This document shows positions 1-37,475 of a stretch of DNA of 37,475 bases, piece by piece (the stretch's first letter is position 1; each line of letters opens with the position of its first letter). The translations under genes were made by a program, and so were the position numbers. The stretch comes from a virus. The notes under the pieces are model-generated. The model saw only the letters and a list, made by a program, of their open reading frames with translations. It did not search any database and was not told the DNA's origin. The DNA is taken from positions 1-37,475 of the IMG/VR virus record IMGVR_UViG_3300020183_000224. One strand, given 5' to 3'.

Positions 1-1
1 A

Positions 2-112
2 AAGGCACGTGAATTAGTAATTGAGGATTTTGGCTATGACGAAGAGGAATTAGATGAGCTGGTTGATTTTGACATAAGAGAATTCCAGGAATCCGACGTT
101 ATCGAAGCTTAA
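2..112 (+). CDS. C-terminal fragment of an unidentified acidic protein
   Basis: The reading frame is open from the left edge of the window and ends at a TAA, giving 36 residues; the start lies outside the window. The visible tail is strongly acidic, with runs of Glu and Asp such as EEELDELVDFD and the ending SDVIEA. Nothing in it identifies a family. The stop codon runs directly into an A-rich tract that begins the promoter of the next gene, an arrangement repeated after the next two genes. It is called as coding because the frame is uninterrupted and the spacing to the next promoter cassette matches that of its neighbours. Confidence 0.6.
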   Translation, partial: KARELVIEDFGYDEEELDELVDFDIREFQESDVIEA

Positions 113-140
113 AAAAAGTTTCAAAAAGATTAGGATCGCA

Positions 141-169
141 TTGATTTTTTTCTTAAATTTAAGTATAAT
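141..169 (+). promoter_or_regulatory. sigma70-like promoter, first copy of the early cassette
   Basis: TTGATT at 141-146 and TATAAT at 164-169 are separated by 17 bp, the classical spacing. An A-rich tract (113-127) precedes it and could act as an UP element. The block shares AGATTAGGAT (127-136) with the third cassette (1511-1520) and GGATCGCATTG (133-143) with the second (428-438). A GAGAG leader lies just before the ATG. Confidence 0.6.
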
Positions 170-184
170 TAAAAAATAAGAGAG

Positions 185-397
185 ATGACACGAAACCAAA
201 TTATCAAAGCAGCCTGCACACTAAATGCCGCTGACTTCTTAAACCTTATCGAGCACAATGGAGTGGACTTCGAGATCTTGATTCGCCATTCTCAGGATTA
301 TCCTGTAGATCCTAATTTAGGCCTTCTGCATATAATAGTCGAAGGATACCAGTTCACTGAGTCTTTAACATTCTTTAATGGCGAATTAACCGACTAA
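185..397 (+). CDS. small protein of unknown function, 70 aa
   Basis: This is a 70-residue, mildly acidic protein with no signal peptide or membrane segment and no recognised motif. It is predicted mainly helical in the first half (IIKAACTLNAADFLNLIEHN). The ATG is chosen because it follows directly on the GAGAG leader of a well-formed promoter (141-169), as for the next two cassette-driven genes. It is a single-gene transcription unit, bounded on both sides by promoter cassettes of the same type. That pattern suits an early phage gene, where small host-takeover proteins are common, but the function is unknown. Confidence 0.65.
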   Translation: MTRNQIIKAACTLNAADFLNLIEHNGVDFEILIRHSQDYPVDPNLGLLHIIVEGYQFTESLTFFNGELTD

Positions 398-435
398 AAA
401 AAGTTTAAAAAAGTTTGCGATTCGGGTGGATCGCA

Positions 436-464
436 TTGGATTTTTCCTTATCTTTATATAAATT
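436..464 (+). promoter_or_regulatory. sigma70-like promoter, second copy of the early cassette
   Basis: TTGGAT at 436-441 is followed after 17 bp by TAAATT (459-464), or after 15 bp by the overlapping TATAAA (457-462). An A-tract (396-413) lies upstream and a GAGAGA leader (470-475) downstream. The same TTGGATTTTTC start and ATAAATTAAAA end recur before the UV endonuclease gene (17994-18022), which supports it as a real element. Confidence 0.6.
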
Positions 465-478
465 AAAAAGAGAGATAT

Positions 479-1429
479 ATGATGAGTAATGTTTTTGAAC
501 CAGTTAGAATTAAAGGCAAGTTATTTGCCAAGAACACAACCACAGGTAGCATAGCGCCTAAAGACACCATCCGACACATCCAGCTATTGAATGCTGAGAA
601 GAACCGTGAGGTATTAGTAGTATCCGCAACGGGTCGAGTGACTCGAGTGCCGGCAATAGATATGGGTGTTGCATTGACTCCACCACCAGTAGCCAAGATG
701 TCCTTTATGCAGGCCAAAGAGCAACAAGACCCAGAGGAGATGTTTGCAAACATTGAGCGGCTGACTAAAATGGTAGGGCGTGGCATTCAACCATCACTTG
801 TTATTACCGGCGGTGCAGGTACCGGCAAGACGCATTTGGTTAAGAGTACATTGGAGCAAATGGGTCTTAAGGAGTCTAGCGACTTTGTTCACTTCAAGGG
901 TCGTGCTACCGCATGCGGTTTGTTTATTACGCTGTATGAGAATAGCGATAAGGTTATTGTGTTGGATGATTGTGACTCTGTATTCAAAGACGATGATGCA
1001 GTGAATATCCTCAAAGCGGCTTTGGATTCGTATGACACCCGCAAAATTAGTTATATCTCCACAAAGACGCTTAAAGATGAGTTTGGCAGTGAAGTGCCAC
1101 GTCACTTTGAGTTTACCGGGCGCATCATCTTTGTCTCCAATATTAACCAAAGCAAACTTGATGACGCAATTCGCTCACGCAGCTTTGTAAGTGATGTTGC
1201 CTTGACAACGGACCAGATGTTTACCAGAATGGGTCAGCTAATGGCGACAATGGAGCGTCGCATCCCGATGCCAGCTAAGGAGCAAGCAATGCAGTTGATG
1301 AAGGAGCTCTATGCAGAGTTTGATGGTGTAGAGATTAACCTTCGTAGCTTTATCAAGGCAGCTCGCATATGTGCAATGGGCTTTGACAATCCCAAGATGA
1401 TGATTGCAGAACAAATCATCCCGGCTTAG
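479..1429 (+). CDS. AAA+ family ATPase
   Basis: A 316-residue ATPase. The Walker A motif GGAGTGKT is at residues 111-118 and Walker B VIVLDDCD at 159-166. A sensor-1-like FVSN sits near 218-221, and an arginine pair in the segment DDAIRSRS (about 228-235) could supply the arginine finger. The N-terminal 100 residues match nothing I recognise. Similar stand-alone AAA+ proteins occur in many T4-like and jumbo phages, where their role is mostly unassigned. The ATG at 479 is followed at once by a second ATG (482), so either could be used. The gene is alone behind its own promoter, and its codon use is richer in G and C than the tail genes downstream. ATPase activity is well supported; the substrate (protein remodelling or DNA) is not. 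Confidence 0.85.
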   Translation: MMSNVFEPVRIKGKLFAKNTTTGSIAPKDTIRHIQLLNAEKNREVLVVSATGRVTRVPAIDMGVALTPPPVAKMSFMQAKEQQDPEEMFANIERLTKMVGRGIQPSLVITGGAGTGKTHLVKSTLEQMGLKESSDFVHFKGRATACGLFITLYENSDKVIVLDDCDSVFKDDDAVNILKAALDSYDTRKISYISTKTLKDEFGSEVPRHFEFTGRIIFVSNINQSKLDDAIRSRSFVSDVALTTDQMFTRMGQLMATMERRIPMPAKEQAMQLMKELYAEFDGVEINLRSFIKAARICAMGFDNPKMMIAEQIIPA

Positions 1430-1452
1430 AACGTACATATCTCGAATCAGGA

Positions 1453-1474
1453 TCCGGCGTCGAAAGGCGTCGGA
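1453..1474 (+). other. stem-loop with a GAAA tetraloop after the ATPase gene
   Basis: Positions 1453-1461 pair with 1466-1474 as a 9-bp, GC-rich stem (two G-T wobbles) closed by a GAAA loop. It lies 24 nt after the ATPase stop codon. No T-run follows, so it is not a standard intrinsic terminator; an mRNA 3'-end stabiliser or processing site is more likely. Confidence 0.5.
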
Positions 1475-1522
1475 TTACTGCTGTAAAAAAAGTTAAACAA
1501 AGTTGCAGAAAGATTAGGATAT

Positions 1523-1553
1523 TTGAAACATATTCCTTATCTTTAAGTATAAT
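1523..1553 (+). promoter_or_regulatory. sigma70-like promoter, third copy of the early cassette
   Basis: TTGAAA at 1523-1528 and TATAAT at 1548-1553 are spaced 19 bp apart. An A-tract (1484-1500) and the shared AGATTAGGAT (1511-1520) lie upstream, and a GAGAGAGA leader lies before the ATG. Spacing is a little long, but the cassette as a whole is clearly a relative of those at 113-184 and 398-478. Confidence 0.55.
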
Positions 1554-1571
1554 AATTAAAAGAGAGAGACA

Positions 1572-1802
1572 ATGACCAAGAAGAACATGATCCAAGAGAT
1601 ACAGAATCAAGAAGCCCAAGCATATTTAAGTTACATGCAGTCCACGCAATGGTATGGTGCGTCGGATACATTAACCGATCGTCTAAGAGGTAAGTGGGCA
1701 GGCATATATCAATTGATGGAGTCGTTAGGCATTGCATCCGACTTAAGTCATCCAGACAATGTAGCTGCTGCAGAGATACGCGAGTCATTAGCATCGGCAT
1801 AA
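1572..1802 (+). CDS. small protein of unknown function, 76 aa
   Basis: This 76-residue protein is probably all helical and has no membrane segment, cysteine or recognised motif. It contains an aromatic patch (AYLSYMQSTQWYGAS) and an Ala-rich C-terminus. The ATG follows the GAGAGA leader of its own promoter cassette. A strong terminator lies 67 nt after its stop codon, so it appears to be a monocistronic unit and the last of the run of cassette-driven genes. Function unknown; early expression is inferred only from the promoter type. Confidence 0.65.
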   Translation: MTKKNMIQEIQNQEAQAYLSYMQSTQWYGASDTLTDRLRGKWAGIYQLMESLGIASDLSHPDNVAAAEIRESLASA

Positions 1803-1868
1803 GAGCATCGCAATCAGCGACCCGGGCCGTCTCGTAAAGGCGCCACTGATTTAAATGGGGTCAACATG

Positions 1869-1893
1869 GGGGGGCAATAGCCCCCCTTTTTTT
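1869..1893 (+). terminator. strong intrinsic terminator with a G6C/GC6 stem
   Basis: GGGGGGC at 1869-1875 pairs with GCCCCCC at 1880-1886 around an AATA loop, followed by seven T residues (1887-1893). This is a textbook rho-independent terminator with an unusually GC-rich stem for such an AT-rich genome. It ends the transcription unit of the preceding 76-residue gene. Confidence 0.85.
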
Positions 1894-1895
1894 AT

Positions 1896-1976
1896 GGGGG
1901 TATGGGGGGGTGTAAACGGGGGGTGAACGGGGGGCTATATAGGGGGGTGGGGGAGGGTTTCGTTAAAGGGGTAGGG
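1896..1976 (+). other. dense G-tract region with G-quadruplex potential
   Basis: Nine G-tracts of lengths 5, 7, 6, 6, 6, 5, 3, 4 and 3 occur in 81 bases, and the first six are separated by loops of only 3, 7, 5, 7 and 1 nt. This satisfies the canonical G-quadruplex pattern with at least five stacked tetrads, on the + strand only. A C5 block at 1979-1983, inside ACCCCCAT (1978-1985), is exactly complementary to ATGGGGGT at 1894-1901, so an alternative hairpin is possible. No reading frame explains it. The rest of the 299-bp gap (1803-2101) holds a terminator before it and a palindrome and late motif after it. Confidence 0.8.
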
Positions 1977-2056
1977 CACCCCCATCTAGATGAGGATGGT
2001 TATATATGTTTTTCTCGCACGGGGAGATTTTTTGCTATATAGGTGCTCTTTATTGA

Positions 2057-2073
2057 ATATGACAGTGTCATAT
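2057..2073. promoter_or_regulatory. perfect palindrome, operator-like
   Basis: ATATGACA and TGTCATAT form an exact 8-bp inverted repeat around a single G. Its last base overlaps the first T of the late-promoter-like TATTTAT at 2073-2079, upstream of the gene starting at 2102. That placement suits a repressor or activator site; a short hairpin (7-bp stem, AGT loop) is the alternative. Confidence 0.45.
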
Positions 2074-2079
2074 ATTTAT
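2073..2079 (+). promoter_or_regulatory. putative late promoter motif TATTTAT
   Basis: One of 13 TATTTATW motifs found shortly before start codons in this window. The next ATG (2102) is 22 nt downstream. It may be the recognition element of the gp55-like sigma factor encoded at 21455. Confidence 0.4.
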
Positions 2080-2101
2080 TATTAGATAACGGACATCACC
2101 C

Positions 2102-2377
2102 ATGAAAAACACATATCTCCAACGTTGGAAGCAGTACTTAAAAGAAAACAATGACAAAACGCCTGATGACATTGTGCATGAAAAAATTGACACATTCGTT
2201 GATGGTACCATCGATAAGTTCATAGATTTAATGAATGAATTAAATGAAGAATTGTTGCAACACGGAATTCCAGCTGGTAATCATTTTCGCGAAGCACAAC
2301 TGCAGTTTCAACAAGAGATGCTGGCATTAGCTAGTGAAATAATTGACAAGATTCATGAAGATGAAGTATTTAATTAA
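2102..2377 (+). CDS. small helical protein of unknown function, 91 aa
   Basis: A 91-residue, highly charged protein, almost certainly all helical, with heptad-like spacing in FIDLMNELNEELLQHG that suggests a short coiled coil. There is no signal peptide, membrane segment or cysteine. The ATG is preceded by CATCACC with no clear ribosome binding site, but it lies 22 nt after a late-type motif. It is the first gene after the G-rich non-coding segment. No LxE-type targeting leader is visible, unlike the two genes that follow. Function unknown. Confidence 0.65.
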   Translation: MKNTYLQRWKQYLKENNDKTPDDIVHEKIDTFVDGTIDKFIDLMNELNEELLQHGIPAGNHFREAQLQFQQEMLALASEIIDKIHEDEVFN

Positions 2378-2431
2378 ATGCACAATTCTTCGACGGCACA
2401 CAATACGGACGCATCACATTAAAGCCACGTC

Positions 2432-2467
2432 GTTTCCAGGAGCTTTACATCGTAAAGTTACGGAAAC
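2432..2467 (+). other. bipartite hairpin upstream of a late motif
   Basis: GTTTCC (2432-2437) pairs with GGAAAC (2462-2467), and inside it CTTTAC (2443-2448) pairs with GTAAAG (2452-2457) around a 3-nt loop. It ends 3 nt before the TATTTAT motif at 2471. No T-run follows, so a regulatory role at the promoter or an RNA-stability role is more likely than termination. Confidence 0.45.
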
Positions 2468-2470
2468 CAA

Positions 2471-2477
2471 TATTTAT
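2471..2477 (+). promoter_or_regulatory. putative late promoter motif TATTTAT
   Basis: The motif lies only 4 nt before the ATG at 2482, the same geometry as at 4273-4284. The two sites share AATATTTATTA followed closely by the ATG. If it works as a -10 element the transcript would be almost leaderless. Confidence 0.4.
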
Positions 2478-2481
2478 TAGT

Positions 2482-3039
2482 ATGATACGATTAAAGCAAT
2501 TGCTGATGGAATGGACGGGCGAATCCTGGAATTCCTGTGCACATTGGGCGGAAACCAAAGCCAAATGGGATGGGGGAAAAACGGACAATGGTCGCATTCG
2601 ACCCAAAATCGATATTGAAAAATCCGACGCTGCATTTCGACTTGCATATACAGGACCGAAAAGCGGTTGGGCCGTATCGCATGCCAATCGCAGCAGTGGA
2701 GATACTTTGCATCAAATATTCAACGTGTTGGTATGCGAATGCAATCCATGGTTAAAGGATCAATCGCTGCGGCCCGACATTGAAAACGTTGCAATTACCA
2801 GTCAAGTCAATAAAGGTACATACAATGTAACAATCACAATACCAATGCTTGCAGAAGCCGATGACGCTAAGCATTGGCAGATCAATCGTAGAGGCGGTAT
2901 GGGCCATGATCCGGGTGCAAATAGCATTCTAAATGCAACGCGCAACGAGCCCAATCTGCAAGGTCCCGTACGTTTCAACGTTGACCCAGGTAACATTACT
3001 GAATACATGGTGTGTTATACTTTATCAAAAAAGACTTGA
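2482..3039 (+). CDS. putative head-internal protein with capsid-targeting leader
   Basis: A 185-residue protein of unknown fold. Its first ten residues, MIRLKQLLME, resemble the T4 capsid-targeting sequence: a short basic and hydrophobic helix ending in L-x-E, where the T4 prohead protease gp21 cuts. The remaining sequence is mixed, with several Trp, a GGMGHDPGAN turn near residue 140, and no membrane segment. There is no Shine-Dalgarno site, and a late-type motif ends 4 nt upstream; the start is supported by the match of its first residues to those of the genes at 4796 and 4373. The next gene follows after 4 nt and has a leader of the same kind. Packaging into the head is an inference from the leader, not a known property of this protein. 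Confidence 0.65.
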   Translation: MIRLKQLLMEWTGESWNSCAHWAETKAKWDGGKTDNGRIRPKIDIEKSDAAFRLAYTGPKSGWAVSHANRSSGDTLHQIFNVLVCECNPWLKDQSLRPDIENVAITSQVNKGTYNVTITIPMLAEADDAKHWQINRRGGMGHDPGANSILNATRNEPNLQGPVRFNVDPGNITEYMVCYTLSKKT

Positions 3040-3043
3040 CGTC

Positions 3044-3547
3044 ATGATACAATTAACGCAACTTGTAACAGAAATAACTTTAGGCGGGGTGACTCCTTAT
3101 GCAACCCAGTTTACCTGGATCAAAAACTCGAGAAACTATCGCGAAGCCGAATTTCAAGCAGATGGTGTACGCATCACTCTGGCAATGGTGGATCAAGGTG
3201 CACAACAATGGGCATTTGCCATGTTGACGCCTACCCAAGACGGTGAAGGCCATACTGTGGCGCATGACCGAAGCGCAGCAGCCGGACGCGTCAATTACCT
3301 GCGTCTCATGAGTACCGCGTTGGAAGCCCTCTTAGATTTTGCAACACAATGGCAACCTGCAAGCATCGACATAACGGGGTCTGACACTAGCAGTGGGGAC
3401 AAGGAAGCCCAAAAGACACGCATATATCGCGCCTTGTTAGCAGCAAACATGACACGCATCACTACGGCAGGATATCGCGTCTTGGATCGGCCCGCGGGTC
3501 TTTGGTTGGTGCGAGCCGGCATAGCTACAACACGAAAGGAGTCCTGA
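3044..3547 (+). CDS. putative head-internal protein, 167 aa
   Basis: The reading frame is open upstream to 2933, but that would overlap the preceding gene by about 107 nt. The ATG at 3044, 4 nt after the preceding stop, gives the leader MIQLTQLVTE, like those of its neighbours, so it is preferred. The 167-residue product is a mixed alpha/beta protein with no membrane segment. Its second half, with TSSGDKEAQKTRIYRAL then GYRVLDRPAGLWLVRA, has a helix-then-strand pattern reminiscent of small phage proteins with acyltransferase-like folds, but no catalytic motif supports that. Codons here are GC-richer than in the tail genes. Likely cotranscribed with the gene at 2482. Confidence 0.65.
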   Translation: MIQLTQLVTEITLGGVTPYATQFTWIKNSRNYREAEFQADGVRITLAMVDQGAQQWAFAMLTPTQDGEGHTVAHDRSAAAGRVNYLRLMSTALEALLDFATQWQPASIDITGSDTSSGDKEAQKTRIYRALLAANMTRITTAGYRVLDRPAGLWLVRAGIATTRKES

Positions 3548-3605
3548 AAGGACGCTATTATGGGGTAACGGGCGTACTAACGTACTAGTTTATATGGTAT
3601 TGCAA

Positions 3606-3612
3606 TATTTAT
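3606..3612 (+). promoter_or_regulatory. putative late promoter motif TATTTAT
   Basis: TATTTAT followed by TAAAAAA, 16 nt before the ATG at 3629. Part of the family of motifs seen before late genes on both strands. Confidence 0.45.
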
Positions 3613-3628
3613 TTAAAAAAGATATATC

Positions 3629-4180
3629 ATGAAAAAACTTAAGGATATTTTATTGGAAGGGTATGCGTGGGAACGTAAACCAGATGGATCTTTACCTACC
3701 CTTAAGGATGCTATAGCAACACACGCAGCCAATATAGCCGAATCGGAGAAAAATATTAGTGATTTAGAATATGCAATTAAACAACATGAAGCTGATAATC
3801 ATGTTTATGATAAAACTAAAATAACAAATATATACAATCAATTGCCTAATTCAGATCAAGAACAAGCTAAAAAGAAATATCCAAAATATTTTGGCAACCC
3901 GAAAAGATGGCAAGATTCAGATGGCGACGGTAAATGGTATGAGCCGGGACAAGATGTAAAAGAAATTACAGAAGGTCATACTGATCATGGTGTATTGGAT
4001 TTAGTTTCAGAGGCTGAAGATATATTGCAACGTTTGCGAAGCAATATGGCTACTAATAGTGTTTTGCAACGTGAAGAAAAAATGGGATATCTTCGTGCAT
4101 TTGATGAATTATTAGACTTATTAAGCGAATTAAGACAGCCAAAACTTTTTCCAAACTTTTTTCCTACCGAAATGGAATAA
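3629..4180 (+). CDS. putative head-internal protein with GYAWERKP module
   Basis: A 183-residue hydrophilic protein starting MKKLKDILLE, a capsid-targeting-like leader ending in L-L-E, followed at once by GYAWERKP. The same leader plus GYAWERKP and a spaced LPTL recur in the gene at 4373, so the two share a duplicated N-terminal module while the rest differs. Residues 96-101 read DSDGDG within a segment resembling a calcium-binding EF-hand or dockerin loop. The C-terminal third is helical (VSEAEDILQRLRSN and onward). A late-type motif precedes it by 16 nt and an intrinsic terminator lies 46 nt after the stop. Delivery in the capsid is inferred from the leader; the function of the body is unknown. 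Confidence 0.7.
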   Translation: MKKLKDILLEGYAWERKPDGSLPTLKDAIATHAANIAESEKNISDLEYAIKQHEADNHVYDKTKITNIYNQLPNSDQEQAKKKYPKYFGNPKRWQDSDGDGKWYEPGQDVKEITEGHTDHGVLDLVSEAEDILQRLRSNMATNSVLQREEKMGYLRAFDELLDLLSELRQPKLFPNFFPTEME

Positions 4181-4226
4181 AGATGCCTGCTACCTTAGGC
4201 GGAACATTTCGAGGCAAATGTTTAAG

Positions 4227-4251
4227 AGTGCGTCTTTGGGCGCACTTTTTT
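4227..4251 (+). terminator. intrinsic terminator
   Basis: AGTGCG (4227-4232) pairs with CGCACT (4241-4246) around an 8-nt loop, with a run of six T residues at 4246-4251. It separates the gene ending at 4180 from the next late-type motif at 4273. Confidence 0.75.
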
Positions 4252-4272
4252 ACTGTAAAATGATACTAGCAA

Positions 4273-4279
4273 TATTTAT
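4273..4279 (+). promoter_or_regulatory. putative late promoter motif TATTTAT
   Basis: Lies 22 bp after a terminator and 4 nt before the ATG of a 30-residue membrane peptide (4284). It starts the unit that includes the genes at 4373 and 4796. Confidence 0.45.
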
Positions 4280-4283
4280 TAAT

Positions 4284-4376
4284 ATGAATAGGTTATTTGC
4301 ATTTATACAAGGTAGCATTGCAATAGTTGTTGCTGCGTTATATAGCGTATATGAAATTATTAAAGGACATCGATGA
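4284..4376 (+). CDS. tiny single-pass membrane peptide, 30 aa
   Basis: This 30-residue reading frame starts 4 nt after a late-type motif and ends in TGA, which overlaps the next start codon as ATGA (4373-4376). The peptide has one hydrophobic stretch, roughly FAFIQGSIAIVVAALYSVY, flanked by Arg near the start and Lys, His and Arg at the end, so a single membrane helix is likely. The start-stop overlap suggests translational coupling to the 139-residue gene downstream. It could be a genuine membrane peptide (holin-like or host-modifying) or a leader peptide. It is too short to assign to a family. Confidence 0.5.
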   Translation: MNRLFAFIQGSIAIVVAALYSVYEIIKGHR

Positions 4377-4792
4377 AATTAAAGACATTATTAGAAGGAT
4401 ATGCTTGGGAACGTAAACCTGGTAAAGGATTGCCTACATTAGCCGAAGTAGAAGCACAGCACCGTAAAAATTTAACAGAAGACGAAACTGATTTTTTAAC
4501 ATCAATTGACGCTTTAAGTACAGCTTGTAAAGAAGCTCAAACAGCAATGGCTTCTGCAGTACGAAATTTAGATTTCGGAACATCGGATGATGCTGCTACA
4601 GCAAAAAAGGCATTAACACAAAATGTCAATACCGTTATGGATGCTTTATGCATGTATGTTGATGGAATTAAAAAATTGTATGTCGAATATCCTAATCAAT
4701 CTTTAGAAGATTATGTTACCGACGGTACCGATATTTTTAAGTTGGTGCCGGCCGATGGCGGCGAAGGTACTGGAAAATTAAATTTTTACTAA
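4373..4792 (+). CDS. putative head-internal protein, GYAWERKP paralogue
   Basis: A 139-residue protein starting MKLKTLLE, then GYAWERKPGKGLPTL. This repeats the N-terminal module of the gene at 3629, with the L-L-E site placed two residues earlier. The remainder is mainly helical and unrelated by eye to its paralogue, ending in a short Gly-rich tail (DGGEGTG). The start overlaps the stop of the upstream membrane peptide (ATGA), and AAAGGA a few bases upstream can serve as a ribosome binding site. The next gene begins 3 nt after its stop. By analogy with T4 internal proteins it would be cut after Glu-8 and carried in the head; this is inference. Confidence 0.7.
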   Translation: MKLKTLLEGYAWERKPGKGLPTLAEVEAQHRKNLTEDETDFLTSIDALSTACKEAQTAMASAVRNLDFGTSDDAATAKKALTQNVNTVMDALCMYVDGIKKLYVEYPNQSLEDYVTDGTDIFKLVPADGGEGTGKLNFY

Positions 4793-4795
4793 TAT

Positions 4796-6271
4796 ATGAT
4801 ACGTTTAAAAACACTCTTATTAGAAGCAAAACTATCAGATAAATTACATGTATTATTTGTTACTGATCATGATTTAGATCGACGTCGCGGCTTTGCTCGA
4901 CAATTAATTAACAATCAAGTAATTACCGGAGATATACGTACTGCCGATAAAGGCAGTGTTAAAGAACTTAAAGATCTTGTAATACATCATGTATCGACAC
5001 ATTATGATTTAGTTGTCGTGTTTACTCGCGGTATATATGAAAAAAATAAAAATCAAGAAGTTCATAGTATAATTGATAATCTTCGAGGCATAATTGAACA
5101 TTGCAAATCACTTAAAATACCTATAGTATTAAATACTATACCATCTGTGCGATTTATTAAACCAAATATTAAGAAAAAATTAAATATCCATTTTTCATTA
5201 GCAGAAGATTTAGAAACTGATACTTGGATTCGTAAACATGCCGATTATGTACTCGAAACCGATTCATTTACAGATGATGTATTTTTTGACAAAAATAATA
5301 TTCAGTTAGATCGCCCAGCACATATAATTTTATATGATGAAATGTTAAAAATTTTAAATGATTTGGATAATTCAATCGATGTTGATACAGAACAAGAAAA
5401 AATAGAAGATGACGAATTACATTTGACACCCGGATATATTGGTATTATTATGGAGGATGTGCATAAATTTTTACAAAGATTAGGATATAAAATTGACTCG
5501 TCTGAAATACTTAGTATGGAATTTGGACCATCTACAACTGAAGCATTAACTGATTTTAAAATGAAACATGGTCTTAATGCATCTGAAGTAATTGATGATG
5601 AAACCATGGATGCATTGCGAATTGCTAAACCTAAAAAACAAATATCACCAAAAGGACGTGTAATAATTCCATCGGGAATCGGAACAGACGAAACTGCAAA
5701 TATTGAACTTTTAATTGATTATATGAATGATCAAGGTATTATAAATCCATTTACTCAAATAGGAATATTGTCTGTTATAGGCAAAGAATCAGGTTTTATT
5801 CCGCAAGATGAAATAGGATATGGCGGTACACCTAATGATCGCATTCGTGAAATATTTGGAAATAGAGTACCTACAGATGATGATGAATTGGATACGTTAA
5901 AATCTGACGATGAAGCATTCTTTAATCGCGTATATGGTGGCCGCTTCGGTAATGCATCAGATGAAGGATATTTATATCGTGGTCGTGGTTTTAATGGTCT
6001 AACATTTAAGGATAACTATCAAAAGTATGGTAGTATTGTTGGTGAAGATTTAGTAGGAGACCCCGAAGCTGCAAATAATCCTGACGTTGCTGCAAAAATT
6101 GCCGCGGCATTTTTTACAAAGAATAAACCAGCTGCCGCATTGCCTAAATTTACTAGTAAATCCAATGCTACAACATATTTTGTAAATCTTAATGCGGGCG
6201 GTACAGGTCGCGCGCCAGATCATAGTCGAGCATTAGAATGGGCTAGTAGATTTGAAATAGAATTTGAATAA
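4796..6271 (+). CDS. multidomain cell-wall hydrolase (PG-binding plus GH19-like lysozyme)
   Basis: A 491-residue protein with three parts behind a targeting-like leader MIRLKTLLLE. Residues 17-190 form an alpha/beta domain (HVLFVTDHD, DLVVVFTRG, KIPIVLNTIP) that recalls SGNH-type folds but lacks a clear GDS serine motif. Residues 212-280 match a peptidoglycan-binding repeat of the PG_binding_1 type (VHKFLQRLGYKI, FGPSTTEALTDFK). Residues 300-480 look like a GH19 or chitinase-like lysozyme, with GKESGF around the likely catalytic Glu-331 and GRGFNGLT near 396-403 followed by NYQKYG. It would cut peptidoglycan during entry or lysis. The leader suggests a virion-carried enzyme rather than a classical endolysin; no signal peptide or holin gene lies beside it. 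Confidence 0.75.
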   Translation: MIRLKTLLLEAKLSDKLHVLFVTDHDLDRRRGFARQLINNQVITGDIRTADKGSVKELKDLVIHHVSTHYDLVVVFTRGIYEKNKNQEVHSIIDNLRGIIEHCKSLKIPIVLNTIPSVRFIKPNIKKKLNIHFSLAEDLETDTWIRKHADYVLETDSFTDDVFFDKNNIQLDRPAHIILYDEMLKILNDLDNSIDVDTEQEKIEDDELHLTPGYIGIIMEDVHKFLQRLGYKIDSSEILSMEFGPSTTEALTDFKMKHGLNASEVIDDETMDALRIAKPKKQISPKGRVIIPSGIGTDETANIELLIDYMNDQGIINPFTQIGILSVIGKESGFIPQDEIGYGGTPNDRIREIFGNRVPTDDDELDTLKSDDEAFFNRVYGGRFGNASDEGYLYRGRGFNGLTFKDNYQKYGSIVGEDLVGDPEAANNPDVAAKIAAAFFTKNKPAAALPKFTSKSNATTYFVNLNAGGTGRAPDHSRALEWASRFEIEFE

Positions 6272-6275
6272 CATA

Positions 6276-6282
6276 TATTTAT
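6276..6282 (+). promoter_or_regulatory. putative late promoter motif TATTTAT
   Basis: TATTTATATTAAAA followed by AGGAAAAC as a ribosome binding site, before the ATG at 6300. Confidence 0.5.
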
Positions 6283-6299
6283 ATTAAAAGGAAAACATA

Positions 6300-6674
6300 A
6301 TGTTTGAAAAATTAGTTTCTACATTAATGGCATCACGAGACCAAGCTCATATATTTCATTGGCAAACAACAGGCCCCGGGTCATTTGCTGCACATATGGC
6401 ACTAAATGCATATTATGATGCTATTCCGGATATGGTTGATGCATTAGTTGAATCATATCAAGGAAAATATGGAATTGTTATGGGTTATGAACCTGCTGAA
6501 CGTTTTGATGAATACTCTGCAGATACCGCCATTAAATATTTTAAAGCGTTATCTACATTTATAGAACGCGTATATGCAAAATTTCCTAAAGATGACACAA
6601 ACATTATCAATCAATTAGATGCTTTCAAAGATTTAATTTACACAACAATATATAAATTGGAAAATTTATCATGA
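6300..6674 (+). CDS. Dps/ferritin-like four-helix protein (DUF5856-like)
   Basis: A 124-residue helical protein. The segment HIFHWQTTGPGSFAAHMAL followed by YYDAIPDMVDALVES matches the first two helices of Dps and ferritin-like proteins, where His-Trp in helix A and His then Asp/Glu in helix B lie near the ferroxidase site. Related small proteins of the DUF5856 type are frequent in T4-like phages. It is shorter than a bacterial Dps (about 150-170 aa) and lacks the later conserved Glu pattern, so iron oxidation is not assured. A late-type motif and AGGAAAA precede it, and its stop overlaps the next start by 4 nt (ATGA). A virion or DNA-protecting role is possible. Confidence 0.7.
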   Translation: MFEKLVSTLMASRDQAHIFHWQTTGPGSFAAHMALNAYYDAIPDMVDALVESYQGKYGIVMGYEPAERFDEYSADTAIKYFKALSTFIERVYAKFPKDDTNIINQLDAFKDLIYTTIYKLENLS

Positions 6675-7255
6675 AAATTTTTGATATTAAAAATCCTAAA
6701 CACGTACAAATTCTTAAAGAAGAATTGCATAGAGCTCGTCATATTCTTCGAGAATATAATGAAGCTGAAATTTGGAAACGATTAACCGTACAACAACGTG
6801 AAGAATTATTATCTACTGTAGATGACGATATGGGCCCAGATTTTGCTGATGAATATGCAGAAACGGATTGGATGCAAATACCAGATGCTGTTACTAATCG
6901 TATTAACTTAAGTAGATATGTTGCCGACTACGCTCGATCTGTAGATAAGAGTGCATTAATGTATGCACGTGGTATTTTTGATATCATTAATGATGAAGCT
7001 CGTTTTAAAAATACCAAACAACTTCAAGATTTCATTGCTAAACAAATTGGATCTACAGCTACAGATGCAGAATCATTGAAAATGGCATTAATGCAATATG
7101 CAAGAGATAATTCTGCTAAAATGATGAAATTAAATATTGACACTCAAAAAATGGCTCAATCAACAACCCCTATAAGTATAGGAAAACTTAGTGGTGCTAC
7201 ACCCCCTAGCAGAAATCCAGGATATATGGGCGGAGCTGAATGGACTGGTGACTAA
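6671..7255 (+). CDS. unknown protein, 194 aa, probable virion component
   Basis: A 194-residue, mostly helical protein. Its first 35 residues are basic and amphipathic and contain LKE (15-17) and LRE (26-28), either of which could be a prohead-protease site, though the match is weaker than in the genes at 2482-4796. A WKRLTVQQREELL segment near residues 35-50 and a Gly/Pro-rich tail (SGATPPSRNPGYMGGAEW) are notable. No membrane segment. It overlaps the Dps-like gene by ATGA and the next gene by TAATG, so the three are translationally coupled. Function unknown. Confidence 0.65.
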   Translation: MKIFDIKNPKHVQILKEELHRARHILREYNEAEIWKRLTVQQREELLSTVDDDMGPDFADEYAETDWMQIPDAVTNRINLSRYVADYARSVDKSALMYARGIFDIINDEARFKNTKQLQDFIAKQIGSTATDAESLKMALMQYARDNSAKMMKLNIDTQKMAQSTTPISIGKLSGATPPSRNPGYMGGAEWTGD

Positions 7256-7464
7256 TGATAACAAAACCGGGGTTTTTGGCATTATATGTAATTGAATTAC
7301 AAGGTAAGCAAGAAAAAAACGAGCCAGAATTACGGTTTATTAATAAAAATCATATCATGCAAATACGTCAAGATGGCGAAGATGTAATAATAGAACTGTC
7401 TGACTATGTAAAATTAAAGATACGCAATGAAAACATTCATATTTTAATGGATCGTTTTGTTTGA
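7255..7464 (+). CDS. small beta-rich protein of unknown function, 69 aa
   Basis: A 69-residue protein with alternating hydrophobic residues (FLALYVIELQG, VIIELSDYVKLKIR) suggesting a small beta barrel or sheet. No cysteine, membrane helix or known motif. The start overlaps the upstream stop in TAATG, a typical coupled junction. A late-type motif begins just after its stop (7471), so it closes the unit that starts at 6276. Function unknown. Confidence 0.6.
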   Translation: MITKPGFLALYVIELQGKQEKNEPELRFINKNHIMQIRQDGEDVIIELSDYVKLKIRNENIHILMDRFV

Positions 7465-7470
7465 TGTAAA

Positions 7471-7477
7471 TATTTAT
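7471..7477 (+). promoter_or_regulatory. putative late promoter motif TATTTAT
   Basis: AATATTTATATAAAA followed by AAAAAAGG as a ribosome binding site, before the ATG at 7499. Confidence 0.5.
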
Positions 7478-7498
7478 ATAAAAATAAAAAAGGTTAAC

Positions 7499-7684
7499 AT
7501 GGCATCACAAGAAATTTTCGATCAAATCGAACAACATTGGTTAGTATTTAAAGAAAATCATGAAAGATTTACCAACAAAGGGATAAAAGCTGCGGGCGTT
7601 AGAGCACGTAAAGCAATTAATGAAGTTAAAAAATTAGCAAGTAAATATCGTTCAACGCAATTAGCAGAATCTAAATCAGAATAA
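7499..7684 (+). CDS. histone H1 (Hc1)-like DNA-binding protein, 61 aa
   Basis: The frame is open from 7457, but ATG 7499 is preferred because AAAAAAGG lies 5 nt upstream and the earlier ATG overlaps the late-type motif. The 61-residue product has an acidic, helical first half (EIFDQIEQHWLVFKENHERF) and a basic second half with KGIKAAGVRARKAINEVKK. That segment closely follows the KGNKAAGxRxR...L pattern of bacterial histone H1-like Hc1 proteins common in Bacteroidota, which bind DNA non-specifically. It lacks the long Lys/Ala tail of some members. In a phage it could help compact DNA or be packaged with it. The family call is from memory of the pattern and is reasonably strong. Confidence 0.7.
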   Translation: MASQEIFDQIEQHWLVFKENHERFTNKGIKAAGVRARKAINEVKKLASKYRSTQLAESKSE

Positions 7685-8481
7685 TGCAAAAACAACAAGA
7701 AATATTAGTATATCATACGTTGCGAACCATGCTTAAGGAGCAAGCTGATGCTGCGGTTGCAGGTAAATCATCTATCGAAACAAATGATATTAATACATCT
7801 AGAGGAGAATCACCATTTACTCCTGCAGAAAAACGATTTTTAGGAAAATTTGATGCCTATGGGTCACAACACATAGGCATCATTTATTCTTTGTCAGATA
7901 TTGGCGTACGAGAATTTATTGCTAGAAGCGGTAAAGATTTTAATTTAACGCCTGCAATTCTTTTAAAACTGCTACGAGACAAATTAATTAAAATTGTTCC
8001 ATATACAGGCTGGGGTCGTGATGATTCATATACAATTGAATTGCAGTTACCATTAGAAGATATTGTCGGTTTTGGTAAGGAAGATGAAAAAAAAGCTGAA
8101 AAATCATCGGATGCAGCTGCCGGCGCCGGCGGTGCATCGGCAGCATCTCCTACACCAGAAGTAGCATGGACTGTTAAATATGGTGATATCTTATCAGAAT
8201 CTGCAAAAATTGCTAAACAGCTAATTTCTGAAAAACACCATAATAAACATGTTGTTAATATAGAAAAGTCAAGGATACTAAAAAAGGTACCTAGTCAATA
8301 TATTAAACATTTAGAACAATTAATTACATCAATTGGTAAAAAGAAATATTCTGCTGCAGAAAAACAAAGATTAATTGCAGATATTTTAGATAATTTATTT
8401 GTTAATTTTAAATTAAATGATAAACAAATTGAAAAATCATATGAAATGCATAAAAAACAAAAACGTTTACATAAAAAATAA
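7684..8481 (+). CDS. unknown protein, 265 aa, possible head-internal protein
   Basis: A 265-residue protein with an N-terminal amphipathic helix ending MLKEQ (LKE at 17-19, a possible prohead-protease site). A compact helical part follows (residues about 45-135, including FTPAEKRFLGKFDAYG), then an Ala/Gly linker (DAAAGAGGASAASP, near 143-156), then a very basic helical C-terminal half ending KKQKRLHKK. The basic tail suggests nucleic-acid contact. The start overlaps the H1-like gene in TAATG, so the two are coupled and may act together on DNA. No family was recognised. Confidence 0.65.
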   Translation: MQKQQEILVYHTLRTMLKEQADAAVAGKSSIETNDINTSRGESPFTPAEKRFLGKFDAYGSQHIGIIYSLSDIGVREFIARSGKDFNLTPAILLKLLRDKLIKIVPYTGWGRDDSYTIELQLPLEDIVGFGKEDEKKAEKSSDAAAGAGGASAASPTPEVAWTVKYGDILSESAKIAKQLISEKHHNKHVVNIEKSRILKKVPSQYIKHLEQLITSIGKKKYSAAEKQRLIADILDNLFVNFKLNDKQIEKSYEMHKKQKRLHKK

Positions 8482-8483
8482 TT

Positions 8484-8511
8484 TTGATATTTCAATTTAA
8501 TTTATTATATT
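8484..8511 (+). promoter_or_regulatory. sigma70-like promoter
   Basis: TTGATA at 8484-8489 and TATATT at 8506-8511, spaced 16 bp, lie in the 63-bp gap before the ATG at 8545. It opens a run of tightly packed small genes and is less certain than the cassettes at 141-1553. Confidence 0.4.
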
Positions 8512-8544
8512 ACAAATATAGTTATAAACCATAAAAATAAAAAA

Positions 8545-8754
8545 ATGTCGTATTACACAGCAAAAGTTCAATTAATTGACACAGTTGATACCCCTAAGGG
8601 TACTAAAGAAAAGAAAACAACTGAAACATATCTTGTAGAAGCACTTTCAGTAACTGAAGCAGAAGCTAAAGTTGTTGAAGATTTTAAAGGTTATACTTTT
8701 GATTTTGAAGTTAAATCAGTTTCGGCAAGTAAAATCATTAAAATTATCGAATAA
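8545..8754 (+). CDS. DUF4494-like small protein
   Basis: A 69-residue protein whose pattern, a beta strand, then a Lys/Thr-rich turn, then ETYLVEALSVTEAEAKVVEDF, follows DUF4494 proteins. In that family a conserved YLVxALSxTEAEAR motif leads into the C-terminal strand. DUF4494 is mostly found in Bacteroidota and their phages, which supports the host inference. The biochemical role of the family is unknown. It is the first gene after a sigma70-like promoter and is joined to the next by a TAATG overlap. Confidence 0.65.
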   Translation: MSYYTAKVQLIDTVDTPKGTKEKKTTETYLVEALSVTEAEAKVVEDFKGYTFDFEVKSVSASKIIKIIE

Positions 8755-9029
8755 TGGCATATCGACCAGGGCACACTGTCGTTGTTACTCAAGATGGAGT
8801 AAATCGAGTAGGCGTAATATTAGATCAATATTTGATTAATAAATCTATTGTATATGATGTATTATTGGAAAATCGATCTGCAGCATGTATAATTACTACG
8901 AATCCTAAACATTCAACATATCTTAATAAACATTTAACAACTATGTTATGTGATACAGATATGATTCAGACAACTATTCCTTATAAGCAATTACTTGCAA
9001 ATGATGCATTACCAATTACTAAATCATAA
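8754..9029 (+). CDS. small protein of unknown function, 91 aa
   Basis: A 91-residue protein. The N-terminal half is beta-rich, with HTVVVTQDGVNRVGVILDQ resembling a small SH3-like or KOW-like barrel; two cysteines (near 45 and 66) are too far apart to suggest a zinc site. No membrane segment or signal peptide. It is coupled to the upstream gene by TAATG, and the next gene begins 3 nt after its stop. No family was recognised. Confidence 0.6.
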   Translation: MAYRPGHTVVVTQDGVNRVGVILDQYLINKSIVYDVLLENRSAACIITTNPKHSTYLNKHLTTMLCDTDMIQTTIPYKQLLANDALPITKS

Positions 9030-9032
9030 TCA

Positions 9033-9314
9033 ATGAAGCTTGAAAGTTTAAAAAAACGAGTTCAAAAACGTTATCCTGGATGTATTGCAATAATGGGTCA
9101 TGATGGCGAGTACTATATAGTGCATAATGACATAAGTTTGCATGATGTGTTTATGATACCAGGATGTGAAACTGAAACAGAAGCTTGGCAAGTTATATCA
9201 CAATTTGTTCAAGTAGAACAGAGTATTAATCGAACACATCCTTTAAAGGCAATGATATCCGAACATAAGAAGTTACAGAATCGAGAACGAATATCAAATA
9301 GAATTCATGGATAA
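9033..9314 (+). CDS. small protein of unknown function, 93 aa
   Basis: A 93-residue protein with a basic N-terminus (MKLESLKKRVQKRYPG), a beta-rich centre (IAIMGHDGEYYIVHND) and a basic helical C-terminus. There is no membrane helix or recognised motif. The N-terminus has a faint likeness to the targeting leaders upstream but no clear L-x-E cut followed by a small residue, so it is not included in that group. Its last codons overlap the methyltransferase start by 8 nt, suggesting coupled expression. Confidence 0.6.
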   Translation: MKLESLKKRVQKRYPGCIAIMGHDGEYYIVHNDISLHDVFMIPGCETETEAWQVISQFVQVEQSINRTHPLKAMISEHKKLQNRERISNRIHG

Positions 9315-9972
9315 AAAACAATTGAAACAAAGCATTCTAGATAATTTAATAAATTCTGACGCCGAATTGGATCGTTGGGATACATTACAACCAACAGATG
9401 GTGATTATATGATGAATAGTCCAATTCCGGTAGGTTATAACACAACCGCAGAACAACGCTTTTTAATGCAAAATTTATTAGTAGGATTCAGCGGCGGTTC
9501 GTTATTAGATATAGGATGCGGTCGATGTGACTTATACGGCATAGCTCGCGATTTGGCTGCGTTAAACAATGACGTAGTTTTATATAGTGCCATAGACCAT
9601 AATCCTATAATGACGCAGTTAGGCGAACAAAAATGGGGCTTAAATAAAGTTAATGTAGGTGCATTTGAAACTGCTAAACTTGACAAGCACGAATGGGTTG
9701 TTGCTTCCGGCGTATTTACTCCACGAAGGTGTGAAACGGAAGATGATGATTTGCGTAAATTATTTGATGATATTGATATGTTGTATAACTTATCAACACA
9801 AGTAGTTTCATTTAATTTAATGAATCCGATAAATACATATCATCATGAAGGATTCTTTTATGTACATCCTGGATTAGTTATGGACATGTTGATTGAAAAA
9901 TATCAATTTGTTAATATTCGATGCAATTATTCAAAAGACGTATATACAGTATTAATTTATAAATTACAATAA
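9307..9972 (+). CDS. class I SAM-dependent methyltransferase
   Basis: A 221-residue protein with the SAM-binding motif LLDIGCG at residues 66-72, the glycine-rich loop of Rossmann-fold methyltransferases. An acidic residue follows at the end of the next strand in YSAIDHNP (motif II region). Then come WVVASGVF as a likely motif IV strand and an FFYVHPG segment. It lacks the NPPY/DPPY or PC motifs of DNA amino- or cytosine-methyltransferases, so DNA modification is not indicated; a protein, RNA or small-molecule substrate is possible. It overlaps the upstream gene by 8 nt. Such orphan methyltransferases are common in large marine phages, usually with unknown targets. Confidence 0.75.
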   Translation: MDKKQLKQSILDNLINSDAELDRWDTLQPTDGDYMMNSPIPVGYNTTAEQRFLMQNLLVGFSGGSLLDIGCGRCDLYGIARDLAALNNDVVLYSAIDHNPIMTQLGEQKWGLNKVNVGAFETAKLDKHEWVVASGVFTPRRCETEDDDLRKLFDDIDMLYNLSTQVVSFNLMNPINTYHHEGFFYVHPGLVMDMLIEKYQFVNIRCNYSKDVYTVLIYKLQ

Positions 9973-9976
9973 AAAC

Positions 9977-10369
9977 ATGACAAACAGTATTAATCAGCCG
10001 TGGGCTATTTCAGAAAATCATGTTAATCGTTATGGCGAAACTTGGGCAAATTTGGATTTTATAATTGAAACCAAAATTTCTGCAGAAAATTTTAAAACAG
10101 ATCCAATGAATTGTACAATTGGACATTTGAATATTTTTAATCAACAAATTCATATGCGATATAAAGATTTAATTGCATATTCTAAATCTGTAAGCACTGC
10201 AGCTGCTAACGTTTATGCTAGCAAACCTAATAAAAATGACACATTTCCGATTGATGTTAAAGGACGTACATTGGTTTTACGAAAACACGAAATTGGTAAA
10301 TTATCTCAAACATTGTCAGATGCATTGGATATTGCTATTAGGAGATATGAACTAGGTTTATATTTATAA
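9977..10369 (+). CDS. unknown protein, 130 aa
   Basis: A 130-residue, mainly helical protein without membrane segments or cysteine clusters. Two stretches stand out: YGETWANLDFIIET near the N-terminus and LSQTLSDALDIAIRRYELG at the C-terminus. The start lies 4 nt after the methyltransferase stop and has only weak ribosome-binding sequence. It is likely in the same operon as the genes from 8545 to 11576. Function unknown. Confidence 0.6.
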   Translation: MTNSINQPWAISENHVNRYGETWANLDFIIETKISAENFKTDPMNCTIGHLNIFNQQIHMRYKDLIAYSKSVSTAAANVYASKPNKNDTFPIDVKGRTLVLRKHEIGKLSQTLSDALDIAIRRYELGLYL

Positions 10370-10381
10370 TAAAATTGCATC

Positions 10382-10570
10382 ATGCGTAACGCAACATACG
10401 TATATTTTTTTAAAACGGATACGACTCAAGAAATTATTGGCAGTGTAACTGCCTCTAATATAAATGAAGCCCGAGAAAAAATATGCATAATAAAACAGTT
10501 GCCTGAAGCAGAAATCGATCGGTTATTTGTTATTAAACAAAAAAGGAGGAATCATGCAGACAATCTTTGA
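10382..10570 (+). CDS. small protein of unknown function, 62 aa
   Basis: A 62-residue protein with a beta-alpha-beta pattern (YVYFFKTD, NINEAREKICIIKQL, DRLFVIKQKRRN) and a basic C-terminus. It carries no known motif. Its final 17 nt overlap the next gene, and the strong AAAAGGAGG ribosome binding site of that gene lies inside its last codons. Function unknown. Confidence 0.55.
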   Translation: MRNATYVYFFKTDTTQEIIGSVTASNINEAREKICIIKQLPEAEIDRLFVIKQKRRNHADNL

Positions 10571-11015
10571 CAAAATCTTCGTAACAAAAGCTGAATATTC
10601 AATAATTCAAACAATGCATGCATCCGAACGAATGTGTTGGGTATTTGATACATTTGATGCAACCACGATGCAAACTAAAGGTTTAGATTTATCTTCGTTT
10701 TTTGAAGAAGTTCGAGATAATTTAGACAAATATGCAGCAACTCCTATAGTAAACGAAGAACCAACAGCTGAAGAATTACCGTCTGTAAAGGATGGTAATA
10801 TGGATTTTGTCGATGTAATGATTGATGATGAAAATATCATGATTGGATCAAACAGTTTACGTGCAGTAAGACACGTAACGCAAAAATTCATTGAATCGGG
10901 CTATATGCTTCGTCGAGATTTAGTAACAGAAAAAATGTTTCGTAAAGACAAAATAACAAGATATATGCGAGTATTTCGCATCATTAATTACACAAATTCG
11001 ATGTGTCTTAATTAA
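10554..11015 (+). CDS. unknown protein, 153 aa
   Basis: The frame is open from 10527, but ATG 10554 is chosen because AAAAGGAGG (10541-10549), one of the best Shine-Dalgarno sites in the window, lies 4 nt upstream. The 153-residue protein has an acidic middle section (NEEPTAEELPSVKDGNMDF) and a basic, helical C-terminus with RHVTQKFIESGYMLRRDL, which could contact nucleic acid. No recognised family. The next gene starts 6 nt after its stop. Confidence 0.65.
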   Translation: MQTIFDKIFVTKAEYSIIQTMHASERMCWVFDTFDATTMQTKGLDLSSFFEEVRDNLDKYAATPIVNEEPTAEELPSVKDGNMDFVDVMIDDENIMIGSNSLRAVRHVTQKFIESGYMLRRDLVTEKMFRKDKITRYMRVFRIINYTNSMCLN

Positions 11016-11021
11016 TTTATA

Positions 11022-11576
11022 ATGGCAAAAAAACAACAAGTTCCTGATACTATCATCAAACAGTTTGAAAAACCTCAATTTAAAATTAATGATGCGGTAT
11101 ACTTTACTTGGTTAGGTGCAAAAAAATATGGTTATGTTAAAACGTTTAAAACAAGTTCTTGGGGTATTCAATATTTGGTTGAATCGGATAATACAAAGTA
11201 TCCATGTGGTATTTCAATCAAAGGGTATAAAACAGCGTATACAACAGGATGCATCAACATCGATGAAACAAGATCTATTGGACAAGATGAAATCAAGAGA
11301 CGCATCCAAACTGGACATTCAAGCACATATACAGAGCTTTTTACAGACACCCGAAGGGCAGAAAATAAAAGCGGAAATGAGTCTGCAAGTAGCAAACATG
11401 TATCTACAAGAAATTCTAAAACAATCAAATCAACCCGAACTAACAATGCGGCAAAGCATGTTGTTAAACCTAGCGCTAATGGAAATATTGCAGGAATTGG
11501 AAAAAAACGAAAAGATTCTGAACTTGACAGTGCAATCCAACGTCAGCGAGATTTCTTAAACGGCTTTATCAAATAG
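11022..11576 (+). CDS. unknown protein with small beta domain and basic tail, 184 aa
   Basis: The first 85 residues look like a folded beta domain, with DAVYFTWLGAKKYGYVKTF, WGIQYLVES, YPCGI and TTGCINIDETR. The remaining hundred are Ser/Thr/Lys/Asn-rich and probably disordered, ending in a charged helix (SAIQRQRDFLNGF). From about 11240 onward the codons depart from the A/T-ending preference of the first part, and an open frame of 147 codons overlaps in the +1 register (11116-11559). Its last 8 nt overlap the stop end of the convergent gene at 11569. It closes the rightward operon begun at 8545. Function unknown. Confidence 0.65.
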   Translation: MAKKQQVPDTIIKQFEKPQFKINDAVYFTWLGAKKYGYVKTFKTSSWGIQYLVESDNTKYPCGISIKGYKTAYTTGCINIDETRSIGQDEIKRRIQTGHSSTYTELFTDTRRAENKSGNESASSKHVSTRNSKTIKSTRTNNAAKHVVKPSANGNIAGIGKKRKDSELDSAIQRQRDFLNGFIK

Positions 11577-12804
11577 GTTTATTAACTAGATGCCATAATG
11601 CTAAATTTTTAACATACCTACTTATATCGCCTGGCGAAACTTGCGGCGATGCCCCAGCTTTATTCATTTCTATCGTCCATTGATTTAAAGTAGGAAATTT
11701 TTCTGCATTAGCATGTTTTGCTAACAATCGTTTTCCATTACCATTTAATTCTTTGAATAACGAAGAAGGGCCTGGGCCAGATTTAATCATGATAGCAGTT
11801 TTCATTCCTAAATTTACATTATTTAGTGCACGACGATATGCAGTATCTATAGAATCTTTTGAAATGTTGCCTTTAAAAATAAACCAAGTATTTGCAACAT
11901 CGTCGCCCACAGCCATATATGTTAACGTAGGATTTGATATTACAGGTTTAAATAGTTTTGTTTTTTCTTTTGATTTCGATGCATTTGATTTTAACCTATC
12001 TCGCATTTTTTTCAAATCGTTTTTAGACGGCCAATATCCTTTATTACCAGATTTCTTTTTTGCACGTTCGATGACTTTTAATGCTTTAGCTTCTGCACTG
12101 TTTGGATTCATTCTTACCGCTCGAATATACTCATCAGCAGTAAGATTACCTAATTTAAATTCTTGCAAATATAATTTATGTAGTTCGTCAATTGTTTTTT
12201 CAAACGCTGCAGGATTATTGGCAAGTTGTTTGATTTGTTCTTTTTCTGCAGTAGTTGTTAATTGATTTTTTTTATCTCCTTTGATAATTCGTTGAATAAT
12301 ACTTTGACGCTTACTCGTACTATTTAACGATGTTATAGTATCATGTAATAATTCTGCTTTATCGCCTTTATAATTTTTTATACCATCTATTACTGCTTTT
12401 GCTAATCTAGTTGCTCGACGAGCTTTGTACCACCATACAAATCCAACCCCCGTTGCGACAACGAGCGCTGCTGCAGCAATGAGATAATATCGCACCGGCC
12501 AGCCCGAAAGCATCATAGGTTCATCGCCTGCTGTATTTAAGTATTTATCTCCCGTTGTCTCTAATCCATCCGGTTTCCAACAAAATGCACTTTTTATAGT
12601 TGCATTATCAAACGGCCCCGTCGGATCTAAATCTAACTCCGCAGATTTTGATGGGTATTGTTTATTAAACCATGCTCTAAATGCATCGCCTTTTTCTTGA
12701 TTCCAATCATCAGGTAAAATACAAGGACCTGATGCTTCTGTTAATCGTATTTTATTAGACAATATCATACTTTCTAATAATGTCATATCGTAATTATATT
12801 TCAT
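11569..12804 (-). CDS. membrane-anchored virion protein with LxE leader, 411 aa
   Basis: A 411-residue protein on the minus strand. The N-terminus contains RLTEA with L-x-E at 21-23, and also LLE at 9-11. Residues 32-75 (GDAFRAWFNKQYPSKSAEL, then LDPTGPFDNATIKSAF) match a short domain repeatedly seen in marine phage virion proteins. Residues 106-125 form a clear transmembrane helix followed by WWYKARRATR. The C-terminal 280 residues are basic and helical with no recognised motif. It is last in a four-gene leftward operon, 8 nt after the gene at 14156-12813. A role at or across the host membrane is inferred from the helix and the leader; enzymatic function is unknown. Confidence 0.7.
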   Translation of the reverse strand: MKYNYDMTLLESMILSNKIRLTEASGPCILPDDWNQEKGDAFRAWFNKQYPSKSAELDLDPTGPFDNATIKSAFCWKPDGLETTGDKYLNTAGDEPMMLSGWPVRYYLIAAAALVVATGVGFVWWYKARRATRLAKAVIDGIKNYKGDKAELLHDTITSLNSTSKRQSIIQRIIKGDKKNQLTTTAEKEQIKQLANNPAAFEKTIDELHKLYLQEFKLGNLTADEYIRAVRMNPNSAEAKALKVIERAKKKSGNKGYWPSKNDLKKMRDRLKSNASKSKEKTKLFKPVISNPTLTYMAVGDDVANTWFIFKGNISKDSIDTAYRRALNNVNLGMKTAIMIKSGPGPSSLFKELNGNGKRLLAKHANAEKFPTLNQWTIEMNKAGASPQVSPGDISRYVKNLALWHLVNKPI

Positions 12805-12812
12805 ATAAAATC

Positions 12813-14156
12813 CTATTTAATTGTAGATATATCCTTTCCCGTTACCTCTTTATAAAAATCTGCTATTCTTTGATTATTTTTTTGTTCTAAACTAGTATTC
12901 ATGATATATTGATTGTATATTTTATCCCATATGGAATTAACTGCAACATTAGTAGCTGCAGAATATTTCCCCCACATAATGCTAAAATTTGCTATATTAA
13001 ACGTGCCGTTTGCTAAGCCAATAATTATTTTATCTTTTGCAGTAAGTCGTCCGAACCCCGCAGCTGCAGTTTCAGCGCCTTTCATTTTCATTACTGCTTT
13101 CATTGCCGCTCGTTGAGCACTAATTCGAGCTGCTTCGTCAAATATTGGTTTAATAAGATTTTTTGCTCCAAATAATGCTTTTACTATTTGTTGTTCGAAT
13201 TGAGAAAATTTAGCATTTTTGCTAGCAAGTTTTGCTCCTAATTTTATTAACTTTTTTGACCCTAATTTAGCCATAAGCTCTACTAATTGAGGTAGTTTTC
13301 CAGCAAGTTTAAATACACCTGGCATAATAGAAAGTATACCTTGTACTCCCGCTTGATAATATTCACCTTCTGATGCGTACCATCCAGCATTTATTAAACC
13401 AATACCCATTGAAATCAAATAACCATATGGACCTGCTATCGACGTAAGAATTTCTAACACTATCAAGATTTCATGTCGATATTCTACAGCAAAGTCAACA
13501 ATAGCTTTTGTTGTACTAGATTGCCATATTTTTTTTTCTAATGATGCAATGTATTTAATTTTATTGTATGTTTTTTCTAATATACTAAGCGTAGCAGTTC
13601 CAGCATTAATTTTTTTTAAATGTGTAATAATTTTATTTAAACGACTTTCTGTTTTCCAATGATTGCGATTATGTAATAATTCTAATCCAATGGTACCAGC
13701 TGGAGATAATTTTGTCGATATGTTATGTTGTGCTAAACTTTTAACATAACTATCTGTATACGTACCGAAGAAACTAATAATGTATTGTCCTATCCCACGA
13801 CCTCCAGATAACTTTTGTAACTCTCGTTGAGTTTCATCGAATTCTTTTTTATCCTTGATTGCAAGTATAGCTCGGGTTGCATTGTTTTCGTTATCTGATA
13901 TGGTGCTTTTTGCATCATATATAATTCTAGCAATCCATTGAGCCTGCGTTCCTTTAAGTGGCATACCATATCCGCCAGTAAGTCCTGGAATAGGTCTAAG
14001 TCCCCGTTTAGCTAAAATGTCCTTTTCTAGTTGCTTGTTTTGCTGTTGCCGTTTTTGATTAGCACGAATTGTATCGATATTATCAAATGACGGTTGTTCT
14101 TGCAAATGCATGACATGTTTCATTAATATATTAATTTGTTGTTCGGATAATTTCAT
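12813..14156 (-). CDS. toxin-like or membrane-active virion protein with LxE leader, 447 aa
   Basis: A 447-residue protein beginning with an amphipathic helix that ends MHLQEQ (L-x-E at 18-20). Residues 75-130 (ARIIYDAKSTISDNENNATRA, then FDETQRELQ) resemble annexin-like repeats found in phage structural proteins. Residues 220-300 form a hydrophobic, Gly-rich core, with LVLEILTSIAGPYGYLISM-like sequence and YYQAGVQGILSIMPG. This resembles the pre-toxin regions of polymorphic toxins. The C-terminal third is basic and helical. It overlaps the upstream gene by 4 nt (ATGA), so it is translationally coupled. Pore formation or effector delivery is a hypothesis; no catalytic motif is visible. Confidence 0.65.
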   Translation of the reverse strand: MKLSEQQINILMKHVMHLQEQPSFDNIDTIRANQKRQQQNKQLEKDILAKRGLRPIPGLTGGYGMPLKGTQAQWIARIIYDAKSTISDNENNATRAILAIKDKKEFDETQRELQKLSGGRGIGQYIISFFGTYTDSYVKSLAQHNISTKLSPAGTIGLELLHNRNHWKTESRLNKIITHLKKINAGTATLSILEKTYNKIKYIASLEKKIWQSSTTKAIVDFAVEYRHEILIVLEILTSIAGPYGYLISMGIGLINAGWYASEGEYYQAGVQGILSIMPGVFKLAGKLPQLVELMAKLGSKKLIKLGAKLASKNAKFSQFEQQIVKALFGAKNLIKPIFDEAARISAQRAAMKAVMKMKGAETAAAGFGRLTAKDKIIIGLANGTFNIANFSIMWGKYSAATNVAVNSIWDKIYNQYIMNTSLEQKNNQRIADFYKEVTGKDISTIK

Positions 14157-15961
14157 TGCGCAAATTTTGTACCTTCAAAGAAATCGATTGCATCTTGTCC
14201 CGTTAATTTACCTCTTTTTGGTTTATTAAATGCATCCATTTTAGTATAATCAATATAATATGCATTAACCCAATATTTTGGATCGGTTGAGATTGTTTCA
14301 GATGTATCGCTAATACCGGCAGCTACTGCAGCTTTGATCAAGGCTTTCAAATCACCTTTAGCAGTTGCCGTTACGGTCTTTGAAAGTAGCGGCTCGAAAT
14401 CTGCTTTAAATTGTTCGTAGTAAAAACTACCATTACCGGCTTTACTATATATAGCATCAGATAATGCTAAATTATTCACTTCTTTTAACCACGCAGCAAC
14501 ATCAGTTCCGGTTAATTGTGTAAACAACGGAGATGCAGCGTTTTTGAATTGTGCATAAATTAAATTTCCATTACGAGTATATCCTGTAGTATTTAAACGT
14601 CCTGCTTCATCAATACCCAAGACTCCTTTTGCACCTTTGTCCGCCAAATCACCAGTTGTTAGGTTGCCGGTATCTACTCCAAATGGTGCTATTGAAGTTT
14701 GAAATGCTTCTTTTTTCATACCTTTATATTCAGCTTCGATAACATTTTTAGTAAGGGCACCTTTGTTTATAGTTCCAATATCTTGACTTTTTGCATTTTC
14801 AATTGCGGTTGAAATGTCTCCATTTGCCCCAACAACATCCATTATTTTTTTATTAAGACCTGGCAAGTCTCCTTGTGAGTTACCGAAAGTCCAACCACCA
14901 CTTACACCTAAAAATATCTGGCCAGATGGCGTGCCATACAAAGCCCATTGCAACATTGCACCCTTTAAACCCAAATTTAATCTATAGTACTCCGTACGCC
15001 ACTCTGCAGATTTGTCATCAGGAAATTTTGTTTTATCTGGGTATTTCATTCTTGTCGAACCAGGTCCTTCATTGTATGCTCTTTGTGCATTACGTTGCAT
15101 TTCGGTATATGCATTATCAATAATATTTTTCCATTCAACGGTATCTTTTAAATAATCCATATCTTGACCAACCCCTAAACCGGCAGTATAACTTACTGAC
15201 CATTTAATATCTGGAGTACCAATCGGTGTAATAACTTTTTCCGTTCCTTCTTGCTTGGCTGTTATGAGAAATTGTCGAAACTCTTGACCAGTTAATGGTA
15301 CTACGACAATCGTTGCTTGAATAAGTTTGCTTTCTAAGTATTTTTTTACAGCTTCACCGCGCGCCGTTGCAAGGTATTCATTTCCATTAGTTTTAGCCCA
15401 CTCTACAGATTCGGGCGTTGGTTTGCCATTAGCATCATACTTTAAATTACCACCATAATCGTGATCTAATTTTTTATGCGAAGCTGGTACAGTACTCCCA
15501 GGAAAATCTCCGGGTCTTGGGGCTGTACTAGCTGGTGAAGGGGTTGCTGTAGATACAATTTCAATTATTGTTTTGCCATCTGGTACATTTAATTTAGCAC
15601 CTTGTTCAGTCAATTTAGTTATCAAGTTATCTAGTTCCGTTTGTAACGCTTTAGGATTTTTTACGCCCTTTTCCATTGTAACGAAATTATTATAAAATTC
15701 ATCTTCTAACGTTTCAGGCTCCGGATTAATTGGTATAAATTCTTGCGTTTTTGTTAAAATTACATTTTTATATGAGCCTCCTACTTTACTTTGCCATGCT
15801 TCAAATTCTCGATATGCATCGCCTTGTGCTTTTAATAGCGCAATTGCTGCAGCTTGTTTGTCACCTTGTTCTAGCAAATACTTATATACAAACAATTGCT
15901 TGTTTATATTTTTACCTCCAAATCGAAGTAAATTTTCTGCTAATATGCGTTCTAAATTCAT
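14153..15961 (-). CDS. virion protein with LxE leader and OmpA-like segment, 602 aa
   Basis: A 602-residue protein beginning MNLERILAEN (LAE at 7-9), with a second possible cut at YLLEQ (29-31). Around residues 110-215, IIEIVSTATPSP, then NEYLATARGEAVKKYLESK and ATIVVVPL, follow the strand-helix-strand pattern of OmpA-like peptidoglycan-binding domains with a Pro/Ser-rich insertion. The remainder has Gly-rich, beta-prone segments (GQIFLGVSGGWTFGN) and is unassigned. A late-type motif lies about 30 nt upstream on the minus strand. It is coupled to the next leftward gene by ATGA. An envelope-contacting, capsid- or tail-carried role is inferred. The OmpA match is degenerate, so confidence in it is moderate. 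Confidence 0.65.
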   Translation of the reverse strand: MNLERILAENLLRFGGKNINKQLFVYKYLLEQGDKQAAAIALLKAQGDAYREFEAWQSKVGGSYKNVILTKTQEFIPINPEPETLEDEFYNNFVTMEKGVKNPKALQTELDNLITKLTEQGAKLNVPDGKTIIEIVSTATPSPASTAPRPGDFPGSTVPASHKKLDHDYGGNLKYDANGKPTPESVEWAKTNGNEYLATARGEAVKKYLESKLIQATIVVVPLTGQEFRQFLITAKQEGTEKVITPIGTPDIKWSVSYTAGLGVGQDMDYLKDTVEWKNIIDNAYTEMQRNAQRAYNEGPGSTRMKYPDKTKFPDDKSAEWRTEYYRLNLGLKGAMLQWALYGTPSGQIFLGVSGGWTFGNSQGDLPGLNKKIMDVVGANGDISTAIENAKSQDIGTINKGALTKNVIEAEYKGMKKEAFQTSIAPFGVDTGNLTTGDLADKGAKGVLGIDEAGRLNTTGYTRNGNLIYAQFKNAASPLFTQLTGTDVAAWLKEVNNLALSDAIYSKAGNGSFYYEQFKADFEPLLSKTVTATAKGDLKALIKAAVAAGISDTSETISTDPKYWVNAYYIDYTKMDAFNKPKRGKLTGQDAIDFFEGTKFAQ

Positions 15962-15991
15962 AAAGTTTACCTTTTAATATTTTTCTTTAAT

Positions 15992-15998
15992 ATAAATA
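15992..15998 (-). promoter_or_regulatory. putative late promoter motif (TATTTAT on minus strand)
   Basis: Reads TATTTATATTAAAG on the minus strand, 30 nt before the ATG at 15961, with AAAAGG as a ribosome binding site. An overlapping TATTTAT also exists on the plus strand here (15997-16003) but faces no gene. Confidence 0.45.
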
Positions 15999-16031
15999 TT
16001 TATTCAAACTATTTTATTGTTATTTTTGTTG

Positions 16032-17207
16032 TTATGGAACTGCATCAAAAAATCTATTGTATACTCCTGCAGCAACCAATAATTCGTATACCATTGGAAC
16101 TTTAGTTTGCAGTTGAGCTTTTCCAGGAGGATTAATTATATATTCTTTAGCAGGAAATGCAAGTTTGACAGCCGTAGGAATACCCATGTTACCTGGATCT
16201 GGTTCTTGTTTTACTTTAATCAATTGATTTTTAGCATTATATTCAAACGTCCATCTAACTACAGGCTTTACCCTAGTGTCTTTTCCTTGTCCTTCTCCTG
16301 GTAGATATTTTAATTCCCATTCAATTAATGGATCAACTATGCCTTGTTGCGCGAGTGTCGCGTCGCCACCGACATTCCCCCATAGTATGGTTTTATTTGC
16401 TAATCCAGCTTTTAATTCTTCCGCCGTTACCGGATATTTAATTATATCTTCTTTTCCTGATAATGTAATTATTATAATAGCCGATTGTCCTGGGTTTTTA
16501 TAAAATCCGGTATCTCGTTTATCATCTAATACGCCACCGGTGGCGACTACGCCTGCTTTAATTATTTCTTCATACCCTTGACCTTTTGCTGGATCTGGTA
16601 CCATAATGCCGTTTGTAACCATTAATGCTTTTAAATTGGTTGCAAGATCTGCAACTCGTTTTTTTGCTAATTCTACATTAGATTTATAACCAGATATCAT
16701 GGTTTGATTGGTAAATGTTTTTGTTACGCCTCTTGTTTTTAAATCTGCAAGATCATAATCTGATATATCGCCTAATCCTTGGCCGGGTGTAGTCCATCCA
16801 GCATATGCGCCAAACGAATTTGATGGATTCATCCCTGCATCTAATGTAGAATTATGTGTATCATATTGCGTTGGTGTTCCGTTATAGTTATTACTAGAAC
16901 CTGCATATATTTCAAGTTTTTGTATAGCTAAATTATTTGCAGTTTTTAGTGCCTTTGCTGTGGTATTGGCTTCAATTGCTGCATTTACTTTTGTCCATAT
17001 ATCGTTTATGAACGGTTTTGAATCGGTCGCGCCCGCAGCATATGCAATTCCGATACTAGGTATTGTTATTGTTACCCAATCTTGCGCAGCTTCAAATAAA
17101 AATTTATTAATTCGATTAGTTAATTTTAATTTACTTGATTCTGTTAGATTTTTTGTATTAATATCTAATAATTTTTTTGCAAATAAATATTCTAAATATG
17201 AATTCAT
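16032..17207 (-). CDS. virion protein with LxE leader and OmpA-like domain, 391 aa
   Basis: A 391-residue protein on the minus strand. A basic helical N-terminus ends KFLFEAAQDW (LFE at 37-39), a plausible prohead-protease site followed by Ala-Ala. Residues about 85-230 follow an OmpA-like domain. IQKLEIYAGSSNN gives the first strand, SNVELAKKRVADLATNLKALM the signature helix with the N-x-x-L-x-x-x-R-x pattern, and SAIIIITLSG the final strand. The C-terminal part is beta-rich (IEWELKYLPG, VVRWTFEYN). It is the first gene of the leftward operon, 26 nt after a minus-strand late-type motif. Peptidoglycan binding is inferred from the OmpA pattern; the key Asp/Arg contacts were not verified. Confidence 0.68.
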   Translation of the reverse strand: MNSYLEYLFAKKLLDINTKNLTESSKLKLTNRINKFLFEAAQDWVTITIPSIGIAYAAGATDSKPFINDIWTKVNAAIEANTTAKALKTANNLAIQKLEIYAGSSNNYNGTPTQYDTHNSTLDAGMNPSNSFGAYAGWTTPGQGLGDISDYDLADLKTRGVTKTFTNQTMISGYKSNVELAKKRVADLATNLKALMVTNGIMVPDPAKGQGYEEIIKAGVVATGGVLDDKRDTGFYKNPGQSAIIIITLSGKEDIIKYPVTAEELKAGLANKTILWGNVGGDATLAQQGIVDPLIEWELKYLPGEGQGKDTRVKPVVRWTFEYNAKNQLIKVKQEPDPGNMGIPTAVKLAFPAKEYIINPPGKAQLQTKVPMVYELLVAAGVYNRFFDAVP

Positions 17208-17232
17208 TGTATCCCTAAATAATATGTTTTAT

Positions 17233-17239
17233 ATAAATA
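17233..17239 (-). promoter_or_regulatory. putative late promoter motif (TATTTAT on minus strand)
   Basis: Reads ATATTTATATAAAA on the minus strand, 25 nt before the ATG at 17207. It heads the four-gene leftward operon and shares the divergent gap with the rightward promoter at 17264. Confidence 0.5.
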
Positions 17240-17263
17240 TCACGTAAAATAATATACTATTTT

Positions 17264-17292
17264 TTGGATTCATGCAAAAATTTTTATAATAT
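17264..17292 (+). promoter_or_regulatory. sigma70-like promoter for the CAP gene
   Basis: TTGGAT at 17264-17269 is followed by overlapping -10 candidates TATAAT (17285-17290, 15 bp) and TAATAT (17287-17292, 17 bp). The same TTGGAT start occurs at 436 and 17994. Leader AATAAGTTATG matches that of the HD gene at 20385. Confidence 0.5.
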
Positions 17293-17313
17293 AAATGTAT
17301 AAAATAATAAGTT

Positions 17314-17988
17314 ATGAAAAAATTATTTAGTTTAGTAGTTGTGGCAATTGCAAGTTTTAATTCAATTGCACAAAAACATTATCCAGGATGTTCTGGTAGT
17401 GTAAGTGATGTAATCATGTTTGATATTACAAATACAAATAAATACAATGGTAAATCTGAAACCGCTGTATTAACAAAATTTGATAGTATCGAAAGAATAA
17501 CGTTGGAACGATTCATTATTGATCGTTTTAATTATTATCGCAAGTTGAATGGAGCAAAACCATTAACTTATGATGTATCTATTCGTCCTGCAGCATACCA
17601 TCATGCTTTATATCAAAGATTAGCTGGAGAACAAACCCATTCTGAAAAAATTGATATTACTAATTTTACAGAATTAGATATTATGGGTAGATTTGCATTA
17701 TTAAATAAAAACGTGCACGCATATATCGGTGAAGGATTAATTCATCAAGGATTTCAAATTCCAGGCGCATTTTCAGATTGTCCTAAAGTTACCTATAAAC
17801 GATTAGTAGATATGTTTTTCACTCCTGGTATGGGGTATCCAACTTCTTCAGCGCATTGGAATGATATCATGAATCCAAAATGGGATGCTATTTGTTTGTA
17901 TTATGATTTTGAATATGTTGAGCCAATTTCATCAAAAACACGCTATATTATGGCAAATGTAACATTAGTATATACTAAATACAATTGA
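17314..17988 (+). CDS. secreted CAP/SCP-like protein
   Basis: A 224-residue protein with a typical signal peptide (MKKLFSLVVVAIASFNSIA, likely cut before Gln-20, not a lipoprotein). A CAP superfamily domain follows. LERFIIDRFNYYRKLNGAKPL at residues 64-84, AAYHHALY (93-100), THSE (108-111), GEG (139-141) and SAHWNDIMNPKWD (179-191) match the His-Glu-Glu-His type core and the helix-strand order of SCP/PR-1 proteins. It should be exported to the periplasm or beyond during infection. CAP proteins in bacteria and eukaryotes bind lipids or act at surfaces, but a phage role is not known to me. It has its own promoter and is monocistronic. Confidence 0.78.
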   Translation: MKKLFSLVVVAIASFNSIAQKHYPGCSGSVSDVIMFDITNTNKYNGKSETAVLTKFDSIERITLERFIIDRFNYYRKLNGAKPLTYDVSIRPAAYHHALYQRLAGEQTHSEKIDITNFTELDIMGRFALLNKNVHAYIGEGLIHQGFQIPGAFSDCPKVTYKRLVDMFFTPGMGYPTSSAHWNDIMNPKWDAICLYYDFEYVEPISSKTRYIMANVTLVYTKYN

Positions 17989-17993
17989 TATAT

Positions 17994-18022
17994 TTGGATT
18001 TTTCATTCTTTTTACATAAATT
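17994..18022 (+). promoter_or_regulatory. sigma70-like promoter for the UV endonuclease gene
   Basis: TTGGAT (17994-17999), 17 bp, then TAAATT (18017-18022). It is almost a copy of the promoter of the AAA+ gene at 436-464, including TTGGATTTTTC and ATAAATTAAAA, so the two genes are probably expressed together. Confidence 0.6.
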
Positions 18023-18036
18023 AAAATAAAACATAT

Positions 18037-19062
18037 ATGATACGTTTCGGTTATGCTTGTATCAACATGGAGTTATCCGGCCAAGGTATCCGTACCGGTC
18101 GTGCCATGATTGATCGCAAATTTAAATTAGGTGGTTTGCAGTTAGCATCCGACATTGCACTTGCCAACGCCCGCGATTTGTTAACTATTCTGCAATGGAA
18201 TGAAGCACATGGTATTCGTTTGTTTCGTTTAGGCTCTGAATTGTTTCCTCGTTGGAATCATTACGAGCTAGCAGATTTGCCCGACATTGATCTTATTGCG
18301 CAGCATCTTCGTGCCGCAGGTGATTATGCCCGCGCTCATGGTCATCGCATCACAACACATCCTGGTCCATTTCATATTCTAGGTAGTCCCGATGCCATAG
18401 TTGTTGATAATTCTATCATTGGTCTTGAACGACATTCTGAGCTATTTGATATGATGGGCTTTGCTCCTAGCTTTGAGAACAAGATCAATATTCATGTTGG
18501 TGCTACCTACAACGATAAACCTGGTACCATTGCACGGTGGTTGCGTAACTACGATCGTCTTTCAGATTCTTGCAAGGCTCGTTTAGTTATTGAGAATGAT
18601 GACAAGGCCTCCATGTATTCGGTGTGCGAATTGTATGAGATGTTGCACGCAGAAATTGCTATACCTATTACGTTTGACTATTGGCATCACACATTCAATA
18701 CTGGTGACTTATCCGAACAAGAAGCATTCTTTATGGCTCGCGAAACTTGGCAACGTCATGGTGCCACACAATGTACTCATTACAGCGAGTCTCGTCGACG
18801 TGAAGCACAGATTCTTATTGAGCGTATGTTTGCACATCACAACATTGACATTGCCGATTTGCCCCAATGGCCTACCTTTCACAAACAATACAAGGAGTTT
18901 ACCAAGATCAAGGAGCAGGCTCATGCTGACTACATTACACGACTTCCTGCTACATATGGTGTTGCAGATCTCGATGTTATGGTTGAGGCAAAGGCTAAAG
19001 AACAATCATTAATTGCTTTAAACGTTGAATGTTGTCAAATCACTCAATTAATTTTAGAATAA
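18037..19062 (+). CDS. uvsE: UV damage endonuclease, UvdE/UvsE family
   Basis: A 341-residue TIM-barrel nuclease that cuts 5' of UV photoproducts using divalent metals. Family signatures appear in order: IRFGYACINM at the start, IRLFRLGSELFPRW (about 60-73), THPGPFH (107-113), NIHVGATYNDK (about 150-160), LVIENDDK (about 184-191) and FDYWHHTFN (about 208-216). These hold the His, Glu and Asp metal ligands. The length is slightly above the usual 300 or so because of a C-terminal extension. Codons are noticeably richer in G and C than in the neighbouring genes, and the promoter copies that of the ATPase gene. It gives the phage DNA-repair capacity, as UvsE-type and DenV enzymes do in other phages. 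Confidence 0.92.
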   Translation: MIRFGYACINMELSGQGIRTGRAMIDRKFKLGGLQLASDIALANARDLLTILQWNEAHGIRLFRLGSELFPRWNHYELADLPDIDLIAQHLRAAGDYARAHGHRITTHPGPFHILGSPDAIVVDNSIIGLERHSELFDMMGFAPSFENKINIHVGATYNDKPGTIARWLRNYDRLSDSCKARLVIENDDKASMYSVCELYEMLHAEIAIPITFDYWHHTFNTGDLSEQEAFFMARETWQRHGATQCTHYSESRRREAQILIERMFAHHNIDIADLPQWPTFHKQYKEFTKIKEQAHADYITRLPATYGVADLDVMVEAKAKEQSLIALNVECCQITQLILE

Positions 19063-19064
19063 TA

Positions 19065-19071
19065 TATTTAT
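19065..19071 (+). promoter_or_regulatory. putative late promoter motif TATTTAT
   Basis: TATTTATTATATAT in a very AT-rich gap, 37 nt before the ATG at 19109; AAAGG serves as ribosome binding site. The distance is the longest of the set, so it is a weaker case. Confidence 0.35.
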
Positions 19072-19108
19072 TATATATAATATTAATAATATAAAATAAA
19101 GGTTATTT

Positions 19109-19291
19109 ATGAAAGCAGATTATAAGTATAAAGCAAAAATTACGGATGATATTACGGATGCACACGAAACAATCCGTGTTACGGCAAAGGCACTAACTGA
19201 AGGTAAAATTGATAAAGCTTCGGCGCTAGATAATTTAGCTCGAGCGCTAAAAAAATTAGAAACTGCAAAATACTACATTGATAGAGGTTAA
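19109..19291 (+). CDS. small helical protein of unknown function, 60 aa
   Basis: A 60-residue, highly charged protein, predicted as two helices (DAHETIRVTAKALTEGK and ASALDNLARALKKLETAKYY). No membrane segment or cysteine. AAAGG lies upstream of the ATG. Its stop shares a base with the start of the membrane protein that follows (TAATG), so the two are coupled. Function unknown. Confidence 0.6.
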   Translation: MKADYKYKAKITDDITDAHETIRVTAKALTEGKIDKASALDNLARALKKLETAKYYIDRG

Positions 19292-20223
19292 TGACAAAAC
19301 GATTTCCATATATTGTATTAGCTGTAGCATTTAGTTTAGCCGCAAGTGCTGCATATTATAGCGTGTTTGGACTTAGCAAGTTGTTTTCATCACAAGCCAC
19401 TGCGGTTATTATTCTTGCATCTACATTGGAAATTTCTAAACTTATAACGGCATCATATTTACATCGTTATTGGCAACAAATTTCCCGTTTAATGCGTGTT
19501 TATCTATCTACCGCTGTCATTATATTGATGTTGATTACATCGATGGGCATATATGGATTTTTAGCTGCATCTTATCAAGATACGGCATATCGTTTAGAAA
19601 CTTTAGAAACAAGTGTTACAAACTATGAAATTAAAAAAAATCGATTTCAAACACAATTAAATGCAACAACTCAAGAAAAACAAATTGTTGATAAAAATGT
19701 AACTAAATTAACTAATGCATTGTCTAATAATCAAATTCAATATACAGATCAGAATGGAAATCAAATAATTAAAACAGATGCATCAAATCGCAAAGCATAT
19801 GAAAAACAATTAGATGTTTCTATAAATCGATTACGAGATTTAACTAAACGAGAATCGTCATTGATGGATTCGATTACTGCGATTGAATTAAAAATTACTA
19901 ATCTTCAAACATCATCAACGGTTGCAAAGGAGATTGGCCCTTTAAAATATGTAGCTCGTATAACTAATAAATCAATGGATACTATAGTTAATTGGTTGAT
20001 TATATTGCTAATATTAGTATTTGATCCTTTAGCTATAATATTACTAATATCTGCAAATAAAATATTACATACTAAAGAAATTATCAATGATTCTGATATA
20101 GAAATTACAGCTCCTATAAGCTCGATTGATGAAGAAGTTATTGCAACACCAGAACCTAAGCCACAAATATTGTCATATTGGAATAAAATAAGAAAAGAAC
20201 GTGAAAAAAATTACAAAAAGTAG
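19291..20223 (+). CDS. membrane protein with long coiled coil, 310 aa
   Basis: A 310-residue protein with three hydrophobic helices at about residues 6-30, 36-57 and 69-93, a polar, Gln/Asn/Lys-rich coiled-coil region at about 95-215, and a fourth membrane helix at about 233-256. A charged tail follows. The coiled region would sit on one side of the membrane, held by helices at both ends. Proteins of this shape occur in large T4-like phages without known function. A role in superinfection exclusion, lysis timing or membrane tethering is possible but unsupported. It is coupled by TAATG to the upstream gene and overlaps the downstream zinc-ribbon gene by 23 nt. Confidence 0.7.
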   Translation: MTKRFPYIVLAVAFSLAASAAYYSVFGLSKLFSSQATAVIILASTLEISKLITASYLHRYWQQISRLMRVYLSTAVIILMLITSMGIYGFLAASYQDTAYRLETLETSVTNYEIKKNRFQTQLNATTQEKQIVDKNVTKLTNALSNNQIQYTDQNGNQIIKTDASNRKAYEKQLDVSINRLRDLTKRESSLMDSITAIELKITNLQTSSTVAKEIGPLKYVARITNKSMDTIVNWLIILLILVFDPLAIILLISANKILHTKEIINDSDIEITAPISSIDEEVIATPEPKPQILSYWNKIRKEREKNYKK

Positions 20224-20368
20224 TCCTATACCTAAAGGATTCAAACGGTTACAATGCAAATATTGTGAAGAAATTTGCGAACGAGTCGATGTAAATGCAA
20301 CGGCAATTACATGTTATAAGTGTGTATCTAAACTTGTTAACGGACAACAATTGGAAATACGAAAATAA
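20201..20368 (+). CDS. zinc-ribbon small protein, GTG start, 55 aa
   Basis: A 55-residue frame starting at GTG (no in-frame ATG) and overlapping the preceding gene by 23 nt. It has CKYC at residues 19-22 and CYKC at 38-41, a spaced pair of C-x-x-C knuckles typical of a zinc ribbon. A basic N-terminus suggests nucleic-acid or protein contact. The two matched pairs in so short a frame, and the fit between neighbouring genes, make it likely real. Small zinc ribbons are frequent regulators of transcription in phages, but no target is implied here. Confidence 0.65.
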   Translation: MKKITKSSPIPKGFKRLQCKYCEEICERVDVNATAITCYKCVSKLVNGQQLEIRK

Positions 20369-20379
20369 ATCAATATAAT
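20351..20379 (+). promoter_or_regulatory. sigma70-like promoter
   Basis: TTGGAA (20351-20356), 17 bp, then TATAAT (20374-20379). The -10 ends 5 nt before the ATG at 20385, so any transcript from it would be nearly leaderless or would start translation elsewhere. It overlaps the end of the zinc-ribbon gene. Confidence 0.45.
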
Positions 20380-20384
20380 AAGTT

Positions 20385-21161
20385 ATGTTACAAGCAGAAA
20401 AAATCAAATCAAACTGGGAACGGTATCGCGGATTAGTTAATCGATTCTTTCCTACTCGCAAAAAACAATTAAATAAAATGTATGATGAATTTGAAGATCG
20501 CATAGCAATGATGCCAGCATCTAGTATTGCACATTTTCATAATGCATTTGCTGGAGGATATGTAGATCACGTACTTCGAGTTATTGAATGTGCTGAGAAA
20601 CTTTATGAATCTTGGAATGAGATGGGTGCAGATATGTCTGGTTATACTATTGAAGAACTTCGTTTTGCTGCAATGCACCACGATTTAGGTAAAGTAGGAT
20701 TTCCAGGAGATGGCAATGAAGTATATCAAATAGAAACTTCAGATTGGCATCGAAAAAATCAAAATAAAATGTATCGTCACAATGAAAACATTCCGTTTAC
20801 CATGGTACCGGATCTTTCAATTTGGTTGCTACAAGAATATGACGTTAAACTGTCTTGGACAGAATATCAAGCAATTAAGATTCACGATGGAATGTATGAT
20901 GATGCAAATAAACCATATTTTGTTGCTCGATCAGCTCAAGCTAAATTAAAAACAAATCTTCCTATTATTTTGCATCATGCTGATCATATGGCAGCACAAA
21001 TTGAATTCGAGCGTTGGAGAAATAAAGACAAAGAAACACCCAAACTGGTTTCAGAAAAAAGTAGAGTACAAAAATCAAACGGATTAAAAAATTTAACTGA
21101 GAACAATCCTGATGTAGAACAAGCATTAACGGATATTTTCAAAGCATTTAACGAGGAATAA
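20385..21161 (+). CDS. HD-domain phosphohydrolase
   Basis: A 258-residue protein with the HD metal site pattern: His-62 in GGYVDHVLR, the His-Asp pair at 99-100 in MHHDLGK, HDG at 167-169, and a final Asp-200 in HHADH. These are the ligands expected of HD-superfamily phosphohydrolases, which act on nucleotides, (p)ppGpp or cyclic nucleotides. The C-terminal 50 residues are charged and lack a motif. The order (zinc ribbon, HD, small membrane protein, late sigma factor) recurs in large phages as far as I recall, suggesting a nucleotide or transcription-related role. The substrate cannot be told from the sequence. Confidence 0.82.
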   Translation: MLQAEKIKSNWERYRGLVNRFFPTRKKQLNKMYDEFEDRIAMMPASSIAHFHNAFAGGYVDHVLRVIECAEKLYESWNEMGADMSGYTIEELRFAAMHHDLGKVGFPGDGNEVYQIETSDWHRKNQNKMYRHNENIPFTMVPDLSIWLLQEYDVKLSWTEYQAIKIHDGMYDDANKPYFVARSAQAKLKTNLPIILHHADHMAAQIEFERWRNKDKETPKLVSEKSRVQKSNGLKNLTENNPDVEQALTDIFKAFNEE

Positions 21162-21162
21162 T

Positions 21163-21477
21163 ATGTTATTTTTTATTATAACAACAACGATACTATTAGG
21201 TACTAGTACGTATTTAGGATATCGAGTTTGGTTTCTTGCAGGAGCAGTTGCTGACTTACAGGAACAAGACGAAGAAACTGTTGAATACATTTCTTTATTA
21301 GAATCATCAAATACATATATGTACGATCAAATAAAAAAATCATACATGGCCATGCAAGAAATAGATCGTTCAGGTGCATTCGAATCTGAAGATGAAACGG
21401 GAACTACATTTCGATTATTAAAAGAAGTTATAACAGAATTAAAGGAACAATTCGATGCCGAAACCGAAGAAAAATAG
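21163..21477 (+). CDS. small membrane-anchored coiled-coil protein, 104 aa
   Basis: A 104-residue protein with an N-terminal membrane helix (about residues 2-30) and a long acidic helical region after it (VADLQEQDEETVEYISLLESS and onward), ending in Glu-rich sequence. The start is 1 nt after the HD gene, and the last 23 nt overlap the sigma-factor gene, whose AAGGAAC ribosome binding site lies within this frame. The topology resembles small spanin-like or tethering proteins, but no lipobox or lysis neighbour supports a spanin. Function unknown. Confidence 0.65.
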   Translation: MLFFIITTTILLGTSTYLGYRVWFLAGAVADLQEQDEETVEYISLLESSNTYMYDQIKKSYMAMQEIDRSGAFESEDETGTTFRLLKEVITELKEQFDAETEEK

Positions 21478-22150
21478 ATCTTATTTTACTAAAATAACGG
21501 ATCTAGCAATTGCTGCATACAATAAAAGTGAAGATATTGCATCGAGGGAAAAAATATATCGTAGATTTATTTATCCAGCATTTATGAAACTTACAGAGAA
21601 TATTATTAACAAAGTTAAACCAGATTATATTGATTCTACGTTTCAAGATTTACAAACCGATTTAGTTACATATTTAACTGCTCGTTTAGATAAATTTAAT
21701 CCAAATGCCGGTAAAGCATATTCATATTATACTAGAACATCGTTCAACTATTTGATTGCTGAAAATCAAAAAGGTTATTCGAAAATAAAATCAGATACAT
21801 TAGAAATTAACATTGACGAACAACGCAATGTTATAACTGAAATTCATAATAATGAAATGCGAGAAACGTTACGTGAGTTTATGGATGCATATATTCAATA
21901 TTGTTATGATCATTTAAATTATATTTTTTCAAATTCAATTGACATTCATGTAGCTGATTCAGTATTACATATATTTGAAACACGAGAAGATATTGATAAC
22001 TTTAATAAAAAAGCTTTATACATTTTAATTCGAGAACGTACCGGATTGGAAACTACGAATATTACGCGCGTTATTAAAACATTAAAATTAATCTATGAAA
22101 TCAAGTTTCGAGAATATGAACAAACAGATTTTATAAAATTGCCTTTTTAA
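21455..22150 (+). CDS. gp55: late-transcription sigma factor, gp55-like
   Basis: A 231-residue sigma-like protein. The segment FQDLQTDLVTYL followed by RLDKFNPNAGKAYSYYTRTSF and NYLIAENQKGYSK (residues about 62-112) corresponds to sigma region 2, where core binding and -10 recognition occur. The basic N-terminus and later helices complete a gp55-sized protein (T4 gp55 is 185 aa). Like T4 gp55 it has no obvious region 4, so it would not read a -35 element. Its start overlaps the upstream gene by 23 nt. A TATTTAT motif starts right after its stop codon and opens the structural operon. It is the likely switch to late expression, directing host core polymerase to that motif class. Confidence 0.8.
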   Translation: MPKPKKNRSYFTKITDLAIAAYNKSEDIASREKIYRRFIYPAFMKLTENIINKVKPDYIDSTFQDLQTDLVTYLTARLDKFNPNAGKAYSYYTRTSFNYLIAENQKGYSKIKSDTLEINIDEQRNVITEIHNNEMRETLREFMDAYIQYCYDHLNYIFSNSIDIHVADSVLHIFETREDIDNFNKKALYILIRERTGLETTNITRVIKTLKLIYEIKFREYEQTDFIKLPF

Positions 22151-22157
22151 TATTTAT
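22151..22157 (+). promoter_or_regulatory. putative late promoter motif TATTTAT
   Basis: TATTTATTTTAAAGGG begins one base after the stop of the sigma-factor gene and 17 nt before the ATG at 22175. It heads the baseplate gene run. Confidence 0.5.
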
Positions 22158-22174
22158 TTTAAAGGGTTTTATGT

Positions 22175-22615
22175 ATGGACAAAAATGATGAACTTTTTAA
22201 AGGAACTACATTTGCCGATTTAATGTCCGATGTATATCATAATTCTAAAAAGAAAGATAGACAAATTAATCAATTAATCGCACAATTACAACCTTTAATA
22301 AAAAATGCGTCTGATGCTACTATCATTGTTCCTTTGATCAAAGAATATTTAGATGTTGCAGTTAAAAATGATGATCATTTAGTAAAATTAACTGCAATTG
22401 TACAGCGATATATATCTACCAAACAAACAATATCAGGTGCGGATAGTTTATTAAGTGATGACGAAAAACAACAATTACTTCGAGTTGCTGAACAAACATT
22501 GTCTTCGGAGCTAACCGATGAATTAGATTCAATTGAACAAGAATCTGCTGCTTTAAAACAACGAATTGAAAATTCAATGTCTAAAACAAAAAAGGATGTA
22601 GATGAGCAATCGTAG
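22175..22615 (+). CDS. unknown protein at the head of the baseplate operon, 146 aa
   Basis: A 146-residue, acidic, all-helical protein (TTFADLMSDVYHNSKKKD, IIVPLIKEYLDVAVKNDDHL, EQESAALKQRIENS). Similar-looking proteins recur next to structural genes in large marine phages, but I cannot name a function. AAAGGG precedes the ATG, and the gene overlaps the hub gene by 14 nt, which implies coupled synthesis. A chaperone or small packaging factor is possible. Confidence 0.65.
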   Translation: MDKNDELFKGTTFADLMSDVYHNSKKKDRQINQLIAQLQPLIKNASDATIIVPLIKEYLDVAVKNDDHLVKLTAIVQRYISTKQTISGADSLLSDDEKQQLLRVAEQTLSSELTDELDSIEQESAALKQRIENSMSKTKKDVDEQS

Positions 22616-23642
22616 AATTGAATGGGATGTTGCTGAAGTAATTGAATATGACTATACATACAGCTATATTCCCAATGATCAATCTAATTCTACGGTAGAT
22701 AGATTATTTCAACTTAAAGTTAGATCGTGTAGTACATATTTTAATGATAAACTAATCTACGCAAAGCCATCTAATATAAACATGAAACAAATTCCATTAG
22801 TTGGTGAATTTGTTTTGATTTATAAAACATTTAATCAACAAGCAACGACCAATCGTTGGCGTGAAGGTTGGTACTATGTATCATCAATTGACATTCAATC
22901 ATCAATCAATCATAACATGTTGCCAGGATTATCTGATGGTGCTCGTCAAAATGATATCGATGAAACGAAACCAGGAAAAACATTTACACAAAAAGCAATA
23001 TCTCCATTACAACCATATGAAGGAGATTTTCTAATTGAAGGTCGTTGGGGAAATAGTATACGTTTTGGTAATACTATATCAACATCATATCCAGACGGAT
23101 ATTATTATAAATCGCCATCGTGGTTTACGCCTGGAGGTAATCAAACTGATATATTGAAGTCTGATCCAATCATTATTATATCAAATGGTCGTATTAATAA
23201 ATCTGGCCGCGAATTCGTTGTAGAAGATTTAGAAACTGATGCATCGTCATTATATTTAACTAGTACTCAACAATTGGATACATTGACATTATCTAAAGAT
23301 TTAACGGTTCATAATAATTCATTTGTAGGCTCGCAATTTGTAGGAGTAGCAGATCGCGTTATACTTCGAGCTAAACAGGATGTTGCTGTTATAGATTCGG
23401 AAGAAGGTATCGTTTTAAATACGCCTAATGAAATCTATATAGGTGGAGAAGATGCATCTGAACCGTTATCACACGGATTGGTATTGCAAAGAATAATACA
23501 ACTAATAGTTCAAGCTATTGGTGCTGGATCTACTGGTCCGGGAGGAGCTCCGTGTGTTACAAATGCATCGGCATCATTAGGACAAATATCTGATCTATTA
23601 CCAAATTTAAATAGTACAAAATATAAAATAACAAAGACTTAG
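22602..23642 (+). CDS. baseplate hub or central spike protein, gp5-like
   Basis: A 346-residue protein with an OB-fold-like opening (PLVGEFVLIYKTF around residues 65-77). YEGDFLIEGRWGNSIRFGN follows near 138-156, a signature seen in baseplate spike proteins of the gp5/VgrG group. A repeating beta region (VILRAKQDVAVIDSEEGIVL then NTPNEIYIGG, about 248-280) could begin the triple-stranded spike helix. It lacks the lysozyme domain that T4 gp5 carries, so cell-wall cutting would depend on another protein such as the product at 4796. It precedes gp25 and gp6 homologues, the expected order for a baseplate cluster. Confidence 0.7.
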   Translation: MSNRRIEWDVAEVIEYDYTYSYIPNDQSNSTVDRLFQLKVRSCSTYFNDKLIYAKPSNINMKQIPLVGEFVLIYKTFNQQATTNRWREGWYYVSSIDIQSSINHNMLPGLSDGARQNDIDETKPGKTFTQKAISPLQPYEGDFLIEGRWGNSIRFGNTISTSYPDGYYYKSPSWFTPGGNQTDILKSDPIIIISNGRINKSGREFVVEDLETDASSLYLTSTQQLDTLTLSKDLTVHNNSFVGSQFVGVADRVILRAKQDVAVIDSEEGIVLNTPNEIYIGGEDASEPLSHGLVLQRIIQLIVQAIGAGSTGPGGAPCVTNASASLGQISDLLPNLNSTKYKITKT

Positions 23643-23643
23643 T

Positions 23644-24456
23644 ATGGCAGTAGCATTTCCTTTTGATCAACTTACTAATAAACCAGGTGCTGCTATTAAT
23701 AAAATACAAACGGCACTAAATAAAGTTATTGATAAATTAAACCAAAAAGTTGCAGAAGCAATTAGTAAATCAAACATATTACCTAAAACAATTTCATGTA
23801 ATGATCCTAGGATCAATGAACTTAAACAAATTTTAGATCAAATACAAAGATACATCGCCCAAATTCAAAATATTTTACGTATTTTAAATATTATCATACC
23901 TATTCTAACAATTGCTGCTCAAATTGCGTCCGTACTTATTAATGCACAGTTAGCAAATCCGGTTCCATCGCCACCGGTAACAGGCCAAACCATTGCTGTA
24001 CAAAATGAATTAGTTGCAAATATTGCAAAAGCATTAACTCAAGCGTCTGTTATTTTAGTTATCGTTAACGGGGCGGTATCAGTAGCTTCGGGATTAATTG
24101 CAAATGTAATTAATGTAATATCATCGATTTGTAATAATGAAATATTTGCAGTTAATCAAGATACACAAAATGCAATTGATGGTATTGTTGTAACAGAATC
24201 AGAATTTTACCAATTGATTAATGTAACGCAGGAAGATATTGATTTGCGCAAAGATTTACTTATACAGTTACAACAAGAACAACGATCGTTATTAGATTTA
24301 CTAGAAGCTCCTAGTCAAGTTATTATTGGCACCAATGCCCAAACGCCGCAATCTAATCAAGGCAAACAGGGAGATTATTTTATAAATCAAACTACGAAAA
24401 CCATATATGGGCCGAAAATTTCAGATACAGAATGGCCGCAGGGCATAAATTACTAA
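23644..24456 (+). CDS. hydrophobic helical virion protein, 270 aa
   Basis: A 270-residue protein with two long hydrophobic stretches (ILRILNIIIPILTIAAQIAS, about 78-97, and AKALTQASVILVIVNGAVSV, about 130-150). Amphipathic helices flank them, and the C-terminal segment GKQGDYFINQTTKTIYGPK is of the type found at the ends of many phage fibre and baseplate proteins. The position between spike and gp25 genes points to a baseplate or tail-tube-lumen role, for example a membrane-inserting or tape-like protein. The family is not recognised. It begins 1 nt after the upstream stop. Confidence 0.65.
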   Translation: MAVAFPFDQLTNKPGAAINKIQTALNKVIDKLNQKVAEAISKSNILPKTISCNDPRINELKQILDQIQRYIAQIQNILRILNIIIPILTIAAQIASVLINAQLANPVPSPPVTGQTIAVQNELVANIAKALTQASVILVIVNGAVSVASGLIANVINVISSICNNEIFAVNQDTQNAIDGIVVTESEFYQLINVTQEDIDLRKDLLIQLQQEQRSLLDLLEAPSQVIIGTNAQTPQSNQGKQGDYFINQTTKTIYGPKISDTEWPQGINY

Positions 24457-24462
24457 ACCTAA

Positions 24463-24469
24463 TATTTAT
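24463..24469 (+). promoter_or_regulatory. putative late promoter motif TATTTAT
   Basis: AATATTTATATAAAA, 14 nt before the ATG at 24484. The same 15 bases occur at 7469-7483, and a near copy lies at 35961-35975. Confidence 0.5.
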
Positions 24470-24483
24470 ATAAAAGTATTCAT

Positions 24484-24993
24484 ATGGATTCAAAAACATT
24501 AATAAAAGCACTTAAAATTGCCGTACGAGAGGTTATACAAGAAGAATTAACTGAAATTCTTCGCGAAGGTTTACAATCTACAATTACAGAAATGACACAA
24601 CCTAAAAAACAGGTTAACGTAGATCCAAATAAAACGATTCGCGTTGAACCTAGGGTAGTCAGCGAATCAGGAAAAAAACAAAAAGTACAGTTTAATGATA
24701 ATAAATGGGCATCTATTCTAAATGAAACTGATTCTTTAATTGAACAACAACCATTAGCCATGAATAGTTTTCGAGATTTAATGAATGAAGAAATTGAAGA
24801 AATTCGCATGACATCGCGCGATGCTGTTAATTTTGGTACTAATAGACAAATCATAAATCAATCTAATACACCATCAGTTATGGAAGATCCCGAAGATGGA
24901 AAAATTTATGATGTTGCTCCAGAAATACAACAAGCATTAACTCGAGATTATTCTGCTTTAATGAAAGCAATTGATCGTAAAAAAGGAAAATAA
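24484..24993 (+). CDS. unknown virion protein, 169 aa
   Basis: A 169-residue protein with a long charged N-terminal helix (ALKIAVREVIQEELTEILREG) that contains LTE and LRE followed by Gly. It could be a protease-cut leader, but it is longer and less basic than those upstream. The rest is hydrophilic, with ADAVNFG-like and DPEDGKIYDVAPEIQQAL segments. It lies 2 nt before the gp25 gene. In the baseplate cluster it may be a wedge component or connector protein; identity unknown. Confidence 0.65.
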   Translation: MDSKTLIKALKIAVREVIQEELTEILREGLQSTITEMTQPKKQVNVDPNKTIRVEPRVVSESGKKQKVQFNDNKWASILNETDSLIEQQPLAMNSFRDLMNEEIEEIRMTSRDAVNFGTNRQIINQSNTPSVMEDPEDGKIYDVAPEIQQALTRDYSALMKAIDRKKGK

Positions 24994-24995
24994 TA

Positions 24996-25454
24996 ATGCC
25001 ATATCAAATCGTTACCGCAGCACGTGTTATTAGAACTTCGAATATTTCTACACTAGGAATTCAATTGGGCGGTGCAAATAATGATACTGTAATATTTGAT
25101 TCTACATATACTAGCATCGAACAAGAATTTGCTAAATTAAAAACGCTATTATTAACGCGTAAAGGCGAACGAATAATGGTGCCAACATTTGGCACTGATT
25201 TATTAAAAATTATATTTCAACCTAATACGGAATTTATACAACAAGATATAGTAAAATATATTCAAGAGCCTGTTGAATTTTGGTTACCAGAAATTAATTT
25301 AATTGATATTAAAGTAACAACAGCTGAAGATGACCCTAATTTACTACACGACGTTGTAGTTTTAATAACATTCTCAGCCGAATACGATAATGATGGCGAA
25401 AAAACATTATCATTAGGTGTTAATCAAAATGGCACATTAACAATAACACCTTAA
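24996..25454 (+). CDS. gp25: baseplate wedge protein gp25-like
   Basis: A 152-residue member of the gp25/GPW family, which links the baseplate wedge to the sheath. The signature runs from LLTRKGERIMVPTFGTDL (about 51-68) through IFQPNTEFIQQDIVKYIQEPV to FWLPEINLIDIKV, matching the conserved TxxGERxxxPxFGxxL, helix and W-PR/PE strand pattern. Length is typical (T4 gp25 is 132 aa). An N-terminal extension of about 25 residues precedes the core. The next gene is the gp6 homologue, the same order as in T4. Confidence 0.88.
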   Translation: MPYQIVTAARVIRTSNISTLGIQLGGANNDTVIFDSTYTSIEQEFAKLKTLLLTRKGERIMVPTFGTDLLKIIFQPNTEFIQQDIVKYIQEPVEFWLPEINLIDIKVTTAEDDPNLLHDVVVLITFSAEYDNDGEKTLSLGVNQNGTLTITP

Positions 25455-25462
25455 GGACAAAC

Positions 25463-27343
25463 ATGGAAACAAAAAAAGACATTTCATATTTAGGTAAAGA
25501 TTTTAATCAATTTCGAAAAAATTTAATCGATTTTGCACAGCAATATTTTCCTACATCATATACTGATTTTAATCAATCTGCTCCAGGCTCATTGTTTTTA
25601 GAAATGTCGGCATATGTTGGCGATGTTTTATCTTATTATATGGATGCAAATTTGCGAGAATCGTTGTTAGATCAAGCAACGGAACGTACTAATATTTTTG
25701 ATATTGCAAAAAATTTAGGATATCAACCTAAGAACGTTGTTCCTGCATATGTATTATTAGATGTATATCAATTATTACCTTCTATAGGTTCTGGTGCAAA
25801 CGTACGACCAGATTTTGACTATGCAGTTACAATTAAACCTGGGATGCGAGTACAATCAACTTCGGGTACGAGCGTATTTAGAACGTTAGATTCAATTGAC
25901 TTTGCATTTTCTTCTTCATATGACACAACGGAAATAACGATATATGAATCAGATCCAACTACAAAATTACCTACTTATTATTTGTTAAAAAAACAAGCCA
26001 TGGCAGTTTCGGGAGATATTAGAACGGCTGCATTTACGTTTACTAATCCAGTTGCATATGATAAAGTAGTATTACCTGAATCTAATATAATTGATATTAT
26101 TTCTGTTACTGAAACTGACGGAGACAATTGGTATGAAGTTCCATATTTGGCTCAAGATACCATATTTGAAGAAGTTCCGAATTTATTAGAAAATGATCCA
26201 GAATTATCTCCGTATAGATCATCGGCGCCAAATTTATTAAAATTGAAAAAAACTGCAAAACGATTTGTTACTAGATTACGCAGCGATAATCGTTTAGAAT
26301 TACAATTTGGATCTGGAATTTCTGACAATAACGATGAGGAAATTATCCCTAATCCGTCAAACGTAGGAAATGGATTAGCATCTTTACATAAAAATGTCGA
26401 TGTAAATATTGATCCATCAAATTTTTTATATACAAAAACGTATGGACAATCACCAGCAAATACAACATTAACAGTTACGTATACTGTCGGAAATGGTATT
26501 GTAGATAATGTGCCAGCCGGCGTATTAACTAATTTAGTTTTTATAGAATATTCAGATGATATCAATTCGAGTGTAAATGCTGCTACTAATGCCTTTATAA
26601 AATCAACAATTGCAGTGTCAAATACTAATCCAGCTACTGGTGCAAAAACTGCAGATACATTAGAAGATATAAAAAATAATGCATTAGCTAACTTTGCAAC
26701 TCAAAATCGTTTAGTAACGAGAGATGATTATATTATACGATGTTATTCGATGCCATCAAAATTTGGTAGTGTTGCAAAAGCATATATTGTACCAGATGAT
26801 CAATTATCACAACAAGAATTTGAACAATCTAGAATTGCTAATCCATTAGCAATGAATTTATATACGTTAGGATTTAATCAGGAAAAACAACTTACCGCAC
26901 TTAATCAAGCTGTTAAAGAAAACTTAAAGAATTATTTAAATCATTATAGAATATTAACTGATGCAATCAATATTAAAGATGCTTTTATAATTAATATAGG
27001 CGTACAATTTGAAATATCTGTACTATCTAATTATAATAGCAACGAAGTTTTATTAAAATGTATTGAAGCGGTAAAAACTTATTTCAATATAGATCGATGG
27101 CAAATAAATCAACCTATCATGAAATCAGATGTTACCAATTTATTAGGAAACGTGAAAGGCGTACAATCGGTAGTAAATGTAACATTTAATAATTTATATG
27201 ATACTGCTTTAAATTATTCTGGCAATGTGTATGATTTAGCATCTGCTACAAAAAATGGAATTATATATCCTTCTTTAGATCCTAGTATCTTTGAAGTTAA
27301 GTTTCCAAACAAAGACATAAAAGGTCGCGTAATAAATTATTGA
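25463..27343 (+). CDS. gp6: baseplate wedge protein gp6-like (baseplate J family)
   Basis: A 626-residue protein matching gp6/J. The N-terminus DFNQFRKNLIDFAQQYFPT followed by SAPGSLFLEMSAYVGDVLSYYMD (about 13-60) is the typical first domain. A segment near TRDDYIIRCYSMPS (about 418-432) corresponds to the conserved V-T-x-x-D-Y part, and the C-terminal half (IKDAFIINIGVQFEIS and onward) to the repeat that forms the inner baseplate ring. Length is close to T4 gp6 (660 aa). AAGGAC before the ATG is a fair ribosome binding site. It forms the iris-like ring around the hub with gp25. Confidence 0.9.
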   Translation: METKKDISYLGKDFNQFRKNLIDFAQQYFPTSYTDFNQSAPGSLFLEMSAYVGDVLSYYMDANLRESLLDQATERTNIFDIAKNLGYQPKNVVPAYVLLDVYQLLPSIGSGANVRPDFDYAVTIKPGMRVQSTSGTSVFRTLDSIDFAFSSSYDTTEITIYESDPTTKLPTYYLLKKQAMAVSGDIRTAAFTFTNPVAYDKVVLPESNIIDIISVTETDGDNWYEVPYLAQDTIFEEVPNLLENDPELSPYRSSAPNLLKLKKTAKRFVTRLRSDNRLELQFGSGISDNNDEEIIPNPSNVGNGLASLHKNVDVNIDPSNFLYTKTYGQSPANTTLTVTYTVGNGIVDNVPAGVLTNLVFIEYSDDINSSVNAATNAFIKSTIAVSNTNPATGAKTADTLEDIKNNALANFATQNRLVTRDDYIIRCYSMPSKFGSVAKAYIVPDDQLSQQEFEQSRIANPLAMNLYTLGFNQEKQLTALNQAVKENLKNYLNHYRILTDAINIKDAFIINIGVQFEISVLSNYNSNEVLLKCIEAVKTYFNIDRWQINQPIMKSDVTNLLGNVKGVQSVVNVTFNNLYDTALNYSGNVYDLASATKNGIIYPSLDPSIFEVKFPNKDIKGRVINY

Positions 27344-27348
27344 TTCCA

Positions 27349-27355
27349 TATTTAT
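27349..27355 (+). promoter_or_regulatory. putative late promoter motif TATTTAT
   Basis: ATATTTATACAAAAAGG, 19 nt before the ATG of the long fibre gene at 27375. Confidence 0.5.
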
Positions 27356-27374
27356 ACAAAAAGGATCCTTTATC

Positions 27375-30305
27375 ATGGGCAAATTGTCTAATAATCGTGC
27401 TCAAATTGTTGCTGGAGGTTTAATTTCAGCAAGTTTTGTATCAGACTTATATGATATATTTACCGGAGCAGTAACTGAATCAGTACAATTAACTGGCTCA
27501 ATGAAAATTACCGGATCGATGATTGTTACTCAAGGAGTGACTGCATCATTGCAAGGAACAGCAAGTTGGTCAAATAATGCAATTACGGCTTCATATGTAA
27601 GCTTAGTTGCTGGACCAAATATTATTATAAATACAAATGGAACTAACTATGAAATTACGGGTAGTCCATTTACGTATTATGTAGATTCAGCATCATTTGC
27701 TAATAGAATAAATGCAAATAGTTCTAGCATTGCAATATTGAGTGGTAGTTTTCTATCTAATTCTAGTTCAGATGCTACTAGATTATCTGATTTAGAATTT
27801 TTTAGTTCTAGTTTAGATTTATCATATGCAAGCGAAACGCAATTTACAACATTTACATCTTCGTATTTAGTAGATTCTGCATCATTTGATACGAGAATTA
27901 CAAATCTTGTAACTGATTCTGGTTCGTTTGATACGAGAATTACAAATCTTGTAACTGATTCTGGTTCGTTTGATACTAGAATGATTGCAAATAGTTCTAG
28001 TGTTGCTATATTAAGTAGTTCATTTTTAAATTCATCGGCATCATTTGATACTAGAATTGATGCATTGGAAATATTTAGCGGTTCGGTTGCAACTACGGGG
28101 TCAAATACATTTGGCGGCGTCAATGTATTTAATAATCTAGAAGCCAATGATTTAATCTCTCCTATAATATACACTGGATATATTGAAGAAGACCCAATTC
28201 AGCAACAAGGCATAACATATGTAGCAAATTCAAATTTACCGCATAAATTTTTAGGAAATGTAGATATTACCGGTTCTGTTAATGTCTCAGGCAGCCAAAC
28301 CATTAATGGCAATTTAACTGTTACGAGTAGTTTGTTTGTACCATCAGCTACTCAACAAAATTTAAATAATGTAGTTGTAATCGATACTGGCACTGGCCAG
28401 TTATATTATACTTCGTCAGCTGCACTATATGGTAATGTGTCAGGATCTGGCGTTTATTCCGGAAGTTCATTTACAACATTTGCAGTAACTGGTCAAAGTA
28501 GTATAGTTGCGGCAAATGCTACTGATACAATGACTATAACTGCAGGCAACGATATTTCATTAACAACTAATCCGGCAACTAATACGTTAACTATAGCAGT
28601 AACTCCTGAATTTTTACCTACTGCATCATTTAACTCATTTACTAGTAGTTTGTATTCATCAACTGCGTCGATTAATAATAATTATCTATTAGATTCAGCC
28701 TCATTTAGTTCAAGCATTAATGCAAATCAAACTTCATATCTATTAGATTCGGCATCGTTTAGCTCAAGCATTGCCGCAAATCAAACTACTTACTTGTTAA
28801 ATTCAGCATCATTTAGCTCAAGCATTGCCGCAAATCAAACTTCATATCTATTAGATTCGGCATCATTTAGTTCTAGTATTGCCGCAAATCAAACTTCATA
28901 TCTATTAGATTCGGCATCATTTAGTTCTAGTATAGTAAACAATTATAATTCGTATCTATTAGATTCTGCTTCATTTAGTTCTAGTATTGTAAATAACTAT
29001 AATACATACTTATTGAATTCTGCATCATTTAGTTCTAGTATTGTAGCTAATCATAATATGTATTTATTAGATTCTGCATCATTTAGCGCAAGTATTGCAT
29101 CGAACCAAACTTTGTATCTATTAGATTCAGCATCGTTTAGTGCTAGCTTAGCATTAAATACAAATAACTATCCATTGGATTCTGCATCATTTAGCTCAAG
29201 CATCGCACAATTACAAACTTTTAGTGGTTCATTATCTACTCCTAATTATACGGGACAAATCCATGGATTATTTACCGGGTCGTTTACCGGATCCGCGTTT
29301 GCAGATTTAACTGGTACTGCTTCATATGCAACAAATGCAGGTAATGCTCAAATTGTATTAGATGGAATAAATTCATCAAATCAATTTGTATTATTTACAG
29401 CAAATGTCAACGGTCCGAATGCACTTAAAGCAGACATTGGGTTTGAATATAATCCAAATGCCAATGTGTTATCTGTACAGAATATAGCTGCAGCTGCAGT
29501 TGTTGGTAATTTAACGGGTAATGTAACTGGTAATATTGTTGGTACCGAAGCAGACTTTGTTTCTATTACCGGATCTTTAAAGGGAGATATAACCGGTAGT
29601 TTAGTTGGTAGTGTAAGTGCAAGTTTAGGTATAACAGGTAGCATTTCGGGCTCATTAGGTCAATTTGAACAAATTACAAGTAGTTTAGCAAATTTCATTT
29701 CATTATCAGGAAGTTTTTTATCAGCATCGATTGCAACGTTTACTCAATTAACTTCAAGTTTTATTACAGGTTCATTTACAGGGTCAATGTTTGGTACAGC
29801 ATCAAATGCAACGACTGCATCATTTGCCGTAACATCATCGTATTTTTCAATCCCAGTTGCCAGATTTTCTAATAGTGTTAACAACGTGTCATTAACTAAT
29901 AGTGTGGATAATAATATAAGATATAATGTTACTGATTATAATACTAGTATTGCAAGTTTTGAATTAGTTGATGCTGGTTTAAGTACTGCAGCCGTACATA
30001 TAAAACAACCTGGATATTATGAATTCATTACTCAAATATATTTAAGCGGATTAGGTGCCGATGTGGATATTTTAATTAAATTAGCAACTGGTGCTTCTAC
30101 GGGTGGAGTATTTAGTTTAGTTTCATTATTCAATGATTATAAATCAGTTGAAGGAACTAATGATCAAACCGTAACAGGAACAATGGTTGAATATATTTCG
30201 ACCCCAGGCTATTATCGAGTATTGGTTAATCCATCAAATGCTAATATAACTACAATTACTAGTAATAGTACACCTCCACGATTAACGGTAAAAAAATTAG
30301 GATAA
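27375..30305 (+). CDS. long repetitive tail-fibre protein with C1q-like tip
   Basis: A 976-residue Ser/Ala/Thr-rich protein. The N-terminus (about 1-110) includes a GSMKITGSMIVTQGVTASLQ pattern. Residues 167-203 contain three 14-residue repeats around SGSFDTRITNL, and residues 437-616 contain ten 18-residue repeats of the LLDSASFSSSIAANQTS type. A TGSFTGS-type region (about 630-820) follows. The last 150 residues, with HIKQPGYYEFITQIYLSG and GYYRVLVN, look like a C1q/TNF-like jelly-roll tip. It is probably a trimeric fibre that binds the host surface through the tip. The position after gp6 and the AAGGATCC before the ATG suit a baseplate-attached fibre. Confidence 0.8.
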   Translation: MGKLSNNRAQIVAGGLISASFVSDLYDIFTGAVTESVQLTGSMKITGSMIVTQGVTASLQGTASWSNNAITASYVSLVAGPNIIINTNGTNYEITGSPFTYYVDSASFANRINANSSSIAILSGSFLSNSSSDATRLSDLEFFSSSLDLSYASETQFTTFTSSYLVDSASFDTRITNLVTDSGSFDTRITNLVTDSGSFDTRMIANSSSVAILSSSFLNSSASFDTRIDALEIFSGSVATTGSNTFGGVNVFNNLEANDLISPIIYTGYIEEDPIQQQGITYVANSNLPHKFLGNVDITGSVNVSGSQTINGNLTVTSSLFVPSATQQNLNNVVVIDTGTGQLYYTSSAALYGNVSGSGVYSGSSFTTFAVTGQSSIVAANATDTMTITAGNDISLTTNPATNTLTIAVTPEFLPTASFNSFTSSLYSSTASINNNYLLDSASFSSSINANQTSYLLDSASFSSSIAANQTTYLLNSASFSSSIAANQTSYLLDSASFSSSIAANQTSYLLDSASFSSSIVNNYNSYLLDSASFSSSIVNNYNTYLLNSASFSSSIVANHNMYLLDSASFSASIASNQTLYLLDSASFSASLALNTNNYPLDSASFSSSIAQLQTFSGSLSTPNYTGQIHGLFTGSFTGSAFADLTGTASYATNAGNAQIVLDGINSSNQFVLFTANVNGPNALKADIGFEYNPNANVLSVQNIAAAAVVGNLTGNVTGNIVGTEADFVSITGSLKGDITGSLVGSVSASLGITGSISGSLGQFEQITSSLANFISLSGSFLSASIATFTQLTSSFITGSFTGSMFGTASNATTASFAVTSSYFSIPVARFSNSVNNVSLTNSVDNNIRYNVTDYNTSIASFELVDAGLSTAAVHIKQPGYYEFITQIYLSGLGADVDILIKLATGASTGGVFSLVSLFNDYKSVEGTNDQTVTGTMVEYISTPGYYRVLVNPSNANITTITSNSTPPRLTVKKLG
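27873..27981 (+). repeat. 42-bp tandem repeat, 2.6 copies, in the fibre gene
   Basis: Units start at 27873, 27915 and 27957; the second and third are identical to each other over the 20 or so bases beginning GATTCTGGTTCG. They encode 14-residue repeats with the core SFDTRITNL. The near-identity suggests recent duplication. Confidence 0.85.
28683..29222 (+). repeat. 54-bp tandem repeat, ten units, in the fibre gene
   Basis: Ten units begin every 54 bp exactly, at 28683, 28737, 28791, 28845, 28899, 28953, 29007, 29061, 29115 and 29169. Each encodes 18 residues around LLDSASFSSSI. Units from 28845 and 28899 are almost identical at the DNA level; the outer units have diverged. The perfect register indicates selection for unit length in a fibre shaft. 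Confidence 0.9.
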
Positions 30306-30306
30306 T

Positions 30307-31485
30307 ATGTTCAGAATATTTTATGCAGAAAAAGATGCAACATTATATGAATCGGCTGAATATTATAATACTGGGCTTGATGAAATTTTAGAAATAGGCA
30401 AACGCTTAAATACAGATGGATCTACTTATTTAAAATCTAGAGCATTAGTTAAATTTGATTTAAATGAAATTAATTCAGTATTAGCAAAATATTCAGTTAG
30501 CATTAATGATTGTAAATTTATGTTGCAATTATTTACAACTCACGCAAAAAATTTACCTGCTGAATATAGTATCGATGCTAAAATAGTTGCGCAACCATGG
30601 ACAAATGGCACAGGTTTTTTATCAGCTACAACTGCAACTCAAGATGGAGCAAGTTGGGCGATACCTCAAGCAACATGGTCTTTTTATCCATATACTGGTA
30701 CTGGTTGGATTTCTGGAAGTAACATACAAATAAATGGAACAAGTTTATATGCCACCGGATCAGGTAAAGGTGGCAGTTGGTTATTTCAATCTAGCTCGGG
30801 TGTTTTTAATGCATCATTTTTTAATCAAGCATTTTTCTATCAACCAGGTTTGCAAGAAGCGGAAGGATTTTCTTATCGACCTACAGATATTAATATGGAT
30901 GTTACCGAAGCTATTTTACTTTGGAAAAGTGGAAGTGGCGGCAATACTATTTCGAATAATGGATTCTTATTAAAATTTTCTGATGCTGACGAAACAAATA
31001 GTAATGTTGCGGGGTACGTAAGATTTTTTAGTAGAGAAACGCATACCATATATGTTCCTAGATTAGTTATGTATTGGGATGATAGTAATTTTATTACCGG
31101 ATCTTTAGGTAATATTAATTCTGAATCATATACGGTTTATACGAATATTAAACCAACATATAAAGATACTGAGATTGCAAAGGTAAGAATTTACGCTCGA
31201 GATAAATATCCTAGAAAATCGCCAACTAATTTATTTCCAATTCAAACAGTTAAACATTTACCAACTACTACATATTATTCAATTTCGGATGCTGCTACTG
31301 ACGAGGTCATTATTCCGTTTGATGATATTTATACTAAAGTAAGTTGTGATAGTACTAGTAATTTTATTTACTTAGATATGAACGGATTTATGCCAGAACG
31401 CAATTATCGTTTAAATCTTAAAATAGTAGATGGATTTACAGAACAGTATATCAACGACCAAATTTATTTTAAAGTAGTTAGGTAA
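30307..31485 (+). CDS. virion structural protein with DNRLRE-like pattern, 392 aa
   Basis: A 392-residue beta-rich protein. The opening FYAEKDATLYESAEYYNTGLD followed by ILEIGKRL and SRALVKFDLNEI recalls DNRLRE-type domains, in which a D-T-x-Y start leads to an R-x-L-x-x-F-D strand. These occur in surface proteins and phage tails. The C-terminal part, VYTNIKPTYKDTEIAKVRIYARDKYPRKSP followed by strands, looks like a second immunoglobulin-like domain. It begins 1 nt after the fibre gene and 3 nt before the next, so it belongs to the same transcript. It is probably a baseplate or fibre attachment protein. Confidence 0.7.
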   Translation: MFRIFYAEKDATLYESAEYYNTGLDEILEIGKRLNTDGSTYLKSRALVKFDLNEINSVLAKYSVSINDCKFMLQLFTTHAKNLPAEYSIDAKIVAQPWTNGTGFLSATTATQDGASWAIPQATWSFYPYTGTGWISGSNIQINGTSLYATGSGKGGSWLFQSSSGVFNASFFNQAFFYQPGLQEAEGFSYRPTDINMDVTEAILLWKSGSGGNTISNNGFLLKFSDADETNSNVAGYVRFFSRETHTIYVPRLVMYWDDSNFITGSLGNINSESYTVYTNIKPTYKDTEIAKVRIYARDKYPRKSPTNLFPIQTVKHLPTTTYYSISDAATDEVIIPFDDIYTKVSCDSTSNFIYLDMNGFMPERNYRLNLKIVDGFTEQYINDQIYFKVVR

Positions 31486-31488
31486 TAA

Positions 31489-32367
31489 ATGGTTAATGTA
31501 AATGATAGATTAGCAAATATCGGAAATTTAGTTAAACAGTCAGTTTCTAAAATTAAAAATTCGATATCAATTGAGTTACAAGCGAAATATCAACGCTTAG
31601 GATTAACGCATGTTTCAAATAATGAAAATGTTGTTCCTAGATCTGAAAATGGTAATATTACATTGCAGGAGGGCGTTGATACAAATTCATTGTTAATTAT
31701 AGAGCCTGCAGTTAATCAAATTACTACAAAATCAATGTTGCGTGTATTAAATACGCAATTTACATATTTTAAATTTCCTGCTCGAACTACGGTTATAGAA
31801 GAAGAAGCTGTTGATTTAGATTTTGATTTAGATTTACAAGATCCGGTGTATGCAAGATATCGTCCAAGCGAAAACAGACGAATTATAGAACATACAGATT
31901 ATTCATTTATTTTAATAGATGAAATACAAGACGGATTGCCTCAACAATCGCCAAATACATACACAATTTCAAAAAACATTAAAAATTCGGGCGTTGATCT
32001 TCGTTTTAGAATTAAATTGCAACATCGATATGATGCACCGCCTGGATATGGTACTGCTTTTTTCTCTATAATTAAAATAAGTGAACAAGGTTTAGATAGA
32101 GCATATCAAACATTTGAAAATACCTCAACTGTTGGTAATTTAGAAACAGTACCGGGGTCAATCTTTCAATATGAAGTTCAAGATTTACAAGTCGACATTG
32201 TTATTCCTAATTCAGAATTTGAAATTGGAGATAGATTCGGCATCGGAGCAAAAGCTGGACAAAATAATGATACGCAATTTCACACAATAAATGCATTACA
32301 GTCATATTGGGTTATTACAGATGCAAATAAAAATGTAGATCTTTGGAATCAGGAGATAAATGCTTAA
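31489..32367 (+). CDS. virion structural protein, 292 aa
   Basis: A 292-residue beta-rich protein without membrane segments. It has a helical start (RLANIGNLVKQSVSKIKNSI), an acidic stretch (EEEAVDLDFDLDLQD near 102-116), and strands such as DLRFRIKLQHRYDA and SYWVITDANKNVDLW at the C-terminus. No named family was recognised, but it is packed between two structural genes with only 3 nt before it and an 8-nt overlap after it. A baseplate or neck component is likely. Confidence 0.65.
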   Translation: MVNVNDRLANIGNLVKQSVSKIKNSISIELQAKYQRLGLTHVSNNENVVPRSENGNITLQEGVDTNSLLIIEPAVNQITTKSMLRVLNTQFTYFKFPARTTVIEEEAVDLDFDLDLQDPVYARYRPSENRRIIEHTDYSFILIDEIQDGLPQQSPNTYTISKNIKNSGVDLRFRIKLQHRYDAPPGYGTAFFSIIKISEQGLDRAYQTFENTSTVGNLETVPGSIFQYEVQDLQVDIVIPNSEFEIGDRFGIGAKAGQNNDTQFHTINALQSYWVITDANKNVDLWNQEINA

Positions 32368-35300
32368 TCAATATAAAAATATTACAGATATTAAATCTAC
32401 TACAAAATCAATATCTGCAGAACGTATTGATCGTACTAAGCTAGATGTTGTAACATATTCAACCCAACAACCAATATTTTTTAATACCGATATCGTTAAT
32501 TCTGCAGACGATTCTAGATTAGAATTTCATGTATATGTCGAAGATTCATGGATTACTGGAAATCACAAAATTCAGTTGCAGCGAAAAGTACCGCAATATA
32601 TTGATAAAACCACAAAGCGCCCAATTTCAATTATTAATCCGATTGCAATTGATATTTTTTCTGAATTTAATAAGTTAAAATTAACATCGGGAAATTTTAG
32701 ATTTGCTATCAATTTCTTTAAAAATTTAATTGGTAGTTATGAGCGGCAACATTTACGTATTGACGAAATTTCTCCAGATCGAACTGAAATTAGATTGCGT
32801 GCTATTGATGATGAAGATCCAGAATTTCTACAGCAAATTACTAATTATATACAAACTGTAGATCAAACAGGTTCTGAAATATATAAAACATATCTATTAA
32901 ATTTTAGTAGGAATCAATGCGTATTATTTGTTAATAGCGTTGTAATTGGAGAATATCTATACGTTAAACTCTATGAACCGTTGCCGCAAGATATCGCAGT
33001 AGACTTTAAATGTTGGGTCGTAGAAGAACAAAAACCTACATATATTGACACTGTTAATATTGCATCAAAAGGTTCATTACGTACATATAAATCATTAGCT
33101 AAACCTAATTGGCAAGCAAATGCAATTTTTAATACATCAACTGAAACGGATTTAAAAACGTGGAATGATTTATTAGGTTCTGCAACACAAACTTCACAGC
33201 AATTAGTTGATACGTATTTTTCTGGAAGTTTATCTGGAATAAAATTAAATATTGATTATTCAGATTTTAATAACTTTATATTTTATAGCTCTGCTACAGA
33301 ACGTTTACAAAATTTTAAATATAAATTAGAATTATTAGAATATTATACAAGCCAAAGTTTATTTGTTTCATCATTATCAGGAAGTATATCTACAACTAAT
33401 GCACAAGATTTTACTATATTAAAAAATAATTTAATCGGCGGATTTGATAATTTTGAAAAATATCTTTACTATGAATCTTCTTCAAAATTAACTACGTATG
33501 ATATTCCAAAAGAAACATTTAATGTTGTTGAATTAACTGGTAGTTACATTCAACCAGCGCCAAAGTTAACTAGTACAAAACCATATGCATTATCATCAGT
33601 ATCTAGTTCTATATTTAAAACATGGTATAATAATTTATTTACTAGTGCATCATTATACGATAGTTTAAATATTAATGCACTAATTTATACACTGCCTGAA
33701 TTTATTATATCTGATGTGTCGAATGCTAATTTTGTAACATTTGTACATATGTTAGGACATCATTATGACATATTATATACATATATACATCATGCATCGC
33801 TAATTCATAAACGTGAAGAAAATCCTAAGTTAGGTATGCCTAATGAATTGTTATATTCTGTAGCAAAACAATTTGGATGGACGTTAACAAACGGAAAGCA
33901 AAATCAAGAATTATGGGAGTATGTATTAGGCACTAACGAATTAGGTACGCCATTAACTGGATCTATTAGTGTCGGCGATCCTGCAGTTTCGGGACAAGAT
34001 ACAACTTATGCAGTATGGCGCCGGATTGTTAATAATTTACCATTACTATTAAAGACAAAAGGAACTAAACGAAGTATTCAAGCATTATTATCATGTTATG
34101 GAATACCGCAATCGTTAATTAGTATCAATGAATATGGCGGTCCTAGATTAGATAGGGCTCCAATATATGAAAAATATAATTTTAATTATGCATTAGATTT
34201 AAGTTCTAGTGCAGCAGGAACTGTTACAGTAAATTATTCGCAATCTATCAATACTGTAGAATTAAGATTCCGCCCAGATAACGTTATTACTAATCCTACA
34301 ATTCCAACTACAATGAATTTATTTAATGTAGGGTCAAATTCCGTAACAATGGAATTTAACAGTGGTAATAAAGGTGTAATGAAAATTAATGGCACTGGTT
34401 CTAGTTTGATTGAATTATATGCAGATGAGTGGTTAACTACCATGTTAAAAACAAATGGTACTAATTTAGATTTAATTACTAAAAAATCTAAATACGGCAA
34501 AATTGTTGCTGCGGTTTCTGCATCTGCAACTGCAAGTTTTGCAGGATCGGCATCAATAGTTTTAGGAAGTACTTCTGCGGGTGCTAGTAGATTTGTCGGA
34601 CAATTGCAAGAATTACGTATATGGTCATCATCGTTAAATGAATCCGTATTTAATAATCACGTAAAGGCCCCTAGTGCATATAATGCAAACCTAGATGCAT
34701 ATAATGAATTAATATTCAGAATGCCGCTCAATGAAAATATCAATCACGCATTAACAAGTAGTTTAGCGGGAGTTCAACCTAAATCTTCAACTATTTCTGC
34801 ATCATTTGCGAGTTGGTCAATTAATACTCCTTATGATTCATATGAAGAAACGCAATATTATGATGCGCCATCTTTAGGAGCGGGAACATTTGATGATAAT
34901 AAAATTCGTATTGAACAAAATGAATTAGTTGGCGGATTAGATTTAAAAACTAGAGCAGAAAGAAGTCAATTTGATAAAGCTCCATTAGATAGCAAAAAAT
35001 TAGGTGTATATTTTTCTCCACAATCGATGATTGATGAAGATATTATTGCACAACTAGGTTTTATAAATTTAGATCAATATATTGGAGATCCAGGCGAAAC
35101 GGATTCAAAATCATACCCAAAGTTAATTCAAGCTGCACAAACTTATTGGAAAAAATACTCAAATAAAAATGATATTAATTCTTATATTTCTATGTTTACA
35201 TTGTTTGATTTGTCATTCTTTCGACAATTAGAACAATTATTACCTGCACGTGCGCAAAAATTAACAGGAATACTTGTACAACCAAATGTATTAGAACGTA

Positions 35301-35941
35301 GTAAAGATAAAATTTTACCAACGGTTAATAGATTTGATAGTAGCTACAATTCATTAATAGAAAATTCAGCTGTTACTGCATCAGGAGAATATGTACAATA
35401 TATAGGAGAAATTGATGCAAAAGTATTAACGCTTACTGCAGAAGATGACGATCAATGGCAAATGTATTTAACGGCATCTACTTCGGAAAAATATGATGGC
35501 GTACCGTATTCGCATGAATATTTAATTAAATCTGGAAGTACATATATAACAGCTTCAACACCGTATTGGCTGAGTGAACCTTTAATGCCAACCTATACTA
35601 GTAGTGTGTTATCAGAATTGCGATATATGTCATCAAGTGTCATTCCAATTACTAGTTCTGGTCCAATTGGTTCATATGGGTCAGGTACATATGGTGCTTC
35701 TAGTTATGGAATTAACGTTGAACGTAAATTTACTGGTAGTTTTGCAGAATTTCAAGATTATTTACCACAAGGTATTGATAATCAAAGATATTCTGGTGCT
35801 AAAATGACTTCACCCGATTTTAATATCAATTCAACGCAAACAATTGATGGCGGCCCGGTTGTTGAATTTAAAACGGCAAATCCAAATCAATTGATTTATC
35901 AAAATCAAGATAATGCACAAGGAAGTTTTAGATTAGTTTAA
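32360..35941 (+). CDS. giant virion protein with LamG-like domain, 1193 aa
   Basis: A 1193-residue protein. The N-terminal 500 residues are mixed and include FEFHVYVEDSWITG-like strands. A middle segment reads YAVWRRIVNNLPLLLKTKGTK then SIQALLSCYGIP and ISINEYGGP (about 552-600), which recurs in large marine phage baseplate proteins. Residues about 610-790 form a concanavalin/LamG-like beta sandwich (VELRFRPDN, GQLQELRIWSSSLNESVF, LIFRMPLNE), a common carbohydrate- or surface-binding fold. The tail region is helical then beta. AGGAG lies 4 nt before the ATG. It probably builds the outer baseplate and may hold the fibres or bind host glycans. Confidence 0.72.
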   Translation: MLNQYKNITDIKSTTKSISAERIDRTKLDVVTYSTQQPIFFNTDIVNSADDSRLEFHVYVEDSWITGNHKIQLQRKVPQYIDKTTKRPISIINPIAIDIFSEFNKLKLTSGNFRFAINFFKNLIGSYERQHLRIDEISPDRTEIRLRAIDDEDPEFLQQITNYIQTVDQTGSEIYKTYLLNFSRNQCVLFVNSVVIGEYLYVKLYEPLPQDIAVDFKCWVVEEQKPTYIDTVNIASKGSLRTYKSLAKPNWQANAIFNTSTETDLKTWNDLLGSATQTSQQLVDTYFSGSLSGIKLNIDYSDFNNFIFYSSATERLQNFKYKLELLEYYTSQSLFVSSLSGSISTTNAQDFTILKNNLIGGFDNFEKYLYYESSSKLTTYDIPKETFNVVELTGSYIQPAPKLTSTKPYALSSVSSSIFKTWYNNLFTSASLYDSLNINALIYTLPEFIISDVSNANFVTFVHMLGHHYDILYTYIHHASLIHKREENPKLGMPNELLYSVAKQFGWTLTNGKQNQELWEYVLGTNELGTPLTGSISVGDPAVSGQDTTYAVWRRIVNNLPLLLKTKGTKRSIQALLSCYGIPQSLISINEYGGPRLDRAPIYEKYNFNYALDLSSSAAGTVTVNYSQSINTVELRFRPDNVITNPTIPTTMNLFNVGSNSVTMEFNSGNKGVMKINGTGSSLIELYADEWLTTMLKTNGTNLDLITKKSKYGKIVAAVSASATASFAGSASIVLGSTSAGASRFVGQLQELRIWSSSLNESVFNNHVKAPSAYNANLDAYNELIFRMPLNENINHALTSSLAGVQPKSSTISASFASWSINTPYDSYEETQYYDAPSLGAGTFDDNKIRIEQNELVGGLDLKTRAERSQFDKAPLDSKKLGVYFSPQSMIDEDIIAQLGFINLDQYIGDPGETDSKSYPKLIQAAQTYWKKYSNKNDINSYISMFTLFDLSFFRQLEQLLPARAQKLTGILVQPNVLERSKDKILPTVNRFDSSYNSLIENSAVTASGEYVQYIGEIDAKVLTLTAEDDDQWQMYLTASTSEKYDGVPYSHEYLIKSGSTYITASTPYWLSEPLMPTYTSSVLSELRYMSSSVIPITSSGPIGSYGSGTYGASSYGINVERKFTGSFAEFQDYLPQGIDNQRYSGAKMTSPDFNINSTQTIDGGPVVEFKTANPNQLIYQNQDNAQGSFRLV

Positions 35942-35962
35942 CCATAAAAACTACAACGCGTA

Positions 35963-35969
35963 TATTTAT
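35963..35969 (+). promoter_or_regulatory. putative late promoter motif TATTTAT
   Basis: TATATTTATATAAAATAAGG, 20 nt before the ATG at 35990, with TAAGG as ribosome binding site. It restarts transcription after the 1193-residue gene. Confidence 0.5.
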
Positions 35970-35989
35970 ATAAAATAAGGTAAAAACAT

Positions 35990-36640
35990 ATGGGATACTT
36001 AGATAATTCAAGCGTTACAGTTGACGCAATTTTAACGTTAAAAGGACGAGAACTTTTAGCAAAAGGCGGAAATGCTTTTAATATTACACAATTTGCAGTA
36101 GGGGATGATGAAATTGATTATTCATTATGGAATCCAGATCATCCACTAGGAACTGCGTATTATGGTACTATTATCGAAAATATGCCAATCGTAGAAGCAG
36201 TCGCTGATGAAACTCAAGCATTGAAATATAAATTAGTTACATTGCCAAAACAAACAACTAATATACCAGTTGTTAGAGTAGGAAATACCGCAATTACATT
36301 AGCAGCGCCAGGCGATTCTACGGTTATTGCTCCTAATACAAGCAACTTTAGAGGAGGCAATGCAACTTTAGGTTATACGGCAATTTTATCAGATTCAAGT
36401 GTAGCTGATATTCAGGTAACTAGAGCATTGCAAAATTCAGTACTTCCAACTACTCCTAGATTTATTGGAGATAATGAAGATGCACAAAGCATTGCAGTTG
36501 CAGGATTTGAATTCCGAGTTGTTGCTAAAACTCAATTAATTGAAACTAAAACTGCAACTATAACAGTAATTGCAAATGAAACTGGTGGTAGTGTAACTAT
36601 TAATTTAACTGTTAACCGAGCAACTACCGCAACAATATAA
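35990..36640 (+). CDS. virion structural protein, 216 aa
   Basis: A 216-residue beta-rich protein. The N-terminus MGYLDNSSVTVDAILTLKG followed by RELLAKGG and FNITQFAVGDDEIDYSLWNP is a pattern seen repeatedly in structural proteins of large marine phages. The C-terminal half (GFEFRVVAKTQLIETKTATITV) looks like an immunoglobulin-like domain. No catalytic motif. The next gene begins immediately after the stop codon. It is likely a baseplate or tail-fibre component. Confidence 0.72.
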   Translation: MGYLDNSSVTVDAILTLKGRELLAKGGNAFNITQFAVGDDEIDYSLWNPDHPLGTAYYGTIIENMPIVEAVADETQALKYKLVTLPKQTTNIPVVRVGNTAITLAAPGDSTVIAPNTSNFRGGNATLGYTAILSDSSVADIQVTRALQNSVLPTTPRFIGDNEDAQSIAVAGFEFRVVAKTQLIETKTATITVIANETGGSVTINLTVNRATTATI

Positions 36641-37475
36641 ATGGAAAATAATATGAAAATGAATGAATTCATTACACGATTAAAACAACAACCTAGAATT
36701 GGTGTCGTACCTCGACGGCCGCCCTCGCTTGCCGCAACACAAACGATCCAGCAATTACAAAATGAAAATCAGGTACTAACAACTGCAAATAATGGAGTAA
36801 ATGATCAAGTACGGCAATTAGCACAACAGCTGGCAAATCAAATTGTAGCTGAACAAAATCAAACTCAAATATTGGCTCGTAACGGAAGAACGTATACAAA
36901 GTTTGATGCAGTTAATGATATTGTTGCAAATCAAATTGAAACGGTTACTGCAGGAATGTGGAGTGATAACTTAGCAAGTTTAACTACATATTTTACAGCA
37001 TCAACTCAAACTACAACACAACGTCGTTATTATGTAGATGTTTATCAAGATACACCAACGGCTGACGGAGCAGCAGTACAGTTTTCTTTAGCATTTGGTC
37101 ATGCATTGGGTAGCGGATCTGATTCGCAAGGTCAACTTAATGATTCTCCAAGTAAAGCAGTTTATTCGCAATATCGACAACTTTTATTATCACCAACCGA
37201 TACACGTTTTACAACAGCTGGATCTGGTAGTACAGATTATATATACGTTGTTAATTTTAAACGCAACAGAATGAAAGAGCGTTTAGATGCAGGTAATTTT
37301 GAGATTCCATTAGTTGCAATTTCTTCTAGAGCAACAAATGCTACCGGGTCTGTAGTAACTGGCTCAGGAATTATTACGCTTATTGATGATTCTTCGTTAG
37401 CATCACCTAAAATTGGAGATTCTGGTAAAGTTTATAATATTGTTTCTGGATCTGTTAATTCAGGTGTTTATAATT
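36641..37475 (+). CDS. virion structural protein, incomplete at right edge
   Basis: At least 278 codons, open to the window edge. Start candidates are ATG 36641 (directly after the preceding stop) and ATGs at 36653 and 36659, which would give MKMNEFITRLKQQPRIG. No clear ribosome binding site decides between them. A Gln/Asn-rich coiled-coil segment (TIQQLQNENQVLTTANNGV and onward) precedes a beta-rich region. That region has RRYYVDVYQ, VQFSLAFGHALGSGS, AVYSQYRQLLLSP and DYIYVVNFKRNRMKERLDA, a series typical of large structural proteins in T4-like marine phages. Assembly or fibre attachment is likely. The C-terminus is missing because the window ends. Confidence 0.75.
   Translation, partial: MENNMKMNEFITRLKQQPRIGVVPRRPPSLAATQTIQQLQNENQVLTTANNGVNDQVRQLAQQLANQIVAEQNQTQILARNGRTYTKFDAVNDIVANQIETVTAGMWSDNLASLTTYFTASTQTTTQRRYYVDVYQDTPTADGAAVQFSLAFGHALGSGSDSQGQLNDSPSKAVYSQYRQLLLSPTDTRFTTAGSGSTDYIYVVNFKRNRMKERLDAGNFEIPLVAISSRATNATGSVVTGSGIITLIDDSSLASPKIGDSGKVYNIVSGSVNSGVYN

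Follow-up and report, generated by a model that had tools for sequence, protein, structure and literature searches.

A capsid-targeting-like N-terminal leader shared by adjacent genes of a Far-T4-like phage

The window analysed here is the whole 37,475-base fragment of IMG/VR record IMGVR_UViG_3300020183_000224, and it carries five adjacent genes, named by their first positions, whose products open with a common leader of 8-10 residues with the consensus M-I-[RK]-L-K-x-[LI]-L-x-E (Table 1). The first-pass annotation had proposed that these five genes share this leader and nothing else; all five open reading frames, with their coordinates and N-termini, were verified, and the claim of unrelated bodies held except for one pair, 3629 and 4373: behind the leader these two have a further N-terminal module in common (48% over 56 residues, E = 8e-8). 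This module, in the form W[DE]RxxGxPLPTL, also occurs on leader genes adjoining gp21 in other phages. The leader of 3044, which ends V-T-E, had been flagged as the loosest match, and its start lies within a longer open reading frame opening at 2933. Its orthologues nevertheless support it as a leader: in seven aligned members of the family M1, I2 and E10 are invariant, the endings being LLTE, LVTE, LLSE, LLAE or ILTE, and V-x-E is also seen at the capsid sites of the clade. The leader of gene 2482 is retained in orthologues from G024 (83%), G025 (83%) and G007 (45%).

Table 1. Coordinates of leader genes, promoter-like elements and candidate second-class genes in the window
Feature	Position	Strand	Description
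ATATTTAT promoter-like element	2470..2477	+	12 nt before the 2482 start
Leader gene 2482	2482..3039	+	185 aa, no known family; leader MIRLKQLLME at 2482-2511, cut predicted after E10
Leader gene 3044	3044..3547	+	167 aa, distantly DUF6934-like; leader MIQLTQLVTE at 3044-3073, cut predicted after E10
ATATTTAT promoter-like element	3605..3612	+	24 nt before the 3629 start
Leader gene 3629	3629..4180	+	183 aa; leader MKKLKDILLE at 3629-3658, then shared module GYAWERKPxGxLPTL at about 3659-3736
ATATTTAT promoter-like element	4272..4279	+	about 100 nt before the 4373 start; direct reading
Leader gene 4373	4373..4792	+	139 aa; short leader MKLKTLLE at 4373-4396, then same module as 3629 at about 4397-4474
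Leader gene 4796	4796..6271	+	491 aa; leader MIRLKTLLLE at 4796-4825, then N-terminal domain of unknown family, PG_binding_1 and GH19-like domain
Candidate with longer cleavable N-terminus (MLKEQ), weaker	7684..8481	+	homologues in nine relatives
Second-class leader gene	14153..15961	-	602 aa, no family; MNLERILAENLLRFGGKNI at 15905-15961
Second-class candidate, weaker	16032..17207	-	391 aa; KKLLDINTKNLTES; direct reading against consensus

Profile searches with the five window proteins gave no match to an internal-protein family. The resemblance of 3044 to DUF6934 is weak (0.046, with 0.013 for an orthologue and 3.9e-7 for a more distant leader protein), and no relatives of 3044 were found in named phages. 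At E <= 0.001 no fold in the PDB matched the AF2 models of 2482 (mean pLDDT 73, first block 28) and 3044 (mean pLDDT 74), and a GNAT-like reading of 3044 based on secondary structure was dropped for want of such a match. Three of the five fall in the acidic range in mature form (pI 4.5-5.1), and on this ground a description of the set as small basic internal proteins was rejected. Gene 4796 has recognisable domains, with PG_binding_1 at residues 222-274 (1.1e-6, above the cut-off), a GH19-like muralytic domain at about residues 300-450 (Glyco_hydro_19, 4e-4, under the Pfam cut-off) and a match to the PHROG 181 endolysin (2.8e-26). From these peptidoglycan-binding and catalytic domains, and from sequence alone, we infer a muralytic enzyme; that it is an ordinary endolysin remains possible. 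Its relatives keep the leader and N-terminal domain and have the catalytic domain swapped, for Phage_lysozyme2 ('phage tail lysozyme'), M23, glucosaminidase or VanY domains.

Further features accompany the cluster. The ATATTTAT element is strand-asymmetric upstream of clade genes (213 vs 31). A second leader class, with the consensus ENMLRFGTKNLSE, marks 17 of the clade's proteins, among them two hybrids of the two classes (MI[RK]LKNILAENM.RFG.KNLSE). The weaker second-class candidate in the window has its own ATATTTAT upstream. Homologues of the gene at 7684 differ in their N-termini, each of which ends in hydrophobic-x-E-Q/E/A.

We assessed the leader statistically using the pattern M-x(1-3)-[LF]-x-x-[LIV]-[LIVMTA]-x-E. 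Four open reading frames of the window match it at the starts called for them, where shuffled N-termini predict 0.10, as do 40 of 945 when eight genomes and fragments are pooled (2.43 expected); internal methionines, taken as a control, matched at only 10 of 3408 positions. A search with the leader alone showed the set to be large, modular and varied in its bodies: 39 bodies without homology to one another, from 14 related contigs, carry it, with up to 12 leader genes per genome (G024), and IMG/VR supplied 101 further non-homologous bodies. The set is thus not confined to the five window genes first noted but is far wider in relatives. Among the 39 leaders, positions left unconstrained by the search are still conserved (I2 in 32, K/R3 in 32 and K5 in 29), and information per position falls from 2.3-3.8 bits in the leader to 0.83 and then about 0.3-0.5 directly past E10. 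Because codon usage at the leader L, K and E positions is the same as that of the genome, it is the protein and not the DNA that is conserved. At least 120 IMG/VR contigs match the leader pattern, compared with 13 and 4 for two scrambled patterns, and 129 of 139 leader matches open a reading frame of >=60 aa as against 4 of 13 scrambled ones. In an unbiased set of 104 leaders, chosen by residues 1-8 only with the Glu ignored, Glu is at position 10 in 87 and at position 9 or 10 in 95. A chance origin is excluded by these last two controls, the scrambled patterns and the unbiased Glu count; chance and codon context were both ruled out by the shuffles, the internal methionine counts, the two scrambled patterns and the codon usage.

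A T4-type interpretation calls for a prohead protease. No gp21 is present in the window's own record, which is a fragment. A gp21-type S77 protease is encoded in relatives with the same leader genes: G001, G002, G003 and G024 each have one, as do 15 of another 26 leader-bearing contigs of >=40 kb. At 159.6 kb, G024 is the nearest relative whose genome is almost complete; its orthologues are 83% and 92% identical, and its gp21 gene lies at 87996-88628. Six aligned homologues keep the His and Ser motifs, which we take to be the catalytic residues. The capsid protein of the clade has a conserved [VI]-x-E followed by A or S, aligned by MAFFT on the T4 gp23 cut site (FLTE65/A). Gp21 lies within 31 leader stretches, where all 37 leader genes share its strand and 16 are <=500 bp downstream of it, several of these from one head-core family. 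A WDR protein adjacent to gp21 had no relatives in named phages. The nearest named capsid proteins are those of Flavobacterium phage immuto (host LMO8; 56%), Microcystis phage Mel-JY01 (53%) and RM378 (38%). By this measure the nearest groups are the Far-T4 phages (RM378 and Lake Pavin contigs) and Immutovirus, a cultured relative with few such leaders. Mel-JY01 encodes proteins that open MIKLKSLLQE, MIKLKSLLKE and MIKLMSLVTE, at 60276, 60923 and 62056. The open-access literature searched describes no capsid-targeting set in these phages, and we found no virion proteomics for the clade in the literature searched, including for immuto.

The cargo behind the leaders includes ART-PolyVal, NUDIX, zeta-toxin/AAA kinase, GNAT, RimK, SET and muralytic domains, and leader-gene content varies between close relatives. 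One in-frame fusion retains IKLKPILTE without a Met start. A kinase-like family (A3) is assigned by motifs and a weak T7 gp0.7 match (0.0087); a PDB profile search did not support this reading, and no relatives were found in named phages.

In T4, the first 10 residues of IPIII are needed, positions 4 and 7 for targeting and 8 and 10 for processing, and gp21 cuts after L/I-x-E (PMC9026906). The clade leaders match this arrangement of 10 residues, with hydrophobics at 4, 7 and 8 and Glu at 10, and resemble the propeptides of IPI, IPII, IPIII and Alt in being N-terminal, ending in L/I-x-E and preceding unrelated bodies. The sequences themselves differ (MKTYQEFIAE in T4 as against MI[RK]LKx[LI]LxE), and because the IPII and IPIII leaders score below zero against the clade matrix, the similarity is one of register and not of identity. 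The best of 22 T4 N-termini against this matrix is the propeptide of gp24 (MAKINELLRE), also a gp21 substrate, although gp24 is a shell vertex protein whereas the leader proteins are proposed internal cargo. T4 internal proteins are basic, unlike most of the mature window proteins, and the clade cargo is far wider, including muralytic enzymes. Precedents for delivered effectors exist: Alt is a packaged, injected ADP-ribosyltransferase (PMC5512222), and the T4 internal proteins Ip1, Ip2 and Ip3, known counter-defence effectors, differ in which GmrSD enzymes they block (PMC12373910). Alt, P1 DarA/DdrB and N4 vRNAP likewise have ART, kinase or lysozyme domains with co-delivery with DNA known or predicted (PMC5512222), but are long multidomain proteins, whereas the clade has separate proteins with one short tag, the cleavage of which is inferred.

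The capsid-targeting reading of the first-pass annotation is therefore supported by the matching T4 register and L/I-x-E rule and by the outcome of two checks that it had proposed, for a gp21-like protease, present in relatives, and for the leader alone, while the packaging, cleavage and ejection it proposed remain inference in the absence of virion or cleavage data. We consider it likely (probability roughly 0.83) that the leader is a T4-type capsid-targeting sequence. The shared leader, its register, the Glu rule, the protease and processing site of relatives and the head-core association are supported by sequence; packaging, cutting, ejection and effector action are inferred. In the proposed scheme, leader proteins would be produced late in infection alongside structural genes, and hydrophobic residues 4 and 7 would bind the prohead core, so that unrelated proteins are enclosed as the shell closes. 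The gp21-type S77 protease would then cut past the Glu of [LIV]-x-E, freeing the mature protein from the core, and the DNA would be packed in around the proteins thus released. When the next cell is infected, most of them would be ejected with the DNA, their putative targets being the new host's wall, nucleic acids, proteins or defences.

Of the alternatives, the one that survives best, though we think it unlikely, is that the leader docks proteins on the tail tube, baseplate or core exterior without cleavage or ejection, the muralytic members being tail lysins. The Phage_lysozyme2, M23, glucosaminidase and VanY domains of 4796 relatives are indeed often tail-borne. However, leader genes adjoin gp21, with a head-core family among their products; the strict placing of a Glu two residues past L/I is a protease rule unneeded for docking; and no function in the tail is obvious for NUDIX, RimK, SET and ART cargo. 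There is still less to recommend the view that all leader proteins are parts of the prohead scaffold or core, cut up and expelled in maturation without delivery to the host. A common leader family is a gp21-adjacent core protein, and in T4 the core proteins undergo cleavage and are for the most part lost (PMC9026906). Unlike a scaffold, however, the set consists mostly of unrelated bodies, includes several enzymes of a host-directed kind and varies in content among close relatives. Less probable again is that the leader acts in the cytoplasm, as a short amphipathic helix that binds a membrane, chaperone or protease adaptor during infection: M-I-K-L-K-x-L-L-x-E could form such a helix (the AF2 helix is of low confidence), but this leaves unexplained the Glu conservation, the drop in conservation beyond the Glu, the T4 register and the gp21 neighbourhood. 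A DNA or translation element, such as a start-codon context or recombination hot spot coding similar residues by accident, has AT-rich codons past the ATG in its favour but is strongly disfavoured by the genome-like codon usage, the rarity of scrambled codon orders and the in-frame fusion lacking a Met start.

What appears new under the capsid-targeting reading is that Far-T4-like phages have a targeting tag of the T4 type and that its cargo, the packaging of which is inferred, is unusually wide. Since the bodies share no sequence, equivalents outside the T-even phages have been hard to find; a leader readable from DNA allows candidate injected proteins to be listed directly in uncultivated T4-like phages, and the short tag, together with a matching protease, lends itself to immediate cell-free or reporter assays. 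A bolder reading, which could as easily fail as hold, is that Far-T4-like phages load each virion with a large, fast-turning effector set by one interchangeable 10-residue ticket, the effectors comprising muralytic enzymes, ADP-ribosyltransferases, NUDIX, SET, GNAT and kinase-like proteins and many unknowns. If this were true, the leader would serve to catalogue, in a major group of uncultivated phages, the proteins injected to take over the host and to counter its defences.

The first-pass annotation listed five genes, starting at 2482, 3044, 3629, 4373 and 4796, whose products share a short leader on otherwise unrelated bodies, and proposed that they are packaged and injected. Direct checking of the window confirmed all five positions and N-termini, the start at 3044 falling within a longer reading frame whose own start is at 2933. 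The claim of unrelated bodies failed for 3629 and 4373, which have a second module in common. A strict leader pattern applied to called starts in the window recovers four leader ORFs, compared with 0.10 expected when each N-terminus is shuffled; across eight genomes and fragments together it matches 40 of 945 starts (2.43 expected), and it fits just 10 of 3408 Met residues at internal positions. GC content at 2482-3547 is ~47-50%, compared with ~27-36% across 3501-12000, and is likewise 45-47% at 501-2000; the contrast at 2482-3547 could reflect recent acquisition or a different history.

Thirty-nine leaders on mutually unlike bodies, from 14 contigs of the clade, give the consensus M-I-[RK]-L-K-x-[LI]-L-x-E. 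The search itself fixed positions 4, 7, 8 and 10, leaving positions 2, 3 and 5 free; these unconstrained positions carry 2.3-2.6 bits each, and information falls to 0.83 bits at position 11 and ~0.3-0.5 beyond. At least 120 IMG/VR contigs match the DNA pattern for MIKLKx[hydrophobic]LxE, compared with 13 for reordered codons and 4 for the reversed string. Since 129 of 139 pattern matches open an ORF of >=60 codons, compared with 4 of 13 in the control, the matches begin real genes. When the Glu codon was omitted from the scan, Glu was still found at position 10 in 87 of 104 proteins and at 9 or 10 in 95. Leader L, K and E codons are those usual in the genome, and selection therefore acts on the protein. 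Shorter leaders of nine (e.g. MIRLKQILE) or eight residues (MKLKTLLE) keep the terminal [LI]-x-E. The leader is real and modular.

The gp6-like baseplate gene (25463-27343), used as a query, retrieved 80 IMG/VR loci; the 3044 and 2482 genes retrieved G024, a contig of 159,586 bases with orthologues 92% and 83% identical, respectively. The named capsid proteins closest to that of G024 are from Flavobacterium phage immuto (56%), Microcystis phage Mel-JY01 (53%) and Rhodothermus phage RM378 (38%). "Far-T4-like" is the best name for the window, since RM378 serves as reference phage for the Far-T4 group (PMC4360716), for which Bacteroidetes hosts have been predicted (PMC7198788). Immuto, a cultured relative, has few leaders of this type. 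Mel-JY01 (PP395634) carries leader paralogues at 60276-62718 starting MIKLKSLLQEIISDRVWHLTT and similar; no Pfam family was found for the one tested, and an ART-like reading, judged only by eye, is no more than possible.

The N-terminal 10 residues of T4 IPIII are enough for packaging: positions 4 and 7 matter in targeting, positions 8 and 10 in processing, and the prohead protease gp21 cleaves after L/I-x-E (PMC9026906). The clade leader matches this register: its positions 4, 7 and 8 are hydrophobic, and position 10 is Glu. The likeness is one of register, not letters, since T4 IPII and IPIII score -6.6 on the clade's leader matrix. The top-scoring of 22 T4 N-termini is that of gp24 (MAKINELLRE), itself a gp21 substrate. 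Unlike T4 internal proteins, three of the five window leader proteins are acidic. A gp21-like protease, implied by the original proposal, is present in relatives; the window record, a fragment, is without Peptidase S77. This family was found in four related genomes (G001, G002, G003 and G024). Among 26 other leader contigs of >=40 kb, 15 carry it as well, and GELDHPE and GISSRG motifs are kept in six aligned homologues. A Q[LI][VI]xE motif with A or S as the next residue is conserved in the capsid proteins of the clade, of immuto and of Mel-JY01, and MAFFT aligns it to T4 gp23 FLTE65|A. Since these sites read [VI]xE, V at -3 is apparently normal in the clade, which removes most of the doubt over the V-T-E leader of 3044, previously considered the loosest match. 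We consider it likely (probability roughly 0.83) that the leader is a T4-type capsid-targeting sequence, in the absence of virion, cleavage or injection data.

Within the 31 of 120 leader stretches that contain gp21, all 37 leader genes lie on the gp21 strand and 16 begin <=500 bp downstream. A core-type protein adjoining gp21 is a frequent leader gene there, and related N-termini are seen in its G001, G002 and G024 homologues. Some leader genes 16-501 bp downstream of gp21 also carry the W[DE]RxxGxPLPTL module present in 3629 and 4373. An ATATTTAT element lies upstream of clade genes with strong strand asymmetry (213 versus 31), before portal, core and sheath genes and leader operons alike, and within 100 nt of 38% of leader genes compared with 21% of others. 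ATATTTAT(A/T) is probably the late promoter of the clade; its distance to the start codon in the window is often only 12-30 nt, so transcripts would be very short or leaderless. A small hydrophobic ORF (MNRLFAFIQGSIAIVVAALYSVYEIIKGHR, 4284-4376) lies between a promoter-like element and gene 4373.

Positions of the promoter-like element and domain content of the 4796 protein and its counterparts
Location	Feature	Content
Window 2470, 3605, 4272	Promoter-like element	ATATTTAT(A/T)
Window, upstream of 6300, 7499, 10382, 14153, 16032, 19109, 22175, 24484, 27375, 35990	Promoter-like element	ATATTTAT(A/T)
Window 4796	Leader gene	Leader, N-terminal domain, PG_binding_1, GH19-like domain
G001	4796 relative, enzyme	Phage_lysozyme + VanY
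G026	4796 relative, enzyme	Phage_lysozyme2
G007	4796 relative, enzyme	Glucosaminidase with M15-like match
G005	4796 relative, enzyme	Phage_lysozyme
G024	Position equivalent to 4796	Leader, then M23 + Phage_lysozyme2

No family was found for the 2482 protein, whose four homologues keep M1, I2, R3, K5, L7, L8 and E10 invariant. M1, I2 and E10 are invariant in the seven members of the 3044 family, which distantly resembles DUF6934, the cut-off being passed only in a remoter leader protein. In relatives of 4796, the leader and N-terminal part are constant and the enzyme varies. These muralytic proteins might alternatively be lysis enzymes or tail lysins. Under the capsid-targeting reading, the cargo outside the window also includes SET, NUDIX, ART-PolyVal, zeta-toxin/AAA, GNAT and RimK domains. 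A SET domain (1.9e-9) lies behind the leader in a phage protein at L099:2480-2923. A leader with a zinc-ribbon-like CxxC segment was observed at G003 53584-54255 and G002 7704-8480; in the former it is joined to a body resembling that of 3044, which points to shuffling of the domains that follow the leader. Window 6300-6674 encodes a DUF5856 protein (2.7e-17; PHROG starvation-inducible/Dps-like regulator), which adjoins the leader cluster in four relatives too (83-90%).

On contig G025 (L128:3533-4663, minus strand), the 2482 and 3044 homologues form a single ORF whose junction reads AIKLKPILTE, without a Met codon. This fits the cleavage-site reading, which predicts that L-x-E is kept without a start; the fusion rests on one metagenomic contig and may be an assembly error. 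Seventeen clade proteins, among them the product of window gene 14153-15961, begin with a sequence resembling M(K/N)..IL.ENMLRFGTKNLSE, with two [LI]-x-E sites, and two of these are hybrids starting MIRLKN or MIKLKN. We infer that this second class may be a longer form of the same signal.

Finding ip genes via their signal has already been described in T-even phages (PMC12373910), so this kind of leader is known; the consensus, phage group, gene number and cargo range are apparently new in the literature searched. Among the leader proteins is family A3, conserved across the clade with eight members (L088:13094-13639 and seven orthologues) and the motifs GDNGRVYEI and LDFxxDNIMxWNGKLVMIDW. These motifs and a weak match to T7 gp0.7 tentatively suggest a kinase-like protein; if confirmed, it would be a packaged kinase.
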